Shown: positions 1 through 64,000 of the stretch, one piece after another
Position numbering within the stretch: position 1 is the first letter of the stretch
Layout of the letters: every line of letters begins with the position of its first letter
From: an uncultured Monoglobus sp.
GTDB lineage: Bacteria; Bacillota; Clostridia; Monoglobales; Monoglobaceae
Assembly: GCA_947628795.1 (NCBI GenBank)
Contig: CANRBF010000008.1
Span: forward strand, 1-64,000
Direction of reading: 5' to 3'
Length of the DNA stretch: 64,000 nucleotides
Notes under the pieces: model-generated
Told to the model about the DNA's origin: nothing
Database searches by the model: none
The model's input: the letters and a program-made list of their open reading frames with translations, nothing else
Position numbers and translations under genes: made by a program

Positions 1-438
1 GATGTTTGTTATGTTGTAAACAAACAGCGTCATCTGGCTGGGCACGGTAGCAGCGGTAAAGGGCACGCTTACGGTGTAGTAGCTGTCGTCAGACTGAGAC
101 GTGATGCTGCCGATGGTGATAACCGATGAACCCGTCGGCTCGTCGGCCGCGGCCTCGGCGTATTCATCAACAGTGACAGTCTTTGTCTCAAGCGGAATAA
201 CAACTTCTTCTGTGTCCTCGGCTTCCTCAACGGGAGCCTCTGCCTCTTCTGCAGGTGTCTCATCTTCAACAGCTTCCTCTTCGGGAGCAGCCTCATCAAC
301 CGTCTCCACTGCCGCGGGTTCGGTTGTTTCAGGAGTTTCCACGTAGATCTCGTCCGCGAAGGCGAGTCCTGCGGTTGCCGAACAAATCATTAATGCAGCG
401 GTGAGCGCCGCACCAAATTTAAAAATTCTCTTTTTCAT
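1..438 (-). CDS. Secreted acidic Ala/Glu-rich protein, N-terminal part (cut by window edge)
   Basis: Open from an ATG at 438 to the left edge, so only the first 146 residues are visible. The start is set by an AGGAGG 8 bases upstream. Residues 1-28 form a classic Sec signal peptide (MKKRIFKFGAALTAALMICS, then ATAGLAFA before an acidic stretch). Residues 30-80 are a low-complexity linker rich in Glu, Pro, Ala and Thr; after it the sequence becomes domain-like (SQSDDSYYTVSVPF). It is therefore an exported, probably surface-attached protein, but its function cannot be seen. The C-terminus, which might show an anchor, is outside the window. It has its own promoter and an unusually long leader of about 175 bases. 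Confidence 0.85.
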   Translation of the reverse strand, partial: MKKRIFKFGAALTAALMICSATAGLAFADEIYVETPETTEPAAVETVDEAAPEEEAVEDETPAEEAEAPVEEAEDTEEVVIPLETKTVTVDEYAEAAADEPTGSSVITIGSITSQSDDSYYTVSVPFTAATVPSQMTLFVYNITNI

Positions 439-618
439 TTAATTATCCTCCTAATTTTGCCGTTTTATAAAATCGTCGATTTCTTCCCAATTAAATCCGC
501 AATTTTACTTACCATCTCAAAATTCGAGGTTATCCTCCTTTCCCCAAAAATTCTCGCGGCAACAATACTGTATGTAACACTGCCGCATTTTAGATTTTCT
601 CTATTATGACACGATAAT

Positions 619-647
619 ATTATACACCTACTAAAAATAAATTTCAA
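619..647 (-). promoter_or_regulatory. Sigma-A-type promoter of the edge gene
   Basis: On the minus strand TTGAAA (647-642) and TATAAT (624-619) are 17 bases apart. Transcription would start near 612, giving a leader of about 175 bases before the ATG at 438. That leader contains a second SD-like AAAGGAGG whose GAGG can pair with a CCTC four bases downstream. I recognise no known riboswitch in it. Confidence 0.6.
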
Positions 648-705
648 GTGTTTTTTTTAAATTTCTTAAAATTTTTCAAAAATATTAAAAAAAACTGACA
701 TTATA

Positions 706-733
706 TTGACATTTTGCACTCGTTAAATATAAT
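706..733 (+). promoter_or_regulatory. Promoter of apbE
   Basis: TTGACA (706-711) and TATAAT (728-733) with a 16-base spacer. The start codon at 742 is only 8 bases after the -10 box and no SD lies between, so the transcript would be leaderless or nearly so. Confidence 0.65.
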
Positions 734-741
734 ATAAAAAT

Positions 742-1701
742 ATGAAAAAGAAAATTTGTGTTATTATTTCATTGTTTTTTGTTATTTGCGCCCAGAGCGG
801 CTGCGCCGTGCGGACAAACGGCGAAAGTTTTTCGGACACCCGATATATGCTCGACACGGTTTGCACCGTGACGGCGGGCGGCGAAAACGCCGAAAAGCTC
901 GTTTCAGAGGTCTTTGATCTGGTCTCGCGCATAGAGAGCGAGATCGACAGATTTGACCAAAGCTCCGCCGTGTCGGCCTTTAACTCGGCGCCGCCCGGAA
1001 CCGCGGCGGCGCTCACGGACGCCTGCGCGGATATCGTCTCGGCAGCTCTTGAAATATACGGCGAGAGCGGCGGAGCTTTTGACATAACCGTGGCGCCCGT
1101 TGAGGACTTGTGGGATTTCAAGTCCGACGACCCCGCTGTGCCCGACGGCGGCGCGATCTCGGCCGCGCTCGAGCATGTGGGCGGCGGCAAGCTTATATTC
1201 GACAATGAAAACAAAACTTTGGCAAAAACCGAGGACGGCGTTATGATAGACCTCGGCGGCTGCGGCAAGGGGTACTGCTGCCAGGCCGCCATCGACTATA
1301 TCTCGGAAAATTACCCAAGCAGTTGGGCTGTTCTGGACTTTGGCGGAAACGTGGGGGTATTCGGCAAAAATCCCCGCTCGGACGACGGCTCTTTCACCGT
1401 GGGTATCCAGAGCCCCGACGGGGAAAACGGCGCGTACTCGACGACCGAGAAGATATTTTCGGGCATGAGCGCGGTGACGAGCGGCACGTATCAGCGGCAT
1501 TTTGTGAAGGACGGCGTTAATTATCACCACATACTTGATCCAAAAACCGGTATGCCCGCCTCGAACGGACACGAGAGCGCCACGATAATATGCTCGTCGG
1601 GGCTTATCGCCGATTGTTTGTCTACCGCGTGCATGGTGCTGAGCGAAGACGAGGGCAGAGCCCTGGCGGAAAAATACGGAGCGAGGGTGATATATCAGTA
1701 G
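742..1701 (+). CDS. apbE: FAD:protein FMN transferase (ApbE family lipoprotein)
   Basis: ApbE enzymes use FAD and Mg2+ to attach FMN covalently to a Thr or Ser of exported flavoproteins such as Rnf or Nqr subunits. The 319-residue length is typical. The N-terminus is a lipoprotein signal with lipobox QSGC (Cys at about 21), so it acts on the outer face of the membrane. Family motifs are present: the DLGGCGKGY segment near residue 173, LDFGGNVGVFG near 199, and HHILDPKTGMPA near 263, which includes the Asp of the metal site. It has its own promoter and apparently no SD. No Rnf/Nqr genes are visible in the window, so the substrate is unknown. A structured repeat follows the stop codon and may serve as terminator. 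Confidence 0.93.
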   Translation: MKKKICVIISLFFVICAQSGCAVRTNGESFSDTRYMLDTVCTVTAGGENAEKLVSEVFDLVSRIESEIDRFDQSSAVSAFNSAPPGTAAALTDACADIVSAALEIYGESGGAFDITVAPVEDLWDFKSDDPAVPDGGAISAALEHVGGGKLIFDNENKTLAKTEDGVMIDLGGCGKGYCCQAAIDYISENYPSSWAVLDFGGNVGVFGKNPRSDDGSFTVGIQSPDGENGAYSTTEKIFSGMSAVTSGTYQRHFVKDGVNYHHILDPKTGMPASNGHESATIICSSGLIADCLSTACMVLSEDEGRALAEKYGARVIYQ

Positions 1702-1702
1702 T

Positions 1703-1764
1703 GTTTGCCTCCCTCTCCGTCGCCTTCGGCGCCACCTCTCCCTCCTAAAGGAGGGAGAGGCAAT
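1703..1764 (+). repeat. Structured intergenic repeat, copy A
   Basis: Arrangement: CCTCTCCGTC, a small inner hairpin (CGCC-TTC-GGCG), CCACCTCTCCC, then a second hairpin (CTCCCTCC-TAAA-GGAGGGAG). The same architecture recurs near 2945, 3038, 22310 and 22360 with different but still paired inner stems. In this position it could end apbE transcription. Confidence 0.7.
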
Positions 1765-1801
1765 AATCACAAATATTATATATTTAATGAAAGGAAAAAA
1801 C

Positions 1802-2947
1802 ATGCTTATAACAAACGCGAAAATATTTACCATGAGCCAAAAATTCGGCAACATTCAAAACGGATATATTGAGATCCGAAACAAAAAAATAATCTCGGTC
1901 GGCGATATGACCGACGCGCCCGATACCGACGCGGAAATAACAGACGCCGAGGGCCGTCTTGTGACGCCCGGCCTGATCGACGCGCACTCTCATCTGGGAA
2001 TGTGGGAGGACGGGCTGAGCTTTGAGGGCGACGACGGCAACGAGGACACCGAGCCCGTGACGCCGCACCTGAGAGCCGTCGACGGCATAAACCCGCTGGA
2101 CCGCGCCTTCTCGGAGGCGTTTGAGGCGGGCGTCACGGCCGTGGTGACGGGCCCCGGCAGCGCCAACCCGATCGGCGGCAGCTTGGCGGCGGTCAAGACC
2201 CGCGGCAAAAGGGTCGACGATATGATAATAAAATCGCCCGTCGGTATAAAGATCGCTCTGGGCGAGAACCCGAAATCGACTTATAACGAAAAAAGCCGCA
2301 TGCCCGTGACAAGAATGGCGACCGCGTCGCTGATACGCGAAGCGCTGCGCGAGGCCGCCGAATATAAAAAGGCTCTGGAAAAACACGAGGCTGACCCGGA
2401 AAACGAGGACAAGCCCGAATATGACATAAAATCCGAGGCGCTGCTGCCCGTGCTGAAAAAAGAGATACCGCTGCACGCCCACGCCCACCGCGCGGATGAT
2501 ATTTTCACCGCGATCAGGATCGCCAAGGAATTTGACCTTGATCTGGTCTTGGTGCACTGCACCGAGGGGCATCTGATAGCCGACGAGCTGCGCGCCGAAG
2601 GGTTCCCCGCGCTTTCGGGGCCGATCCTCACCGACCGCGGCAAGCCCGAGCTCAAAAATCAGACCGAGGCGGCGCCGGGAATACTCAGCCGAACCGGGGT
2701 CTCGGTCTCGATCATCACCGACCACCCCGAAACGCCCGAAAAATTTCTGCCGCTCTGCGCGGCCGTCGCGGTGAAATACGGCATGGACAGAGAAGCCGCC
2801 CTGCGCGCGGTCACGATAAATCCCGCGAAGGCGTGCGGGATCGCGGATCGCGTGGGCTCGATCGAGCCCGGCAAGGACGGCGACATAGTAATATGGGACG
2901 GAGATCCGTTATCAATAGAAGGAAAACCGTATAAGGTGATAACATGA
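1802..2947 (+). CDS. Metal-dependent amidohydrolase
   Basis: A 381-residue amidohydrolase-superfamily protein of the imidazolonepropionase/dihydroorotase-like type. Visible metal-site features: HxH in DAHSHLG near residue 61, a second His cluster HAHAHR near 222, VHCTEGH near 246, and the late Asp in ITDHPETP near 300. The C-terminal SIEPGKDGDIVIWDGDPL segment is the usual end of the small beta-sandwich domain. There is no signal peptide, so it is cytoplasmic. An ATG at 1802 is preferred to the ATG at 1787 because GAAAGG lies at proper distance only from 1802. The substrate cannot be read from sequence; hydrolysis of a cyclic amide or a dipeptide is possible. It stands alone between two repeat clusters. 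Confidence 0.88.
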   Translation: MLITNAKIFTMSQKFGNIQNGYIEIRNKKIISVGDMTDAPDTDAEITDAEGRLVTPGLIDAHSHLGMWEDGLSFEGDDGNEDTEPVTPHLRAVDGINPLDRAFSEAFEAGVTAVVTGPGSANPIGGSLAAVKTRGKRVDDMIIKSPVGIKIALGENPKSTYNEKSRMPVTRMATASLIREALREAAEYKKALEKHEADPENEDKPEYDIKSEALLPVLKKEIPLHAHAHRADDIFTAIRIAKEFDLDLVLVHCTEGHLIADELRAEGFPALSGPILTDRGKPELKNQTEAAPGILSRTGVSVSIITDHPETPEKFLPLCAAVAVKYGMDREAALRAVTINPAKACGIADRVGSIEPGKDGDIVIWDGDPLSIEGKPYKVIT

Positions 2948-3093
2948 CCCCTCTCCGTCAGGCTTTGCCTGGCACCTCTCCCCAAGGGGCGAGGCAAAAT
3001 TAGGCTCCCCTTCCTTTAGGAGGGGGAGCCTATTTAACGCCTCCTCCCGGGAGGAGGTGGCTGCGGCTTGCCGCAGACGGAGGTGGGAACACA
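2945..3093. repeat. Structured intergenic repeats, copies B1 and B2
   Basis: B1 (2945-2993, plus orientation) has CCTCTCCGTC, inner stem CAGGC-TTT-GCCTG, CACCTCTCCCC and a right-hand hairpin. At 3003-3035 is another hairpin built of GGCTCCC and GGGAGCC. B2 (3038-3093) is the inverse orientation: GCCTCCTCCCGGGAGGAGG, inner stem CTGCGGC-TT-GCCGCAG, then ACGGAGGTGGGAAC. The cluster fills the space between two convergent genes. Confidence 0.75.
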
Positions 3094-3102
3094 CCGCCCG
3101 TT

Positions 3103-3555
3103 TTATTTTTTTACTTCCAGTTTATCTATCATTTTTTTGGTGCGGGCGGAGCAGGCCGCGCTTATTATAAACGCGATCAAAAGACCCAAAACGACGGCCA
3201 AAAACGCCGCGAACAAAATCGTCAGCTGGGCGTTTCCGATGATCTCGCCCGGCACAAAGCCGTAAAACACGCGGAACAGCATGCCCGTCAGATTGAACCT
3301 GAGCTCGAGCCACACTCCCGCCGCCAGGACCGCGGCGAAAAACAGCGCCGACACAAAAAACCTTGATATCCTGCTTTTTTCCAGAAACACGGGCACGATG
3401 ACCGCGCAGCCGATCGGCAGCGCGAGTTCGATGACGCGCGCGTACTCCTCGGGTATCAGATTAAAATACACCGAGACCAAAACTATAAATATGTATACCG
3501 CCGCGCATATCCCGCACAGCAGACCTCTTAAAATCGCTTTTCCCATTCCGATCAT
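3103..3555 (-). CDS. Small integral membrane protein, unknown function
   Basis: 150 residues with four predicted transmembrane segments: about 8-28 (LLCGICAAVYIFIVLVSVYF), 42-58, 66-84 and 112-135, and a basic C-terminal tail ending EVKK. I do not recognise a family. The start codon directly follows the stop of the surface protein encoded upstream (3556), and its message probably comes from that gene's promoter, so the two may be co-expressed. It could be a small membrane partner of that stalk/RCC1 protein, but nothing in the sequence proves it. Confidence 0.7.
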   Translation of the reverse strand: MIGMGKAILRGLLCGICAAVYIFIVLVSVYFNLIPEEYARVIELALPIGCAVIVPVFLEKSRISRFFVSALFFAAVLAAGVWLELRFNLTGMLFRVFYGFVPGEIIGNAQLTILFAAFLAVVLGLLIAFIISAACSARTKKMIDKLEVKK

Positions 3556-5175
3556 TTACCTCACGCTTGCAATAATTTCTGTTTTTCCGTATGTTATCTT
3601 GACTATATCCCCGTTTTGAGCCAACGCGTAAACTACTCCGCCGTCCGCGGAGATCGCCGCCTTCACATCGCCGAGCGCCTTATACTCACAGGCGTAATAA
3701 TGCTCCTTTTGGGAATGAAGCCTCGGCGGCACGGCGGGACTTTGGCCCCACATGTAGATCCTGCCGCCGCTGAGCGCCGCGTACTGATACTCGCCGCAGG
3801 ACACTTCGTCCACCCCGAGCAGAACTTTGCCGACAAGCTCGTCCGTCTCTATATCGTACTCCAGATACGGGATCCTTCTCGGGCGGTCGTATCGGTAATA
3901 TCCGTCCTCGTCGACTATGATCGGCATGTCCTCGTTTTTATCGTGGTACATGACTTCCTCGGTGTCGGTCGGAACGCCCAGATAGACCGTGCCCCAGGCG
4001 TACACGCTTTTGTCTTGTCTTATCGCCGCGGCGCCCGTGGGGCCCGCGCTGACCGACACGGCGTTAAGCACCTCTTTGAGGATGGCGGGCTCGGCCGATG
4101 ACTTGACTCGGTCGGTGCCTCTGCCCAGCTGGCCCTCGGAGTTTTCGCCCCAGGTATAGACCTTGCCGCCGCTCGTCATGGCCGCGCCGAAAGCGTCGCC
4201 GGCGGCTATGTCGGCCGCGCCGCTTAAATTTGTCTTGACCGGGACCGCGGAATCCCGCGTTTCGCCGTTTCCCAGTTGACCTTTGTTGTTTCTGCCCCAG
4301 GCGTATACTGTTTTGTCTTTGGAGAGCGCCAGTCCGAAGTCGGCGCCCGCCGCTATTTTTGTTATGCCGCCGAGGCCTTCGATCTTTCGAGCGGTTCCGT
4401 CAGCCGCCGCGGCCTCGCTTCCCAATTGTCCGAACTCATTTGACGAACCCCAGGCGCAGACCTCGCCGCTGTCGGTCAGCGCGTACCCGCCGCTCCTGCC
4501 GAGCTCTACCCGCACCGCGCGGCTGACACCGGAGACCTGTCCGCCGCCCGAGTACCAAACGGTGCCGTCGTCCTTTATATAGGCGAGCTTGTCACGATAG
4601 ACCGACATGCGCCCGTCGGTTTGGATAGCTGACGAATCAAAAGCGCTTCCCGCTTCGGGGACCGCGGTCGGAGCCGCCGTAACCGCCGCGGGAGCCGCGG
4701 TCGGAACGATCGGCGAGGTCGTTATCGAAACCAGATAATTATCCTCGTTCCAGTCCACGCCGCAGCCAAAGGCTTCGGACACCGCCCGAAGCGGCACCAT
4801 GGTCGTGTCGGCGAAGCTGTCATAGGGCAGCAGTTCCGGCGGAACATCGAGCGTCACGACCCGCTTGTCCGCTCCGCTCGCGACCGTCATCTCGGCCGCG
4901 CCTATCTTCATGCCTATCTCCGCGCCGTTTTTGACCGCTGTGACCGACATATCGCTTTCGTTCCAATTGACCTCGGCGCCTATGGCCTCGAAGGTCTTGC
5001 GCATAGGCACAAGAGTTCTGCCATTTTTTATCACGGGCTCGTGAGCGCCCGAATAATCTACCGCGGCTCCGTCGACCGTCACCGTGACGCCCGTTTCGTA
5101 CATGTCAGCCGCGAACGCGGACCGCGCCGAAAATAAAATCAACAGCGCGCATAAAATTATTTTTGCCGATCTCAT
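3556..5175 (-). CDS. Secreted copper-amine-oxidase-N stalk protein with RCC1-type propeller
   Basis: 539 residues, start ATG at 5175 with AGGTGA 6 bases upstream; a GTG at 5184 is in frame but overlaps that SD. A signal peptide (IILCALLILFSARSAFA) is followed by the 'copper amine oxidase N-terminal' stalk fold, residues about 30-150, with its hallmark pairs LVPMRKTFEAIGAEVNW and MVPLRAVSEAFGCGVDW. An Ala/Pro/Thr linker (155-180) leads to an RCC1-like beta-propeller with repeats such as CAWGSSNEFGQLG, YAWGRNNKGQLG, YTWGENSEGQLG and YAWGTVYLG. The stalk domain is common in Clostridia and does not imply copper chemistry. RCC1 propellers are protein-interaction platforms, so this is probably an extracellular binding protein. 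Target unknown. Confidence 0.85.
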   Translation of the reverse strand: MRSAKIILCALLILFSARSAFAADMYETGVTVTVDGAAVDYSGAHEPVIKNGRTLVPMRKTFEAIGAEVNWNESDMSVTAVKNGAEIGMKIGAAEMTVASGADKRVVTLDVPPELLPYDSFADTTMVPLRAVSEAFGCGVDWNEDNYLVSITTSPIVPTAAPAAVTAAPTAVPEAGSAFDSSAIQTDGRMSVYRDKLAYIKDDGTVWYSGGGQVSGVSRAVRVELGRSGGYALTDSGEVCAWGSSNEFGQLGSEAAAADGTARKIEGLGGITKIAAGADFGLALSKDKTVYAWGRNNKGQLGNGETRDSAVPVKTNLSGAADIAAGDAFGAAMTSGGKVYTWGENSEGQLGRGTDRVKSSAEPAILKEVLNAVSVSAGPTGAAAIRQDKSVYAWGTVYLGVPTDTEEVMYHDKNEDMPIIVDEDGYYRYDRPRRIPYLEYDIETDELVGKVLLGVDEVSCGEYQYAALSGGRIYMWGQSPAVPPRLHSQKEHYYACEYKALGDVKAAISADGGVVYALAQNGDIVKITYGKTEIIASVR

Positions 5176-5240
5176 AACTATCACCTATAATATCAGACTG
5201 TATTTCGGGCGAAAAAGTTCCCGAAAAATTTAAAATTCCA

Positions 5241-5275
5241 TAAAAATCGGAGCGCGGATCTTGTCTGCGCTCCCG
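5241..5275 (-). terminator. Rho-independent terminator after the LytR-type gene
   Basis: Minus-strand hairpin with arms GGAGCGC (5273-5267) and GCGCTCC (5055-type arm at 5255-5249), then GATTTTTA. It lies directly after the stop codon region of the LytR-CpsA-Psr gene. Confidence 0.65.
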
Positions 5276-5287
5276 CTTTTCAACTGT

Positions 5288-6475
5288 TTATTCGGCCGCG
5301 TCCGCCGTCTCGTCGGAGTTCTCATCCGCCGTCTCATTTTCCGCCTCGTCCGAGTCCTCGTCGTCCGACGGAGCCGATGTCGCCTTGTTTTCCTCGAGAT
5401 ATGCCTCCCATTCCTCTCTGGTCTGAGGCAGGAACACGTCGTTTACAAGCTTGCGCGTCGATGGAACGTCCTGGATATAATACCATGTCTCGTTTATATA
5501 TTCAGACTCGCCGGGCAGCTGATACGTGCATATGTCGTCAAGGCTGATGCCCGTCAGGGCGTTCAGATTTTTCACCACATCGCTCATGCTCAGGTTTGTT
5601 CTCACGTTGTTGCGGAAAACCTCAAAAATTCTGTCCAGCTTTGAAATATAATAGGGGTTCAGCTTCTGCTTTACTATCTCTTTGATAAAGCGCTGCTGCC
5701 AGTACACGCGGCCCTCGTCGCCCATAACATACTCGCCGGGCGCGGTGCCGTCGTTGTTGTGGCGGAAACGCACAAAATCATGCGCGTGCTTGCCGTCAAG
5801 ATGCTGCTCTCCCGCCTCCAGATGGATGTGAAGGCTCTGGATCGGGTCGTCGTAGTCCATGTCGTACGGAACATTGAAATCAACGCCGTCGACCGCGTTG
5901 ATAAGCTCCACGAATCCGTCGAAGTCGACCGTCACATAATAGTGGACAGGCAGACCCGTGATCTCCTTGACTTTGTTTATCAAAAGGTCCTCGTGGCCCT
6001 CGCCGAGCGCCAATTCGGACGGATGAATGTCATCATATTTGCTTTCGGGGATCTTGTTCTGATTCTCGCTCTCTTCCTCGCCGCCGTTTTGATCCGAGTC
6101 CTCGTCTTCGTCCGCGTCCGGAGACGGCGACGATTTCGAAAGTCCGAATCCCATTGTGGCGTTGATTTTCTGTATGCTTCCGTTTATCCTCACCATGGTG
6201 TCTCTGGGGATCGACAAAACGCTGACTCTTTCAGAATAATCATCAAGAGATACAAGCATGATCGTGTCGCTTCTGTAGCCGTCCTCATCAACGCCTATCA
6301 GAAGCACGTTAACCATACCGACATTCTCGTCGGGCGAGTCGAGCGACACAAGGTCGGCGGTGCTGCCGAGAGATATATTGTCCAGCTTGTGCGCCGCGAG
6401 CACACCGACATAAGTTGAAATCATCATTGTTATTACAGAAATAATAACGGCAATTCTTTTAAATCTCTTTGTCAT
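5288..6475 (-). CDS. LytR-CpsA-Psr family wall-polymer transferase
   Basis: 395 residues. LCP proteins transfer lipid-linked glycopolymers (teichoic acid, capsule) to peptidoglycan at the outer membrane face. A single N-terminal transmembrane segment (residues 8-28) precedes the LCP domain, recognisable by VNVLLIGVDEDGYRSDTIMLVSLD near residue 55, the SIPRDTMVRI segment, the VDFDGFVELINAVDGVDFNVP segment and HDFVRFRHNNDG near 238, whose Asp and Arg residues bind the pyrophosphate lipid. An unusual acidic insert (SPSPDADEDEDSDQNGGEEE, near 128) interrupts the domain and the C-terminus is another acidic tail. SD AAAGGA is 7 bases before the ATG. It has its own promoter at 6579-6606. Confidence 0.92.
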   Translation of the reverse strand: MTKRFKRIAVIISVITMMISTYVGVLAAHKLDNISLGSTADLVSLDSPDENVGMVNVLLIGVDEDGYRSDTIMLVSLDDYSERVSVLSIPRDTMVRINGSIQKINATMGFGLSKSSPSPDADEDEDSDQNGGEEESENQNKIPESKYDDIHPSELALGEGHEDLLINKVKEITGLPVHYYVTVDFDGFVELINAVDGVDFNVPYDMDYDDPIQSLHIHLEAGEQHLDGKHAHDFVRFRHNNDGTAPGEYVMGDEGRVYWQQRFIKEIVKQKLNPYYISKLDRIFEVFRNNVRTNLSMSDVVKNLNALTGISLDDICTYQLPGESEYINETWYYIQDVPSTRKLVNDVFLPQTREEWEAYLEENKATSAPSDDEDSDEAENETADENSDETADAAE

Positions 6476-6578
6476 ATATGTTTCCTTTTGCGTTTATATG
6501 TAACTCCGCTGTTTTTCATATTTAATTTAATGTTTATTCACCTGATTTAATACACGAAAAAATCCGACAATTTACTTA

Positions 6579-6606
6579 ATTATATCACAACTCGAAGCCT
6601 TGTCAA
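6579..6606 (-). promoter_or_regulatory. Promoter of the LytR-type gene
   Basis: Minus strand TTGACA (6606-6601), 16-base spacer, TATAAT (6584-6579). The start codon is at 6475, so the leader is about 95 bases. Confidence 0.75.
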
Positions 6607-6645
6607 TAAATGAAATATTATTTTAACCTAAAGTTTACAAAAGGT

Positions 6646-7338
6646 TTAATAATTCGTAATCACTATCCTGAATATCCCGCCGCGGAAGCCCGCCAATACC
6701 GAAATATTGTCTTTGGAGTATATAACATACTCGCCCGCGTCGAACGCGTCGAATCCCCGTGACTCCATGACGCGCGCGTATTTCTCGGTCTCCTTTGGGG
6801 TCACGTTCTCGTAGCAGTATATTTTTCCGTCGTCCAGCACCGGATTAGGCGTGATCCCGACGATCTGACCGAAGTCGGGCACCGAATCAAATTCGGGATA
6901 CATGAATATCTCGCTCTGCGCCGACGTCACTATATACACGCTGTTTGTGTCGCCGCTCCATGTCACATCGCAGTCCAGCGCCTCGGACACCGCGCGAAGC
7001 GGCACAAACGTTGTGTCGCTCACAAGCCTCGGCGGAACGTCGAGCTCTACCGCGCCGCCGTCAACATACATGACTTTGGAATCTATCGACATGATCATGA
7101 CCATGCCGCCTTTTTTTGAGGTCACGCTTTGAGCCGCCTCGTCCCAATCGACGGAGCAGCCCAAACTCTCGAATATCGCGCGCATGGGCACCATTGTCCG
7201 ATCGCTCTCAATATACGGGGCGCGGGCGGTATTTAACCTGTTGCCGTCGATATAAACGGAGATATTTTCCGCCGCGAGCGCGGATACAGCGCCCGCGCAT
7301 ACCAGAAACGCGGCAAAAAAAGATATCAGTTTTTTCAT
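6646..7338 (-). CDS. Secreted copper-amine-oxidase-N stalk protein
   Basis: 230 residues with signal peptide (residues 1-22, ending VSALAAE) and a stalk fold (25-140) carrying the paired motifs MVPMRAIFESLGCSVDWDE and FVPLRAVSEALDCDVTWSGD. It is the same domain as in the protein encoded at 3556-5175. The C-terminal 80 residues (from PDFGQIVGITPNP) are a small unrecognised domain with KYARVMESRGFDAFDAGEYVIYSK. It is probably the last gene of the unit that begins at the DNRLRE gene, lying 22 bases after nadE, with an AAGGAG somewhat far (14 bases) from the ATG. Predicted extracellular; role unknown. Confidence 0.82.
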   Translation of the reverse strand: MKKLISFFAAFLVCAGAVSALAAENISVYIDGNRLNTARAPYIESDRTMVPMRAIFESLGCSVDWDEAAQSVTSKKGGMVMIMSIDSKVMYVDGGAVELDVPPRLVSDTTFVPLRAVSEALDCDVTWSGDTNSVYIVTSAQSEIFMYPEFDSVPDFGQIVGITPNPVLDDGKIYCYENVTPKETEKYARVMESRGFDAFDAGEYVIYSKDNISVLAGFRGGIFRIVITNY

Positions 7339-7360
7339 AATTAATATTAAAACTCCTTAT

Positions 7361-9241
7361 TTATATTATCACACAGCTGTCGCTGGGCATGCGCCAGTCG
7401 CCTCTGGGCGACAAGGTCACGGAGCCCACCTTTGGCCCGTCGGGCACGCAGGAGCGCTTGAACTGATTTTTGTAGAACCTGTCGTAGAACACGTCCAGCC
7501 ACTTCGCTATCGTCTTTTCGTCGTAGGCGTCCTTAAACGCGATCTTCGCCATGCGGTATATCTTGGACTTTTCAAATCCGAATCTGACAAAGTTGTACAG
7601 GAAAAAGTCGTGAAGCTCGTAGGGGCCGACAAGATCCTCGGTCACCTGCGAGATCACGCCGTCCTTCGGCGGCAGCAGCTCGGGGCTGACCGGAGTGCCG
7701 AGAATGTCAAAAAGCGTCTCCTTGAGGTCGTCGCCGCTGATCTCCGCCACATACGACACCAGATACCGAACCAGAGTCTTGGGGATAGAGCAGTTCACGC
7801 CGTACATAGACATGTGATCACCGTTGTAGGTGGCCCAGCCCAGCGCCAGCTCGCTGAGATCGCCCGTGCCGACCACAATGCCGCCCGTCTCGCCCGCGTA
7901 GTCCATCAAGACCTGGGTGCGCTCGCGGGCCTGGGCGTTCTCATAGGTGGTGTTGTGGTTGTTTATGTCGGCGCCTATGTCCTTCAAATGAACGGTTACC
8001 GCCTCGCTTATGGGTATCTCGATCAGCTTGGCGCCCACGCTTTCGGCCAGGCGCTTGGCGTTTTTATAGGTTCTGTCGGTGGTGCCGAAGCAGGGCATCG
8101 TCACCGCGTTTATGCCGCTTTTGTCAAGACCCAGCCTGTCAAAGGCGCGGACGGACACCAAAAGCGCCAGAGTGCTGTCGAGGCCGCCCGAGACGCCGAT
8201 AGTGACCGACTTCGCGCCGATATGCTCAAGCCGCTTCGCGAGACCCTCGGCCTGCATGGTGAATATCAGCTCGCAGCGCTCGCGCAGCCGATCCTTGTCC
8301 TTGGGCACAAACGGATGCGGGTCGAAAAACCGCTCGAGTTTAGTCTTTGTTATTTTTGCGTTAAAAAGTATTTTTTTATAACTCCCGTCGAAATTATTTT
8401 TAAACGTGCTGATCTTCCGCCGCTCCAGCGCCAAACGGTTAACGTCTATGTCAGCGGTAATTATCCCGTTTTCAAACAGCTTTGACTCGGCCAGCAGCGT
8501 TCCGTTCTCGTATATAAAATTGTGGCCCGAAAAAACCATGTCGGTCGACGACTCGCCGCGGCCCGCGTCGGCGTAAACATACGCGCATACCGCCCGCCCC
8601 GACTGAGACGCGGCAAGGCTCCTGCGATATTCCGCTTTGCCTATGACCTCATCGCTGGCCGAAAGATTCAGTATAACGGCCGCGCCGTTTTCGGCGTGAC
8701 GGCCGGACGGAGGGCTCAAAACCCACAAGTCCTCGCAAATCTCGACCCCGACGGAAAAGTCGGGCATGTTTTTGGCCGCGAACAGCAGTTTGGGCCCGAT
8801 GGGATAGTCCGAGCCGTTCAGCGTGACGGTCGTGTTTTCGGCGAGCGCCGCGAAATGCCTCGCCTCGTAAAACTCCGAATAATTGGGAATATGGGTCTTG
8901 GTGACAAAGCCCAGAATGTCACCGTCCTTTATGACCGCGGCGCAGTTATAAAGACTGCCGCCGAGCGGGATCGGCGTTCCCACGGCGATAAGTATATCGA
9001 GCTCCTTGGTCTGCTCGGCGATCTCAAACACCGCGCCAACGGCGTTCTTTATCAGTTTGTCCTGCAAAAACAGGTCCCCGCAGGTGTAGGCCGTGACGCA
9101 CAGCTCCGGAAAAACTATGATCTTGGCGCCGCCCGCCGCGGCTGTTTTTATTTGTTTTATTATCTCCTTGGCGTTTCCCTCGGTGTCGCCCACTCTTATC
9201 CGCGGAGTGGCGGCCGCCGCCTTTATAAATCCGTCCTTCAT
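7361..9241 (-). CDS. nadE: Glutamine-dependent NAD+ synthetase
   Basis: 626 residues, the length of the two-domain enzyme that makes NAD+ from deamido-NAD+, ATP and glutamine. The N-terminal nitrilase-type glutaminase domain shows the Glu-Lys-Cys triad in FPELCVTAY (about 48), TKTHIPNYSEFYE (about 118) and VEICEDLW (about 168). The C-terminal synthetase has the PP-loop GVSGGLDSTLALL (about 350) and the GTGDLSELALGWATYNGD segment (about 465). The start is an ATG with AAGGAG 8 bases upstream. It follows mtaB by 39 bases and precedes the stalk protein by 22, so it is in the same minus-strand unit. Confidence 0.96.
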   Translation of the reverse strand: MKDGFIKAAAATPRIRVGDTEGNAKEIIKQIKTAAAGGAKIIVFPELCVTAYTCGDLFLQDKLIKNAVGAVFEIAEQTKELDILIAVGTPIPLGGSLYNCAAVIKDGDILGFVTKTHIPNYSEFYEARHFAALAENTTVTLNGSDYPIGPKLLFAAKNMPDFSVGVEICEDLWVLSPPSGRHAENGAAVILNLSASDEVIGKAEYRRSLAASQSGRAVCAYVYADAGRGESSTDMVFSGHNFIYENGTLLAESKLFENGIITADIDVNRLALERRKISTFKNNFDGSYKKILFNAKITKTKLERFFDPHPFVPKDKDRLRERCELIFTMQAEGLAKRLEHIGAKSVTIGVSGGLDSTLALLVSVRAFDRLGLDKSGINAVTMPCFGTTDRTYKNAKRLAESVGAKLIEIPISEAVTVHLKDIGADINNHNTTYENAQARERTQVLMDYAGETGGIVVGTGDLSELALGWATYNGDHMSMYGVNCSIPKTLVRYLVSYVAEISGDDLKETLFDILGTPVSPELLPPKDGVISQVTEDLVGPYELHDFFLYNFVRFGFEKSKIYRMAKIAFKDAYDEKTIAKWLDVFYDRFYKNQFKRSCVPDGPKVGSVTLSPRGDWRMPSDSCVII

Positions 9242-9253
9242 GTCTCTCTCCTT

Positions 9254-9289
9254 ATAATTATTTTAATCTGCATAATTATTTTAATCTGC
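9254..9289. repeat. Perfect 18-bp tandem duplication over the mtaB stop codon
   Basis: ATAATTATTTTAATCTGC occurs at 9254-9271 and again at 9272-9289. The right copy contains the last codons and stop of mtaB. It is a recent local slip duplication that lengthened the mtaB-nadE spacer. Confidence 0.85.
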
Positions 9290-10561
9290 TATATGGCTCT
9301 CGCCTCGAGGCTCGAACACGGCCTCAACGATCCGCCCCTCCATGCCCGGAGGCGCCTTTAGATAAACGTCGGCGTAATTCGGGGTGGTTCCGTGATAGGT
9401 GCCGTCCTCGCTTTGCTGCTCAAGCAGGACCGAGACTCTTTTGCCCTTATATTTTTCATAAAACTCGTTTTTCATACGCTCCGCAAGCTTCAGCATTTCA
9501 GCGGCGCGCCTTTCCTTGACCGCCTCGCTCACGCGGCTCGGCATTTTTTCGGCCGCCGTACCGCGCCTTACGGAATACCTGAATATATGCATTCTCATGA
9601 ATCCGACTTTTTCGCAAAAACGATAGGATTCCTCAAACTCCGCGTCGGTCTCGCCGGGGAAGCCTACCATCAGATCGGTCGTTATCGCGGTGTCGGGGAT
9701 CGCGGCTCTGAGCGCCTCGACCGCCGCCATGTATTCGGCGGGAGTGTAGCGCCGCCTCATGCGCTCAAGGGTCGCGCCGCAGCCGCTCTGCAGCGACATA
9801 TGGAACTGAGGGCACAAATGACCGAGCGCGGCCGCCCTTTTAACAAATTCATCGGTAATGACCGGGGGCTCGATCGAGCCGAGGCGTATCCTCTCTATGC
9901 CGCCGATCTTGTCAAGGGCTTCTATAACGTCGATCAGCGAGCCGCTATTAAGATCCTTGCCGTAGGAGCCGATATGTATACCGGTCAGCACGATCTCTTT
10001 GTAGCCGCGCGCGGCGAGCGCCTCGGCCTCGGCGATTATGTTCCCGAGCCGCCGCGAGCGCACCGGACCCCTGGCGTATGGTATTATGCAGTAGGCGCAA
10101 AAATTATCGCAGCCGTCCTCGATCTTGATATTGGCGCGGACGCGGCTCTGAGCCGACGTGAGCGGCAATTCCTCGTATTCGCGCTCTTTCATTATGTCGC
10201 CGACCGTGTCTGCCGATCTTCCCAAAGCGGCCTGCTCGGCAAGCTCCGCCACGCGTTTCTTGCCGCCGCTGCCGATTATTATGTCCGCCCCGATCTCTCG
10301 AACCGCCTCGGGCTCGGTTTGCGCGAAACAGCCGGTCACCGCGATGACCGCGTTCGGATTTTGGCGCTTGGCGCGCCTTATGGCCTGCCGTGATTTGCCC
10401 GCGCCCGTGCCCGTGACGGTGCAGGTGTTTATCACGCAGATATCGGCGGGCGCTTTCGCGTCGTTTATGACCTCGTGACCGCGCTCTCTGAACAGCTCGG
10501 CCATCGCCTCGCTCTCGTACAGATTTGTCTTGCAGCCCAGTGTGATAAATTTTACGGTAAT
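9281..10561 (-). CDS. mtaB: tRNA (N6-threonylcarbamoyladenosine-37) methylthiotransferase MtaB, apparent ATT start
   Basis: Radical-SAM enzyme that adds a methylthio group to t6A37 of ANN-decoding tRNAs. From 10561 the protein has 426 residues. The N-terminal UPF0004 domain needs three Cys for its second 4Fe-4S cluster: TLGCK, INTC and VTGC. The radical-SAM CxxxCxxC is CDNFCAYC near residue 165; a TRAM-like end is present. The first ATG in frame (10504) lies downstream of the first of these Cys. An in-frame TGA is at 10570-10568 and no ATG, GTG or TTG lies between, but an ATT at 10561 has AAAGGAG at 10577-10571. ATT initiation is therefore the best reading. It follows recQ by 27 bases. Confidence 0.9.
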   Translation of the reverse strand: MTVKFITLGCKTNLYESEAMAELFRERGHEVINDAKAPADICVINTCTVTGTGAGKSRQAIRRAKRQNPNAVIAVTGCFAQTEPEAVREIGADIIIGSGGKKRVAELAEQAALGRSADTVGDIMKEREYEELPLTSAQSRVRANIKIEDGCDNFCAYCIIPYARGPVRSRRLGNIIAEAEALAARGYKEIVLTGIHIGSYGKDLNSGSLIDVIEALDKIGGIERIRLGSIEPPVITDEFVKRAAALGHLCPQFHMSLQSGCGATLERMRRRYTPAEYMAAVEALRAAIPDTAITTDLMVGFPGETDAEFEESYRFCEKVGFMRMHIFRYSVRRGTAAEKMPSRVSEAVKERRAAEMLKLAERMKNEFYEKYKGKRVSVLLEQQSEDGTYHGTTPNYADVYLKAPPGMEGRIVEAVFEPRGESHIAD

Positions 10562-10588
10562 TTTATTTCACTCCTTTAGCAGCGCTGA

Positions 10589-12436
10589 TTAATCCGAATC
10601 AGGTTTTTTTCGGTTTTTGTATTGACTGATAAGATCAACGAACACCTCGCCGTATCGTCTCAGCTTTGCGGCGCCCACTCCCGATATTTCGGAAAATTCC
10701 TCGAGAGTCTCGGGGAGAGCGGCGCACATCTCTCGGAGCGCCGCGTCGGTGAACACCACGTACGCCGGCACGCTCTGCTTCCTCGCCAGCTCCAGCCGCA
10801 GCGCCTTGAGCTCGCTCATCAGTTCTCCGTCTGCATCCCCGTCCGCGCGCTTTTTCGCGGTCTTTTCGGGACGCGGCTTCGGCAGCCGCATTGTCAGCTT
10901 TTCCCCGCCGCGAAGCAGCGGCGCCGACTTTCGGCACGGGACCACCACTCCGTGGCGCTCGTCGTCGATCTTCATATATCCAAGCTCTATCATACGGTCG
11001 ATTATCCGCATAATCCTGTTTTTCTTAAAATCTTTGAGCAGACCGTAGGTCGAAAGCTTATTCAGACCCCGGCTTTCTATCTTTTCGTTATCGGAGCCGG
11101 CCATTATATCGGCAATCATGATCCTGCCGTAGGGCGTGTTTTGCCTGATAAGCCGCATTACGCAGCTGAGTATCATTCTGGCGGGCTCGGTAATATCGAC
11201 CGTCTCGGAATTATCAAGACAATTCGAGCAGTTTCCGCACTCGCTCGGCGCGTCCTCGCCGAAATAGTTCAGTATAAACTTCCGCAGGCAGTCGTCGGTC
11301 GCGGCGTAAAACGTCATTTGCTTCAGCCGCTCATAGTCGCGCTCGCGCATCAGCTTGCGCTCATCCTCGGTCAGTTCCTTATTCTCGTCGGTATTGTCGA
11401 TCAAAAACTTGTTGCTGCGCACATCGCCGGGCGCGTAAAGCATCACACAGTCCGCAGGGCTGCCGTCCCTGCCGGCCCTGCCTGCCTCCTGATAGTAGCT
11501 TTCTATGTTCTTGGGCATGTTGTAATGCACAACAAAGCCCACGTTTGACTTATCGATGCCCATACCGAAGGCATTGGTCGCCACCATGACCGTCTTGCGG
11601 TCATACAAAAAATCCTCCTGATTGCGCCGCCTCTCGTCGGGGCTGAGCCCCGCATGGTACCTTGTGGCCGCTATGCCGCGGGCACACAACTCGTCGCACA
11701 CGCTCTCGACGTTCTTTCGGCTCAGGGCGTATACTATGCCGCTTTTGCCCGCGCCGCGGGTGTTTAAAAAATGTATCAGCTCGTCGAGCTTTTTTGAAGG
11801 CTTCGGCCGACGCACCTCAAAATACAGATTCTTTCTGTCGAACCCCGTGGTCTTTATCAGCGGGTCCTCAAGCTCCAGCAGCTTTATTATGTCGCTCCGC
11901 ACCTCGCCCGTAGCGGTGGCGGTAAACGCACTTACCACCGGCCTTTTCGGCAGGCTTTTTATAAACCCAGAGATCTTCAGATATCCGGGTCTGAAGTCCT
12001 GTCCCCACTGTGAAACGCAGTGCGCCTCGTCGACCGTCACCATTGACACATTCGCGCCCCGGATAAAGCTCAAAAATTCATCATTAGTCAGACGTTCGGG
12101 CGCGATGTATATTATTTTGTATTCTCCCATGGCGGCGCCGCGGTAGACATCTCGCAGCTCTCCGTATCCAAGCGAGCTGTTGATATACGCGCACGGCACG
12201 CCTATAGCACCGAGAGCCTCGGTCTGGTCCTTCATAAGCGAGATCAGCGGCGATATCACCAGCGTTATACCGTCTGTCATCATGGCGGGCACCTGGTAGC
12301 ATATCGACTTGCCCGCGCCGGTAGGCATTATTCCAAGGACATCGCGGCCGCCGAGGCAGCTGTCGATAAGCGCCTCCTGGCCCGGCCTGAATTCAGAATG
12401 CCCGAAATAATGCTTTAAAATCTCATACTTATCCAT
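10589..12436 (-). CDS. recQ: ATP-dependent DNA helicase RecQ
   Basis: 615 residues. 3'-5' helicase for recombination and fork repair. Visible motifs: LGIMPTGAGKSICYQVPA (Walker A, about 33), VDEAHCVSQWGQDFR (DEAH, about 134), the SAFTATAT segment, the MGIDKSNVGFVVHYNMP segment, and QEAGRAGRDG (about 320). The zinc-binding module has CLRKFILNYFG followed by CGNCSNC (about 380-405). A C-terminal HRDC domain occupies about residues 525-605 (YVVFTDAALREMCAALP, ISGVGAAKLRRYGE). Its ATG shares one base with the stop of the upstream Ppx/GppA gene, suggesting translational coupling. Confidence 0.96.
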   Translation of the reverse strand: MDKYEILKHYFGHSEFRPGQEALIDSCLGGRDVLGIMPTGAGKSICYQVPAMMTDGITLVISPLISLMKDQTEALGAIGVPCAYINSSLGYGELRDVYRGAAMGEYKIIYIAPERLTNDEFLSFIRGANVSMVTVDEAHCVSQWGQDFRPGYLKISGFIKSLPKRPVVSAFTATATGEVRSDIIKLLELEDPLIKTTGFDRKNLYFEVRRPKPSKKLDELIHFLNTRGAGKSGIVYALSRKNVESVCDELCARGIAATRYHAGLSPDERRRNQEDFLYDRKTVMVATNAFGMGIDKSNVGFVVHYNMPKNIESYYQEAGRAGRDGSPADCVMLYAPGDVRSNKFLIDNTDENKELTEDERKLMRERDYERLKQMTFYAATDDCLRKFILNYFGEDAPSECGNCSNCLDNSETVDITEPARMILSCVMRLIRQNTPYGRIMIADIMAGSDNEKIESRGLNKLSTYGLLKDFKKNRIMRIIDRMIELGYMKIDDERHGVVVPCRKSAPLLRGGEKLTMRLPKPRPEKTAKKRADGDADGELMSELKALRLELARKQSVPAYVVFTDAALREMCAALPETLEEFSEISGVGAAKLRRYGEVFVDLISQYKNRKKPDSD

Positions 12437-13353
12437 CAGTCTTTTATTCCCTCTATAAACTCCGCGAGTATTCCCTCTTTGAGGCCCGCCGACGAAACTA
12501 TCACCTGCTCGGCTCCTATTTTGTCTATAAGCTCTATGACCGGAGTGACGCCCGCCGGAATAGTGTCGGTCCTGCCGCGCTCTATGCCGACGTCCTCGCG
12601 GGCGGTTTCGGTCATATCGAGAATACGCTCGTAGGTCTCCTTGACCGAATCGGCGGACATGGCGTGTCCGTGGAGCTCCGCGCGGTTGATGCCGGGCACT
12701 CCGTTTTCCACAACGGCCAGATTAAACATGCTTCCTCCCATTGTCACGATCGGCAAAAGCTCGGCGTCGTCCAGCCAGTGGATCTTGTCGAGACAGCTGC
12801 TGATATAGTCCGACATGGCGCGCAGCGCTTCGGGACTCTCGCCGCGGAACAGAAATCTGTCGGTCATGTTGACCGCGCCCACCGGAATACTTGTGCGCGC
12901 CAGCGGCTCGCGGTCGTTTACTAAAATGATCTCGGTGCTGCCGCCGCCCGTGTCGACGATCACGCAGTCGTCTATGTCAAGGGTGGATGTCACGCCCAAA
13001 AAGTCGTACTCCGCCTCCTGCTCGCCCTTTATAACGCGGATGTTTATCCCCGTCTCGTCATAAACCTTGCGCAGGAACTCGTCTCGGTTGCCGGCGACGC
13101 GCACCGCCGCGGTCGCCACGGCTATTATATCCGCTGCGCCGTGTCTGTCAATAATTTTTTTAAACTCGCGCAGGGCGTCGATCGTGCGCTCGACCGCCTC
13201 GGGACGAAGGCAGCCGTCGATATCCATTCCCTCGCTGAGCCGCGCCAGGATGCGCTTGCGCTCCGCGTAGACGTAATCGCCGTTGTTCTCGTTTATATCC
13301 GCTATATCCATCCTGATCGAGTTTGAGCCCAGATCAATAATCGCAGCTTTCAT
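12436..13353 (-). CDS. Exopolyphosphatase / guanosine pentaphosphatase family protein
   Basis: 305 residues, a short Ppx/GppA protein with only the sugar-kinase/Hsp70-like catalytic fold (no HD domain). It hydrolyses polyphosphate or pppGpp. Phosphate-binding loops are IDLGSNSIRMDIAD (about 5), VIVDTGGGSTEIIL (about 138) and the VTMGGSMFNLA segment. An upstream ATG at 13380 is in frame but GGAGGA lies 8 bases before the ATG at 13353, which is preferred. The stop overlaps the recQ start by one base. A polyphosphate kinase is encoded elsewhere in the window (55141-57321). Polyphosphatase and pppGpp hydrolase activity cannot be told apart by sequence. Confidence 0.92.
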   Translation of the reverse strand: MKAAIIDLGSNSIRMDIADINENNGDYVYAERKRILARLSEGMDIDGCLRPEAVERTIDALREFKKIIDRHGAADIIAVATAAVRVAGNRDEFLRKVYDETGINIRVIKGEQEAEYDFLGVTSTLDIDDCVIVDTGGGSTEIILVNDREPLARTSIPVGAVNMTDRFLFRGESPEALRAMSDYISSCLDKIHWLDDAELLPIVTMGGSMFNLAVVENGVPGINRAELHGHAMSADSVKETYERILDMTETAREDVGIERGRTDTIPAGVTPVIELIDKIGAEQVIVSSAGLKEGILAEFIEGIKD

Positions 13354-13392
13354 TATATTATCCTCCGTTTTTGTTATCATTATATATTCCGG

Positions 13393-14919
13393 TTACCAAA
13401 GAGCGTCGTACAAAGGCTGAAGTCTGCCCGGCGCTCCTATGTCGGGCCGAACCGTCATCAGCACAAATCTCGTCATCGTCTCTCCGCCGCAGCTCAGCTC
13501 CGCCTTTGCCTGGACCTGCCGCGCGCCCTCGAACACCGTTGGCGGATTCACGCGGCCCAAGCCTGTTATTATCCGTCTGTGCAGCGTGAGCAGATTTTCA
13601 AGAGAGAAGTTTTCGTTTATGCTCCATCTTATGGCCACGCGTCGGCCGTTTGACGCCGTGTATTGCGAGGGCAGGTCGGCCGTCACGTTGTCAAACGACT
13701 CGTTCGCGCCCTTGAGGTTCACAAGGGCTTCGCGCAGAGCGACGGTATTCGGCTCGTCGGTGCAGGTTATTTTCAGCTCGGGCGCGCCCGAGTCGGAATA
13801 AGACGAGCGCAGTTTAAGACTGTCGGTCGATTCGGGCGGCGTGGCGGTCCCGTCGATTATAAAGCTCATGACGGACTTTCCCTCGCTGACCGCCTCGTAA
13901 ACCGAATCGGTAACGTCTATCCTGATCCCTCCGCCCGTGTCAACGCCGCTAAAAGAGCGCAGCTCGGTCATCTCGCCCTCGGGGCGGGAATCAAATGTGA
14001 GACCCGCGCAGTTCCAATCGTCGTTTTTAAGGCTGTAAACGTTAATTACCGTATTGGCTGTTCCGTTTTCGGGGCGCAGAATAATTTCCGCTCCTGTCAC
14101 CGCGCCTCTGATATTTTCAAGATCAAGCCCGAACTTGAGATACGCGGCCGAGCCGTTGTCGACCGACAGCATGCCGCCGTTCGCCTCGGTCAGCTTGTCC
14201 GCCCGCCTGCCCGGCTGCGCCGCGGAAACGTATCCGTTTTCTATCAAATACGATTTTTTGAGATCGGCGGGATCGTTATCAGCCGCGTCACCCACCGTTA
14301 CCTTGAGGTAAGGGCGGTACGACGGGTCGGAGCTCGATGTGGACCCAAGCCGCACGGGCGCGCTGTTGCTGAGACTGGGACTGAACTTCAAGGTTATCAC
14401 TTTGTCCTCGAATCCCGCCGTGTCCGCGATGAACTCGGAGAGATCTATCTCGAGAATACTGTCTCTGCCAGCGGCGCCCGCGGTGCACAGATACTGCTCC
14501 TCGCCCATCGGTCTGCCGTCCCAGGTCATGCCGTCGTCCCAGTCGTCGTTGTCAACATAGCTGACGTTAAAGGTACAGTCGTCAGCGTCCGCGGACGCCG
14601 CTCCGGTGTCGACCACCGCCAGACGCAGCTTGGAGCTGCGCATGTCGGCGCGCTTGAGGTTGCCCAGGGAAGTCAAATCGAATTTCAAATATGTGTTCCA
14701 GTAGTTGCCCACTATCAGGTTATCGCCGTCGAGTCTCTCGCGGCTCCTGTTTTTGGCGCCGCTGTACACAAAGGTCTCGGCGGTGGGCGCGAGACGTATC
14801 ACGCTGTCCTCGGCTATGACCGGAGTGGCGAAATACAGCAGCCCAACCGGCACAATGCCCAGAACCAAAAGCAGCGCCAATATAGTGCCGATTATTTTTT
14901 GGAATAATCCGACTTCCAT
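13393..14919 (-). CDS. Membrane-anchored DNRLRE-domain surface protein
   Basis: 508 residues, start ATG at 14919 with AGGCGG 8 bases upstream. Residues 7-30 (FQKIIGTILALLLVLGIVPV) form a signal or anchor. Two DNRLRE/CBM96-like beta-sandwich domains follow: about 38-205 (ETFVYSGAKNRSRERLDGDN, NYWNTYLKFDLTSLG) and about 225-385 (YLKFGLDLENIRGAVTGAEI, then SLKLRSSYSDSGAPELKITC). The C-terminal 110 residues contain an Ig-like bacterial repeat (NLKGANESFDNVTADLP, IRWSINENF). Such proteins are extracellular and often accompany polysaccharide binding or adhesion, but no catalytic domain is present. Likely first gene of the transcription unit that continues into ppx-recQ-mtaB-nadE. Confidence 0.85.
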   Translation of the reverse strand: MEVGLFQKIIGTILALLLVLGIVPVGLLYFATPVIAEDSVIRLAPTAETFVYSGAKNRSRERLDGDNLIVGNYWNTYLKFDLTSLGNLKRADMRSSKLRLAVVDTGAASADADDCTFNVSYVDNDDWDDGMTWDGRPMGEEQYLCTAGAAGRDSILEIDLSEFIADTAGFEDKVITLKFSPSLSNSAPVRLGSTSSSDPSYRPYLKVTVGDAADNDPADLKKSYLIENGYVSAAQPGRRADKLTEANGGMLSVDNGSAAYLKFGLDLENIRGAVTGAEIILRPENGTANTVINVYSLKNDDWNCAGLTFDSRPEGEMTELRSFSGVDTGGGIRIDVTDSVYEAVSEGKSVMSFIIDGTATPPESTDSLKLRSSYSDSGAPELKITCTDEPNTVALREALVNLKGANESFDNVTADLPSQYTASNGRRVAIRWSINENFSLENLLTLHRRIITGLGRVNPPTVFEGARQVQAKAELSCGGETMTRFVLMTVRPDIGAPGRLQPLYDALW

Positions 14920-14956
14920 ATACCGCACCGCCTTTCACGCATACTTTGTTATTATG

Positions 14957-14985
14957 ATTATAACACAACCGCCCGTCCATAGCAA
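14957..14985 (-). promoter_or_regulatory. Promoter of the DNRLRE-Ppx-RecQ-MtaB-NadE unit
   Basis: Minus strand TTGCTA (14985-14980), 17-base spacer, TATAAT (14962-14957). The five genes downstream are separated by at most 40 bases and no terminator hairpin was seen among them. Confidence 0.6.
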
Positions 14986-15004
14986 GAGCAAAATTTTCGC
15001 ATAT

Positions 15005-15035
15005 AAAAATCCCCCGGGAATTTCCGGGGGATCTT
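15005..15035 (-). terminator. Rho-independent terminator of the str operon
   Basis: Minus-strand hairpin with arms ATCCCCCGG and CCGGGGGAT around AAATT, then a T run (ATTTTTAT). It lies just after the tuf stop codon. Confidence 0.85.
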
Positions 15036-15050
15036 TTTGATCAAGCTTGA

Positions 15051-16253
15051 TTATTTGATGATCTCTGTTACAACGCCCGAACCAACGGTTCTGCCGCCCT
15101 CGCGGATAGCGAAGCGCAGTCCGTTCTCGATAGCGATGGTCGTTGTCAACTCAACCGTCATTGTAACGTTGTCGCCGGGCATGCACATCTCTGTGCCCTC
15201 GGGCAGATTAACAACGCCCGTAACGTCGGTTGTTCTGAAATAGAACTGGGGTCTGTAGTTCGTGAAGAACGGTGTGTGACGTCCGCCCTCGTCCTTGGTC
15301 AGAACGTAAACCTCGCCCTTGAACTGAGTGTGGGGCGTGATCGAACCGGGCTTAGCCAGAACCTGTCCTCTTTCGATCTCTGTGCGGGCAACGCCGCGGA
15401 GCAGAGCGCCAACGTTCTCACCGGCCTCGGCGTAGTCCAGAGTCTTTCTGAACATCTCAAGACCTGTAACAACAACCTTGCGGATTTCGTCGGCCAGACC
15501 AACGATCTCAACCTCGTCACCTGTCTTGATGGTACCTCTCTCTACACGGCCCGTGGCAACTGTGCCGCGGCCTGTGATCGAGAAGATATCCTCGATAGGC
15601 ATAAGGAAGGGCAGATCGCTCTGTCTGTCGGGTGTGGGAATGTAACTGTCAACAGCGTCCATAAGCTCATGGATGCAAGCGTACTGAGGATCGTTGGGGT
15701 CTGTTGACGAACACTCCAGAACCTGGAGAGCCGAACCCTTGATGATCGGGATCTCGTCGCCCGGGAATTCATACTCTGTCAGCAGCTCTCTGATCTCCAT
15801 CTCAACCAGCTCGAGCAGCTCCTCGTCGTCAACCTGGTCAACCTTGTTCATGAACACGATGATATAGGGAACGCCAACCTGACGCGAAAGCAGGATGTGC
15901 TCTCTTGTCTGAGGCATCGGGCCGTCGGCGGCCGATACAACCAGGATAGCGCCGTCCATCTGAGCGGCTCCCGTGATCATGTTCTTAACGTAGTCGGCGT
16001 GTCCGGGGCAGTCAACGTGAGCGTAGTGACGGTTCTCTGTCTCATACTCAACGTGAGCGGTGGAGATAGTGATACCTCTTTCTCTCTCCTCGGGAGCCTT
16101 ATCGATCATGTCATAAGCCTCGTACTGAGCCTTGCCCTCCATAGCCAGAACCTTTGTGATAGCGGCTGTAAGAGTGGTCTTACCATGGTCAACATGGCCG
16201 ATAGTGCCTATGTTAACATGGGGCTTACTTCTTTCGTATTTTTGCTTTGCCAT
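15051..16253 (-). CDS. tuf: Elongation factor Tu
   Basis: 400 residues, complete. GTPase that delivers aminoacyl-tRNA to the ribosome. The G motifs are GHVDHGKTT (about 19), the switch region [24 protein letters not shown] (about 81), NKVD (about 136) and the GSALQ segment; domains 2 and 3 follow. SD AAGGAGGTC lies just before the ATG. It is the last gene of the str operon, after fusA by 173 bases, and has an additional promoter of its own, as expected for the most abundant protein in the cell. The only tuf copy in this window. Confidence 0.99.
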
Positions 16254-16328
16254 TTTCCAATGACCTCCTTAATTTATTATAATTATTTTTAATCAAAATT
16301 TATTTATGCAATATCAAAATCAATTCCC

Positions 16329-16357
16329 ATTGTACTATTAAACCCGAAAAAATTCAA
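16329..16357 (-). promoter_or_regulatory. Internal promoter of tuf
   Basis: Minus strand TTGAAT (16357-16352), 17-base spacer, TACAAT (16334-16329). It would give a leader of about 70 bases, AU-rich. Confidence 0.6.
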
Positions 16358-16410
16358 GTCTTTTTTATGAAAAATTTTAAAATATTTGCACAAAATTGAT
16401 AAATTTCCGA

Positions 16411-16437
16411 CTAAACTTCGTTAAACTTAGTCGTTTT
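16411..16437 (-). promoter_or_regulatory. Hairpin across the fusA stop codon
   Basis: On the minus strand CGACTAAGTTTA, a short loop, then its partner ending TTTAGTCG form an 11-bp stem with two wobbles that spans the fusA stop codon. No T run follows, so it is more likely an RNA-processing or stability element than a terminator. Confidence 0.4.
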
Positions 16438-18508
16438 GGGCCCTTTCCTTGATAATTTTCTCGGCGATGCTCTTGGGCAGCTCCTCGAAATGGCTGGGCT
16501 CCATGGAATACTGACCGCGGCCCTGAGTTCTCGAGCGCAGGTCTGTGGCGTATCCAAACATCTCGGAAAGCGGCACGTTGGCCGTGATCTCCTGAGCGCC
16601 GTTTCTCGCCTCCATGCCCTGGATCTGTCCGCGGCGGGCGTTAAGGTCACCCATAACGTCGCCCATGTACTCCTCGGGAACGGTGACAACGACCTTCATG
16701 ATAGGCTCAAGGATAACCGAGCTGCCTCTCTTGCAGCCGTCCTTGAACGCCATCGAGCCGGCGATCTTAAACGCCATCTCGGACGAGTCGACCTCATGGT
16801 ACGAGCCGTCTACCAGCGTGCACTTTACGTCAACAACCGGATAGCCGGCGAGAACGCCCGTCTGCATAGCGCCCTGGATACCCGCATCAACAGCGGGGAT
16901 ATACTCCTTGGGTATCGCTCCGCCGACGATCTTGTTCTCGAATATATAGCCTTCGCCGGGCTCAAGGGGCTCGATGTCCATAACAACGTGTCCGTACTGT
17001 CCTTTACCGCCCGACTGACGCGCGTACTTGTGGTCAACGTGAACAGGCTTTCTGATGGTCTCGCGGTAGGATACCTGCGGATTGCCGACATTGGCCTCAA
17101 CTCTGAACTCGCGGAGCAATCTGTCAACGATGATCTCCAGATGGAGCTCGCCCATGCCGGCGATGATCGTCTGACCCGTTTCGTCGTCTGTGTATGTCCT
17201 GAATGTGGGGTCCTCCTCGGCCAGCTTTGCGAGCGCGATGCCCATCTTTTCCTGACCTGCTTTGGTCTTGGGCTCGATGGCGACGCGGATAACGGGCTCG
17301 GGGAATTCCATTGACTCAAGTATTACCGGATGATCCTCGTCGCAGAGGGTGTCTCCCGTGGTGGTGTTTTTAAGACCGACCGCCGCGGCGATATCGCCGG
17401 AATATACCATCTCGATATCTTCTCTGTGGTTGGAGTGCATCTGAAGGATGCGTCCTACTCTCTCTTTGTTGTCCTTGACCGAGTTATACACATGCGAACC
17501 GCTCTTTAAGGTTCCCGAATATACTCTGAAGAAGCACAGCTTACCCACAAACGGGTCAGTCATGATCTTAAACGCCAGAGCCGAGAAAGGCTCCTCGTCG
17601 GACGCGTGACGCACCGTCTCCTCGTCGGTTCTGGGAACCGTGCCGGTGATCGGCGGAACGTCCAGCGGCGACGGCATAAAGTCGATGACCGCGTCGAGCA
17701 TGTTCTGAACGCCCTTGTTTCTGTAGGACGAGCCGCACAGCACGGGAACCATCTCGTTGGCTATCGTCGCCTTGCGTATCGCCGTTTTGATCTCCTGCTC
17801 GGTGAGCTCGCCTTCCTCGAGATACTTGTCCATGAGCACCTCGTCGGTCTCGGCAACAGACTCAAGCAGCGCCTCTCTGTACTCGGCGGCCTTGTCGGCC
17901 ATGTCCGCGGGGATCTCCTCAACTCGCTCGTCCTGTCCAAGCTCGTCGTAGTATACATACGCCTTCATTTGGATCAGGTCGATGAGACCCTTGAACTCGT
18001 CCTCGGCTCCTATGGGGAGCTGGATCGGTACCGCGTTGCAGTTTAAGCGCTCCTTCATCATGTCAACAACGTTGTAAAAATCGGCGCCCATAATGTCCAT
18101 CTTGTTGACGTAAACCATTCTGGGTACCTGATACTTGTCAGCCTGACGCCAAACGGTCTCAGACTGCGGCTCAACGCCGCCCTTCGCACAGAGGACCGTA
18201 ACACTGCCGTCCAGCACGCGGAGCGATCGCTCGACCTCAACGGTGAAGTCAACGTGTCCGGGTGTGTCGATAATGTTGATCCTGTGGTTCTTCCACTGCG
18301 CCGTGGTAGCGGCGGATGTAATCGTGATACCACGCTCCTGCTCCTGCTCCATCCAGTCCATCGTGGCGGCGCCTTCGTGCACCTCGCCGATCTTGTGAAC
18401 GCGGCCCGTGTAGAACAGAATACGCTCGGTGGTTGTCGTCTTACCGGCATCTATATGAGCCATGATGCCTATATTTCTGGTTTTCTCTAATGAAAACGCT
18501 CTACCCAT
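16427..18508 (-). CDS. fusA: Elongation factor G
   Basis: 693 residues, full length. Translocation GTPase. Motifs: [15 protein letters not shown] (about 17), the [14 protein letters not shown] switch, DTPGHVDFT (about 82), NKMD (about 136) and the GSSYRNKG segment; domains III-V continue to a normal C-terminus ([20 protein letters not shown]). SD AAGGAG lies 8 bases before the ATG. Upstream, between rpsG and fusA, lies an odd 350-base region with a 105-bp tandem repeat, so fusA expression may be separated from rpsL-rpsG. Confidence 0.99.
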
Positions 18509-18859
18509 AAAAAACTCCTTCCAACAACGTAGTGATTAGCGATTAGTGAATAGCGAATAGAAACGCCATTCGCAGGTAATTCGCAAAAACATTACGTTGT
18601 CAAATTCCATAATGTCTGATCTTGAAGTATAAGTTTGTAACACTCAGCTTTCGCGAAGAAATTTTGCTCAGATTTGTCTGCTAGGCCACGCGCCGCGTAT
18701 CGAGATACGCAAGTGCTCCGAAATGACAAAGATGAGTGAAATCTCAACTAATATCTCGCGAAGAAATTTTGCCCGGATTTTCCTGCTAGGCCGCCCGCCG
18801 CGTATCGAGATACGCAAGGACGACGAAGCGGTAAAGACGGGTGAAATTTCACAGCGAGA
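18509..18859. other. rpsG-fusA spacer, filled by repeats
   Basis: 350 bases without a gene. Next to fusA (18529-18560) is a short repeat of GATTAGTGAATAGCG type, shared with 22108-22140. The rest is two tandem copies of a 105-bp unit. The open frame from 18723 on the plus strand is only the antisense of these repeats. Confidence 0.75.
18529..18560. repeat. Short dispersed repeat (GATTAGTGATTAGCG type), copy 1
   Basis: GTAGTGATTAGCGATTAGTG followed by AATAGCGAATAG. A nearly identical stretch lies at 22108-22140, also beside a gene boundary. It is itself made of 8-9 base near-repeats. Confidence 0.7.
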
Positions 18860-18860
18860 T
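18651..18860. repeat. Two tandem 105-bp repeat units between rpsG and fusA
   Basis: Unit 1 is 18651-18755, unit 2 is 18756-18860; both begin TCGCGAAGAAATTTTGC and share CTGCTAGGCC and the palindrome GCGTATCGAGATACGC (7-bp arms). I judge roughly three quarters of positions identical. Unit 2 ends at the rpsG stop codon. In the operon mRNA each unit would form a short hairpin. Confidence 0.8.
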
Positions 18861-19330
18861 TACCAGCGGAAGCTTGCGAAGGCTTTATTCGCCTCTGCCA
18901 TTCTGTGAGTGTCTTCTTTTCTCTTGTACGCGCCGCCTGTGCTGTTTGTGGCGTCCATGAGCTCGTTCGCGAGTCTCTCGGCCATCGTTCTTTCGCCGCG
19001 CTGTCTTGAAAACTGTGTTATCCATCTGAGTCCCAGTGTCTGGCGTCTCTCGGGTCTAACCTCGATAGGCACCTGGTAGTTGGCTCCGCCGATACGGCGA
19101 GCCTTTACCTCTAAGACCGGCATAACATTGTTCATGGCGTCCTCAAAAACGTCAACGGGATTCTTTCCCGTTCTTTCTTTTATGATGTCAAAAGCATCAT
19201 AAACTATTCTCTGAGCTACGCCCTTCTTTCCGTCGAGCATGATGTTGTTGATCAGTCTTGTTACGATCTTGCTGTTATAAACAGGATCGGGCAAAACATC
19301 TCGACGGGCAATATGACCTCTTCTAGGCAC
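18860..19330 (-). CDS. rpsG: 30S ribosomal protein S7
   Basis: 156 residues, full length ([20 protein letters not shown] to NKAFASFRW). It nucleates assembly of the 16S rRNA head and contacts the E-site tRNA. The start codon is GTG at 19330 with GGAGGGG about 10 bases upstream. It lies 140 bases downstream of rpsL; that spacer contains a hairpin TAGCGG-TGATAAG-CCGCTA on the mRNA. In E. coli S7 represses its own operon through the rpsL-rpsG spacer, so this structured spacer may have a similar role. Confidence 0.99.
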
Positions 19331-19470
19331 TTTCTTCCCCTCCTTACTTCATAGCGGCTTATCACCGCTAAGGTACTCAATGTCTTTTGATACACTGTCG
19401 CGCACATAGGTCATATATAAATCTTTATATATAAACATAGTGCACACATTTAATTCCGCACGGCCGAGAC

Positions 19471-19881
19471 TTACTTGGGTCTCTTTGTGCCGTACTTCGA
19501 TCTTCCCTGTCTGCGGGTATCAACTCCCGAGGTATCAAGCGTACCGCGGATGATGTGATAACGCACACCGGGGAGGTCCTTGATACGTCCGCCGCGAATC
19601 ATAACAACGCTATGCTCCTGCAGGTTGTGTCCGATTCCGGGAATGTACGCCGAAACCTCGATACCGTTTGTAAGACGCACTCTGGCAACCTTGCGCAGCG
19701 CCGAGTTCGGCTTTTTGGGCGTCATGGTTCTTACCGAAGTGCAAACGCCTCTCTTCTGAGGAGAGGACTGATCGGTCGGGCGCTTTTTGATGGTATTCAT
19801 ACCCTTCTGCAGCGCGGGAGCCGTTGACTTTTTCTCAACCGTCGATCTGCCCCTTCTTACTAATTGGTTAAATGTTGGCAA
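19471..19881 (-). CDS. rpsL: 30S ribosomal protein S12
   Basis: 136 residues. Decoding-centre protein; the conserved [15 protein letters not shown] segment (about 41-55) and the later [13 protein letters not shown] are present, with Lys at the streptomycin-sensitive position of the KKPNS motif. By homology the protein begins [12 protein letters not shown], which makes the start a TTG at 19881 with GGAGGTG 6-7 bases upstream; the longer reading from GTG at 19890 would use that SD as coding sequence. First gene of the str operon. Confidence 0.97.
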
Positions 19882-19920
19882 TATGTTCACCTCCGTACAT
19901 ATAGATTTGCTCGCCGTCTT

Positions 19921-19939
19921 TTGGGCGCACTACGCCCAA
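19921..19939 (-). promoter_or_regulatory. Leader hairpin of the str operon
   Basis: On the mRNA strand TTGGGCG-TAGTG-CGCCCAA, perfect 7-bp stem, between the promoter and the rpsL SD. Possibly a target for autogenous control or mRNA stability. Confidence 0.5.
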
Positions 19940-19953
19940 TGAGCGACCATTTC

Positions 19954-19981
19954 ATTATAACACATATTCCCTGTTTGTCAA
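19954..19981 (-). promoter_or_regulatory. Promoter of the str operon
   Basis: Minus strand TTGACA (19981-19976), 16-base spacer, TATAAT (19959-19954). A near-consensus promoter, fitting ribosomal protein genes. Confidence 0.8.
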
Positions 19982-20062
19982 GCATTTTTTGGATTTTGTG
20001 CGTTATAGCCAAACAAAGTAAATTTTATTTTTTGTATGCGGTAAACTTGCCCATAATAAAGC

Positions 20063-20091
20063 TTGAAAATTTCTTTTTCTTCTGATATAAT
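20063..20091 (+). promoter_or_regulatory. Promoter of the serine hydrolase gene
   Basis: TTGAAA (20063-20068), 17-base spacer, TATAAT (20086-20091). The gene starts at 20143. Confidence 0.7.
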
Positions 20092-20142
20092 ATCAAAGTA
20101 TCGCAAGATTCGACAAAAAATTAATTTGAAAGGAACTTGGCC

Positions 20143-21261
20143 TTGAAGCGAAAAATACTTATTTGTTTGATAATAGCGGCGCTGCTGACCGCGGCGGCCG
20201 TTTCGGCTCATGAATATTGCAAAGCCGCGACGGTGTACCGCCCGGACGAGACCCTCGAAGTACCCGCGAGGGACATCAACGCGTACCTGAACGACGGCTG
20301 GTACGACGCGCCCGTCGTCAATATATACCGCGCCGACGGTCTGGTTTCCTGCGTCTATCAAAGCGACGCCGACTTTCATTTAAGCAACGGCTGGTTCCCC
20401 GAGCCGGTGGTCCTGCTTTACAATTCGGAGGGACGCAGCGAATACATACCGCAGACCGAGGCGGCGGCGTATGTCGAAAGCGGCTGGACAAGCGACCCGC
20501 CCTCAAGGGAGAGCCTTGAAGATTTAAAAGCCGAAATAGTTGATTACTTATCAAGGCGCGCGGGCGACTGGGGCGTTTTTGTGAAGCGGACGGACACCAA
20601 CGAGTATTTGTCGATAGGCGAGCGCTCGTATTCAAGCGCCAGCCTGATAAAGCTGTTCTGCATGAACGCGGTGTACACCGCGATAAACGACGGCTCTATA
20701 ACAAAGACCGACGAGATCGCCGATGACCTTGAGCAGATGATAACCGAAAGCAGCAACGCCGCCTTTAACCGACTGACGGAAATTCTCGGCGGCGGCAGCA
20801 CGGCGGAAGGATTTGAAAAAGATGACGAGATAATCAAATCTCTGGGCTTTAGCAACACGCAGCACATGTCGGAGCTGATCGACGAGAGCGGAGACCACGC
20901 CATCTATTTGGCGGCGAATTTGACCTCGCCCATGGACTGCGGACTGCTGCTTGAAAAGATTTATGACAGGGAGCTGGTTACGGAAGAGGCCAGCGCCGAA
21001 ATGCAGAGCCTGCTGCTGCGCCAGACGCGGACATGGAAGATCCCCGAATCGCTGCCCGAGGGAACCGTGGTCGCCAATAAGACCGGAGAAAACAACAACG
21101 TCGAGGGAGACGCGGCGATTGTCTACTCCCCCGCCTGCGACTATATTATATGCGTGATAGGCAACGGAGACATGTCGAGCGGAGTAGAAACGATACAAAC
21201 CGTGTCAAGAATGACATACGATTATTTTAACGGCGAAGTGCCGAAAGGAGAACGAACATGA
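20143..21261 (+). CDS. Secreted class A beta-lactamase-like serine hydrolase with GW-type N-terminal repeats
   Basis: 372 residues; start TTG at 20143, eight bases after AAAGGA (the TTG at 20137 is too close to it). A signal segment (ILICLIIAALLTAAAVSA) is followed by three short repeats, about residues 30-125, each of the form Y/FLxxGWYxxPVVxxYxxDG (AYLNDGWYDAPVVNIY, HLSNGWFPEPVVLLY, AYVESGWTSDPP). The catalytic domain has the SxxK serine in SASLIKLF (about 165), the SxN loop ESSNAAFNRL (about 202) and KTG in VVANKTGENNN (about 308). This set is shared by class A beta-lactamases and PBP-like esterases. The repeats argue for a wall-associated peptidase/esterase rather than a resistance enzyme. 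Overlaps the next gene by 4 bases. Confidence 0.85.
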   Translation: MKRKILICLIIAALLTAAAVSAHEYCKAATVYRPDETLEVPARDINAYLNDGWYDAPVVNIYRADGLVSCVYQSDADFHLSNGWFPEPVVLLYNSEGRSEYIPQTEAAAYVESGWTSDPPSRESLEDLKAEIVDYLSRRAGDWGVFVKRTDTNEYLSIGERSYSSASLIKLFCMNAVYTAINDGSITKTDEIADDLEQMITESSNAAFNRLTEILGGGSTAEGFEKDDEIIKSLGFSNTQHMSELIDESGDHAIYLAANLTSPMDCGLLLEKIYDRELVTEEASAEMQSLLLRQTRTWKIPESLPEGTVVANKTGENNNVEGDAAIVYSPACDYIICVIGNGDMSSGVETIQTVSRMTYDYFNGEVPKGERT

Positions 21262-21701
21262 GCGCGCCCGACAGAGCGAAAGAATTATTTTTAAGCGGAA
21301 TGAACTGCGCCCAGGCGGTGGTCTGCGCCTTCGCCGACCGTTTCGGGATAGACGAGAAAACGGTGATGAAATTTTCGGAGGGCCTTGGCGGAGGCATGAG
21401 CCGCCTGCGCCTGACCTGCGGCGCGGTATCGGCCATGGCGATGGTCGCGGGACTGAAGCTCGGCAAAGGCGAGGCCGGCGACGTTAAGAGCCGAAGCGAG
21501 GTGTACGCGGCGGTCCAAAAAATGGCGGGCGAGTTTAAAGAAAAAAACGGCTCGCTGATCTGCCGCGAGCTTTTGGGCAGCGCCCTGCCCAAGGACAACG
21601 GGCCGAGCCCCGAGGCGCGCACCGCGGAATATTATAAAAAGCGCCCCTGCGCCGAGTATATCCGAGACTGCGCCGAGATAATCGAAAAAAATCTGTTTTA
21701 A
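21258..21701 (+). CDS. C_GCAxxG_C_C family redox protein
   Basis: 147 residues. The family is named for its cysteine pattern, visible here as MNCAQAVVCAF (about 15), LTCGAVSAMAMVAG (about 52) and later Cys in ICRELLG and RPCAEYIRDCAEII. Proteins of this kind are predicted cytoplasmic metal or heme-type redox proteins, common in anaerobes. No signal peptide. Its ATG overlaps the stop of the upstream serine hydrolase (ATGA), so it is translationally coupled, although the upstream product is exported. Precise role unknown. Confidence 0.88.
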   Translation: MSAPDRAKELFLSGMNCAQAVVCAFADRFGIDEKTVMKFSEGLGGGMSRLRLTCGAVSAMAMVAGLKLGKGEAGDVKSRSEVYAAVQKMAGEFKEKNGSLICRELLGSALPKDNGPSPEARTAEYYKKRPCAEYIRDCAEIIEKNLF

Positions 21702-21707
21702 AAAGTT

Positions 21708-21739
21708 TTGCCGCGGGTCTAAGCTCCCGCGGCAATTTT
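21708..21739. terminator. Bidirectional terminator
   Basis: Arms TTGCCGCGGG (21708-21717) and CCCGCGGCAA (21726-21735) with an 8-base loop, followed by TTTTC on the plus strand and preceded by AAAA, so it can serve both convergent genes. Confidence 0.8.
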
Positions 21740-22023
21740 CATTCTTTGCCCTCCAGAGCCTTGAGCCGCTCATCGTGGCGGCCAAGCTCCTGGCTGTGCT
21801 TGCTGAGCATTCCGGCCAGCTCGTCAAGCTCTCTGCTGTGAGAGTTGAGCCGCCTCTCGTGCTTGTCGTAGTTTCGGTTCAGCTGATCGATGGCGTCGGT
21901 CAAACGCACGATGTTCATATTCAGGTCGCTTATTGGCTTGAAGCATTTGAGCAGCAGCCCGGCAAATCCGCCCACAGACACCAGAGCCACGATAAGCATA
22001 CCCAAAAATTCACTGCCGTTCAT
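21739..22023 (-). CDS. Small membrane-anchored coiled-coil protein
   Basis: 94 residues. The ATG at 22023 has AAAGG 9 bases upstream; a longer frame reaches 22269 but runs through repeat DNA. One transmembrane helix (residues 6-26, LGMLIVALVSVGGFAGLLL) is followed by a highly charged heptad-rich helix (about 35-90: IDQLNRNYDKHERRLNSHSR, LSKHSQELGRHDERLKAL). The layout resembles XhlA/BhlA-type small membrane proteins next to phage lysins or holins, but there are no phage genes nearby. Function unknown. Confidence 0.7.
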   Translation of the reverse strand: MNGSEFLGMLIVALVSVGGFAGLLLKCFKPISDLNMNIVRLTDAIDQLNRNYDKHERRLNSHSRELDELAGMLSKHSQELGRHDERLKALEGKE

Positions 22024-22107
22024 TTGTATCACCTTTCTTTGATTCTGTTTATATTTCGCCCCGATACTATTATATAACGATCCCCGTGTCTTTGTGTGCC
22101 AACGAAC

Positions 22108-22140
22108 GTAGTGATTAGTGATTAGCGAATAGCGATTACG
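22108..22140. repeat. Short dispersed repeat (GATTAGTGATTAGCG type), copy 2
   Basis: GTAGTGATTAGTGATTAGCG followed by AATAGCGATTA, matching 18529-18560 apart from a few bases. Confidence 0.7.
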
Positions 22141-22305
22141 CGGAGAAACTTTGGCGAAAATCATTGGCATTTCCCCGCGAACGCAGGAGTCAGGCTCGCC
22201 CCTTGGGGAGAGGCAGCAAAAGATAGGCGCCCCCTTGGGGATAATCAGCAAGCTTGCTTGCGGGTTCAAAGCTATCTTTCAAAATTGCTTGCAATTTTGA
22301 CCAAG

Positions 22306-22426
22306 AGCCTCCTTAATGCTGTCGGGCAAAGCCCGACTGAGGGGGTCCTAATCTCTTCGTTCCCACCTCCGTCTTTTCGCCGATGGCGAAAATCCACCTC
22401 CTCCCGGGAGGAGGCAAACTAGCGTC
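22306..22426. repeat. Structured intergenic repeats, copies C1 and C2
   Basis: C1 (about 22306-22350) has inner stem GTCGGGC-AAA-GCCCGAC. C2 (about 22360-22424) has CCCACCTCCGTC, inner stem TTTTCGCC-GAT-GGCGAAAA, then CCACCTCCTCCCGGGAGGAGG. C2 is the reverse-complement orientation of B2 at 3038-3093 with a wholly different inner stem. Confidence 0.75.
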
Positions 22427-22441
22427 CGAACGCGAGTGTTT

Positions 22442-22548
22442 TTACATATTCTCATACATGCTGTATAGGTTATAGTAGATGCCTTTTTGGGCGAGGAGCT
22501 CTTTGTGGGTGCCCTGCTCCTCTATTCCCTTTTCGGTGAGGACGAGGA
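22442..22548 (-). pseudogene. 3'-terminal fragment of an ABC exporter gene (left duplicate)
   Basis: Encodes the last 34 residues of an ABC transporter (LTEKGIEEQGTHKELLAQKG, then IYYNLYSMYENM) and a TAA stop. The stretch 22444-22546 matches 25539-25641, the end of the intact exporter gene, with 8 mismatches in 103 bases, and the encoded residues are identical. The rest of the gene is missing here; the sequence breaks off at 22547. It marks the left border of the restriction-modification island. Confidence 0.85.
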
Positions 22549-22700
22549 CACAGGCTTTATGGATTTTGTGATTGCAAAGGGACATTCCTCTTTTAGTCTG
22601 CCAGCTCCCTACACTAAGGAACATCGTGCAACGACGAATAGATACACAATGGAATATAACCTTTTTCGAAAGTAAAATAAAAAACATAAAAAATCGAAAA
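22549..22700. other. Left flank of the island, no recognisable gene
   Basis: About 150 bases between the ABC fragment and the methyltransferase promoter. Short open frames exist on both strands but lack an SD and resemble no family I know. Confidence 0.5.
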
Positions 22701-22705
22701 AAGTA

Positions 22706-22734
22706 TAGACAAACACAACAAAGCGTGATATAAT
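22706..22734 (+). promoter_or_regulatory. Promoter of the methyltransferase gene
   Basis: TAGACA (22706-22711), 17-base spacer, TATAAT (22729-22734). Transcription would begin near 22741, inside the palindrome described next. Confidence 0.75.
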
Positions 22735-22760
22735 GTTTTGTGAAGTGAAGTTCACAAAAC
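22735..22760. promoter_or_regulatory. Probable operator: perfect 10-bp inverted repeat at the transcription start
   Basis: GTTTTGTGAA (22735-22744), spacer GTGAAG, TTCACAAAAC (22751-22760). It abuts the -10 box and ends directly before the AGGAGG. A protein bound here would block the promoter; the obvious candidate is the N-terminal HTH domain of the methyltransferase itself. Confidence 0.7.
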
Positions 22761-22775
22761 AGGAGGAAACGCCTA

Positions 22776-23909
22776 ATGAACAGAGTGAAAGAAATACGAA
22801 AAGAGCGTGGCATCACACAAGAGTGTTTAGCGAATATGATTTCAATTAGCCGAAAATACCTTTCTATGATTGAAGCACAAAACGCCACACCCTCTATCTC
22901 CATCGCAATTAACATTGGAAATGCGTTAGAAGTTTCTATCGACAAAATATTTATTGATACTAAGCTTGATACTCCGATCACCTATCCAAAACCTATGCGC
23001 TATATTGATTTATTTTGTGGGATAGGCGGATTCCGTTATGCTGCGCAGTCTGCTTTTAAAAAGATAGGTTTATCTGGAAAATGTGTGTTTAGTAGCGATA
23101 TAGATAAGTATGCGCAGGAAAGTTATGCGGCAAATTTTTCTGAAGTACCCGCAGGAGATATAACAAAAATTGATGAAAAAAATATACCAGATTTCGATTT
23201 GCTATTTGGCGGATTTCCTTGCCAAGCCTTTTCGATTTGCGGTCTGCAAAAGGGCTTTGCCGATACCACACGCGGAACGCTGTTTTTCGATATTGCAAGA
23301 ATAATCAAGGAAAAACGTCCACAAGCGTTTGTTCTTGAAAACGTAAAAAACCTTGCAAGTCACAATAATGGAAATACGCTCAAAACAATTCTCCATGTGT
23401 TAAGAGATGAACTCGGTTATCACGTTGATTATCACTTATTAAATGCGCTTGACTTTGGGCTTCCTCAAAAAAGAGAACGTATTGTTATTGTTGGTTCACA
23501 AAAGCCTTTTGAAATGAATTGGGCTTTTAATATTTCAAGCAAAAAAACGCTTAGTGATATACTTGAAAAAAACGTAGCAAGAAAATATTATGCGTCATCC
23601 GACATTGTTGAAAAAAGAAAATCTATGCACTGTGCGAAAGAATATCCGTCGATTTGGCACGAAAATAAATCGGGGAACATATCGTCATATCCATATAGTT
23701 GCGCATTGAGGGCGGGGGCGAGCTACAATTATCTTTTAGTTAATGGGGAACGCCGATTGACGCCAAGAGAAATGTTGCGGTTACAAGGATTTCCCGATAA
23801 TTTCAAAATTGTCGTTTCAGATGCGCAAATACGAAAACAAGCAGGCAATGCAATTCCTGTTGATATGATTGCCGCTGTTATTGAACGATTTTTGCCGTTA
23901 GCTTTTTGA
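22776..23909 (+). CDS. DNA (cytosine-5) methyltransferase with N-terminal HTH domain
   Basis: 377 residues. Residues 1-65 are an XRE-type helix-turn-helix (GITQECLANMISISRKYLSM, then IEAQNATPSISIAINI). The C5 methyltransferase fold follows: motif I DLFCGIGGFR (about 78), motif IV GGFPCQAFS with the catalytic Cys (about 149), motif VI ENVKNL (about 188), motif VIII QKRERIVIVG (about 231), and motifs IX-X RRLTPREMLRLQGFPDNF and QAGNAIPVDMIA (about 325-365). The target-recognition region is about 245-320; the site methylated cannot be read by eye. HTH-methyltransferase fusions such as M.SsoII and M.EcoRII repress their own genes, and a perfect palindrome sits on this promoter. The AT-rich composition differs sharply from the neighbours. 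SD AGGAGG is 9 bases upstream. Confidence 0.96.
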   Translation: MNRVKEIRKERGITQECLANMISISRKYLSMIEAQNATPSISIAINIGNALEVSIDKIFIDTKLDTPITYPKPMRYIDLFCGIGGFRYAAQSAFKKIGLSGKCVFSSDIDKYAQESYAANFSEVPAGDITKIDEKNIPDFDLLFGGFPCQAFSICGLQKGFADTTRGTLFFDIARIIKEKRPQAFVLENVKNLASHNNGNTLKTILHVLRDELGYHVDYHLLNALDFGLPQKRERIVIVGSQKPFEMNWAFNISSKKTLSDILEKNVARKYYASSDIVEKRKSMHCAKEYPSIWHENKSGNISSYPYSCALRAGASYNYLLVNGERRLTPREMLRLQGFPDNFKIVVSDAQIRKQAGNAIPVDMIAAVIERFLPLAF

Positions 23910-23928
23910 AAAAATTTTCAAAAAAATG

Positions 23929-23957
23929 TAGAAATATTTTTTGTTTTGTGTTATAAT
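23929..23957 (+). promoter_or_regulatory. Promoter of the putative endonuclease gene
   Basis: TAGAAA (23929-23934), 17-base spacer, TATAAT (23952-23957), just after the methyltransferase stop. It resembles the methyltransferase promoter in its TAGA -35 box. Confidence 0.55.
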
Positions 23958-23985
23958 CCTCTATGTATATAAAACTATATGGAGG
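23958..23985 (+). promoter_or_regulatory. Hairpin that can hide the endonuclease SD
   Basis: CCTCTATGTA (23958-23967) can pair with TATATGGAGG (23976-23985) through 10 positions, two of them G-U; the loop is 8 bases. The 3' arm is the GGAGG ribosome binding site of the next gene. A transcript starting at the local promoter (near 23964) would lack the first bases of the 5' arm, whereas read-through from the methyltransferase would contain it all. Confidence 0.5.
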
Positions 23986-23993
23986 ATTATTTT

Positions 23994-24746
23994 ATGCGTG
24001 AGCCGAGATTAAGAACCGTAAATAAAGCGTCTGCACCATTTGACGTGAATGTATTTCCAAATAAATTTATTGAAACCTTTGCTAAAGAAGTGGTGTATAT
24101 GATGGCAACAAAATCTGCTATGTCATTAGAAGGGAATGAATGGGAACAGATTTTCGCAAAATGTGTCGGTGCAAAATGGAAGCCGTCAAATGTCGGTTTA
24201 GATGACGTCATACTTAATAATTGCTGTTGGGGAGCTAAAACAGTATTTGCTACAACAAATAATTTAGAAAAGCAACGAAATGTGCGCCTTATATCGGGGA
24301 GAAACTCCCCTACATACAGTTATGGGATTGACAAATTAACAAGCGAAAATCCTAATGAAATAGGGAAACTAGTTCTTGATATTTGGAATGAGCGAGTTTC
24401 TGCGGTTAGACAAATCTTTAAATTTGTCAGAACGGTTGTTCTTGTCAAATCAAAAGACTATAAAGACTACCTCATTTTTGAATTTGATACAATACGATAT
24501 GATCCCGAATTATATTATTTTAAATGGAATAAAAATACAAATTTAGAGGGGTACGAAAAATCATCAAATAAACATAAATTTACTTGGCAGCCGAGCGGTA
24601 GTCAATTTACTATCATAGAAAAAATACCTGATAAACGTTTGCACATATCTGTAAAAAAGCCTAAGCAGGTTGACCGAGAAATGATTCTAAAAGCCGTTAA
24701 TTTTGATGATAGTTGGTATGAAATTGTTTCCGACCATATTGAATAA
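23994..24746 (+). CDS. Putative type II restriction endonuclease (unrecognised family)
   Basis: 250 residues. The ATG at 23994 has GGAGG 8 bases upstream; an ATG at 23979 lies before that SD and is less likely. I cannot assign it by motif. It sits between a C5 methyltransferase and vsr, where a cognate endonuclease is expected. Conserved-looking parts are EGNEWEQIFAKCVGAKWKPS (about 37-56), the VGLDDVILNN...WGAKT segment (about 58-75), which could be a diverged PD-(D/E)xK core with D62 or D63 and K74, LISGRNSPTYSYG (about 90), a Trp-rich FKWNKNTNLEGYE stretch and HKFTWQPSGSQFTIIE. No signal peptide or membrane segment. Same low GC as its neighbours. Confidence 0.6.
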   Translation: MREPRLRTVNKASAPFDVNVFPNKFIETFAKEVVYMMATKSAMSLEGNEWEQIFAKCVGAKWKPSNVGLDDVILNNCCWGAKTVFATTNNLEKQRNVRLISGRNSPTYSYGIDKLTSENPNEIGKLVLDIWNERVSAVRQIFKFVRTVVLVKSKDYKDYLIFEFDTIRYDPELYYFKWNKNTNLEGYEKSSNKHKFTWQPSGSQFTIIEKIPDKRLHISVKKPKQVDREMILKAVNFDDSWYEIVSDHIE

Positions 24747-24761
24747 TAAAGAGGTTTATGT

Positions 24762-25184
24762 ATGTCAGATGTATTTGACGATAAAAAGCGTTCTGAAATA
24801 ATGAAAGCTGTGCGCTCTAAGGATAATAAATCAACTGAAAGGAAATTGATGAGTTTATTCAAAGAATATGGAATAACAGGTTGGCGGCGTAATTATAAAG
24901 TAAAGGGACACCCTGACTTTGTTTTTCCCAAACAGAAAATTGCAATTTTTGTAGACGGTTGCTTTTGGCACGGACATAATTGCAGAAATACTAAACCTAA
25001 AGATAACGAAGATTATTGGAATAAAAAACGGCAACGCAATATAGAACACGACAAACAGATAACAACACTTTTTCAAAATCGAGGGTGGCGTGTGCTTAGA
25101 ATATGGGAATGTGAATTAAAAAAGAGCAATCAGCCGTTAACGATGATAAAAATAAAACAATTATTGAATTTGGACATTGACTAA
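24762..25184 (+). CDS. vsr: Very short patch repair endonuclease Vsr
   Basis: 140 residues, usual length. Vsr nicks 5' of the T in T:G mismatches that arise when 5-methylcytosine deaminates at the site of the partner methyltransferase. The N-terminal DDKKRSEIMKAVRSKDNKST (about 6-25), metal-binding Asp in HPDFVFP (about 50), FVDGCFWHGHNCR (about 63) and the RGWRVLRIWECEL segment (about 107) are all characteristic. The start is an ATG 15 bases after the endonuclease stop, with AAAGAGG upstream, so the two are probably co-transcribed. Its presence supports that the partner enzyme makes 5-methylcytosine. A strong terminator overlaps its stop codon. Confidence 0.96.
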   Translation: MSDVFDDKKRSEIMKAVRSKDNKSTERKLMSLFKEYGITGWRRNYKVKGHPDFVFPKQKIAIFVDGCFWHGHNCRNTKPKDNEDYWNKKRQRNIEHDKQITTLFQNRGWRVLRIWECELKKSNQPLTMIKIKQLLNLDID

Positions 25185-25203
25185 AAATCAATGTCCTTTT
25201 TTG
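25172..25203 (+). terminator. Terminator of the restriction-modification operon
   Basis: Arms GGACATTGA (25172-25180) and TCAATGTCC (25188-25196), loop CTAAAAA containing the vsr stop codon, then six T. Confidence 0.9.
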
Positions 25204-25217
25204 TGATGCTAATAAAA

Positions 25218-25370
25218 ATTGGATCAATGTCAATAAAGTAGACAGAAAAAAGCGTAGAATTATACACACATAAACATCGCCTCTTTCTGATTTAGTGTCA
25301 GCCCGTCATTATGAGGGTGTGGTCTGACAGAATTGTAGAATCCATTTATTGTAAGTGAACAAGCTTTGCC
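25218..25370 (-). mobile_element. Remnant of an IS3-like element (3' end)
   Basis: On the minus strand, 25350-25260 encodes NGFYNSVRPHPHNDGLT followed by LNQKEAMF and a stop, which resembles the C-terminal end of IS3-family (DDE) transposases (YNxxRPHxxLxxxxP). Shortly after comes TGTCTACTTTATTGACATTG (25241-25222), which looks like an IS end. The rest of the transposase and the other end are absent. Family assignment is tentative. Confidence 0.5.
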
Positions 25371-25536
25371 TAAGTTTAGTAATACTATGGTATCATCTTC
25401 TGTCGATTTTATCTGAGTGTATAGTGGTAACAAAACGGCTAAAATCCATATAAGGAATTTAGCCGTTTTAGATATTCCCGTTCTCAAATTAACTGTATAA
25501 ACCGTTTTATCTCACTTCGCCATGCGGCGAATATTA
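25371..25536. other. Right flank of the island, AT-rich, no gene
   Basis: Contains a 12-bp inverted repeat AAAACGGCTAAA (25432-25443) / TTTAGCCGTTTT (25458-25469) and a small TTCGCC-ATGC-GGCGAA hairpin (25517-25532) directly behind the ABC exporter stop codon. Neither stretch resembles the sequence behind the left ABC fragment. Confidence 0.6.
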
Positions 25537-27300
25537 TCACATATTCTCGTACATGCTGTACAGATTATAGTATATGCCCTTTTGGGCGAGGAGTTCTTTG
25601 TGAGTGCCCTGCTCCTCTATTCCTTTTTCGGTGAGGACGAGTATTAAATCTGCGCTGCGTATCGTGGTGAGGCGGTGGGCGATGATAAACACCGTTCTTC
25701 CCTTGGCGAGCTCGTCGAGGGATTCCTGAACGAGCCGCTCGCTCTCGTTGTCAAGGGCCGAAGTGGCCTCATCGAGAATAATTATCGGCGGATTTTTGAG
25801 GAACACGCGGGCTATGCTTATGCGCTGCTTCTGGCCGCCCGACAGCTTGACGCCGCGTTCGCCCACATAGGTGTTGTAGCCCCTGGGCAGCTCCGAGATA
25901 AAGCTGTGGGCGCCCGCGCGCTTGGCCGCGGCTATGACCTCCTCCCGGGATGCGCCGGGCATGCCGTAGGCTATGTTTTCAAAAATCGTGCCCGAGAACA
26001 TATACACGTCCTGCTGCACCACTCCAATCGAGCTCCGCAGCGATTTGAGCGTGACGCCGCGAATGTCGCTGCCGTCTATCATTATCCTGCCGTCGGTCAC
26101 GTCGTAGAACCTGGGTATCAGGCTGCACAGCGTGGTTTTGCCGCTGCCCGACGGGCCCACAAGCGCCACCTTTTCGCCCTTTTTTATGTCAAGGTCAATG
26201 CCGCTCAGCACATTTGTGCTGTCGTCGTGATAGCGGAAACCCACATTGTCGAATTTGATGTCGCCGCGCACAGCGCCCAGCTCTTTGGCGTCGGGCGCGT
26301 CATGGATATCGACGGGCGCGTCCATTATCTCAAGGAAACGCTCGATGCCCGTCATTCCCCTCTGGAACTGCTCGGTGAACTGGATTATCGTCTGAATAGT
26401 AGTTAAAAGCGTGCTGACATAGAGCAGATACGCCGTGAAGTCGGCCGCCTCGATCTTTCCCTTCATCAGGAACGCGGCGCAGGCGATAGTCACGATCAGG
26501 TACATCATGCCCTGGAAAAAGCGGTTCGAGGTATTGAAGCCCGCCATATAGAAATATCCCTCTTTTTTGGCGTCCAGGAACTGCTCGTTTCCGTCCTCGA
26601 ACTTTTCGGCCTCTATGTCCTCATTGGCGAACGATTTCACCACGCGGATGCCGAGCAGCGTGTCCTCCACCTGAGAATTTATCTCGCCGAGCTTGTCGCG
26701 CTGGCGCTTGAACGCCGCCCTCATGCGGATATTGAAAAATTTAACGAATAAAATAACCAGCGGCAGCGCCGCGAAAATTATCACCGTGAGCGGCACGTTT
26801 ATGCCGCAGAGTATAACGAACGACACAACTATCTTGAGCATACAAATAAAAATTTCCTCGGGGCAGTGGTGAGCGAACTCGGTTATGTCGAACAGGTCCG
26901 AGGTTATGCGCGCCATGATCTGACCCACCTTGTGCTCGGAATAATAGGCGTGGGAAAGCCGCTCCAGATGGTCGAACAGGTCGCGGCGCATGTCGGTCTC
27001 CATTTTGGCTCCCATGATGTGGCCCGTGTCGGCCATATAAAAATTGGCCGCCGCGTCGATTAGCCTCAGAACCAGATAGAACAGTCCTATCCTGAGGATC
27101 AGCGCAACCGTCAGGGCGGCTATGTCGTTTATCGCGATATCGGTTATGTAGCGGACCAACATAGGAAAGACCAGCTCGCACACCGTGGAAAGGGACGCGC
27201 AGAGCAGGTCGAGTATCAAAATATGCTTATAGCGCCCGAAATAGGGCACAAATCTTTTTATCAGATAGCCGAGCTTCATCGGCTGACGAGTTTCACTCAT
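25537..27300 (-). CDS. ABC-type multidrug/lipid exporter, fused permease and ATPase
   Basis: 587 residues, MsbA/LmrA-like half-transporter that works as a dimer. Six transmembrane helices (about 20-310) precede the nucleotide-binding domain with Walker A LVGPSGSGKTTLCSL (about 378), Q-loop VVQQDVYMF, signature LSGGQKQRISIARVF (about 483), Walker B IIILDEATSALD (about 506) and the switch His in IIAHRLTT. SD GAGGTGG lies 7 bases before the ATG. It is the last gene of a minus-strand cluster after rodA (18-base gap). Its last 103 bases are duplicated at 22444-22546 on the far side of the restriction-modification island. Substrate unknown. Confidence 0.93.
   Translation of the reverse strand: MSETRQPMKLGYLIKRFVPYFGRYKHILILDLLCASLSTVCELVFPMLVRYITDIAINDIAALTVALILRIGLFYLVLRLIDAAANFYMADTGHIMGAKMETDMRRDLFDHLERLSHAYYSEHKVGQIMARITSDLFDITEFAHHCPEEIFICMLKIVVSFVILCGINVPLTVIIFAALPLVILFVKFFNIRMRAAFKRQRDKLGEINSQVEDTLLGIRVVKSFANEDIEAEKFEDGNEQFLDAKKEGYFYMAGFNTSNRFFQGMMYLIVTIACAAFLMKGKIEAADFTAYLLYVSTLLTTIQTIIQFTEQFQRGMTGIERFLEIMDAPVDIHDAPDAKELGAVRGDIKFDNVGFRYHDDSTNVLSGIDLDIKKGEKVALVGPSGSGKTTLCSLIPRFYDVTDGRIMIDGSDIRGVTLKSLRSSIGVVQQDVYMFSGTIFENIAYGMPGASREEVIAAAKRAGAHSFISELPRGYNTYVGERGVKLSGGQKQRISIARVFLKNPPIIILDEATSALDNESERLVQESLDELAKGRTVFIIAHRLTTIRSADLILVLTEKGIEEQGTHKELLAQKGIYYNLYSMYENM
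25539..25641. repeat. Right copy of the 103-bp direct repeat flanking the island
   Basis: Matches 22444-22546 at 95 of 103 positions by my alignment. All eight differences are silent in the exporter reading frame; the stop codons also differ (TGA here, TAA on the left). Confidence 0.85.
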
Positions 27301-27318
27301 AAATCCACCTCGATAAAA

Positions 27319-28434
27319 TCAAAAGTTTATTCGCTTGTACCTGAACCTGACGTTTAAGACCAGGCCGACCGCGAGCATGTTGGTTATCAGCGACGAGCCG
27401 CCGTAGCTGAAAAACGGCAGCGTGATTCCGGTTACCGGAAATATGCCTATGCACATGCCGATATTCTCAAAGGCCTGAAACGCCAGCATCGCTGCCACTC
27501 CGGTGCAGATATACATACCCTCGCTGTTTCTGGCGTTTATGCCGATATAGAGGCAGCGCAGGATCAGAGCGGTCAGCAGGATTATGACCAGCGCGCCGCC
27601 GATCATTCCCAACTCCTCGCAGACTATCGAATATATAAAATCGGTATGCCGCTCGGGCAACAGATTGCTGTAGCGGCTGGCTCCGTTATAAAGTCCCATT
27701 CCGGTCAGCTTGCCGCTGCCCACCGCGATTTTTGACTGGGTCACGTGGTAGCCGCTGCCCGTGGGATCAATGTCGGGATTGAAAAGCGCGATTATCCTAT
27801 CCTTCTGATAGGGCCGCAGCAGGAAAAACCAGGCGATCGGGCAGAGCGCCAAAAGCGCGCCGAAAGCTGCGAGCCAGTATTTCCAGTTCAGCTTCGCCAT
27901 AAACAGCATGGCGGCGGTCATCATCACAAAGACCACGACCGTGCCGAAATCGGGCTGCAGCAGCATCAAAAGGCAGAGTATCGCCGGATGCAGCAGCACC
28001 TTCCACAGAACCTTAGGCTCGTTGAGCTTGTTTCCGACCTCGCTCAAATGCTTGGAAAACGTGATGACAAATCCGACCTTCACGAGCTCGGCGGGCTGAA
28101 AGCTGAGCGGACCCAGACTGAACCAGCTTCGCGCGCCGTTGCGCAGCGAGCCTATCCCCGGTATAAGCACCAGCACCAGCAGAACCACGCAGGCCATATA
28201 GATATATTTCGAGAGCCGCGCCAGATAGTCGTAGTCCAGAATACTGATTATGATAACTCCGATAAGGCCCAACACGAGAGCCGCGCTCTGCGTGATCACG
28301 TACCGCGTCGGATGGTCGCCCGCCGCGCTTGAGATCATCACGATCCCGAAAACCGCGGCGAGAACGGTTATCACTATCAAAAAGAAATCAATGTTGCGTA
28401 TCGCGTCGCGAACGCCTCGGGTTTTTTCAAGCAT
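27319..28434 (-). CDS. rodA: Rod-shape-determining protein RodA (SEDS peptidoglycan polymerase)
   Basis: 371 residues, ten or so membrane helices. SEDS proteins polymerise glycan strands from lipid II with a class B PBP. Signature parts: GARSWFSLGPLSFQPAELVK (about 100-119), LLQPDFGTVVVFVMMTAAML (about 158), the large loop with DPTGSGYHVTQSKIAVGSG near 230, RHTDFIYSIVCEELGMIGG (about 260) and GITLPFFSYGGSSLITNM (about 336). The Gly-Ser-Gly loop and the length fit RodA better than FtsW or SpoVE, but that is not certain. It lies with mltG in a cluster of wall-growth genes. Confidence 0.88.
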   Translation of the reverse strand: MLEKTRGVRDAIRNIDFFLIVITVLAAVFGIVMISSAAGDHPTRYVITQSAALVLGLIGVIIISILDYDYLARLSKYIYMACVVLLVLVLIPGIGSLRNGARSWFSLGPLSFQPAELVKVGFVITFSKHLSEVGNKLNEPKVLWKVLLHPAILCLLMLLQPDFGTVVVFVMMTAAMLFMAKLNWKYWLAAFGALLALCPIAWFFLLRPYQKDRIIALFNPDIDPTGSGYHVTQSKIAVGSGKLTGMGLYNGASRYSNLLPERHTDFIYSIVCEELGMIGGALVIILLTALILRCLYIGINARNSEGMYICTGVAAMLAFQAFENIGMCIGIFPVTGITLPFFSYGGSSLITNMLAVGLVLNVRFRYKRINF

Positions 28435-28452
28435 TTTTATGCTCCTTTGAAT

Positions 28453-29115
28453 TCAGTCTGTTTTCTTAACGCTGAGCGCCATGCCGTCTCCCACGGGGAC
28501 AATGGCGGTGTCGAATTTTTTGTCGCGACACAGCATGTCCACATATTCGCGCAGCCTTTTGACTATTGTGCGCTTGCGGTGGAGCACCAGCTCGTCGGTG
28601 GCGGTCATGCCCTTGTATAAAATATTGTCCGAGATAAGCAATCCGCCCGGCCTCAGCATATCGCGGCAGCTTTCGAAAAAGCTGCCGTACTGCGCCTTGG
28701 CGGCGTCCACGAAAATCATGTCGTATTCCCTGCCCTCGGATCTGAGCTTTGGCAGGATATCGGCCGCGTCGCCCTCAAACAGAGTGACGCGCCCGCTCAC
28801 GCCGGCGCGCTCAAATACCCGCCGCGCGTACGCCGCGGCATCGGGATTTATCTCGACGGTATCGACCGCGATGTCGGGCGCGATACGCGCCATGCGCACA
28901 GCCGAATAGCCTATCGCAGCGCCGACCTCAAGGATATTTTTGATCCCGCCCAAGCGTATAAGCACCTCGATAAGTCTTATGGTCTCGGGCTGCGAGATCG
29001 GCACCTCACGCTCGGCGGCGAACTTCTCAAGCTCGGCCGAAATACCGCCGCGCTCGGGCAGAACGTCTCTTATATATCTTATTATATACTCATGGTTAAT
29101 ACTGTCGTCGATCAT
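28453..29115 (-). CDS. trmR: tRNA 5-hydroxyuridine methyltransferase-like O-methyltransferase
   Basis: 220 residues. Class I SAM-dependent O-methyltransferase of the COMT-like YrrM group. SAM-binding motif ILEVGAAIGYSAVRMA (about 57), acidic loop VDTVEIN (about 82), DMIFVDAAKAQY (about 132) and ISDNILYKG (about 161). In Bacillus subtilis yrrM (trmR) directly follows yrrL (mltG) and methylates ho5U34 in tRNA; the same order here supports that assignment. Spacing to mltG is 8 bases. The SD is weak. Confidence in the fold is high and in the tRNA substrate moderate. Confidence 0.82.
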   Translation of the reverse strand: MIDDSINHEYIIRYIRDVLPERGGISAELEKFAAEREVPISQPETIRLIEVLIRLGGIKNILEVGAAIGYSAVRMARIAPDIAVDTVEINPDAAAYARRVFERAGVSGRVTLFEGDAADILPKLRSEGREYDMIFVDAAKAQYGSFFESCRDMLRPGGLLISDNILYKGMTATDELVLHRKRTIVKRLREYVDMLCRDKKFDTAIVPVGDGMALSVKKTD

Positions 29116-29123
29116 GGCAATGC

Positions 29124-30287
29124 TTATTCATCCTCGTCTTCATCTGCCTCGGTCGCGGGCGTCTCGATCGGCGTATCGGTCACGGGCTCGCCGTTGGCGA
29201 TCTGTTCCATTTTTTGCTCGTGCTGCTCGTAGGTCGTTGAGAAATAGTTCTTCGAGCCGTCGGGCGCCGCCAAAAAGTACATATACGGCGTGGACTCGGG
29301 ATACAGCGCGGCGCGCACCGCCGCCAGTCCCGGCGAGCTTATCGGTCCGACCGGCAGACCCTTGTTGATATACGTGTTATAGGGCGAGTCTATCTCGGTG
29401 TCCTCCTCGCTGAGAACGGGCTTGCGCTCACCCAGAATATACTGAACGGTCGCGCAGGACTCAAGCTTTCTGCCCTCGTACAAACGATTATTGAACACCG
29501 ACGATACGATAGGCATTTCTTCCTCGGACGCGGCCTCGCGCTCTATCACCGACGCCATTGTTACCACATAGTCCACAGGGTCGGTGGTGTTGCTGGCGTT
29601 ATAGACCGGCATGACCTTTGAATTGAACGCGTCGAGCATCATCGTCACTATATCGTGGGGCGACGTGCCCGGGTAGATCTGGTAAGTGGCGGGGTAGAGA
29701 TAGCCCTCAAGCCTGTTTTCCGCTCTGGGTATCGCGTTCACGAAATTATAATCGAAAACGCCGTAGTTTACCTCGTTCATAAAATCCTGCGTCGTCACCA
29801 GGCCGCTCGCCTCGAGTATGTCGGCGATCTGCTTGAGCTCGCTGCCCTCGGGAATAACCACCTCGACCTGGTCGCCCACTCCGCCGTCCGCGTAGCTGGC
29901 GAATGTGGTAAGCAGCTCATTATACGTCATTGACGACGACACCGAGTGCCGTCCCTGCTGGAACATATAGCGGTTGCCCGCGTACATACGAAACAGCGGC
30001 GCGTATTTGATGATTCCGCGGTTCGCCAGAAGGTTGGCGACGGTCGACGCGCCCGCGCCCGCGGGAACGTCTATCACATACATTTTATCGTCTCCGCCGC
30101 TGCCGCTTATGTCGCTGTATACCTCATAACCGACAAGGCTCACGACCGCGATAACCACTATCGCGATCACCGAGCATATAAAAATTCTTTTTCTGCGCTT
30201 CCTGCGCTTTTTCTTTAGGTTTTTCGCCGCTTCTCTGGCGGCCTTCTTTGCCTCAAGCTCTTCCAGAGTTCTGACTTTTTGTTCCAC
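29124..30287 (-). CDS. mltG: Endolytic murein transglycosylase MltG
   Basis: 387 residues. It cleaves nascent glycan strands at the membrane and sets their length. Start is GTG at 30287 with GGAGGGAG 6 bases upstream. A cytoplasmic basic N-terminus (LKKKRRKRRKR, about 23-33) precedes one membrane helix (34-56), a LysM-like part (VVIPEGSELKQIADILEASG, about 145) and the YceG catalytic domain with the Glu in ASVIEREAASEEE (about 253), VFNNRLYEG (about 271), the PYNTYINKGLPVGPISSPG stretch and YFSTTYEQHEQ near the end. The C-terminus is an acidic tail (EADEDEDE). Neighbouring genes are trmR and rodA. Confidence 0.95.
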   Translation of the reverse strand: MEQKVRTLEELEAKKAAREAAKNLKKKRRKRRKRIFICSVIAIVVIAVVSLVGYEVYSDISGSGGDDKMYVIDVPAGAGASTVANLLANRGIIKYAPLFRMYAGNRYMFQQGRHSVSSSMTYNELLTTFASYADGGVGDQVEVVIPEGSELKQIADILEASGLVTTQDFMNEVNYGVFDYNFVNAIPRAENRLEGYLYPATYQIYPGTSPHDIVTMMLDAFNSKVMPVYNASNTTDPVDYVVTMASVIEREAASEEEMPIVSSVFNNRLYEGRKLESCATVQYILGERKPVLSEEDTEIDSPYNTYINKGLPVGPISSPGLAAVRAALYPESTPYMYFLAAPDGSKNYFSTTYEQHEQKMEQIANGEPVTDTPIETPATEADEDEDE

Positions 30288-30319
30288 TTGATCTCCCTCC
30301 GTTATGAGATTATGCTGAT

Positions 30320-30880
30320 TTAATTCCCCGTCGTGATTATTTTGTTTTCGGTAATTATAAAGCCGACTTTTTGATCGTGCGGGCCGCGACAGATGTTATC
30401 AATGATACACGCGCCGAAGCACAGCCCGACCGCCGCGCCCTTATAATCCTTCAGGTATCTGTCATAGTATCCCTTGCCGTATCCGATCCTGTACCCGCTT
30501 TTGTCAAAGCCCAGACCGGGCACAACGATCAGATCAATATCTTCTTTCAAGATCAGCGGGCCGCTCTCGGGCGGCTCGGGCACGCCGTAGGCGCCGGGAC
30601 TCAGCTCGTCCCTCGATCTTATGACGCGCGCGGTCATCTCCGCCCCGCCTTCGCACAGGGGCACGGCGGCCGTTTTGCCATCGCTCAAAATTTTTTCGAG
30701 CGCCGCGTCGGTTTTGACCTCGCTGCCAAACGAGGCATAGATCATGACGGTGTCGGCCTTTTTGTATATTTCCCAATCCGTCAGCAGCCATGTAACGGCG
30801 GCGCTTTTCTTGGCGCGCTCGCTCTCGCTCATGCCGTCTCTGACGGATCTCAATAATTCTCTTTGTTTGATTTTGTCCAT
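30320..30880 (-). CDS. 5-formyltetrahydrofolate cyclo-ligase
   Basis: 186 residues. ATP-dependent conversion of 5-formyl-THF to 5,10-methenyl-THF, returning the storage form of folate to one-carbon metabolism. Motifs: the N-terminal KIKQRELLRSVRDGMSESER, the mid segment IDLIVVPGLGFDKSGYRIGYG (near 115) continuing with KGYYDRYL, and the end AAVGLCFGACI. Its ATG follows the DJ-1/PfpI stop by a single base, suggesting coupling. A formate-THF ligase for the same pathway is at 57941-59614. Confidence 0.94.
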   Translation of the reverse strand: MDKIKQRELLRSVRDGMSESERAKKSAAVTWLLTDWEIYKKADTVMIYASFGSEVKTDAALEKILSDGKTAAVPLCEGGAEMTARVIRSRDELSPGAYGVPEPPESGPLILKEDIDLIVVPGLGFDKSGYRIGYGKGYYDRYLKDYKGAAVGLCFGACIIDNICRGPHDQKVGFIITENKIITTGN

Positions 30881-30881
30881 A

Positions 30882-31427
30882 TTACGCGGGCTGCGGGAAC
30901 ATCATCTTTTTAAGCACCTTCGCGCCCTTGCCCGTCTCGTTTGAAATATAGTCGCAGATAGCTGCCCCGAACTCCAGAGCGCGGCCCGCGCCCATGGCGG
31001 TTATTATGTTGCCGTCTACCACAACGCCATCGGGCATTATCTCGGCATCTCCCAGGCTGTCCTCAAAGCCGGGGAAGCAGACCGCTTTTTTGCCGTCCAA
31101 ATATCCCATCTCGCCTATTATCATCGGAGCGGCGCAGATGGCCGCGACCAGCTTTCCGTTTTCCATGCAGTAGTTTATGGCTTTGGTCACGCCCTCATCC
31201 TTTTGAAGATTGAGCGTGCCCGGCATTCCGCCCGGCAGTATCACGCCGTCTATATCGTTATAATCGACCTCGGTGGCGTCGGCCTTAACGACTATCTCAT
31301 GGGTGCCGAAAATAAATTCGCCGCCCACGCCCACGGTCTTTGTCTTTATGTTTCCGCGGCGCAGCACGTCGAGCGTGGCTATGGCCTCGGTCTCCTCAAA
31401 TCCGTCCGCTAAAAATAAATAAAGCAT
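30882..31427 (-). CDS. DJ-1/PfpI family protein
   Basis: 181 residues, class I glutamine amidotransferase-like fold. The nucleophile elbow Cys lies in VAAICAAPMIIGEMG (Cys at about 99), with Glu in the ADGFEETEAIATLDVLRRG stretch (about 15) that is typical of the DJ-1/ThiJ branch. Members act as deglycases/glyoxalases or stress chaperones; which applies cannot be told. GAAAGGATT lies ahead of the ATG. Probably in one operon with 5-formyl-THF cyclo-ligase and MltG. Confidence 0.92.
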   Translation of the reverse strand: MLYLFLADGFEETEAIATLDVLRRGNIKTKTVGVGGEFIFGTHEIVVKADATEVDYNDIDGVILPGGMPGTLNLQKDEGVTKAINYCMENGKLVAAICAAPMIIGEMGYLDGKKAVCFPGFEDSLGDAEIMPDGVVVDGNIITAMGAGRALEFGAAICDYISNETGKGAKVLKKMMFPQPA

Positions 31428-31479
31428 AACAACAATCCTTTCTCCTTGTTAATACTGTCAATATAATTTCAAAAAGCGT

Positions 31480-32214
31480 TTACCGCTTTTTGACGTCTTT
31501 TCTGACGGTCCTCATAAATTTCGGCAGCGCCGCGAAGCGGCCCAGCCTGCTGGGATTCGTGACGAATCTGTAGAACCACTCAAGATTCATCTTTATAAAT
31601 ATCTCCGGCGCGCGCTTCGCCACTCCCGCGAACACGTCCAGCGCTCCGCCTACGCCCATGCACAGATTGACGCCTGCGAGTTTTTCGCGGTTTGCGTATA
31701 TCCATTTCTCCTGCTTGGGCGCGCCCAGACACACGAGCAGCAGCTTGGCTCCCGACTCGTTTATCTGACGTATGATCTCGTCGTTCTCCTCATCGGTGAA
31801 ATACCCGTCGTGTACTCCGCACACGTTGAGCCCGAAATATTTTTCTCTGAGCTTATCGGCGGCGATCTCGGCGACTCCGGGTTTTGCCCCGAAAAGGAAC
31901 ACGCCCTCGCCGGTCTTGCGCAGGCTTTCGAGCAGGCCGCAGGTCAGATCAAAGCCCGCAACTCGCTCGGGCACCGGCGTCCCCAGCATTTTCGCCGCGT
32001 ACACCACGCCTATTCCGTCGGGCGTGCACATGTCCGCCGAGTTGAGGATATCTCTGAACTCGGGGTCCTCATAAGCCGCCATGACTATTTCGGGATTCGG
32101 AGTGAAGATCATGGAGACCCCCGGCGTGCGCACCAGATGTTCCGCTCTTTTAAGAGCGTAAGCCGCGGTTATCCTGTCGATTTTTACTCCCAAAATTTCA
32201 ATTGTGTTTCTCAT
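31480..32214 (-). CDS. WecG/TagA/CpsF family glycosyltransferase
   Basis: 244 residues, start ATG at 32214 with AAGGAG 8 bases upstream (an in-frame ATG at 32244 has no SD). The family (GT26) transfers N-acetylmannosaminyl or related sugars to a lipid-linked sugar in teichoic-acid or exopolysaccharide synthesis on the inner membrane face. Motifs: MIFTPNPEIVMAAYEDPEFR (about 36), the SADMCTPDGIGVVYAAKMLG segment (about 60) whose Asp is catalytic in TagA, FLFGAKPGVAE (about 106), and VCLGAPKQEKWI (about 162). C-terminal basic tail (VRKDVKKR) fits membrane association. Functionally linked to the LytR-type transferase at 5288. Confidence 0.92.
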   Translation of the reverse strand: MRNTIEILGVKIDRITAAYALKRAEHLVRTPGVSMIFTPNPEIVMAAYEDPEFRDILNSADMCTPDGIGVVYAAKMLGTPVPERVAGFDLTCGLLESLRKTGEGVFLFGAKPGVAEIAADKLREKYFGLNVCGVHDGYFTDEENDEIIRQINESGAKLLLVCLGAPKQEKWIYANREKLAGVNLCMGVGGALDVFAGVAKRAPEIFIKMNLEWFYRFVTNPSRLGRFAALPKFMRTVRKDVKKR

Positions 32215-32253
32215 GTTTTTAACTCCTTGCCCATATTTATACATACTGAATAT

Positions 32254-32282
32254 ATTATAACATAAAACATCGAATTATGCAA
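32254..32282 (-). promoter_or_regulatory. Promoter of the WecG-to-ABC exporter cluster
   Basis: Minus strand TTGCAT (32282-32277), 17-base spacer, TATAAT (32259-32254). Confidence 0.7.
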
Positions 32283-32321
32283 GCCCTTAATTAGGCGGTC
32301 TTTCGCGCCGATAAAAAACAC

Positions 32322-32350
32322 TTGACTAACCCTAAAAAAATTAGTAAAAT
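32322..32350 (+). promoter_or_regulatory. Promoter of the GGDEF gene
   Basis: TTGACT (32322-32327), 17-base spacer, TAAAAT (32345-32350); SD GAGGAG at about 32365 and ATG at 32383. Confidence 0.65.
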
Positions 32351-32382
32351 AAAAATCAATAAACGAGGAGCTATTAATCGTT

Positions 32383-33516
32383 ATGAACAAGATCAAATTT
32401 AACATAAAAAGCGTTAAAGAAATACTAAAGATCCGTTCGGTGCGGTTCGCGAAATATGCCGAGGGCAAAACTCGCCTGAACCTTTACTATATGCTGATCT
32501 CATCCGCGGCGGGTCTTATAATCACGACATTGATGCTCCTGCCCGCGCCGTTCTTTCTGCCGGAGCTTAGCCCGAGCCCCGCAAGGCTCGTGTTCTATCC
32601 CGTTTTTTTGGCATCGGTGATATTTTCTGCCATCGCTCTAAAGCGCGGGTTATCAAACTCGTTTTTGATCCAAACTATGTGCGCCCTGATGTCCGCGCTG
32701 ACCTTGGGCGCCTCCATATTCGCCGGCGTTTTTTTGAGCACGGACAGCCCCGCGGTTTTCTTTCCGCTGCTGATAATCATGCTGTCGACCGTATTTGTGA
32801 TACGGCCGATCGCCATGGACCTGCTCACCGCGGTTATGACAGCTTTGTTTATAATTCTGTCCCAGCGCTTCAAAACGCCCGACATCGCCGACTATGACGC
32901 GATATCGGCGATCGGCGCGCTGCTGATGTCGTGGCTCGCGTCGTATTTTGTGTATTACACCCGCATGAGGGATTACGCCGCTCAAAACGAGCTTTACAAG
33001 CTGAGCAGCACCGATTCTCTGACCGCGCTGCTCAACAAACGCTCCGGCGAGTATAACTGCCTGAGATACATGCGCTCAAACGGCACGGCCGAGGCGTACA
33101 CCGCGATGATGCTTGATCTTGACGATTTCAAAAACGTCAACGACATGTGCGGCCACATACAGGGCGACAAAGTGCTGGCGGCGTTCGGCCGAGAGCTCAA
33201 ACGGGCGTTCAGGTCGGACGATATACTGAGCCGTATAGGCGGAGACGAGTTTTTTGTGCTGCTGCGCAATATCGGCGACAAAAACATAATCGAGCAAAAA
33301 GCCCAAAGCGTGCTTAAAATATGCGAAGTTTTAAACGAGACGTTCGGCACCCGCCTCGGGGTCAGCATGGGGATCGTGATAGTGCCGAAGGACAGCCCGC
33401 GTCCGCTCTACGAGCAGCTATACAAAGCCGCAGACGTCCTGCTGTACAAATCAAAGCGCGGCGGCAAAAACAAATACACGATCGCAAATTACGCCGAGCT
33501 TAAAACAAAACTATAA
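32383..33516 (+). CDS. Membrane-bound diguanylate cyclase (GGDEF)
   Basis: 377 residues. Six membrane helices (about 34-195) form an unrecognised sensor, followed by a GGDEF domain (about 210-372). The active site is intact (RIGGDEFFVLL, about 285), with the metal/substrate Asp in MMLDLDDFKNVND (about 244). The product-inhibition I-site RxxD is present five residues before GGDEF (RSDDILSRI). It should make c-di-GMP from two GTP. No EAL or HD-GYP partner is in the window. Stand-alone gene with its own promoter and terminator. Given its surroundings of SLH genes, control of surface proteins or attachment is a possible but unproven output. Confidence 0.92.
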   Translation: MNKIKFNIKSVKEILKIRSVRFAKYAEGKTRLNLYYMLISSAAGLIITTLMLLPAPFFLPELSPSPARLVFYPVFLASVIFSAIALKRGLSNSFLIQTMCALMSALTLGASIFAGVFLSTDSPAVFFPLLIIMLSTVFVIRPIAMDLLTAVMTALFIILSQRFKTPDIADYDAISAIGALLMSWLASYFVYYTRMRDYAAQNELYKLSSTDSLTALLNKRSGEYNCLRYMRSNGTAEAYTAMMLDLDDFKNVNDMCGHIQGDKVLAAFGRELKRAFRSDDILSRIGGDEFFVLLRNIGDKNIIEQKAQSVLKICEVLNETFGTRLGVSMGIVIVPKDSPRPLYEQLYKAADVLLYKSKRGGKNKYTIANYAELKTKL

Positions 33517-33546
33517 AATAAGACTTGATGTTTAACACATCAAAAA

Positions 33547-33584
33547 GCGGCTCCGCCAAACGCGGAGCCGCCTGTTTTGTTTTG
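33547..33584. terminator. Bidirectional terminator between GGDEF and SLH genes
   Basis: Arms GCGGCTCCGC (33547-33556) and GCGGAGCCGC (33562-33571), loop CAAAC, followed by CTGTTTTGTTTTG and preceded by AAAAA. Confidence 0.85.
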
Positions 33585-33586
33585 TC

Positions 33587-35434
33587 TTAGTCTATGATGA
33601 TTATCGTCGCCACAAAGTAGCCGGTCGTGTCGGAGCCTGTCACGCTCACGTTGCTTCCCGCGACTATGTCCTTGGCGGTTGCCGACTTGCCGTTTGACTT
33701 GAGGAACGTTGTTGACGCGTCATAGTAGACCGTTTCGGTCGCTCCGCCCACGCCCTGCAGCGAGATGACCTTCAGCGTGTTGTTAACGCTCTGGACCTTG
33801 CCGGAAACCGAGGTCTTTCCGTATGTGGCGGTGGCACTTGACTCTATGCTCGACAGCATGCTGCCGTCAACCACAATGCTGGCCGAATTGCCTGGACGGA
33901 GATCATAGATCGTTCCGTCAACATTGTTCACCTTAACTTTTGTGGCGGTGGACATATAGTATGTCTGATTCTTGCCGTCGATCTCTATTGTTATCTCGGG
34001 CTTGTCGCTGAGCACGATCTCTCTGATGGTGCCCACGTGCTCGGCCGTATCGCTCTTGGCGCTGATCTCCGTCACTCTGCCGTTTGTCATTGTGAGGGTA
34101 ACGCTGTCGCCGCGGCTCAGATCGCGGAGATTGGCGATCGCGCCATTGCGCTTTACCGAGATATTTCCGGTCGAAAGCTGATAATTCGTCGTCTTGTCCG
34201 CTTTCTCGTCATAAAGAACTATATAGGAATCGCTCGAATTGTCGCCCTGAACGCTCTCAAACACGCCGGTCACCGTGGTTTCTTTCTCATTTACGGTGAC
34301 AGATGTTATCGAATCCCCCGTCAGAACCGCCTCAATGTTGTTTCCGACCTTGAGGTCTTTAAACGTTCCGCGCGCTCCCTTTATGTTATAGACGCAGGAC
34401 GCGGAAACATTGTATGTCGTGCCCTTGTCGTCGCTCTCCGGGTCTCTGATAATTATTTGCTGGCGTCCGCCGCTCTCGCTGAGCTGACCGATAACGCCGT
34501 ATACCGTCTCGACTGCCTGACCCGCGATCGCCTCGATCAGTCTGGGAGCATCGTTTGTGAAGGTGACCATGATCTCGTCGCCTTTTTCTATATCGTCAAT
34601 CTTGGCGTCTTTGCCGTCGAACTTGATAACCGTGTCTATGTTCTCAATCTCGCAGCCCTCGGTGCGTCCGTCCTGAGTCGCGATCTCGATCGCGCCGCTC
34701 TCATAGTCGATCGAGCTGACCGTTCCCAGCGTGGCGGTTCTTCCGAGCATGGTTATCATTCGGTCAAGAAGCACCGCCATTTGAGCGCGCGTTAAAGTGG
34801 TGTCGGGCGAAAAATAATCCTTGCCGTTTTCGTCCTTGCCCATGCCGTTCATGATATTTGAATTTGTGGCGTATACAACATACTTTTGAGCCTCCGCGGG
34901 GATCTTGTCAAAGTCGGAATAAACGCTCTTATCTTTTATCTCAAGTTGCTGCGCGTCGGAGTCCTTTCCCGCCAGCTTGACCATCAGGTACGCCGCCTGC
35001 CATCTGAGCAGCGAGGTATTGACGTTGGCGCTCGATGCGTAGTTGCGCAGATCGGTCAGATTGAGCACGTTGAGATACATGAGATAGCTCAGCTCGCTCG
35101 GATACTGCGAGTTGACGGCGGTCACCGTGTCCTCGTAGTTCTCAGCCGCCCAGTCGACCGACATCTCATAGTCCTGCTCGTCGACTCCCATAATTCTGGA
35201 CATAAGCAGCAGCGCCTCCACCTTTGTTATGGCCTGCTGAGGCTTGAAGTTTCCGTCCTCATATCCTTTTATGTATCCCTTGTCGGTCATGCTGTTAATG
35301 GAGGCCTTGGCCCAGGATACCGAAGCGTCGCCCTCGACGTCGGGAAAAGTTTTCGCCAGAACCGGGACCGCCGCGGACATGGCGATAACCGCGCCGCACA
35401 GCGCCGATGCGATAATTCTCTTGAATTTCATCAT
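33587..35434 (-). CDS. S-layer homology domain surface protein
   Basis: 615 residues. Signal peptide 1-28 (ending AAVPVLAK). Three SLH repeats at about 29-225 (WAKASINSMTDKGYIKGYED followed by GNFKPQQAITKVEALLLMS; the third ends FSPDTTLTRAQMAVLLDRMI), which bind pyruvylated secondary wall polymer. The rest (230-615) is made of repeated small beta-domains with recurring GDSVTLTMTNGRVTEI, GNNIEAVLTGDSITSV and GNSASIVVDGSMLSSIES phrases, each about 80 residues, possibly SH3-like. AGGAGG is 8 bases upstream of the first of two ATGs. Non-catalytic by appearance; likely a cell-envelope structural protein. Divergent from another SLH gene. Confidence 0.88.
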   Translation of the reverse strand: MMKFKRIIASALCGAVIAMSAAVPVLAKTFPDVEGDASVSWAKASINSMTDKGYIKGYEDGNFKPQQAITKVEALLLMSRIMGVDEQDYEMSVDWAAENYEDTVTAVNSQYPSELSYLMYLNVLNLTDLRNYASSANVNTSLLRWQAAYLMVKLAGKDSDAQQLEIKDKSVYSDFDKIPAEAQKYVVYATNSNIMNGMGKDENGKDYFSPDTTLTRAQMAVLLDRMITMLGRTATLGTVSSIDYESGAIEIATQDGRTEGCEIENIDTVIKFDGKDAKIDDIEKGDEIMVTFTNDAPRLIEAIAGQAVETVYGVIGQLSESGGRQQIIIRDPESDDKGTTYNVSASCVYNIKGARGTFKDLKVGNNIEAVLTGDSITSVTVNEKETTVTGVFESVQGDNSSDSYIVLYDEKADKTTNYQLSTGNISVKRNGAIANLRDLSRGDSVTLTMTNGRVTEISAKSDTAEHVGTIREIVLSDKPEITIEIDGKNQTYYMSTATKVKVNNVDGTIYDLRPGNSASIVVDGSMLSSIESSATATYGKTSVSGKVQSVNNTLKVISLQGVGGATETVYYDASTTFLKSNGKSATAKDIVAGSNVSVTGSDTTGYFVATIIIID

Positions 35435-35718
35435 TAGTTTTACCTCCTAATATATAATTAACTTACACACATAATTGACATACACATTATGTTGATACTT
35501 GTCTCATTTAAATATACCATAGGTTATATAATAATGCAACTGTCAAAATTTTAATTTTTTGTGTTTTTCTTTACAATTTTGTAACAAATACACATTTTTC
35601 AAACATTATGACAATATTACCATAATGTTTTCGGTGTATTTTCATTTGCTCAGTGAATACTAACTTTGTAAAAAAATAAAAAAATTACAACACTATTTTT
35701 GTAATAGGAGGACTGAAA
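35435..35718. other. AT-rich divergent control region of two SLH genes
   Basis: 284 bases of very AT-rich DNA with many short A/T runs. It must hold promoters for both genes. The plus-strand gene has AGGAGG at about 35707 but I could not choose a clear promoter for it. Confidence 0.6.
35511..35539 (-). promoter_or_regulatory. Possible promoter of the minus-strand SLH gene
   Basis: Minus strand TTGCAT (35539-35534), 17-base spacer, TATATT (35516-35511). A TTGACA lies just upstream (35552-35547) but at unsuitable spacing. Confidence 0.4.
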
Positions 35719-38568
35719 ATGAAAAAGACTTTCATTTCCTTTATCACGGCACTGAGCATAGCTCTGTATTCGGCGGCGGGCTTCACCGCATATGCCGACA
35801 TAATGCCCGATAAGGGAACGGACACCGCGGCGTCGAGCGCGCCCACCGCCGCGGGACCCGGCATAAACAACGGCCGCGAAGCCGAGATAATCTCCTTTGA
35901 CGGCACCAACGCTGACGGCACGGTCGACGTTACAAACGGAGTGAGCACCAACCTTATAGAAAACGGCTCGAAATACAACGGCATGGCGGCGCAGCCGATA
36001 ACCGGCGATCAGGCTCAGTCGAGATACAGCAATGTGCGCGTAGCGCTGTCGCCCGACATCGCCGACACCAAGTACGCCGAGGCCGCCGAACTTCTGGGCG
36101 CGCTGGGCATTATGGTGGGCGACGCCGAGGACGGAGCCTTCAGACCCGACGACCCGATACTCAGAAGCGAGATGGCAAAAGTCGCGGTTTACTCGATCGG
36201 ACTTGAGGACGTCGTTAAAAGCTCGGGCGGCTCGACCGGATTTCCCGACGTGCCCGGCGACCACTGGGCGGCCGGCGCGATAAACGTGGCGGACCAGCAG
36301 AGCATGGTCATGGGCGACACCGAGGGCACCTTCAGACCCGACGACTATGTGACGTTCGAGGAAGCAGTTACGATCATCGTCCGCGCTCTGGGCTATGAGC
36401 CCGCGGCCGAGGACAAGGGCGGATATCCGACCGGGTATATGTTCATCGCCTCGTCTAACCAGCTGCTGCGCGGCATTGACGCGGCGGCGGCGGAACCCGC
36501 CAAAAGAGGCGACATCGCGCAGCTGGTGTTCAACGCCATGACCGTCAACCTGATGGAGCAGGTGGGCTACGGCTCGGAGACCAGATACGAGGTCGTTGAC
36601 AAAACGCTGCTCTATGACAGACTGAACGTTGAAAAGGCTTACGGACAGATAACCGGCACGGACGAGACCTCGCTGAAGGGCGGCTCCACTACAGCCGAGG
36701 ACAGAATACAGATCGGCGAGCAGACCTATCTGGCGGGAGACACTACCGCGGCTCAGATGCTGGGCTACAACGTTTTATATTATGCCAGGATCGACAAGCA
36801 AACCGACGAAAAGACCCTCATTCTCGTGACCGAGCAGCAGGGCAAAAACAACACTCTGACCCTCAACTCGTCGGATATAGTCGACGTGACGGGCGAGGAT
36901 GACAGAACGGTCGAATACTGGGCCGACAGAGTAAACGACAGAAGGACCAGAACATCGACCATCACAAAAGACGCTGTCTATATTTACAACGGCAAATTTA
37001 AATCGGACACGGATCTTGACGACTTAAAGCCCGAGAGCGGCAACCTTGTTCTGCTTGACTCGGATGTGAACGGAGTTTATGATATAGTATTCGTGAACCA
37101 CTTCAAGAATCTTGTGGTAGACACCGTATCGGATGTGACCGGCAGAGTGACAGACAAGTATCTGAACGGCTCGCTGGTATTTGACGAAAACAACGAGGAA
37201 GTAAAATACAGCATTGTTAAAGACGGCTACAGGATCGGCCTTGAGGACCTCAAGGAGTGGAACGTGCTGTCGTACACCGTCAGCGAGGACAGCAACCTCA
37301 TCAAGGCCTACGTTTCCGACGCTTCCGTGACCGGCTCGGTGACCGAGGTATCGGACGACGGCTACAGGATAGGCGAAAGCGCGGAGATCTACGAGAAGGC
37401 CTCGAGCTATCCCAACGAGATAAAAATACGCGACCGCGGCACCTTCTATCTGGATATAGAGGACAAGATCGCGGCGGTCAACACAAGGACCGGCTCCGAC
37501 TCGTCGATCACCACCAACTACGCGTACCTTGTGGGCGCGGCCATGAACGACGGCTTTGACAAAACGGCTCAGTTCATGCTGTTCACCAAGGACGGCGAGA
37601 CCGTGATCCTGGAGAGCGGAACCAGAATGAGACTTAATGAGAACTACTCAAAGACTCCCGAGGAAGTCGTGACGGCTCTGGCTCCCGGCGGAGACACGAC
37701 CAAGCAGCTGATAGTTTACGAAACCAACAGCGACGGCAAGATCACAGCGATCGAGACTGCGGCCGACGGCACCGGAACGGGCGCGCCCGCAATAGACAAG
37801 TTCACCAAGAACATCAGCCGCGACGGCATGGTCTACAAGCGCGCTTCGGGCAAGCTGGGCAACGTGGGAATAACCGACGACACGATAATCTTTGACATTC
37901 CCGCATCCGCGGGCGACGACACCGACAAATACTCGATCAGAACGCAGGCCACCCTCTCCAACGACTCGACCTATGACGCGATCATCTACGACCTTCAGGA
38001 GAACTACACCGCCAACGCGGTCGTTATAACAAGCTCCGTGGGCGTCACCGCCGCGGAATCCCCGATAACGGTCGTTGACTATATCGCAGAGGTCCAGAAT
38101 GAGGACTACGAGTACACCGACAAGCTGTACGGCTACAGCGGCGGCGAGAAAGTCGAGCTGCTGGCGGCGGACAAGAGCGTGCTCAGAAAGGGCGGCGAGG
38201 CTCTCGAGACAGGCGACATTATCCAGTACAAGACCAACGCGAAAGGCGAAGTCGACGGAATAACCGTGCTGTTTAATTCCGACAACAAGGAATCCGAGAC
38301 GCTCACAAAAGTGACAAACGACCTCACCACGGTCTACGGCAAGGTGACCCGCAAGTTCAGCGGCAGCGTGAACATCGACGTGTCGGGCGAGATATACAAT
38401 TACTCGACCGGCGACGCCACAGTCTATATGTACGATTCCGCAAGGAGCAGAAATCCCATATCCGTGGTATCCGCGGCCGATATCGAAATTTACGAGGAAG
38501 GCAACGAAGCCAGACTGTTCGTGAAGATCTATCAGGACGAAGTCCAGGAAATGGTTATAGTAAAATAA
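35719..38568 (+). CDS. Large S-layer homology domain surface protein
   Basis: 949 residues. Signal peptide 1-30 (ISFITALSIALYSAAGFTAY). SLH repeats at about 113-300 (EAAELLGALGIMVGDAEDG continuing AFRPDDPILRSEMAKVAVYS; then FPDVPGDHWAAGAINVADQQ and GTFRPDDYVTFEEAVTIIV). The remaining 640 residues are acidic and Thr/Val-rich with recurrent short beta-domains (DVTGEDDRTVEYW, GNLVLLDSDVNGVYDIVFVN, NEVKYSIVKDG-like), no catalytic motif seen. It may be a structural S-layer component. The neighbouring divergent protein (33587-35434) has the same layout, so they are probably related parts of one surface array. Strong AGGAGG before the ATG and a strong terminator after the stop. Confidence 0.88.
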   Translation: MKKTFISFITALSIALYSAAGFTAYADIMPDKGTDTAASSAPTAAGPGINNGREAEIISFDGTNADGTVDVTNGVSTNLIENGSKYNGMAAQPITGDQAQSRYSNVRVALSPDIADTKYAEAAELLGALGIMVGDAEDGAFRPDDPILRSEMAKVAVYSIGLEDVVKSSGGSTGFPDVPGDHWAAGAINVADQQSMVMGDTEGTFRPDDYVTFEEAVTIIVRALGYEPAAEDKGGYPTGYMFIASSNQLLRGIDAAAAEPAKRGDIAQLVFNAMTVNLMEQVGYGSETRYEVVDKTLLYDRLNVEKAYGQITGTDETSLKGGSTTAEDRIQIGEQTYLAGDTTAAQMLGYNVLYYARIDKQTDEKTLILVTEQQGKNNTLTLNSSDIVDVTGEDDRTVEYWADRVNDRRTRTSTITKDAVYIYNGKFKSDTDLDDLKPESGNLVLLDSDVNGVYDIVFVNHFKNLVVDTVSDVTGRVTDKYLNGSLVFDENNEEVKYSIVKDGYRIGLEDLKEWNVLSYTVSEDSNLIKAYVSDASVTGSVTEVSDDGYRIGESAEIYEKASSYPNEIKIRDRGTFYLDIEDKIAAVNTRTGSDSSITTNYAYLVGAAMNDGFDKTAQFMLFTKDGETVILESGTRMRLNENYSKTPEEVVTALAPGGDTTKQLIVYETNSDGKITAIETAADGTGTGAPAIDKFTKNISRDGMVYKRASGKLGNVGITDDTIIFDIPASAGDDTDKYSIRTQATLSNDSTYDAIIYDLQENYTANAVVITSSVGVTAAESPITVVDYIAEVQNEDYEYTDKLYGYSGGEKVELLAADKSVLRKGGEALETGDIIQYKTNAKGEVDGITVLFNSDNKESETLTKVTNDLTTVYGKVTRKFSGSVNIDVSGEIYNYSTGDATVYMYDSARSRNPISVVSAADIEIYEEGNEARLFVKIYQDEVQEMVIVK

Positions 38569-38574
38569 AAAACA

Positions 38575-38603
38575 GGCGGGGCTGAGGCCCCGCCTCTCGC
38601 TTT
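38575..38603 (+). terminator. Terminator after the large SLH gene
   Basis: Arms GGCGGGGC (38575-38582) and GCCCCGCC (38587-38594), loop TGAG, then TCTCGCTTT. Confidence 0.75.
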
Positions 38604-38637
38604 GCGGCACGGCGCATGCTTTTCTTTTCCCAAGGTA

Positions 38638-38666
38638 TTGATTAATGCGCGGTGTTATGATAAAAT
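38638..38666 (+). promoter_or_regulatory. Promoter of the peptide-export gene cluster
   Basis: TTGATT (38638-38643), 17-base spacer, TAAAAT (38661-38666); SD GGAG just before the ATG at 38696. Confidence 0.6.
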
Positions 38667-38695
38667 AATATAAAATATATCCGCGGAGTGATAAA

Positions 38696-39871
38696 ATGGA
38701 AACAAAAAGAAAAAAATCTACGGGCGCGTATGCGGCAGCCTTGGCAGTTTTTGCCGCCGCGCTGCTTATTCTTGCCGCACTTTCCGGCTGCGGCGCTCGG
38801 GAGCAAAATAAATTGATAAAAATAGCCGTTATGGGAAACCCCGATGAATTCCCTCCGCAATACGAGGATGGAATAAAGGCGGGGGCCAAAGAGGCCGACG
38901 CGGAATATTCCGAGAAAGGATATCGGGTTGAGTGCGAGTTTTACGGCGACGGCGGCAGCTACGGGGAGGGAGCGGCCGTTATAGACTCGCTCGCGTACGA
39001 CGGGGAAATAACCGCTATAATCGGCTCGCGGAATATGGACATAAACAAGACCGCGGCGCACGTCTACTCCAAGGCGGACAAATTGTTTGTCGTGCCGTTT
39101 TTCCTGTACGACAGCGTGTATGATAATAATAACTACAGCATGATATTTTCCATGTGCAACTCGGCCGGAACCGTGGGAGAATGTCTGCGCGCCGCGGCCG
39201 CGAACACGGCCGCCAAACGCTGGGCCGTGTGCGCGGCGGAGAACGAGTTCTCGACCGCGGAAATGAACGGCTTTATCGGCGGCTCCGCGGACGACGGGAT
39301 ACAGACGGTCGACTGCGTGGGCATGAGGACGCTCGAAAACGATTTTGACGGCGTATTCAAAAGATGGAAAACCCTCGGCGTCGAGGGGGTCATGATGTTC
39401 CCCGGGGACGAGCGCGGATTTGAGCTGCTCAAGGCGATCCGCGGGCGGGAACCGAACATGGTCTGCGGCGGCGACACGATGTTTGACGATCATGAGATCT
39501 TGCTGGCAAGACCCGATATTATGAGCATAATGCCGGGATTTATAATGGCTAACGAATACGATTACAAAGACATCTCCGCCGACGGAAGAAACGCGTTTGA
39601 AATAGCCGAAAAATACAGCTCCGAAGCGAAAGACGGCTTTGACTCATGGTTCCTTCAGGGATACAACGCCGTGCGTATGGTCGCGGACACCGCGGCCGAA
39701 GCGGACACGACGAACGGCGCGAGAATAGCTGAGCTTTTGCACGAAAACGGCTATAACGGATTGTGCCAGAATTTTAAGTTTGACGAAAAAGGCAAACAGT
39801 CCTCGGATAAATATCTATATTTCGTATTTGCCGAGGAAGGACTGTCGGAACGGATCGAGGTGGATAAATAA
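38696..39871 (+). CDS. Type I periplasmic-binding-protein-like lipoprotein
   Basis: 391 residues. Lipoprotein signal with lipobox LSGC (Cys at about 32), so it is tethered outside the membrane. The mature part is a type I solute-binding fold of the Leu/Ile/Val-binding type: KIAVMGNPDEFPPQYEDGIK (about 42), ITAIIGSRNMDINKTAAHVY (about 104), the RWAVCAAENEFSTAEMNGF hinge (about 176), VEGVMMFPGDERGFELLKAI (about 230) and a C-terminal GYNAVRMVADTAAEA helix. No importer permease is encoded nearby; instead its stop codon overlaps the start of a HlyD-type export adaptor (TAATG). It may sense or capture a ligand related to the exported product. Ligand unknown. Confidence 0.85.
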   Translation: METKRKKSTGAYAAALAVFAAALLILAALSGCGAREQNKLIKIAVMGNPDEFPPQYEDGIKAGAKEADAEYSEKGYRVECEFYGDGGSYGEGAAVIDSLAYDGEITAIIGSRNMDINKTAAHVYSKADKLFVVPFFLYDSVYDNNNYSMIFSMCNSAGTVGECLRAAAANTAAKRWAVCAAENEFSTAEMNGFIGGSADDGIQTVDCVGMRTLENDFDGVFKRWKTLGVEGVMMFPGDERGFELLKAIRGREPNMVCGGDTMFDDHEILLARPDIMSIMPGFIMANEYDYKDISADGRNAFEIAEKYSSEAKDGFDSWFLQGYNAVRMVADTAAEADTTNGARIAELLHENGYNGLCQNFKFDEKGKQSSDKYLYFVFAEEGLSERIEVDK

Positions 39872-40749
39872 TGAGTATGCGAAAAACGGAATTATTCAGA
39901 AAAGAATCCCTCGAAAACGCCTCGGCGCGCAGCGAGACAAAGATCGTGACGCACGCGGTGGGATTAAAATACGCTTTGTTCACGGCCGCCCTGGCGGTAT
40001 GCGCGGCTCTGTTCGCGATCTGGCTCGTGTTCGGAGAGGTCTATGAGACCGTGTCGGTGCAGGGCGTTATTTGGCCGTCCGAGGATTACGGCTCGGTGTA
40101 CGCCGAATACGGCGGCAAGGTTTCAAAGGTCACCGTGTCAAGAGGCGCCAAGGTCAAAAACGGGGACATCATCGCCGTTATCCCCCAGGACGACATCTTG
40201 GGCGAGATCGAAGGCAAGGCCGCCGAGGAGCGGAGCGCCTTATATGACGAGTATGACAAACGCTCGGTTATCCGCGCGGAAACCGACGGGATAGTCACAT
40301 ACATAGTAAACGAAAACGAGTACGTGGCGCGGGGAGACAAGATCGCGGATATCACCCCGTATGACGAGAGCGGAAACAATATGACGCTGACCGCGTTTAT
40401 CCCGGCGGACAAGGGCGGGCTCGTTTCTCTCGGAGCGGACGTGCAGGTGATGCTCGATTTCGCGCCGAGGGAAAAATACGGCTACATAAACGCGTATGTC
40501 TCGGAAATATCGCAGTACCCCATGAACGGGGAATACATAAAGGAAAACATGAGCGATCTGTATCTGCCGTCCATCGAGGAAAGAAACAGTTATCTGCAGC
40601 TTGAGATAACGCTTCTCGCCGACGCCTTGACCGCGAGCGGCTTGAAATGGTCAAGCCCGGTGGGTGAGGATATCGACGCTCCCATGGGAACGGTCTGCAC
40701 GGCCGATATAATCGTGGAAAAACACCGCCCGTATCAGTGGTCGTTTTAG
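39871..40749 (+). CDS. HlyD-type export adaptor (membrane-fusion protein)
   Basis: 292 residues. One membrane helix (about 30-52, GLKYALFTAALAVCAALFAI) then a lipoyl-like/barrel domain: VYAEYGGKVSKVTVSRGAKV (about 79-98), KNGDIIAVIPQDD, a short helical part (about 112-130), and VIRAETDGIVTYIVNENEYV (about 135-154). The long coiled-coil hairpin of Gram-negative HlyD is nearly absent, as in accessory proteins of Gram-positive bacteriocin exporters and NHLP-system secretion proteins. It begins inside the stop of the binding lipoprotein and ends 9 bases before the C39 exporter, so it should assemble with that exporter. Confidence 0.86.
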   Translation: MSMRKTELFRKESLENASARSETKIVTHAVGLKYALFTAALAVCAALFAIWLVFGEVYETVSVQGVIWPSEDYGSVYAEYGGKVSKVTVSRGAKVKNGDIIAVIPQDDILGEIEGKAAEERSALYDEYDKRSVIRAETDGIVTYIVNENEYVARGDKIADITPYDESGNNMTLTAFIPADKGGLVSLGADVQVMLDFAPREKYGYINAYVSEISQYPMNGEYIKENMSDLYLPSIEERNSYLQLEITLLADALTASGLKWSSPVGEDIDAPMGTVCTADIIVEKHRPYQWSF

Positions 40750-40758
40750 GAGGATCAT

Positions 40759-42900
40759 ATGAAAAGCTTAAAAAAAATCCGTCCGATCTTACAAATGGAA
40801 AAGACCGAATGCGGCGCGGCGTCGCTGGCGATGATACTGCGGTACTACGGAAAAGAAGTGACGCTTGAGGAGCTGCGCCGCGAGTGCGGTGTATCAAGAA
40901 ACGGCGTAAACGCCAAAAATATAGTAAAAGCCGCGGGGCTTTATAACTTAAAAACAAGGGCGTTCCGCGCTGATATCGAGGATCTTGAAAGCCTCAATAT
41001 GCCGCTTATCATACATTGGGACATGAACCATTTTCTGGTCCTGTGCGGTTTTGAGAAAAACAGAGCGGTACTGGCCGACCCCGCGTACGGGATAAGGTCC
41101 GTGCCTATGGACGAGTTTTCAAGATCATTCACGGGTATCGCGATAGAGCTGACGCCCGACGAGAACTTCAGACCCGACAAGGCCCATAAAAAACAGGGCG
41201 GCTACGCGGCGTCATGCGTTAAGCCCTTTTGGAAGTACGCCTTTTATTTCGCGCTCATAGAACTGTGCGCGCTGACCGGCAGCGCCGCGCTGCTTTTCCT
41301 AAACTCGGTATATATCGACAAAGTCCTGATCGGGGCGAACGCCCAGCATTTTAAGATCCTGCTGGGCGTGCTTATCGTGGCGGGATTTATCACGGTCAGC
41401 GCGTCGGTCCTGCGCGAGGGCGTCAGGTACCGAATAAGCAAACGCCTTAACATAATCATAAATTCGGGCTTTATCCGTCATATTCTGAGGCTCCCGATAG
41501 AATTTTTCGCCGAGCGCAGCAACGGAGATCTGACAAACAGATACAACTCGTCCATGCTTATGGGAGAGCGCGTGACAAATCTTCTGACGCCCGTTCCGGG
41601 ATATATAATACAGATCGCGGCCTATGTGCTGATACTGATATTATTCGACGCGCATATCGCGGTTATCGGCATATTGCCGGCGCTCGTCAACATCGCGGTG
41701 ATACGCGCGTGCGCGGACAGCTACAGAAAAAAGTCGGGCGCATTGAGCCGTGACGCGGGCACGCTTCAAGGCGGCGTGTCGGCGGCGGTCGGCGCGATCG
41801 AGACGATAAAATCCAGCGGCTCGGAGGACAGCATGTTCGAGCGCCTTATCGCGTCAGGCACAAAGCTTTTGAACACAAAAATCGAGATCGACAAGACCGA
41901 TGTCTTGACCGACAGCCTGTTTTCGTTTATAAACGCTTTGACCTCGGGCGCCGTCTTGATCTTCGGAGTGTGGGAGATACTTTCGGGAGACGTGACCGTG
42001 GGAGTTTTGATCGCTATGCAGTCTATCACGGCGGCCATGCTCGTGCCGGTCGGCGAGGCGATAAACTCCGAGCGCGAGGCCCACAGCCTGCTCAGCGAGA
42101 CCGCAAGGAGCGACGATGTTATGCGCTGCAAAACAGACGACAAATTCCTTGACGAATCAGTCGAGCAAACGGCGGATATCGACGGGGACATAGAATTCAA
42201 AAACGTGAGCTTCGGCTACAGCGCCGTGGACGAGCCGCTCATACAAAACCTGAATTTGAAGATAAAAAAGGGCAGCCGCGTCGCGATAACCGGCAAAAGC
42301 GGAAGCGGAAAAACGACGGTCGCGAACATGATCGCCGGACTTTACCGCGAGACCAAAGGCAGCGTCACCTTTAACGGCATAGAGAGAAAGGACATCGCGC
42401 GCTCGTATTTTTATTCGAAAACGGCGGTGGTGAGCCAGAACATACGCCTGTTTGACGGAAATATTATTGAAAACATAACCATGTGGGATGATTCCGTGCC
42501 CTATGACGATGTGGTAAGGGCGGCCAAGGCTGCGTGCATACACGAGAATATAATAAGCCGCAAACACGGCTACCGCGAGCGCGTCACCGAGAACGGCTCG
42601 AATTTCTCGGGAGGCGAGCGGCAGCGCATAGAGATCGCTCGCGCGCTGTTGAAAAAACCGTCGCTCATTATAATGGACGAGGCGACGAGCGCGCTTGACG
42701 CCGACACGGAGGAAAAAGTGATGAACAACATAAAGGCTCTGGGGATAACCGCCGTCATAGTCGCGCACAGATGCTCGGCGATCTCGGACTGCGACGAGAT
42801 AATCGTGATGGACCGCGGAAAGATCGCCGAGCGCGGGACGCACGAAAAGCTCCTGGCCAAAAACGGCGCATACAGCGCTCTGATAAGGAGTGTGAGCTGA
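40759..42900 (+). CDS. Peptidase-C39 ABC exporter (double-glycine peptide processing and export)
   Basis: 713 residues. Residues 1-140 are a C39 cysteine protease with the catalytic Cys in EKTECGAASLAMI (about 18), His in WDMNHFLVLCGF (about 93) and Asp in VLADPAYG (about 111). Six membrane helices occupy about 155-440. The ATPase has Walker A AITGKSGSGKTTVANM (about 512), signature NFSGGERQRIEIARALL (about 614), Walker B LIIMDEATSALD (about 638) and VIVAHRCSA. Such proteins cut leaders after Gly-Gly and export the peptide. Similar to the peptidase/permease/ATPase of NHLP-type systems. AGGAGG precedes the ATG. A matching double-glycine peptide is encoded at 53481-53639. Confidence 0.95.
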   Translation: MKSLKKIRPILQMEKTECGAASLAMILRYYGKEVTLEELRRECGVSRNGVNAKNIVKAAGLYNLKTRAFRADIEDLESLNMPLIIHWDMNHFLVLCGFEKNRAVLADPAYGIRSVPMDEFSRSFTGIAIELTPDENFRPDKAHKKQGGYAASCVKPFWKYAFYFALIELCALTGSAALLFLNSVYIDKVLIGANAQHFKILLGVLIVAGFITVSASVLREGVRYRISKRLNIIINSGFIRHILRLPIEFFAERSNGDLTNRYNSSMLMGERVTNLLTPVPGYIIQIAAYVLILILFDAHIAVIGILPALVNIAVIRACADSYRKKSGALSRDAGTLQGGVSAAVGAIETIKSSGSEDSMFERLIASGTKLLNTKIEIDKTDVLTDSLFSFINALTSGAVLIFGVWEILSGDVTVGVLIAMQSITAAMLVPVGEAINSEREAHSLLSETARSDDVMRCKTDDKFLDESVEQTADIDGDIEFKNVSFGYSAVDEPLIQNLNLKIKKGSRVAITGKSGSGKTTVANMIAGLYRETKGSVTFNGIERKDIARSYFYSKTAVVSQNIRLFDGNIIENITMWDDSVPYDDVVRAAKAACIHENIISRKHGYRERVTENGSNFSGGERQRIEIARALLKKPSLIIMDEATSALDADTEEKVMNNIKALGITAVIVAHRCSAISDCDEIIVMDRGKIAERGTHEKLLAKNGAYSALIRSVS

Positions 42901-42901
42901 T

Positions 42902-45022
42902 ATGAACGCGCAAAAAGAAAACGAGTATCTCGCGCAGCGGAACAAGGGGGAGCGACGGGAAGCGTACGAGAATCTGCGCGCCGCCGTCCACAAGAAAAAA
43001 GAAAATGACGGGGTCAACGCCGTCCTGAAATTTTTAAACGTAAAGGGCAGGGTAGACCCGAATCTTTCGCTTGATGAGCAGCTTGAATATATAGAGGAAA
43101 AATATTTCATAAAAAGCAGGCGCGTCGAGCTTGAGGCCGACTGGCACAGGATCGCGGCGCTCCCTATGCTGGCGGAAACGGCCAACGGAGAGCGCCTTGC
43201 CGTGCTGCCGAATACCGTCGGCGGCTGCGCGTGCGTGAAGGACGGCAAATCGGTTAAAGTAACGCGCAAAAACACCGATATTTTTAAGAAAGACGCGATA
43301 TGCTTTTATAAGACCATGACAAACGAAAGCGTCGGCGAGCGCGGGTTCGCGTCGTTCCTGCTGGGCTGCACCTCGGTGCGGGACAAGGTCACGGCCATTA
43401 CCGCGAGCGCGCTGGCGATATTGGCGGGAATGATAATCCCCTGGGCGAACAGCTTTATATTTTCGAATATCGTTCCCGAGGGAGACATACCCGCGATGTT
43501 CTCCGCGGCGGCGCTGATAATCGCGGCGGTTTCCGCGGCGGCGCTTATGCGGTTGTTCCGGTCGCTGTCGCTCACGAACGCCATGACGCGCGTCGGCACA
43601 TATGTCCAGAGCGCGCTGTTTGCGAGACTTTTGAATATAGTTCCGGGATTTTTCAGGGATGTCAAATCGGGCAAGCTGTCGCAGCTTATCACCGATTTTT
43701 CGGATATGTCAAAGATCATATCGGTCAGAAGCGTCAGCGCGTGTATTGCCCTTGTTTTGTCGCTTTTGTATCTGATACAGATACGCATATACGCTCCCGC
43801 CATGTTCGGCTGGGTGGTGCTGGTCACGATCATTCTCGCGGCAATGATAACCGCCGAGAGCGTTATGAGCGCGCGCTGGCAAAAGCGCTACAGCGCCTCT
43901 CTGTCGGATATGTCCGCTTTCGCGCATGAGATTTTTTCGGGTATGGAGCGCGTGAAACTTGGCGGTGCCGAATCGAGAATGTACCGCCGCTGGAGCGAAA
44001 AATACCGAGACACGGCGATACGAGGCGACAAGCCGTTTTTGTTGAGATATTCCGAGTCGTTTTACAAGCTGCTCACGGTGGTATCAACGGCGCTGATCTT
44101 CCTGCTCGGCCTGAACACGCTCGCCTCCGACTACATAGCGTTCTATGCCGCGTACGGCGCGTATATCGCGGCGGTCTCGGGCTCCGCGGCTATCATAGAC
44201 ACCATAGGCAGGTTCCGCTCGTCATACGCGCTCATAAGCGGCGTTCTCACGGCGGAGTGCGAGGAATACGGCTCTAAACTGAAACCCAAAGAGCTCAAGG
44301 GCGATATTGATATATCCGACGTGTATTTCCGTTACTCAAAGGATTCGCCCTATGTTATAAACGGTCTGTCGGCGCATATCAAAAGCGGCGAAAGCATAGG
44401 CATCGTTGGCGCCTCGGGCTGCGGAAAGTCTACGCTTGTGAGACTTTTGCTGGGCTTTAACGCGCCCGACGAGGGGAGCATATATATAGACGGCTTTGAT
44501 ATGCGCGAGCTGGATTTAAAGAGCTGCCGCCGAAAGATCGGGACCGTGCTTCAGGACTGCGGGCTTATAGCGGGAGATATTTTCTCGAACATAACCATGA
44601 CAAAGTCCGACGCGTCCGAGGACGAGGTGAAAGCCGCTGTCGCCGCCGCGGGGCTCTCGGAGGATACAGCCGAGATGCCGATGGGGCTGTATACTCCGAT
44701 CGACCCCGAGAACCACACGTTCTCGGGCGGGCAGAAGCAGCGCATACTCATAGCGAGAGCGCTTATATCAAATCCGTCGATACTCATTCTGGATGAGGCG
44801 ACATCGGCGCTCGACGGAATAACCCAGGCCGGGATCATAGAAAACATAAACAAGCTTGACTGCACAAAAATAATAGTCGCCCACAGGCTGACGACGATAG
44901 AGAAATGCGACAGGATTTTTGTGATGGACAAGGGAACCATAGCGGCCGAGGGAACATACGACGAGCTTAAAGAAAAAAACGAGTTATTTAAAAAGTTTGC
45001 GAAAAGACAGCTCCCGATCTGA
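42902..45022 (+). CDS. NHLP-type ABC exporter, permease/ATPase subunit without peptidase
   Basis: 706 residues. Starts one base after the stop of the C39 exporter. An N-terminal cytoplasmic domain (about 1-150: EYLAQRNKGERREAYENLR, then VNAVLKFLNVKGRVDPNLS and ADWHRIAALPMLAE) takes the place of the C39 peptidase and has no catalytic Cys-His pair. Membrane helices are at about 165-440. ATPase: GIVGASGCGKSTLVRLLLGF (about 500), signature FSGGQKQRILIARAL (about 609), ILILDEATSALD (about 632), IVAHRLTT. Pairs of a C39-ABC and a non-peptidase ABC of this kind, with a HlyD partner, define NHLP export systems; here both are adjacent, so a heterodimeric pump is likely. A hairpin terminator overlaps the stop. 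Confidence 0.9.
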   Translation: MNAQKENEYLAQRNKGERREAYENLRAAVHKKKENDGVNAVLKFLNVKGRVDPNLSLDEQLEYIEEKYFIKSRRVELEADWHRIAALPMLAETANGERLAVLPNTVGGCACVKDGKSVKVTRKNTDIFKKDAICFYKTMTNESVGERGFASFLLGCTSVRDKVTAITASALAILAGMIIPWANSFIFSNIVPEGDIPAMFSAAALIIAAVSAAALMRLFRSLSLTNAMTRVGTYVQSALFARLLNIVPGFFRDVKSGKLSQLITDFSDMSKIISVRSVSACIALVLSLLYLIQIRIYAPAMFGWVVLVTIILAAMITAESVMSARWQKRYSASLSDMSAFAHEIFSGMERVKLGGAESRMYRRWSEKYRDTAIRGDKPFLLRYSESFYKLLTVVSTALIFLLGLNTLASDYIAFYAAYGAYIAAVSGSAAIIDTIGRFRSSYALISGVLTAECEEYGSKLKPKELKGDIDISDVYFRYSKDSPYVINGLSAHIKSGESIGIVGASGCGKSTLVRLLLGFNAPDEGSIYIDGFDMRELDLKSCRRKIGTVLQDCGLIAGDIFSNITMTKSDASEDEVKAAVAAAGLSEDTAEMPMGLYTPIDPENHTFSGGQKQRILIARALISNPSILILDEATSALDGITQAGIIENINKLDCTKIIVAHRLTTIEKCDRIFVMDKGTIAAEGTYDELKEKNELFKKFAKRQLPI

Positions 45023-45043
45023 GCGTATCGGGAACTGTTTTTA
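45012..45043 (+). terminator. Terminator (possibly leaky) after the exporter genes
   Basis: Arms TCCCGAT (45012-45018) and ATCGGGA (45027-45033), 8-base loop with the stop codon, then ACTGTTTTTA. Confidence 0.6.
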
Positions 45044-45076
45044 CATGAAACGTGCCTTTTGTGACACGAATGGTGT

Positions 45077-45105
45077 TGTTTTTGGCGTAAAGCTTTGATA
45101 TAATT
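45077..45105 (+). promoter_or_regulatory. Promoter of the giant SLH gene and peptide gene
   Basis: TTGTTT, a 17-base spacer and TATAAT (-10 at about 45100-45105), followed by an AT-rich leader with the repeated ATAATTATAAATAAAA and AAGGAGG before the ATG at 45160. Confidence 0.5.
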
Positions 45106-45159
45106 AATTATAAATAAAAATAATTATAAATAAAAATTAAATCATAAGGAGGAAAAATA

Positions 45160-48100
45160 ATGACGGAGAAAACAAAAAGGAAACTCAAAAGACTGCTGAG
45201 CGCCGTGCTGGCTTTGGCGGTCGCGGTTACTTTTATTCAGATCCCCGTTTTCGCGGAGGGCGATCCGATATATCTGCCCGATGCCGAGCTGAGCGAGGCG
45301 GCGCTGAACTGCGGCGCGTTCAATCTGTCGGTCACGGGAGCGGAACTTGATGAAAACGCGGGCGCGCCGTATCTTTTCAGGGTACAAAGAGGCGGCGATT
45401 ATCTGCCCGAAGCCGAGCTTCGTCTGGACATGATCGACATCACCGCGAAATACGGCGACGATTACACGGTCAAGCTGTATGACGGCGGCGAAAGCGTGGA
45501 AAATTCCAAAAATAGCAAGTCGATCATAGATGAGATGATCGAGCACTCGGACGAGATCGAGGAAGAAAACGACACCGACTACATAATTTCGGGCGAGATG
45601 CCTGACACCGAGGAGGAGCTGGAGGCCTTTAAAGAGGATGCGGAGATCGGCGCCGAGTATGTGGCGGAAATGTTCGGATTGAACACCGGCGCGGAACCCT
45701 CGGAGGAGCCCGCGGCGGAACCCTCGGAAGAACCTGCGGCGGAACCCTCGGAGGAGCCCGCGGCGGAACCCTCGGAAGAACCTGCGGCGGAGGCCTCGGA
45801 GGAACCCGCGGCGGAACCCTCGGAAGAGCCGTCGGAAGCAAATGCTGAAACGGCAAATGAAGGAACGGCGGAGAGCGGCGCGGCTTTGGCGGCGGACGCT
45901 TCGACCCTGCGCGGCATAAAGAGCCTCGCCACGGGCCTTGAGAATGACATAGCCCCGATGGACGGCGGAAACGCGAGCACCGAGACATCGCGGCTCATGA
46001 CCGAGGAGATGCTCAACGGTCTGGCCATGTCGCTCGAAAGCGCGTATCTTCCGCTGAACTTCAGCGAGGGCGAGACCGAAAAATACATAGCGATCACCCC
46101 GAAAGATAATTCAAAAGGCGACGGCGACAGAATGCTCACGATCAACCTTGTGGCGGAATCGCAAAACGCAATCGTCGGCTTATCCGGCATGAGCGTTTCT
46201 ATTATTGACGACGAGGTGCAGGAGGAAGCGACGGTCGAGTTTTCGGACGCCGAGTACCACCCCTCGGACGGATACATAAAAGTGAAGGTCGTTCGCAGCG
46301 GCGCGATAAATCAAGTGGTGTCGGTAAAGCTCTCGACCGAGGACGAGACGGCGGTCAAGGACCGCGATTACTCTCAGGTCGACACGACGCTGGTGTTCCC
46401 CTACGGAGTGAGCGAGAGGACGATAAATATTCCGACGCGAAGCGATTACGCCGAGGAGAACGCGTCGTTCAAGCTCAAGCTGCACAGCCCCGTAAGCTGC
46501 GAGCTCGGCGCGCTCAGTATTTCGCACGGCGTTATCGACACGCGCAGCGAGAGCTTTGATTTTAAGGGCACCGATCACGAGATAGAGGACGGCGCCGCGG
46601 AGGCGGCGGCTGACGCCACCGTGTCGGACATAATACTCGGCGAAAAACAGGATCTGAATTCGTTTTTTAACCGGGTCGAGACGTATGGCGAAGACGCTGC
46701 GAGCAGGGTCAACGAAGACGAGATTGTGATGACCCTGCCCGGCTTTATCACGCTTGATACTTCGATCAAGTTGATCTCCGATACGGGAAGGCACTATGAC
46801 TACAGCGGATATCAGCTGGATTGGACAAAGGAATCGGGCTTGTTTAACTTTTCGCATACCAGAGTAAACGGCGGCGCCGCGAACAACGAGGAGCGCTGGC
46901 CCAGACGAAAGGATAATTTCTTCCGGGATCCCTCGAGCACCACAATGTCCGTTGAGTTATACACGAACGCGCTTGTCACCTCGTCGACCAAACTGACGAT
47001 CCATTCGATAACCCCGATCCTGAGGCCCTACGAGGTGTCTCTCGCCCCGTCGGAGCCGCTCAAGTTTTTGAACGAGAACGGAGAATATGTCGAAAACACA
47101 AAAATAGCGCGGCTCAAAAACGCCAACGACACGATCCTTCAGAACGCGAGCACCAACGGCAAGGGAACGGCGGTAAAATTCAGCGGAGACTATATAACGG
47201 TAACGACAAACAGCCCCTACTCGTATATTTCGGGCCTTGAGATCGTCAACCCCGATACGGGCGCCTCAAGGCTGATACTGAACGGGCTCAAGCCCGGAAC
47301 CACCTCCGCGTCGGTGCAGCTTGACAACGACTTTATGACGACATATAGCAAATATATAAAATACGTGAACAACGGCAATCAGGGACAGAAGGGACAGTTT
47401 CAGGTAAGAGCCGTGCTCGATTACTACGACGTCGGCGTTAATATTCACGAGGACCCCAACGCGTCGGTCACGATGACCAATATAGAGCCACCGTCCACGA
47501 ACGATAATTATATCACATCGGGAGATTACTATATAAAGAGCGCGACCACAGGCAAATACTTAAAGCTTTATATTGACAACGAATATTCGTATCCCCACAC
47601 GTATCCCAATGACGCTGTAATGGACAGAAGCGAGGGAACGCCATTCACTGTCATTCCCGCCTCCGAGTACCGCGGCGGCGTCGGGGAAAACAGCGTCGTT
47701 ATAGCGCTCTCGGGCGGAAACTACGGTTTGTCCACGGCGGGTCGACCGATGGAATTCGGACCCAATCTGTGCCATTGCGGCAAGCTCAGCATTTCGTCCA
47801 TGGGCGGCCAGAACATGTTCACGATCGCCAAGCAGGACGACGGCACCTACGTTATAAGCGACCTTGCCTATCACGCGGTGTCAGAAAGCGGAAACGGCGT
47901 CTCATATGAATGGTCGTATCACCCCGAGAGATTGACCGACAAGGCGAAATGGATACTCGAGCCCGCGAACGCGGGATACAAAAAAGACGCTTGGACACTG
48001 CACCGCGGCGACACGGTAAAGTTCACACAGAATATAAATAACGCGCAGTACAAAAGCTCGCGCATAAGATTCGTGACGCGCGAAACGTCTACCGCGGAGG

Positions 48101-51100
48101 AGATCGACGTCAGACGGGCGTACGATAAGGACAGCGCGGATACCTGCACGATGTTCTGCGACTACTCGAGCATAGACGTTTACCCGAGCTACGAGGAAAG
48201 TATGCAGGTCATCGTCAGGGTATCCAAGAAGGATTATATATTCTTCCAAAAGGACAAGGGCATATTCACCTGTCCCCGCGTTGAGAACGGAGATTATTAT
48301 GACTATATAGTCACCGACGAGGACCACTTCGCCGAATCGATGTATTACGAATATTCGGCCTACGGGCTGTATGATGGATACGTGCCGATATGGAACAGCA
48401 TGTACGCGCAGAACACGTATTATTTCAGAACGCACAATGTGGCGAGGTATAATGTGATACCTCTGTCGATACAAAGGACCGGCTCACAAAAGTATGTTCT
48501 GACCGGCAGCGCGCGTTATTCCGACACATCGATCAACGGTACCGCCGAGGGAAGCGCGTGGATGCCCGCCAAGGGCGCCTATGTGCTGATGGGCAGCACC
48601 ACTTACGGAATATCGGACGACGACGGAAACATCACCACGATCGCCGCGCCCGGAATTCTGGACGGCCGCTACCGCGTTATTTACAAGACGGTCGCGTCGG
48701 GAATGACGAGCTACAGGGAGGCGTCTCTGCGAAACGGCAATATGATAGAATACACCGAAAACACATACGATCCGGACACCGGCGAAGTGACGGGCACGAT
48801 CACCCAAAGTGCGTACGCCATTGACATAGGCACGCTCCTCGTCTCGCCGACCGACAGGTCCGCCCCGTATCCCGAGGCGTTTGTGGCGACCATGTCAAAC
48901 GGAGTCCAGACCGACACCGTGCAGATAAACGACGACATCACGGACTTTGATATCACCATAAACAACAACCACGCGGCGTACACCGACACGGACGGTGTTG
49001 AGCGCGAGGAAAAGGTAACCGCCGTGGACGTTATAATTTACGACGGACAGACCAACGCCGAAAAGACCGTGCTCAGCGGAGCGAAGGAGGTCTCCGACGA
49101 GGGCGGCATCAGCGTGTGGAGACTGGGCACCTCCTTTGCGCGGGGCAAACCCGAGGAATACCGCGCCAGCGACAAGGTGTATGTGAGAATAACGACCGAC
49201 AAGCTCATAGGAAACGGCAATAGCGTGGACGCGGACGGAAATGAAACGCCGTCCGAGGCGCTCAGTCAGACGGTCTACGCCCCCGTCTACACGGGCTACA
49301 CCCTTTCGCAGAGCAACACGCAGCAGCCCGTGACCCAGGATATCAACCCGCAGACGTATCTGAACTTCGTAAACCTCCCGTTTATAGGCGCGATGGACAC
49401 ATCGTTTCTCGTGTCGTTCATCTCTCTGTCCATAACGGAGCTTCCCAACGGAGGCGAGCGTCTGTCGTTCGGCATTTCGCCCACGTGCCTCGTTAAGGGC
49501 GACAAAATAAAAAATGTGGAAACGGAAGTTGACTACGGACTCAGCTTCAGCGACATAAAGCAGGCCTTCAGCGAGACCAAGGAATGGGGAGATGCCGTAA
49601 ACATGCTCGGAAAGCCCTTCGGGCGCTCCCACTATTTGGGCATGAGGGCGTTTGCGATAAGGCCGATCTTCGGACTCTATCTCGATTTTGGACTTAAATC
49701 CCTGAACATGAACAACGAGACAAAAATGACCATGTCGTTCATGGGCGGCGGCCTGTTTCTGGGCGGCTCGGCGTATTTCCGCGCCACGTTGTATTTAACT
49801 ATAGGCTGGCTGCCCATATATTTCGGCGTCGACGGAGAGCTGACGATATACACCCAGGTGGGAGTGTCGTCGATAACCAATGCCGAGGACGTCACGCCCA
49901 ACATGATAATGAGCGAGTCCAACACGTTTGAAGATTATTTCGTGCCCTCGTGGTGTCTGCAGGCCAACGTGATTGTCGCGGTATACGCGGGCGTGGGCCT
50001 GTGCGGAACCCTCGGCGTGCGCGGCGGCTTCCAGCTCGACATGAACTTCATGTACAACATCACGATACAAAAGCTTTATCCCGGTATCAGAAATCTGGGC
50101 GCGGTGCTGGATTTCAAGTTTAAGCTCTGGGTCGACGCGCTCTTATTCTCGATCCCCATCCCTGTGGCGAGCATTGCGAAAAGGCGCTACGGCTACTATG
50201 AGGATATAGCGAAATCCGATATCGAGGGCGGCTTTACTCCCGAACCCGCCAAGTCCGCCGAGGCGGCCGAGGCCGAGGACGAAGGCGCGCAGGTGGTTAT
50301 GCGGCCAAGGAACGAGAATCAATCCGAGTGGCTGCCAAACGGCGGCGTGAGCGCGGCGAGCACCTTTGAGGAAGCGTCGACCACGGTGCTGCTCGAAAAC
50401 GGCTACGACAGAGCCGATCCGCAGCTTATCGACCTGGGCGGCGGCAGGACACTTCTGGTGTTCATAGCCGACGATCCGACGCGCGGCGACAGCGACAGAA
50501 CTGCGCTTATGTACAGCGTGTACGAAAACGGAACATGGTCGCAGCCCGTCAAGATCCAGGACGACGGAAAGGCCGATTTTGAGCCCGACCTGTGCGACGC
50601 GGGAGATAAGATCCTTATCACGTGGACATCGAGGAACGCCGATACTCCCTCCGCGAGCGAAACGGATTACTTAAAGAGCATGGACGTATACGCGGCGACC
50701 CTCGACAAGCAGACGCTTGAGCTGAGCCCGATAGAGCAGCTGACGAACGACACCGACAAGGGATTTTACGACAGCGCCCCCGTCGGACTTTACGACGACA
50801 CAAGCGGCGATATGCTGGTTTATTACCTCAAGTCCGAGGTCAAAGACGGCGATTTTGAGACTTCGGTAATGCCCACAAAGAACGAGAGCGTGATCGTTTA
50901 CATGCTCTATGACGCGTCAAATGGACAGTGGGCGAGAGATTACTATTACCCGAACGAGGTGTCCGGCACTGAAGCCGAGCAGGAGCTTATCAAGAACTGG
51001 GGCGGCCAGAGGTTCCTTTCGTCGCCGATAAAGGAATTCGGCGTCAACTCGCCCGTTATCATAGACTTTGACGCGATAAGCTATAACGGCATAGGACTTT

Positions 51101-53454
51101 ACACATTCACGGTCGATCAGGACAACAACATGGACACCGACGCGGACAGAGAGCTTTTCCTGCAGGCGTACGACTTCGACACCCACACCACATATGTGCC
51201 CGTGCGGATAACCGAAGATAACCTTGCCGACGCGCGTCCGCAGCTCGTAAGAAACGGCGACCATACGTATCTGTTCTGGCTCGAAAACAACAAGGACATC
51301 CGCTACATAAACGTTACCGACCTGATCAAGAACGGCGTCAACCCCGACGGCTCGATCATCAAAGACGGCTACGAGCTCAATATCGGCGCGGTATTTTACG
51401 CCGACACTTCGGGCAAAGACGGCAGCATCATGGACCCGTCCTTCGGCAGCTACAACGCGTTTGTGGACAAAGACAACAATCTGTTTATAACATGGCTGCA
51501 GCCCATAAAGCAGGACGACGGCACAAGCAATCAGGAGATATACGCGACGGCGCTTATCCGCGACGAGAACGGCATGAGCTGGTCTGACGGCGTGAGACTG
51601 ACCGACAGCGGAGCGCAGAACGACGAGGTCGCGTTCCTCACGGATGAAAACGGCGATCTGCTCACCGTGGGCAACAGATACAAGGTCGACTTCACGGATG
51701 ACGCGCAAGAGATAAAAGATATGCAGCTTATCGCGACAAATTACAAAACGGTCGGCTCCCTTGACGTCACGGCAGCGGAGTTTACAGACACCACTCCGAC
51801 CGCGGGCAGTGAGAACGAGGTGACGATCACCGTTAAAAACACCGGTCTCAAGACCGCCAAGGGCTACACGATGGACATCTACGAAAAGGTGAACGGAGCC
51901 GTGGGCGAAAAGCTTGAAACTATCACCTCGGATGAGGCGATAACCCCGTCCTCGGCCGTGTCGACGGAGTTCACGTGGACGATGCCCGAGAGCTATGAGG
52001 GAATCGACGATCTGTCGCTGTACATCACGGTAAACGAGGCCGAGACAAGCGAGATAAGCGAGTTCACAAGCGACAGCATCGACATAAGGCCCGAATATAA
52101 CATCACAAGCTGTGAGGTCACGGAGTCGTCCGACGGTTTCTATCTGACCTATACCATTGAGAATACGGGCAACGCGGACGCGGTGCCCGACGACGAGGAG
52201 TCGGCCGACAAATTTAAAGTTAAGTTCAACAACATATACTATAAGGTCGGCAAACCCGAGACGTATCTCGAGGTTCCGATAGCCGGTCTGGCCGTTGGCG
52301 AAACGCAGACGAACACCATGCGGCTCGAGGTTCCCGAGGACAAATTCGAATTCGGATACAGCGAGGCGTACGCGGTCGTTGAGAACAAGGACGAAAATAT
52401 CGTCAGCAACTATGAGGCGTTCCGCCTGATACTCGAATATCCTTACAATATTTCGATAAACGGCGACAGCTACATTTCGAGAATAGAGCTGAAGGAAGGC
52501 GAAAGCATTGAGCTCAACGCGGATTACTCGCCGAAGGAGTTCTACGCGGGCGGCACGGTAAAATATTCCGTGGCCGACGCATCGGTGGCGAGTGTCGAAG
52601 GAAACACCCTGACAGCCGAGGCCGCGGGCGAAACCGAGCTCACGGCGATAGTCGAGCCGTACGGCGGATATAAGACCGTGACCGTCGCGGTACAGGGCGA
52701 GCAGGAGCCCGAGGAGTCGGCCTCTCCGACGCCCGACCGCAGGCCGTCCTACGGCGGAGGCATAGGCGGCTCCGACTTCTCGACCTCGGCATCCGCTCCG
52801 ACGGCCGCGCCCGAAGCGACGCTTGTTCCCGAAGCCTCGGCATTGCCGAAAGCCTCGGCGGATCCCGAGACCACTCCGGGCGCCTCCGAGAATGAGCAAA
52901 CCGGATTTAAAGACGTTTCTCCCGATGACTGGTTCTATGAGAGCGTGAAATACGTTTCGGACAACGGATATTTCACGGGCGCGAGCGAGGATATGTTCGA
53001 GCCTGACGCAAGCGTCACAAGAGGAATGTTCGCGGCGGTACTCGGCCGCATGAGCGGAGTTCCGTCGGGCAGCGCCGACACGGGATTCACGGACGTTGAC
53101 AGAGACGAGTATTACGCGCCGTACATAGCCTGGGCTGCCGAAAACGGTATCGTTCTGGGCTACGGAGACGGCACCTTCGGCCCCGAGGACCTTGTGACGC
53201 GCGAGCAGGCCGCGGCAATGATGTGGCGGTACGCGCAGTATATCGGCGCGGATGTGTCCGCGGGCGAGAATGCGGATATATCGGGCTTTGCCGACTCGCA
53301 GCAGGTGAGCGAATACGCGGCTTCCGCCCTTCGCTGGGCCTGCGGCTCGGGCATTATCGTAGGCGACAACGGTGCGCTGCTGCCGCAAAATAATGCCACG
53401 CGCGCGGAAACGGCGGCGATAATCGAGAGATTTGACAAACTGATAAAACAGTAA
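45160..53454 (+). CDS. Giant multidomain S-layer homology surface protein
   Basis: 2764 residues. Signal peptide about 1-32 (LSAVLALAVAVTFIQIPVFA). A Calx-beta-like domain (about 50-115, DITAKYGDDYTVKLYDGGES), an AEPSEEPA repeat linker (178-224), a second Calx-beta (about 350-450, TEDETAVKDRDYSQVDTTLV), a beta-trefoil-like part (about 785-945, GDYYIKSATTGKYLKLYID), a Gly-rich aromatic region (about 1510-1640), a sialidase-like propeller (about 1737-2200, repeated ADPQLIDLGGGRTLLVFIAD and FEPDLCDAGDKILITW blades), CARDB domains (about 2200-2420), a Big_2 domain (about 2430-2515), a Pro/Ser linker, and three C-terminal SLH repeats (about 2580-2764, FKDVSPDDWFYESVKYVSD). No protease or glycosidase motif was found. 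Anchored on the wall polymer, it is likely an adhesin or scaffold. Followed 26 bases later by a double-glycine peptide gene. Confidence 0.92.
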   Translation: MTEKTKRKLKRLLSAVLALAVAVTFIQIPVFAEGDPIYLPDAELSEAALNCGAFNLSVTGAELDENAGAPYLFRVQRGGDYLPEAELRLDMIDITAKYGDDYTVKLYDGGESVENSKNSKSIIDEMIEHSDEIEEENDTDYIISGEMPDTEEELEAFKEDAEIGAEYVAEMFGLNTGAEPSEEPAAEPSEEPAAEPSEEPAAEPSEEPAAEASEEPAAEPSEEPSEANAETANEGTAESGAALAADASTLRGIKSLATGLENDIAPMDGGNASTETSRLMTEEMLNGLAMSLESAYLPLNFSEGETEKYIAITPKDNSKGDGDRMLTINLVAESQNAIVGLSGMSVSIIDDEVQEEATVEFSDAEYHPSDGYIKVKVVRSGAINQVVSVKLSTEDETAVKDRDYSQVDTTLVFPYGVSERTINIPTRSDYAEENASFKLKLHSPVSCELGALSISHGVIDTRSESFDFKGTDHEIEDGAAEAAADATVSDIILGEKQDLNSFFNRVETYGEDAASRVNEDEIVMTLPGFITLDTSIKLISDTGRHYDYSGYQLDWTKESGLFNFSHTRVNGGAANNEERWPRRKDNFFRDPSSTTMSVELYTNALVTSSTKLTIHSITPILRPYEVSLAPSEPLKFLNENGEYVENTKIARLKNANDTILQNASTNGKGTAVKFSGDYITVTTNSPYSYISGLEIVNPDTGASRLILNGLKPGTTSASVQLDNDFMTTYSKYIKYVNNGNQGQKGQFQVRAVLDYYDVGVNIHEDPNASVTMTNIEPPSTNDNYITSGDYYIKSATTGKYLKLYIDNEYSYPHTYPNDAVMDRSEGTPFTVIPASEYRGGVGENSVVIALSGGNYGLSTAGRPMEFGPNLCHCGKLSISSMGGQNMFTIAKQDDGTYVISDLAYHAVSESGNGVSYEWSYHPERLTDKAKWILEPANAGYKKDAWTLHRGDTVKFTQNINNAQYKSSRIRFVTRETSTAEEIDVRRAYDKDSADTCTMFCDYSSIDVYPSYEESMQVIVRVSKKDYIFFQKDKGIFTCPRVENGDYYDYIVTDEDHFAESMYYEYSAYGLYDGYVPIWNSMYAQNTYYFRTHNVARYNVIPLSIQRTGSQKYVLTGSARYSDTSINGTAEGSAWMPAKGAYVLMGSTTYGISDDDGNITTIAAPGILDGRYRVIYKTVASGMTSYREASLRNGNMIEYTENTYDPDTGEVTGTITQSAYAIDIGTLLVSPTDRSAPYPEAFVATMSNGVQTDTVQINDDITDFDITINNNHAAYTDTDGVEREEKVTAVDVIIYDGQTNAEKTVLSGAKEVSDEGGISVWRLGTSFARGKPEEYRASDKVYVRITTDKLIGNGNSVDADGNETPSEALSQTVYAPVYTGYTLSQSNTQQPVTQDINPQTYLNFVNLPFIGAMDTSFLVSFISLSITELPNGGERLSFGISPTCLVKGDKIKNVETEVDYGLSFSDIKQAFSETKEWGDAVNMLGKPFGRSHYLGMRAFAIRPIFGLYLDFGLKSLNMNNETKMTMSFMGGGLFLGGSAYFRATLYLTIGWLPIYFGVDGELTIYTQVGVSSITNAEDVTPNMIMSESNTFEDYFVPSWCLQANVIVAVYAGVGLCGTLGVRGGFQLDMNFMYNITIQKLYPGIRNLGAVLDFKFKLWVDALLFSIPIPVASIAKRRYGYYEDIAKSDIEGGFTPEPAKSAEAAEAEDEGAQVVMRPRNENQSEWLPNGGVSAASTFEEASTTVLLENGYDRADPQLIDLGGGRTLLVFIADDPTRGDSDRTALMYSVYENGTWSQPVKIQDDGKADFEPDLCDAGDKILITWTSRNADTPSASETDYLKSMDVYAATLDKQTLELSPIEQLTNDTDKGFYDSAPVGLYDDTSGDMLVYYLKSEVKDGDFETSVMPTKNESVIVYMLYDASNGQWARDYYYPNEVSGTEAEQELIKNWGGQRFLSSPIKEFGVNSPVIIDFDAISYNGIGLYTFTVDQDNNMDTDADRELFLQAYDFDTHTTYVPVRITEDNLADARPQLVRNGDHTYLFWLENNKDIRYINVTDLIKNGVNPDGSIIKDGYELNIGAVFYADTSGKDGSIMDPSFGSYNAFVDKDNNLFITWLQPIKQDDGTSNQEIYATALIRDENGMSWSDGVRLTDSGAQNDEVAFLTDENGDLLTVGNRYKVDFTDDAQEIKDMQLIATNYKTVGSLDVTAAEFTDTTPTAGSENEVTITVKNTGLKTAKGYTMDIYEKVNGAVGEKLETITSDEAITPSSAVSTEFTWTMPESYEGIDDLSLYITVNEAETSEISEFTSDSIDIRPEYNITSCEVTESSDGFYLTYTIENTGNADAVPDDEESADKFKVKFNNIYYKVGKPETYLEVPIAGLAVGETQTNTMRLEVPEDKFEFGYSEAYAVVENKDENIVSNYEAFRLILEYPYNISINGDSYISRIELKEGESIELNADYSPKEFYAGGTVKYSVADASVASVEGNTLTAEAAGETELTAIVEPYGGYKTVTVAVQGEQEPEESASPTPDRRPSYGGGIGGSDFSTSASAPTAAPEATLVPEASALPKASADPETTPGASENEQTGFKDVSPDDWFYESVKYVSDNGYFTGASEDMFEPDASVTRGMFAAVLGRMSGVPSGSADTGFTDVDRDEYYAPYIAWAAENGIVLGYGDGTFGPEDLVTREQAAAMMWRYAQYIGADVSAGENADISGFADSQQVSEYAASALRWACGSGIIVGDNGALLPQNNATRAETAAIIERFDKLIKQ
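45691..45831 (+). repeat. 24-bp tandem repeat in the giant SLH gene
   Basis: About six units of GCGGAACCCTCGGAGGAGCC plus CGCG, each encoding AEPSEEPA. Units 1 and 3 are identical to each other, as are units 2 and 4, so a 48-bp pair was duplicated. Length is likely to vary between strains. Confidence 0.9.
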
Positions 53455-53480
53455 GAACAAAAAATAAAGGAGGAATAAAA

Positions 53481-53639
53481 ATGTCCCAAGAAAAGAACGA
53501 AAAAAATATCAAAAATCCCGAAAAGCTTCAGGAAATTGATTTTGACGATCTGGAAAAGGTGACCGGCGGCAGCGCTTTTGACACTATTCCGCGCGTGCCC
53601 GAGAAACCCATAGACGACAATTTAAAGTCAAAAATATAA
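53481..53639 (+). CDS. Double-glycine leader peptide (putative substrate of the C39 exporter)
   Basis: 52 residues, found by reading the DNA after the giant SLH gene. AAGGAGGA lies 7 bases before the ATG. Leader residues 1-30 are charged (MSQEKNEKNIKNPEKLQEID) and end FDDLEKVTGG, which matches the double-glycine consensus with Leu at -7, Val at -4 and Gly at -2/-1. The predicted mature part is 22 residues, starting SAFDTIPRVPEKP and ending NLKSKI: no Cys, three Pro, four acidic and four basic residues, not strongly hydrophobic. That is unlike pore-forming class II bacteriocins, and it lacks Cys for lanthionine or disulfide chemistry, so a signalling or surface-binding peptide is as likely. 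The exporter genes lie upstream at 39871-45022. Confidence 0.82.
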   Translation: MSQEKNEKNIKNPEKLQEIDFDDLEKVTGGSAFDTIPRVPEKPIDDNLKSKI

Positions 53640-53648
53640 TTTAAACAA

Positions 53649-53682
53649 TAAAAACGGATAGACAAAAATCTATCCGTTTTTT
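53649..53682. terminator. Bidirectional terminator after the peptide gene
   Basis: Arms AAAACGGATAGA and TCTATCCGTTTT around CAAAAA, followed by TTGTTTTG. It closes the peptide gene and, on the other strand, mgtE. Confidence 0.85.
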
Positions 53683-53729
53683 GTTTTGTCCGTTGCTTTA
53701 TTTTTCAAATCAGACCGCCTTTTACGGTG

Positions 53730-55106
53730 TCACACAAAACCGCGCGTCATGATGAACAATGCTATATTGAAGAATATAAAGCACGAGAACGCGTCCATTA
53801 TCGTGGTGATAAGCGGCTGCGCCATAAGCGCCGGGTCGAGACGGCACAGCTTTGCCAGAACCGGCAGCAGCGCGCCGAGGCATTGGGCCAGCACGACAAT
53901 ACCCACAAGGCTGAGCCCCGTCGTCACCGAAAGGAACAGCGGATCATCGCCTTTGTACATAATAAATATTCTCACGCAGTTGACAAGCGCCAGAGTGACG
54001 CCCGAGATCAGCGCTATCCTGACTTCTTTGAACAAAATTTTCGCGATATCCCTCGGGCGCATCTCGCCGAGTGCCAGGCCGCGGATTATCATGGTCGAGC
54101 TCTGGGAGCCGCAGTTTCCGCCGGTTCCCATAAGCATGGGTATAAAGCCCACCAGTATCGGCACCGCGGTGAACGCCGTCTGGTAGTTGTTGATTATGGT
54201 GCCCGTGACCGTCGCCGAAAGCATCAACAGCAGCAGCCACACGATTCGGTTCTTGGCGTGCTTCCACACGGGGATCTTAAAGTAATTCTCATCGCTGGGG
54301 CTTACAGCGCTCATCTTCTGGATATCCTCGCTGTGCTCCTCACGCAGAACGTCGATGGCGTCGTCGAACGTGACGATCCCCACAAGGCGGTTCTCCTTGT
54401 CGACCACAGGCAGGGATATAAAATCGTACTTATCGAATTTATTCGCAACGTCCTCTCTGTCCTCTGTGGTCTCAACGCTGATTATGTTAGTCTCCATTAT
54501 GTCGCTGACCGCGGTGTTGTAGTCCGAGAGCAAAAGCTCGCGCACCGACACCAACCCCAGCAGCTTGCGGTTGGGCTTTATCACATAGCAGGTGTATATC
54601 GTCTCTTTGTCTACTCCGGTGCGGCGTATTCTCTCAAACGCGTCCGACACGGTCATGTCCGGCCTAAGGCTCACATACTCAGTCGTCATTATGCTGCCCG
54701 CGCTGTCCTTGGGATAGCGGAGTATATCGTTTATTGCGCTGCGCGTCTCCGGGTCGGTGTGGCGCAGTATGCGCTTTACCACATTGGCGGGCATTTCCTC
54801 AATAAGGTCGACCGCGTCATCCACGAACAGCTCGTCTATAACGTCCTTCAACTCGCGGTCATTGAACGCGTTTATCAAGAGCTCCTGCTCGTCGCTGTCC
54901 ATCTCGACAAAGGCTTCCGCCGCCAGCTCCTTGGGCAGTATCCTGAAAAGGATCGGCAGACGGCTGTCATCGACCTCGCCCAAAAGCTGCGCTATGTCCG
55001 CGGGCTCCATCGAGATAAACAGTTCCCTTATGCTCCCGAACTTTCGCTCTTTAAGATATTCGGTTATGAGCTCGGCTGTCTCGTCTATATTTATAATGTC
55101 GGGCAT
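53730..55106 (-). CDS. mgtE: Magnesium transporter MgtE
   Basis: 458 residues. Mg2+-gated Mg2+ channel. Cytoplasmic MgtE N domain (about 20-125, ADIAQLLGEVDDSRLPILFR), two CBS domains (about 135-255; MTTEYVSLRPDMTVSDAFER, VSVRELLLSD, VVDKENRLVGIVTFDDAIDV), then five membrane helices (about 290-455) with the pore sequence PILVGFIPMLMGTGGNCGSQ (about 330-350). GAAGGTG precedes the ATG. It starts 34 bases after the polyphosphate kinase stop and no promoter or M-box-like leader fits in the gap, so it is probably co-transcribed with ppk. Confidence 0.96.
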   Translation of the reverse strand: MPDIINIDETAELITEYLKERKFGSIRELFISMEPADIAQLLGEVDDSRLPILFRILPKELAAEAFVEMDSDEQELLINAFNDRELKDVIDELFVDDAVDLIEEMPANVVKRILRHTDPETRSAINDILRYPKDSAGSIMTTEYVSLRPDMTVSDAFERIRRTGVDKETIYTCYVIKPNRKLLGLVSVRELLLSDYNTAVSDIMETNIISVETTEDREDVANKFDKYDFISLPVVDKENRLVGIVTFDDAIDVLREEHSEDIQKMSAVSPSDENYFKIPVWKHAKNRIVWLLLLMLSATVTGTIINNYQTAFTAVPILVGFIPMLMGTGGNCGSQSSTMIIRGLALGEMRPRDIAKILFKEVRIALISGVTLALVNCVRIFIMYKGDDPLFLSVTTGLSLVGIVVLAQCLGALLPVLAKLCRLDPALMAQPLITTIMDAFSCFIFFNIALFIMTRGFV

Positions 55107-55140
55107 AAGGGCACCTTCTTTCTTGTACTATTATTTTTAG

Positions 55141-57321
55141 TTATTTTTGGTTTTGTATATTGTTGTACAGCCGCTCGATGAACGCGTTGTAGCGGCTGCG
55201 GAAGAATCCTGTCTTTTTCGCGGGCTCGGGCTCCGGCTCGGGTTTGCGCTGCGGTTTGGGCGCCGCAAGCAGGGCTTTCGCCTCCTGCTTCGCTTCGCTC
55301 ATCAGGACTTCCTGGGCGTTTACCGAACTCAGCGTTTCGGCCTTAACGGAATATGTTCCGTCGCTGCCTAAGACCCTCGCTTGCAGCGTATCGCTCAGGC
55401 ATATTTTTATATAGTGGTGTATTTTTTCCTTGACCTCGTCGGAATATATGGGGCAGCCCACCTCGACGCGGTTGTCCATGTTTCGGGTCATGATATCGGC
55501 CGAGGCTATGAACAGCTTTTCCTCATCGCCCCTGCCGAAGCTGTAGATCCTCGAATGTTCCAAAAACCTTCCCACAATGCTGTAGACCCGTATGTTTTCG
55601 GTCACGCCGGGGATCTGGGGCAGCAGGCAGCAGATGCCGCGCACCAGCATGGTTATGTTGACGCCCGCCACGCTGGCATCCCGCAGCTTTTTGATAACGT
55701 CCTTATCGGTCACCGAGTTGACCTTCATGAATATCTCGCCGTCGCGGCCTTTTTTTATCTCCTCGTCAATATAACCGATGATCTTGTCCTTCATGGCGTT
55801 GGGCGCCACCCAAAGGTGCTTGTACACGCCGTCGAGATTCGAGATCGAAATATTGCTGAAAAAGTCGGCCGCGTCCTCGCCGATCTCGCGGTTTTGGGTG
55901 ATAAGCGAAAAGTCGGTGTACTGCTTGGCGGTCTTTTCGTTGTAGTTTCCGGTGCCTATCTGAGTTATGTACCTTGTCTCGCCGCCAACGTTCTTGGTGA
56001 TAAGGCAAACCTTGGAGTGGACTTTGTAATTCTCAAGCCCGTATATGATAGTGCAGCCCGCCTGCTCCAGCCGCTCCGACCAGTCGATGTTGTTCTGCTC
56101 GTCGAATCTGGCGCGCAGCTCTATCAGCACCAGCACTTCTTTGCCGTTTTCGGCGGCGGCGCACAAATGCTCAATTATCTTGGCGTTTTTGGCAAGACGG
56201 TATATCGTGATCTTGATCGACACGACCTCCGGGTCGCGCGCGGCCCGCTTGAGCATGTTGAGAAACGGCTCCATGCTCTCGTAGGGATACGACAGCAGCA
56301 CATCGCCGTCATTCTCATCAGTCATTATGTCGCCCCGGGTCACTTGAGGCTCAAAGGGCCGATAGCACAATCCCAGCCGCTGCTCGGGAGTGAGCCTTGA
56401 CTCAATGTCGAAAACATAGCCGAGGCTTATGGGCGAGCGGGTAACGAATATCTGCGAGTCGCCTATGCTGAGCTTATCGCGCAGCAGCTTTTTGGTATAG
56501 TCGTCCTCAAGAGGCGACGCGGTCTCAAGCCGCACCACCGCCAAACGGCGGCGCTTTTTGAGCACCTTTTTCATCTTGCTCCGAAAATCCTCGTTTATCT
56601 CATACGCCTCGTCGTTGGGGTTGATGTCGGCGTTTCTGGTGGCGCAGATTATATTCTTTTTGGTGATAGTGTACTTCCCGAACAGGGAATCGAAGTACAT
56701 ATATATTATGTCCTCGATGTGTATATATCTGATCTTTTTGCCGGGCATAAACAGCACCGACGGCAGCGTGGGCGGAACAGCCGCGAATCCCACGCACTGG
56801 TTCTTCTTGCGCTGTATCTTGCCGATCACGCAAAGCTGCTTGGACGCGATGAACGGAAACGGATGGTGCTCGTCCAGAAGCTGGGGCGAGAGTATCGGCT
56901 CCACGTAGTTGTTGTAGTAGTCCCGCACGAACTTGACCTCGTCGGCCGTCAGGTCGTCGGGCTTTAGGTGGGTTATGTCGTGCTTTTTGAGCTTGCGGCT
57001 GACCGTTTCGTATATCTCGTCCTTTTTCTTGTAAAGCGGCGCGACCGCCTCATATATTTTGGTGAGCTGCTCGCTGGGCGTCATGCCGGTCTTGTTGTCT
57101 ATCGCCTTTTTGTCTGCTATCGACAGGTCGAACAGACTTCCCACGCGCACCATAAAAAACTCGTCCAGATTGCTGACGAATATCGAGATAAATTTTAACT
57201 TCTCGTATAAGGGCGTGTCCTTGCCGACCGCCTCCTGAAGCACGCGCTCGTTGAAACGGAGCCACGAAAGCTCGCGGTTCTGCATATACTTATACTTTGA
57301 TTTTGATGTGTTCTCAGCCAC
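55141..57321 (-). CDS. ppk1: Polyphosphate kinase 1
   Basis: 726 residues. It builds polyphosphate from ATP through a phosphohistidine. N-terminal domain (NRELSWLRFNERVLQEA, about 16-32), middle domain, and the phospholipase-D-like catalytic part with RFDEQNNIDWSERLEQAG (about 400), the catalytic His in LENYKVHSKVCLIT (about 430) and IGTGNYNEKTAKQYTDFSLI (about 455), then AGVNITMLVRGICCLLPQIP (about 555). The C-terminus carries an extra Pro/Glu linker and basic tail (PKPQRKPEPEPEP). Start is GTG at 57321 with GAGGGTGG upstream. It shares its message with mgtE; a Ppx/GppA enzyme with the opposing activity is encoded at 12436. Confidence 0.96.
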   Translation of the reverse strand: MAENTSKSKYKYMQNRELSWLRFNERVLQEAVGKDTPLYEKLKFISIFVSNLDEFFMVRVGSLFDLSIADKKAIDNKTGMTPSEQLTKIYEAVAPLYKKKDEIYETVSRKLKKHDITHLKPDDLTADEVKFVRDYYNNYVEPILSPQLLDEHHPFPFIASKQLCVIGKIQRKKNQCVGFAAVPPTLPSVLFMPGKKIRYIHIEDIIYMYFDSLFGKYTITKKNIICATRNADINPNDEAYEINEDFRSKMKKVLKKRRRLAVVRLETASPLEDDYTKKLLRDKLSIGDSQIFVTRSPISLGYVFDIESRLTPEQRLGLCYRPFEPQVTRGDIMTDENDGDVLLSYPYESMEPFLNMLKRAARDPEVVSIKITIYRLAKNAKIIEHLCAAAENGKEVLVLIELRARFDEQNNIDWSERLEQAGCTIIYGLENYKVHSKVCLITKNVGGETRYITQIGTGNYNEKTAKQYTDFSLITQNREIGEDAADFFSNISISNLDGVYKHLWVAPNAMKDKIIGYIDEEIKKGRDGEIFMKVNSVTDKDVIKKLRDASVAGVNITMLVRGICCLLPQIPGVTENIRVYSIVGRFLEHSRIYSFGRGDEEKLFIASADIMTRNMDNRVEVGCPIYSDEVKEKIHHYIKICLSDTLQARVLGSDGTYSVKAETLSSVNAQEVLMSEAKQEAKALLAAPKPQRKPEPEPEPAKKTGFFRSRYNAFIERLYNNIQNQK

Positions 57322-57345
57322 TTAAAACCACCCTCTTTAAATTAT

Positions 57346-57374
57346 ATTATACCACGACCTGCCGCGCATTTCAA
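57346..57374 (-). promoter_or_regulatory. Promoter of ppk1-mgtE
   Basis: Minus strand TTGAAA (57374-57369), 17-base spacer, TATAAT (57351-57346). Confidence 0.75.
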
Positions 57375-57397
57375 GTATTTGTTAAAAATACGCTATC

Positions 57398-57422
57398 AAA
57401 AAAGCGGAGCCGAAGCTCCGCT
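57398..57422 (-). terminator. Terminator of the cysteine-rich microprotein genes
   Basis: Minus strand AGCGGAGC-TTCG-GCTCCGCT followed by TTTTTTG; a stable UUCG-type tetraloop. Confidence 0.9.
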
Positions 57423-57435
57423 AAGTGTTCCGACG

Positions 57436-57555
57436 TTAGCAGCCGCAGCCGCAGCCGTTGTCGTTGCCGTTATCGCAGCCGCAGCAGCAGCTGATGAGGA
57501 TAATAAGAATTATGATCCACAGGCAGTTGTTTCCTCCGCATCCGTTTCCGAACAT
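57436..57555 (-). CDS. Cysteine-rich membrane microprotein 1
   Basis: 39 residues, with GGAGG 7 bases before the ATG. Layout: a Gly/Asn/Cys head (MFGNGCGGNNCLW), a hydrophobic helix (IIILIILIS, short for a full span), then a Cys cluster (CCCGCDNGNDNGCGCGC). Nine Cys in all. It is a clear paralogue of the 31-residue product encoded just upstream. Short peptides of this design occur in clostridial genomes and are often left unannotated or called high-cysteine proteins. They could bind metal or a cofactor at the membrane; the function is unknown. Between the two genes lies a GC-rich inverted repeat. Confidence 0.75.
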   Translation of the reverse strand: MFGNGCGGNNCLWIIILIILISCCCGCDNGNDNGCGCGC

Positions 57556-57588
57556 ACTTCGCACCTCCTTTGAATTTGGGCTGTACCT

Positions 57589-57648
57589 CGCGGCGGCACG
57601 CGGCATAGACTTATGTATTTCTCAAAGAATACGCCGCGAGCCGCCGCG
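57589..57648. repeat. GC-rich inverted repeat between the microprotein genes
   Basis: CGCGGCGGCACGCGGC (57589-57604) is complementary to GCCGCGAGCCGCCGCG (57633-57648) apart from one central mismatch; 28-base loop. No T run follows on either strand, so it is more likely an RNA stability element than a terminator. Confidence 0.7.
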
Positions 57649-57670
57649 TTATCTCTTTACTTTTGCCGCG

Positions 57671-57766
57671 TCAGCAGCAGCCGTTGTCTCCGCAGCCGCA
57701 GCAGCTGATGAGAATTATCAGGATAATTATCCACAGACAGTTGTTTCCTCCAAAGCATCCGTTCAT
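57671..57766 (-). CDS. Cysteine-rich membrane microprotein 2
   Basis: 31 residues, AGGAGG 7 bases before the ATG. Layout: MNGCFGGNNCLW, hydrophobic IIILIILIS, then CCGCGDNGCC. The middle GGNNCLWIIILIILISCC is identical to that of microprotein 1 except in the length of the Cys run, while the coding DNA differs in many third positions (ATCATAATTCTTATT against ATAATTATCCTGATA), so the peptide sequence is under selection. Probably expressed with microprotein 1. Confidence 0.75.
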   Translation of the reverse strand: MNGCFGGNNCLWIIILIILISCCGCGDNGCC

Positions 57767-57841
57767 GTAAGCACCTCCTAAACTGTTTTCAATTTATACT
57801 ATGACAAAGCGGCGTTTTGGTGAAATTTTTTCAAAAAAATA

Positions 57842-57870
57842 TTTACATCAAGGGCAAACTGTGGTATTAT
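57842..57870 (+). promoter_or_regulatory. Promoter of fhs
   Basis: TTTACA (57842-57847), 17-base spacer, TATTAT (57865-57870); AAGGAGG lies 7 bases before the ATG at 57941. Confidence 0.6.
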
Positions 57871-57940
57871 TCTGATTAGAAAGAACGAGAAATGATCGGC
57901 TGTGATTTTACAAAAACGCGATTAAAAAGGAGGCAAAATT

Positions 57941-59614
57941 ATGAAAACTGATATTGAGATCGCTCAAAGCGCGAGCATGCTGCCAATCGGCGAGATAGCC
58001 CGCACTCTCGGAATGGGCGCCGACGACATCGAACTCTACGGAAAATACAAAGCGAAGATCAGCGAGGACTATTTGCAAAGCCTTGAGGATAAGCCCGACG
58101 GCAAGCTTATTCTTGTGACCGCGATAAACCCCACGCCCGCGGGCGAGGGCAAAACCACGGTGACCGTCGGCCTCGGCGAGGCGATGCCAAAGATCGGCAA
58201 AAACGCGATAATCGCATTGCGCGAGCCCTCTATGGGCCCCGTTATGGGAATCAAGGGCGGCGCGGCCGGCGGCGGCTACGCCCAAGTGGTGCCGATGGAG
58301 GACATCAATCTGCACTTCACGGGCGACATGCACGCCATCACAGCGGCTAACAACCTGCTGTCGGCGGCTATCGACAACCACATACACCAGGGCAACGAGC
58401 TGAATATCGACGCCCGCAGGATAACATGGAAACGCTGCATGGACATGAACGACCGCGCCCTGCGCGAGGTCGTTGTGGGTCTGGGCGGCAAGATAAACGG
58501 ATTTCCGCGTCAGGACGGTTTTAACATCACGGTCGCCAGCGAGATCATGGCGATCCTGTGTCTCTCTACCGATCTTGACGATCTGCGCGCCCGCATCAGC
58601 CGCATAGTCATAGGCTACAACCTGTCGGGCGAGCCGGTGACCGCCGGAGAGCTCAAGGTGGACGGCGCCATGACGCTGCTGCTGCACGACGCCTTAAAGC
58701 CCAATCTGGTGCAGACGCTTGAAAACACGCCCTGCCTGATGCACGGCGGCCCCTTCGCCAACATAGCCCACGGCTGCAACTCGATCCGCGCCACAAAGGC
58801 GGGTCTCAAGCTGGCGGACTACTGCATAACCGAGGCGGGCTTCGGCAGCGATCTGGGCGCCGAAAAGTTTATGGACATAAAATGCCGCGCGGCGGGGCTC
58901 AGCCCGTCATGCGTGGTTCTGGTGGCCACCGCCAAGGCTCTCAAATACAACAGCGGCAGCCTCGCGGCGGACGCGCTCAGAAGCGAGAACCTTGACGCGC
59001 TCAAGGCCGGAATCGTCAACATGGGAAAACACATAGAAAACATGAAAAAGTACGGCGTGCCGGTGGTCGTTGCGATAAACAGATTCGACACGGACACCGA
59101 CGCGGAGCTTGACTACATAAGAGAATACTGCGCGGAGATGGGCGTTAAGTGCTCGATGTGCGAGGTATTCGCAAAGGGCGGCGACGGAGGCATTGAGCTG
59201 GCGAAAGCGGTCGTTGAAACGATCGAGAGCGAGCCCGCGGAGTTTAAGCCCCTCTATAACGCGAGCCTGCCGATCAAGGAAAAAATCGAGATCATCGCCC
59301 GCGAGATCTACGGTGCGGACGGCGTTAACTACACAAGTGCGGCGAACAGCCAGATACTGAACCTGACCAAGCTGGGATATGACAAGATACCCGTATGTAT
59401 GGCAAAAACTCAGTATTCCCTGTCGGACGATCCGCACCTTCTGGGAAGGCCGCAGGGCTTCTCGATCACGATACGCGAGGTGACTGTATCGAGCGGAGCG
59501 GGATTTTTGGTTGCGCTCACCGGCGCGGTAATGACGATGCCGGGATTGCCGAGAGTTCCCGCCGCCAACAACATGAGCATAGACAAGGACGGCACGATCG
59601 TGGGCCTGTTCTAA
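57941..59614 (+). CDS. fhs: Formate--tetrahydrofolate ligase
   Basis: 557 residues, full length. It makes 10-formyl-THF from formate, ATP and THF, the entry to the methyl branch of acetogenesis and to purine synthesis. The P-loop is [14 protein letters not shown] (about 67-80); [20 protein letters not shown] (about 96-115), [12 protein letters not shown] (about 128), the [14 protein letters not shown] stretch (about 268) and the C-terminal [15 protein letters not shown]-like end (about 525) are family hallmarks. It lies 18 bases before mnmG. It complements the 5-formyl-THF cyclo-ligase at 30320 in one-carbon metabolism; no other Wood-Ljungdahl genes are in the window. Confidence 0.98.
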
Positions 59615-59632
59615 AAATAACGGAGTGATAAT

Positions 59633-61531
59633 TTGACTGAACCGACATTCACATCAAAAGACAAGTATGACGTAATAGTAATAGGGGGCGGCCACGCCGG
59701 AATTGAGGCCGCCCTCGCCTCTGCGCGCCTCGGCATGAGGACATGCATATTCGCGATAAGCCTCGACTCGGTGGCGAACCTGCCGTGCAACCCCAGCATA
59801 GGCGGCACGGCCAAAGGTCATTTGGTGCGCGAGATAGACGCTCTGGGCGGAGAGATGGGCAAGGCGGCCGACGAAAACATGATACAGTCGCGCATGCTCA
59901 ACCGAGGCAAAGGCCCCGCGGTTCACTCGCTGCGCGCGCAGATAGACCGGGTTGATTACAAGGCCGACATGAAGCACCGAATAGAGCTTCAGGATGATCT
60001 CGACCTCAGGCAGGGCGAGATCGTCGACGTGCGTCTTGATAAAAACAACAATGTGCGCTCGGCGGTGACCGCCTCGGGCGCGGAATTTTTGTGCCGCGCG
60101 GCGATCGTCTGCACGGGAACATATTTAAAAGCGAGGATAATCATCGGCGAATATTCCGAGGAAAGCGGCCCCGACGGGGTTTTCCCCGCGCGGGAGCTTT
60201 CCAAAAACCTCGAAAGGATCGGTGTTAAGCTGCGCCGCTTCAAGACAGGAACACCGCCCCGAGTGAACCGCCGCAGCATCGACTTTTCGGAGCTTGAGGA
60301 GCAAAAAGGCGATGAGGAAATAATCCCGTTCTCGTTTGAGACTGACCCGAATGATCTTGAAAACAAGATCTCCTGCCATATAACCTACACCGGCGCCGAG
60401 ACCCACAAAATAATCAACGAGAACCTGGACCGCTCCCCGATCTACGGCAGCGGCGGCATAACCGGTATAGGTCCGCGCTACTGTCCCTCGATCGAGGACA
60501 AGGTGGTGCGCTTCAAAGATAAGGAGCGGCACCAGCTGTTCGTGGAGCCCATGGGACTCAAAACCGAGGAAATTTATCTCCAGGGCTTTTCAAGCAGCAT
60601 GCCCGAGGAAGTGCAGATAAAGATGCTCCACTCGCTGCCCGGCTTTAAAAATGCAAAGGTCATGCGCAGCGCCTACGCCATCGAGTACGACTGCGCCGAC
60701 CCGCTGCAGCTTCATCCGACTCTGGAATTTAAAAATATCGGCGGCCTCTACGGCGCGGGGCAGTTCAACGGCACCTCGGGCTATGAGGAAGCCGCGGCGC
60801 AGGGTCTCATCGCGGGAATAAACGCGGCTCTCAAGCTTTCGGGCAGGCCGCCGTTCACTCTCGACCGCTCCGAGGCGTATATAGGAACGCTGATAGACGA
60901 TCTTGTGACAAAAGGCACCAACGAGCCCTACCGCATGATGACCTCGCGCAGTGAGTACCGCCTGCTGCTCAGGCAGGACAACGCCGACCTGCGCCTGACC
61001 CAAAAGGGCTATGAACTTGGTCTTATATCGGAAGAACGCTACCGAAAATTCCTTGAGAAAAAGCGGCTGATCGAAAGCGAGATAAAACGGCTGAGCAAGC
61101 TGATATTCCCGCCGTCCGAGACGGTGAACAAGTATCTTGAGAGCGTCGGCTCCGCTCCGCTGACCACCGGCGCGAGGGGCGACGAATTGCTGAGACGTCC
61201 CGGCGTGACCTATGACGGCATGGCGGAGATCGACATCGAGCGCCCGAACCTTCCGAGGGACGCGCGCGAGCAGGTCGAAATCAGCATAAAATACGCCGGA
61301 TACATCGAGCGCCAAAAAAAGCAGGCGGAGCGATTCCTAAAAACCGAAACAAAGAAAATGCCCGACGATATAGACTATGAAAAGATCGACGGACTGCGCC
61401 TCGAGGCGCGGCAGAAGCTGAACGCGATACGGCCCGCGTCATTGGGACAAGCCTCAAGGATATCGGGCGTCAGCCCGGCGGACATCGCGGTTCTGATGGT
61501 GTGGCTGAAAAACAGAAAAGCAGACGGGTAA
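59633..61531 (+). CDS. mnmG: tRNA uridine-5-carboxymethylaminomethyl modification enzyme MnmG
   Basis: 632 residues. FAD-dependent partner of MnmE; modifies the wobble uridine 34. Dinucleotide-binding motif VIGGGHAGIEAALASARLG (about 14-32), NLPCNPSIGGTAKGHLVREI (about 46), GTGTYLKA-like second FAD segment, and the C-terminal helical domain (ANEPYRMMTSRSEYRLLLRQDN near 420, continuing ADLRLTQKG). Start is TTG at 59633 with GGAG 7 bases upstream, and no ATG nearby fits the family N-terminus. mnmE is not in the window. Follows fhs closely, so probably co-transcribed. Confidence 0.97.
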   Translation: MTEPTFTSKDKYDVIVIGGGHAGIEAALASARLGMRTCIFAISLDSVANLPCNPSIGGTAKGHLVREIDALGGEMGKAADENMIQSRMLNRGKGPAVHSLRAQIDRVDYKADMKHRIELQDDLDLRQGEIVDVRLDKNNNVRSAVTASGAEFLCRAAIVCTGTYLKARIIIGEYSEESGPDGVFPARELSKNLERIGVKLRRFKTGTPPRVNRRSIDFSELEEQKGDEEIIPFSFETDPNDLENKISCHITYTGAETHKIINENLDRSPIYGSGGITGIGPRYCPSIEDKVVRFKDKERHQLFVEPMGLKTEEIYLQGFSSSMPEEVQIKMLHSLPGFKNAKVMRSAYAIEYDCADPLQLHPTLEFKNIGGLYGAGQFNGTSGYEEAAAQGLIAGINAALKLSGRPPFTLDRSEAYIGTLIDDLVTKGTNEPYRMMTSRSEYRLLLRQDNADLRLTQKGYELGLISEERYRKFLEKKRLIESEIKRLSKLIFPPSETVNKYLESVGSAPLTTGARGDELLRRPGVTYDGMAEIDIERPNLPRDAREQVEISIKYAGYIERQKKQAERFLKTETKKMPDDIDYEKIDGLRLEARQKLNAIRPASLGQASRISGVSPADIAVLMVWLKNRKADG

Positions 61532-61643
61532 CCGAAATTTTATAATTTGTTTAAAATAAAGACATATATTGGCGGATTATCCGTTGTATAATGTAGGCAT
61601 AAAATCAAAACTATTATCTTATATCGAAAAAGGAGAAACCAAA

Positions 61644-62429
61644 ATGACTAAGACAAAAAAACTTCTTTGCATAGGCCTCAGCGCGCTGCTGGCGGCGGGA
61701 ATATTCTCGGGCTGCGGAAAAAAGGCGACCGACTCGGGAAACCTGACCGAAAACAACAAAACAAGCCAATCCGACACCGGGCACGAGGATACAAGCGGTC
61801 CCGATTCGACTCCGTACGCGGCTCAGTCGGTGCCTCATCAGTTTGAGGCCGAGGGCGACAACGTGACAAAGCTCGACGGAGGCGGAGTGGATGTTGCGGT
61901 GGACACCCGCGACGGCGATGACCGCTATGAGTTTGACGACGAGGATCTTGGCTTTGTGGACACCATGAGCGGCGCGGTTATAAGCATCGGCATGTCCATA
62001 GACGATGTTGAGAGCCTTATCGGCGAGCCCCGCTATATCGACGGACAGGACAACAGATTCTACAGCGGCATCGCGATCAAGTACGACGATGACATGAACG
62101 TTGAACGCCTCGTTGTGGCCGCGGGCAACATGGAGCAAAGCGACAGCCCCGAAAGATTCGTGACGCCCCGCGGAATCAAGCTCGGCGCTTCCGTCGAAGA
62201 TTTCGCCTCGGTATACGGCGACCAGTACAACGATCCGCAGGAGGGCGGCGAGGACATCTCGGCAACCAGAGCCGTGAGATATTACACCCAAAACGGTGAT
62301 GATTACGAGTATGCCGGAAACGACTTCAACACTCTGACCGGCGACAAATTATCGGTTATAACCCAGTCCTTCATATTCTCGCCCGAGACCGGAGGCCTGA
62401 GCGTGATCTCACTTCAAAAGGGCGCGTAA
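61644..62429 (+). CDS. Lipoprotein with two SmpA/BamE-like repeats
   Basis: 261 residues from the ATG at 61644, which has AAAGGAG 8 bases upstream; an open frame runs further up but without SD. Lipobox FSGC (Cys at about 23) follows the signal MTKTKKLLCIGLSALLAAGI. A polar linker (about 26-90) leads to two related modules: GMSIDDVESLIGEPRYID (about 116) and GASVEDFASVYGDQYNDP (about 182), each with the 'G-x-S-x-x-D/E-V' turn found in BamE/SmpA-like folds. Exported and membrane-tethered; function unknown. TATAAT at 61587-61592 may be its -10 box. Confidence 0.8.
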   Translation: MTKTKKLLCIGLSALLAAGIFSGCGKKATDSGNLTENNKTSQSDTGHEDTSGPDSTPYAAQSVPHQFEAEGDNVTKLDGGGVDVAVDTRDGDDRYEFDDEDLGFVDTMSGAVISIGMSIDDVESLIGEPRYIDGQDNRFYSGIAIKYDDDMNVERLVVAAGNMEQSDSPERFVTPRGIKLGASVEDFASVYGDQYNDPQEGGEDISATRAVRYYTQNGDDYEYAGNDFNTLTGDKLSVITQSFIFSPETGGLSVISLQKGA

Positions 62430-62522
62430 AAACCACTCGATATTATTCGACAAAAATCGGTGAATTATTCATAAACAGTTAATTTTTTCTTTACAGATTA
62501 TTCACCCACAAAATTTAAATCG

Positions 62523-62622
62523 TGATATAATAATAATCGTAGCAAGTGATTGTTACAGAGTTTAAACATAACTCCCTCCCTTTTAATTTATAAGGCCGTT
62601 CCCCCAAACGGCCTTATTTTTA
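62523..62622 (+). ncRNA. Candidate small regulatory RNA with C-rich motifs
   Basis: An extended -10 box TGATATAAT (62523-62531) is followed about 60 bases later by a strong terminator (62590-62622). The interval has no ORF with an SD. The RNA would contain CTCCCTCCC (about 62572-62580), complementary to SD sequences, and a terminator loop CCCCCA. C-rich single-stranded stretches are typical of Gram-positive trans-acting sRNAs. No good -35 box is visible. Confidence 0.35.
62590..62622. terminator. Strong bidirectional terminator
   Basis: Arms ATAAGGCCGTT (62590-62600) and AACGGCCTTAT (62607-62617), loop CCCCCA, then TTTTTA. It separates two convergent genes and may also end a small RNA. Confidence 0.85.
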
Positions 62623-62638
62623 TGCGTTTTTTAAAGAA

Positions 62639-64000
62639 TCAATTCTTGTCAAGATTTATATATTCCGGAATATCGGTTATCGGCTCAAGACTTCCGTTCT
62701 TGTTCCACACAAACACCCTGATATGATCGGCTCTTTCGTCATTTTTCAGCGCGCCGCTTATTTCCGCGCCGTCATACACCGCGTTATATGAATCGATCAC
62801 CGCTCCATTTTCATCGTACAGCGCCGCGAATACCTCGGATCTTTGTTTTTCGGTCTCGCTCAGGCCGTCAAGCGATGTTTTCAGAAAAATGCTGTCATCG
62901 CTTATCTCGACTACGCTTTTTGTCAATAAAACACCGTTTTGAAATTCCGGGTCAAGAGTGTAGTCCTCATATTTGTATCCGCGCAGATCTATAGTGTAAT
63001 AATATTGATAATTGTAATAATCCGGATACGCGGCTATGCCAAAGTCATATTCGGGCGAATCCACGCGCTCAAAATATCTGTCGGCGGCTATCGCGTATTT
63101 TACAACGCCGTCCTCAAGATATTCCCCGTTTAATCTGCCTTTGCTCGTGTCATATTTTTCAAGCGTTGTGATATAAGCGACATTTTGCGGACTGTCGACA
63201 GGGGATATATAGATCCTCCTGTCTCTGGAGCGGATCAATTCCATATAAAAGTATTTATCGTATATGCACATATGCAATTCATCATAATAAAATTTTTCCG
63301 GGATCTTTATTATATTGTCGAGGCTCCCATCCGAAAAATTATAAGATAATATCCCGTGGGTATATTTATCGCCGAGCGAATAGGCGAAATACCATGCTCC
63401 GTTATAATATCGAATTGGCTCATTAACCCCCACCCAAAAATAATTGTCGTATTTGGTGTCGGTCGCCTTTATTTCCGTTTTGCCGCTTGAATCATAAACT
63501 ATCCAGTCATGGTGTTTATGGTTTTCATCCGAGATCGCCTCGTCGCTTAACAAAAAGTAATCGTGCTTTAACCGCCCGTAGCTGTCGTCCGTGCCGTCCC
63601 ATGTCGCGTCTATATGGTAGCGGTTCCCGTTAAGCGTTACCATGATCCATTCGTGTCCCATACTTTCGCTGATAACATACGCGGTTTCGATTCCCAGTTC
63701 ATTCAATATCCATACCATAGCGTCGTTGTACGCCATACATATGCCGCGCTTATTTAAAAAGAATTCTTCGGCGGTGCCTATCTCGAGCGCGCAATCATAC
63801 ATATAGTGTTGGCAAATATGATCATGCACCGCCAGCAGCTTTTCAACATCGCTCATTTCGGGCTTTACCTGCGCCAGTATCTTGCCGACAGCCCGCTGTA
63901 TTATTTCTTCTTCCGCCGCGCCCGCGACCGAAACATATTGAGACGGATAATTCCCTTCCCGCAAAAGCGACAGCTCGTATTGTCTGATATCGCCGCCCGG
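62639..64000 (-). CDS. Transglutaminase-domain protein, C-terminal part (cut by window edge)
   Basis: Open from the right edge (reading PGGDIRQYELSLLREGNYPS onward) to the stop at 62639; 453 residues visible, N-terminus outside. A TTG at 63964 is in frame but internal. The transglutaminase-like fold shows Cys in NKRGICMAYNDAMVWILNEL, His in ESMGHEWIMVTLNGNRYHID and Asp in the ATWDGTDD that follows. In bacteria such domains usually act as cysteine proteases or in surface protein cross-linking. Downstream about 290 residues form an Asp/Tyr-rich propeller-like region (YNNYFWVGVNEPIRYYNGAW, RRIYISPVDSPQN) and a last beta-domain (GLSETEKQRSEVFAALYDEN). Probably secreted, though the signal peptide is not visible. 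Confidence 0.82.
   Translation of the reverse strand, partial: PGGDIRQYELSLLREGNYPSQYVSVAGAAEEEIIQRAVGKILAQVKPEMSDVEKLLAVHDHICQHYMYDCALEIGTAEEFFLNKRGICMAYNDAMVWILNELGIETAYVISESMGHEWIMVTLNGNRYHIDATWDGTDDSYGRLKHDYFLLSDEAISDENHKHHDWIVYDSSGKTEIKATDTKYDNYFWVGVNEPIRYYNGAWYFAYSLGDKYTHGILSYNFSDGSLDNIIKIPEKFYYDELHMCIYDKYFYMELIRSRDRRIYISPVDSPQNVAYITTLEKYDTSKGRLNGEYLEDGVVKYAIAADRYFERVDSPEYDFGIAAYPDYYNYQYYYTIDLRGYKYEDYTLDPEFQNGVLLTKSVVEISDDSIFLKTSLDGLSETEKQRSEVFAALYDENGAVIDSYNAVYDGAEISGALKNDERADHIRVFVWNKNGSLEPITDIPEYINLDKN

Follow-up and report, generated by a model that had tools for sequence, protein, structure and literature searches.

Peptides with a double-glycine (GG) leader are usually taken to be antibiotics or pheromones, and pheromones do use GG leaders and C39 exporters. 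Among the solved systems, PCAT1 (4ry2) and ComA (8hf4) have, to our knowledge, no second ABC gene. The NHLP/Nif11 system (TIGR03794/03796/03797) has three exporter gene types, encoding a HlyD-like protein, a C39-ABC protein and a peptidase-less ABC protein, and its precursors carry leaders of about 70–83 amino acids, are cleaved at Gly-Gly and have hypervariable cores (Haft et al. 2010, PMC2887384). That a C39 cargo may be structural and not an antibiotic has a precedent in MAM of Faecalibacterium, an abundant envelope protein encoded beside an exporter gene, for which C39-type export (PCAT) has been proposed; it has 135 amino acids with a MMMPAN leader and is modelled as a hexamer, and the portion of that source drawn on here notes neither a giant partner nor a second ABC gene (PMC12184118). 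The locus described here lies in a window of 64,000 nucleotides, by which we mean the whole stretch of Monoglobus sp. DNA that was analysed, and it has the same three exporter gene types as NHLP/Nif11, while its C39-ABC protein is similar over the full length to PCAT1 and ComA, from which cargo and operon differ. It departs from NHLP/Nif11 in that the proposed partner of the peptide is a giant surface protein, the exporter scores under the cut-offs of the models, the leader has 30 amino acids and the core is conserved, with modification enzymes not recognised. With class II bacteriocins and ComC-type pheromones the peptide has its double-glycine leader in common, but its core is conserved and neutral and no recurring immunity or kinase gene was recognised.

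The initial annotation had proposed a short ORF with a Shine-Dalgarno sequence 26 bases past a giant SLH gene and before a terminator, and all of these features were recovered. The gene encodes 52 amino acids (53481..53639, + strand, from the ATG to the end of the stop codon) and is recognised by its open frame with a Shine-Dalgarno sequence, by homologues beside giant genes and by purifying selection. A gap of 26 bases separates its ATG from the end of the giant gene at 53454, and the Shine-Dalgarno sequence AAGGAGG (53467..53473, +) stands 7 nt 5′ of the ATG; GGAGG-type sites also precede most of the peptide homologues. On its 3′ side is a terminator-like hairpin with 13 pairs and a T tail (53650..53681, +), a consensus match only. 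A chance ORF was ruled out by homologues that carry both the GG motif and the core and stand next to homologous giants in different genera and families, and by purifying selection on the codons of the core. This comparative evidence shows that the peptide gene is real, conserved, under selection and tied to the exporter and the giant.

The product, MSQEKNEKNIKNPEKLQEIDFDDLEKVTGG-SAFDTIPRVPEKPIDDNLKSKI, comprises a leader of 30 codons ending IDFDDLEKVTGG (53481..53570, +; from the sequence and alignment A4) and a predicted mature core of 22 amino acids, SAFDTIPRVPEKPIDDNLKSKI (53571..53636, +; from alignment and dN/dS, with a putative cleavage point). In A4, which holds 13 sequences, L(-7), V(-4) and the first Gly are invariant and the second Gly is kept in 12 of 13, in agreement with the C39-peptidase consensus claimed earlier for this leader. 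I(-12), D(-8), L(-7), V(-4) and GG match that consensus, including a hydrophobic residue at -12 and V/I at -4, with D at -8 where the consensus, in the part of the source consulted, has E (PMC12184118). The core is Cys-free and hydrophilic, and its four acidic and four basic residues give a net charge of 0, so that the balanced charge and lack of Cys first noted for it hold. Pooled over nine independent pairs, core dN/dS was 0.15 and leader dN/dS 0.39; with all eleven pairs the values were 0.13 and 0.28, respectively. They are rough, as some pairs approach saturation at synonymous sites. A ratio near 1 would have counted against a functional peptide; at about 0.13–0.15 the core is, by its codon substitutions, under purifying selection and more tightly held than the leader. 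Two types of core were distinguished, resembling GAFDNVPRVPEHKIDDSLRSKI (type A) and SIKNVQYTKTVEISDDTRSKI (type B), both usually with a C-terminal motif close to I-D/S-x-D-x-K/R-x-K-I. Neither NVPRVP nor IPRVPEKP is printed in the literature searched, weak evidence that the peptide motif is undescribed.

The exporter genes lie upstream on the same strand, and the complete set with a C39 peptidase that had been described there was confirmed for the HlyD, C39-ABC and second ABC genes. The operon opens with a Peripla_BP_6 binding lipoprotein (38696..39871, +; 70.7 bits; N-terminal lipobox-like LAALSGC) with no permease adjoining, followed by a HlyD-like adaptor (39871..40749, +; TIGR03794, 121 bits, cut-off 156.2), a NHLM_ABC1-like C39 peptidase/permease/ATPase (40759..42900, +; TIGR03796, 747.7 bits, cut-off 853.3; Peptidase_C39, 128 bits) and a second, NHLM_ABC2-like ABC exporter subunit that is C39-less (42902..45022, +; TIGR03797, 542.6 bits, cut-off 709.4). 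NHLP export models rank first for all three exporter proteins, yet all score under the curated cut-offs, and by sequence the exporter is NHLP-like, related to but outside the TIGR03794/03796/03797 equivalogs. Its C39-ABC protein has Q12, C18, H91 and D107 and is the sole full-length C39-ABC match in the source genome. A terminator-like hairpin (45012..45033, +; consensus match only) closes the exporter genes and a promoter-like site stands 5′ of the giant (45095..45124, +; 10/12 matches, weak, with 0.6 expected by chance). As both elements fall in the gap from the second ABC gene to the giant, the giant and peptide genes may share a transcript apart from the exporter, as judged from these consensus matches only. 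Every complete exporter operon contains the binding lipoprotein (38696-39871 in the window), a permease-less orphan of amino-acid type, always at the same place; its copy in L095 is cut at the edge of the stretch taken. Directly upstream of the operon are two more SLH-domain proteins, encoded divergently at 33587-35434 (-) and 35719-38568 (+).

Homologues were sought by whole-genome search of Clostridia with the peptide alone, and the neighbourhoods were fetched afterwards. They turned up in one further genus of the family as well as in different families of the class, and 33 intact peptide genes were counted, all adjoining a giant gene or one gene off: 22 in family f16, that of the window and ten from other genomes (including L017, L018, L021, L022, L024, L097, L098, L099, L102 and L104). 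The initial annotation had suggested searching the 52 residues and the neighbours of homologous giants, and such GG-leader homologues, with the core kept, do stand by giants across Clostridia. The giants beside peptides are about 2,200–3,400 amino acids long when complete, several being cut by contig ends. The exact order binding lipoprotein-HlyD-ABC1-ABC2-giant-peptide occurs at ten loci (the window, L022, L095, L145, L149, L152, L155, L157, L162 and L163), and the adjacency of peptide and giant holds among giants that are only about 25–35% identical. Four genomes have two giant-peptide pairs and, where checked, one close C39 exporter match. In G021, whose genome is 81% complete, there is a pair and no match to the C39 exporter was found. 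Giants of related kind without a peptide also exist, the second giant of the source genome among them, so the peptide is not required by every giant of the family. No recurring immunity, modification or receptor gene was seen in the loci, in which the operon's own proteins were the sole reference for labelling neighbours.

Of 70 genomes of family f16, 23 have the exporter C39 domain, and the 18 in which the peptide was detected (E below 1e-6) are all among these, giving 18 genomes with both, 5 with the exporter only, none with the peptide only and 47 with neither (Fisher p 1.5e-12, which overstates independence because the f16 genomes are related). Co-occurrence with the C39 exporter, an earlier suggestion for checking the peptide, was therefore seen on both sides, with the exporter in 18/18 peptide genomes and the peptide in 0/47 exporter-less genomes. 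Among the exporter-only genomes, one has an exporter 39% identical, by a Nif11-like peptide (L192), and another (G428) has the full exporter set, with no giant on its short contig. In a sample of the class, 8/8 bona fide peptide genomes had a giant match, against 57/391 overall (p 1.3e-7).

We also compared distances across the ten complete operons. Core distance correlated with giant distance at r 0.71 (p 0.001) and with HlyD, ABC1 and ABC2 distance at r 0.40, 0.39 and 0.35, respectively, and a partial Mantel test of core and giant given ABC1 gave r 0.69 (p 0.0018). The mean exporter distance was 0.33 both within and between core types A and B; between types, core distance was 0.73 as against 0.29 within them, and giant distance 0.78 as against 0.51. 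By region, over 23 pairs, the core-giant correlation peaked at giant residues 1801-2150 (r 0.76-0.78), a peak that may come from better alignment of this conserved part. The covariation fits the giant as the peptide's partner, but linkage alone could yield it, since the two genes adjoin and may travel together as a cassette, and such joint movement would give part of the signal.

The giant surface protein (45160..53454, +; 2,764 amino acids, 8.3 kb) has a Sec-type signal peptide, Calx-beta, a barrel-like meander, a beta-propeller, a CARDB/Big-like region and three SLH domains. Its residues 1284-2335 were modelled with AF2 (mean pLDDT 70.5), and from this model and fold searches a beta-propeller is predicted at residues ~1734-2200 (50359..51759, +), which is the best-conserved part of the giant. 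The propeller model matched the seven-bladed Photorhabdus lectin PLL2 (6rfz) with a VIA Z of 29.1 and an rmsd of 2.6 over 306 aligned residues, and it has the same fold as the PLL/PHL lectins across the whole domain, although at 13% identity this is a shared fold only; the Foldseek list for the model has sialidases on top. The giant is thus predicted to carry a lectin-like seven-bladed propeller. The meander (residues ~1494-1680; 49639..50199, +) consists of seven long amphipathic beta strands, whose alternating hydropathy recurs throughout the giant family, and comparison with autotransporter and porin barrels gave a VIA Z of 11.2 to 3qq2_B (rmsd 4.4, 182 aligned) for a model with a mean pLDDT of 57. 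A Foldseek search with the meander returned nothing significant (E above 0.4), and we describe it, with low confidence, as a barrel-like beta module. An Omp85 (PF01103) profile search of six carrier genomes found no match, with positive controls detected; this rules against a diderm origin of the module, makes a true outer-membrane role for the giant unlikely and leaves a barrel-like module as an oddity in genomes that lack BamA. In one locus (L017) the giant has a sortase-type tail instead of SLH and the peptide is still there, which indicates that the anchor of the giant is exchangeable.

We propose that the 52-residue ORF encodes the substrate peptide of the upstream NHLP-like exporter, that the first ABC protein, through its C39 domain, would cleave it after Gly-Gly and that the exporter would put the Cys-free, neutral core of about 22 residues outside the cell. 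There the core would serve the giant, either as a dedicated ligand or as a small subunit, and would most likely bind a conserved part of it such as the beta-propeller. The first of these steps agree with the initial annotation, in which a hidden double-glycine peptide was served by the upstream C39 exporter, and which is upheld by the kept GG leader and core, the co-occurring exporter and the low core dN/dS; cleavage and export are nevertheless inferred from sequence, with export well supported and secretion of the peptide very probable. The functional link between peptide and giant is an extension beyond that annotation, and on the comparative evidence it is the most likely interpretation. 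We consider it probable that the peptide, once exported by the C39 protein, serves the giant as a ligand or a small subunit, with the partnership drawn from comparison and physical binding and a binding site more speculative. The conserved core, the dedicated exporter and a peptide type that tracks the giant point to a third use of double-glycine peptides, the building or controlling of a cell-surface structure, suggesting that peptide and giant act together as an undescribed surface system and not as an antibiotic. The 22-residue core and the propeller region supply a testable pair, and a set of NHLP-like exporters that would otherwise be annotated as bacteriocin exporters gains a likely cargo in the peptide. 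A more elaborate version, conceivable but on balance doubtful, is a monoderm Clostridial surface machine in which the exported peptide would plug, gate or lock into the giant with its propeller and membrane-barrel-like module, each peptide type being matched to a giant type.

Instead of serving the giant as a ligand or subunit, the peptide could be a secreted pheromone, processed and exported by the C39 protein and sensed at the surface, perhaps by the binding lipoprotein or by the giant. The lipoprotein is present in every complete operon (the L095 copy being cut at the start of the locus), but its distance is the weakest correlate of core distance (r 0.26, p 0.095), and the match of the leader to the ComC pheromone family PF03047, at 16.2 bits, is below the gathering cut-off of 20.4. 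Furthermore, among the neighbours in the fetched loci, as labelled against the operon's own proteins only, neither a histidine kinase nor a regulator was recognised as recurring, and the core is nearly invariant across genera, which specific pheromones typically are not. We therefore regard a pheromone as unlikely. An unmodified class II-like bacteriocin leaving through the NHLP-like exporter would account for the GG leader, the C39 exporter and the short core, but we judge it improbable: the core is hydrophilic, uncharged overall and without Cys, it is under strong purifying selection and not diversifying, the peptide is tied to a giant surface protein, and no small immunity gene was noticed to recur among the complete operons, with small ORFs surveyed unsystematically. 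The initial impression that the core is unlike known bacteriocins is supported. Likelihood is lower again for the precursor of a modified natural product with its enzymes elsewhere in the genome, a reading that draws on the resemblance of the exporter to one defined with modified NHLP/Nif11 precursors, which may lie far from their enzymes (PMC2887384). No modification enzyme was recognised in the operon, the core lacks Cys, an NCBIfam profile search at E 0.1 gave zero matches for the peptide, including to NHLP/Nif11 precursor models, and the conserved core differs from hypervariable NHLP cores (PMC2887384).

The distribution of the peptide, taken here as probable ligand or subunit of the giant, is patchy. 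It was present in 2 of 38 family genomes, including the source genome, and absent in 11/11 sampled genus mates. Retention of the ORF and its GG motif in close relatives, on which the initial annotation had relied as a check, is thus not seen for the ORF (0/11 genus mates); decay of the motif is not indicated, since the mates searched are without the whole giant-peptide locus. The core of the window giant shares 74% identity with that of G021 and 70% with one in G377, from another family, but 50% with the second giant of the source genome. For formate-THF ligase the identities are 98% with a genus mate, 69% with G021 and 66% with G377. That a surface protein which evolves fast has kept as much similarity as a housekeeping enzyme suggests horizontal transfer, with repeated loss possible. 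That peptide and giant are merely linked as a mobile surface cassette and functionally unrelated would suit this patchy spread and the giant shared with another family, but is very improbable given that their adjacency is kept at such low giant identity and that core type tracks giant type across the ten operons. A plasmid or phage origin of the peptide was set aside, as tblastn with the peptide gave no match at E up to 10 in the plasmid or the phage collection, and in a sample of 398 phylum genomes the matches beyond the source genome were all weak and confined to the leader part of the model.

Several minor observations were made in the same loci. The second giant of the source genome (L090 8455-16209, G000:C10), with a core about 50% identical to that of the window giant, has genus-mate orthologues at 79-86% and neither peptide nor exporter adjoining; no peptide for it was found in 400 nt downstream or by genome search. 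In another genome (G023), an ABC2-like gene and a giant flank a GG-type peptide of a different kind, which has several cysteines (L103 8803-9033). A core remnant without N-terminal leader and without a giant (L156 4756-4845, G443:C27), either a pseudogene or an assembly chimera, was left out of the count. In two loci (L104 3355-3546 and L161 9223-9417) the peptide, whose leader ends in Gly-Ala, lies upstream of the giant, and this sister arrangement has two extra genes of about 159 and 455 codons after ABC2. Finally, two peptide genes of one genome (L095 14769-14909 and L096 7314-7454) have identical leader DNA beside strongly different giants, for which gene conversion is possible.
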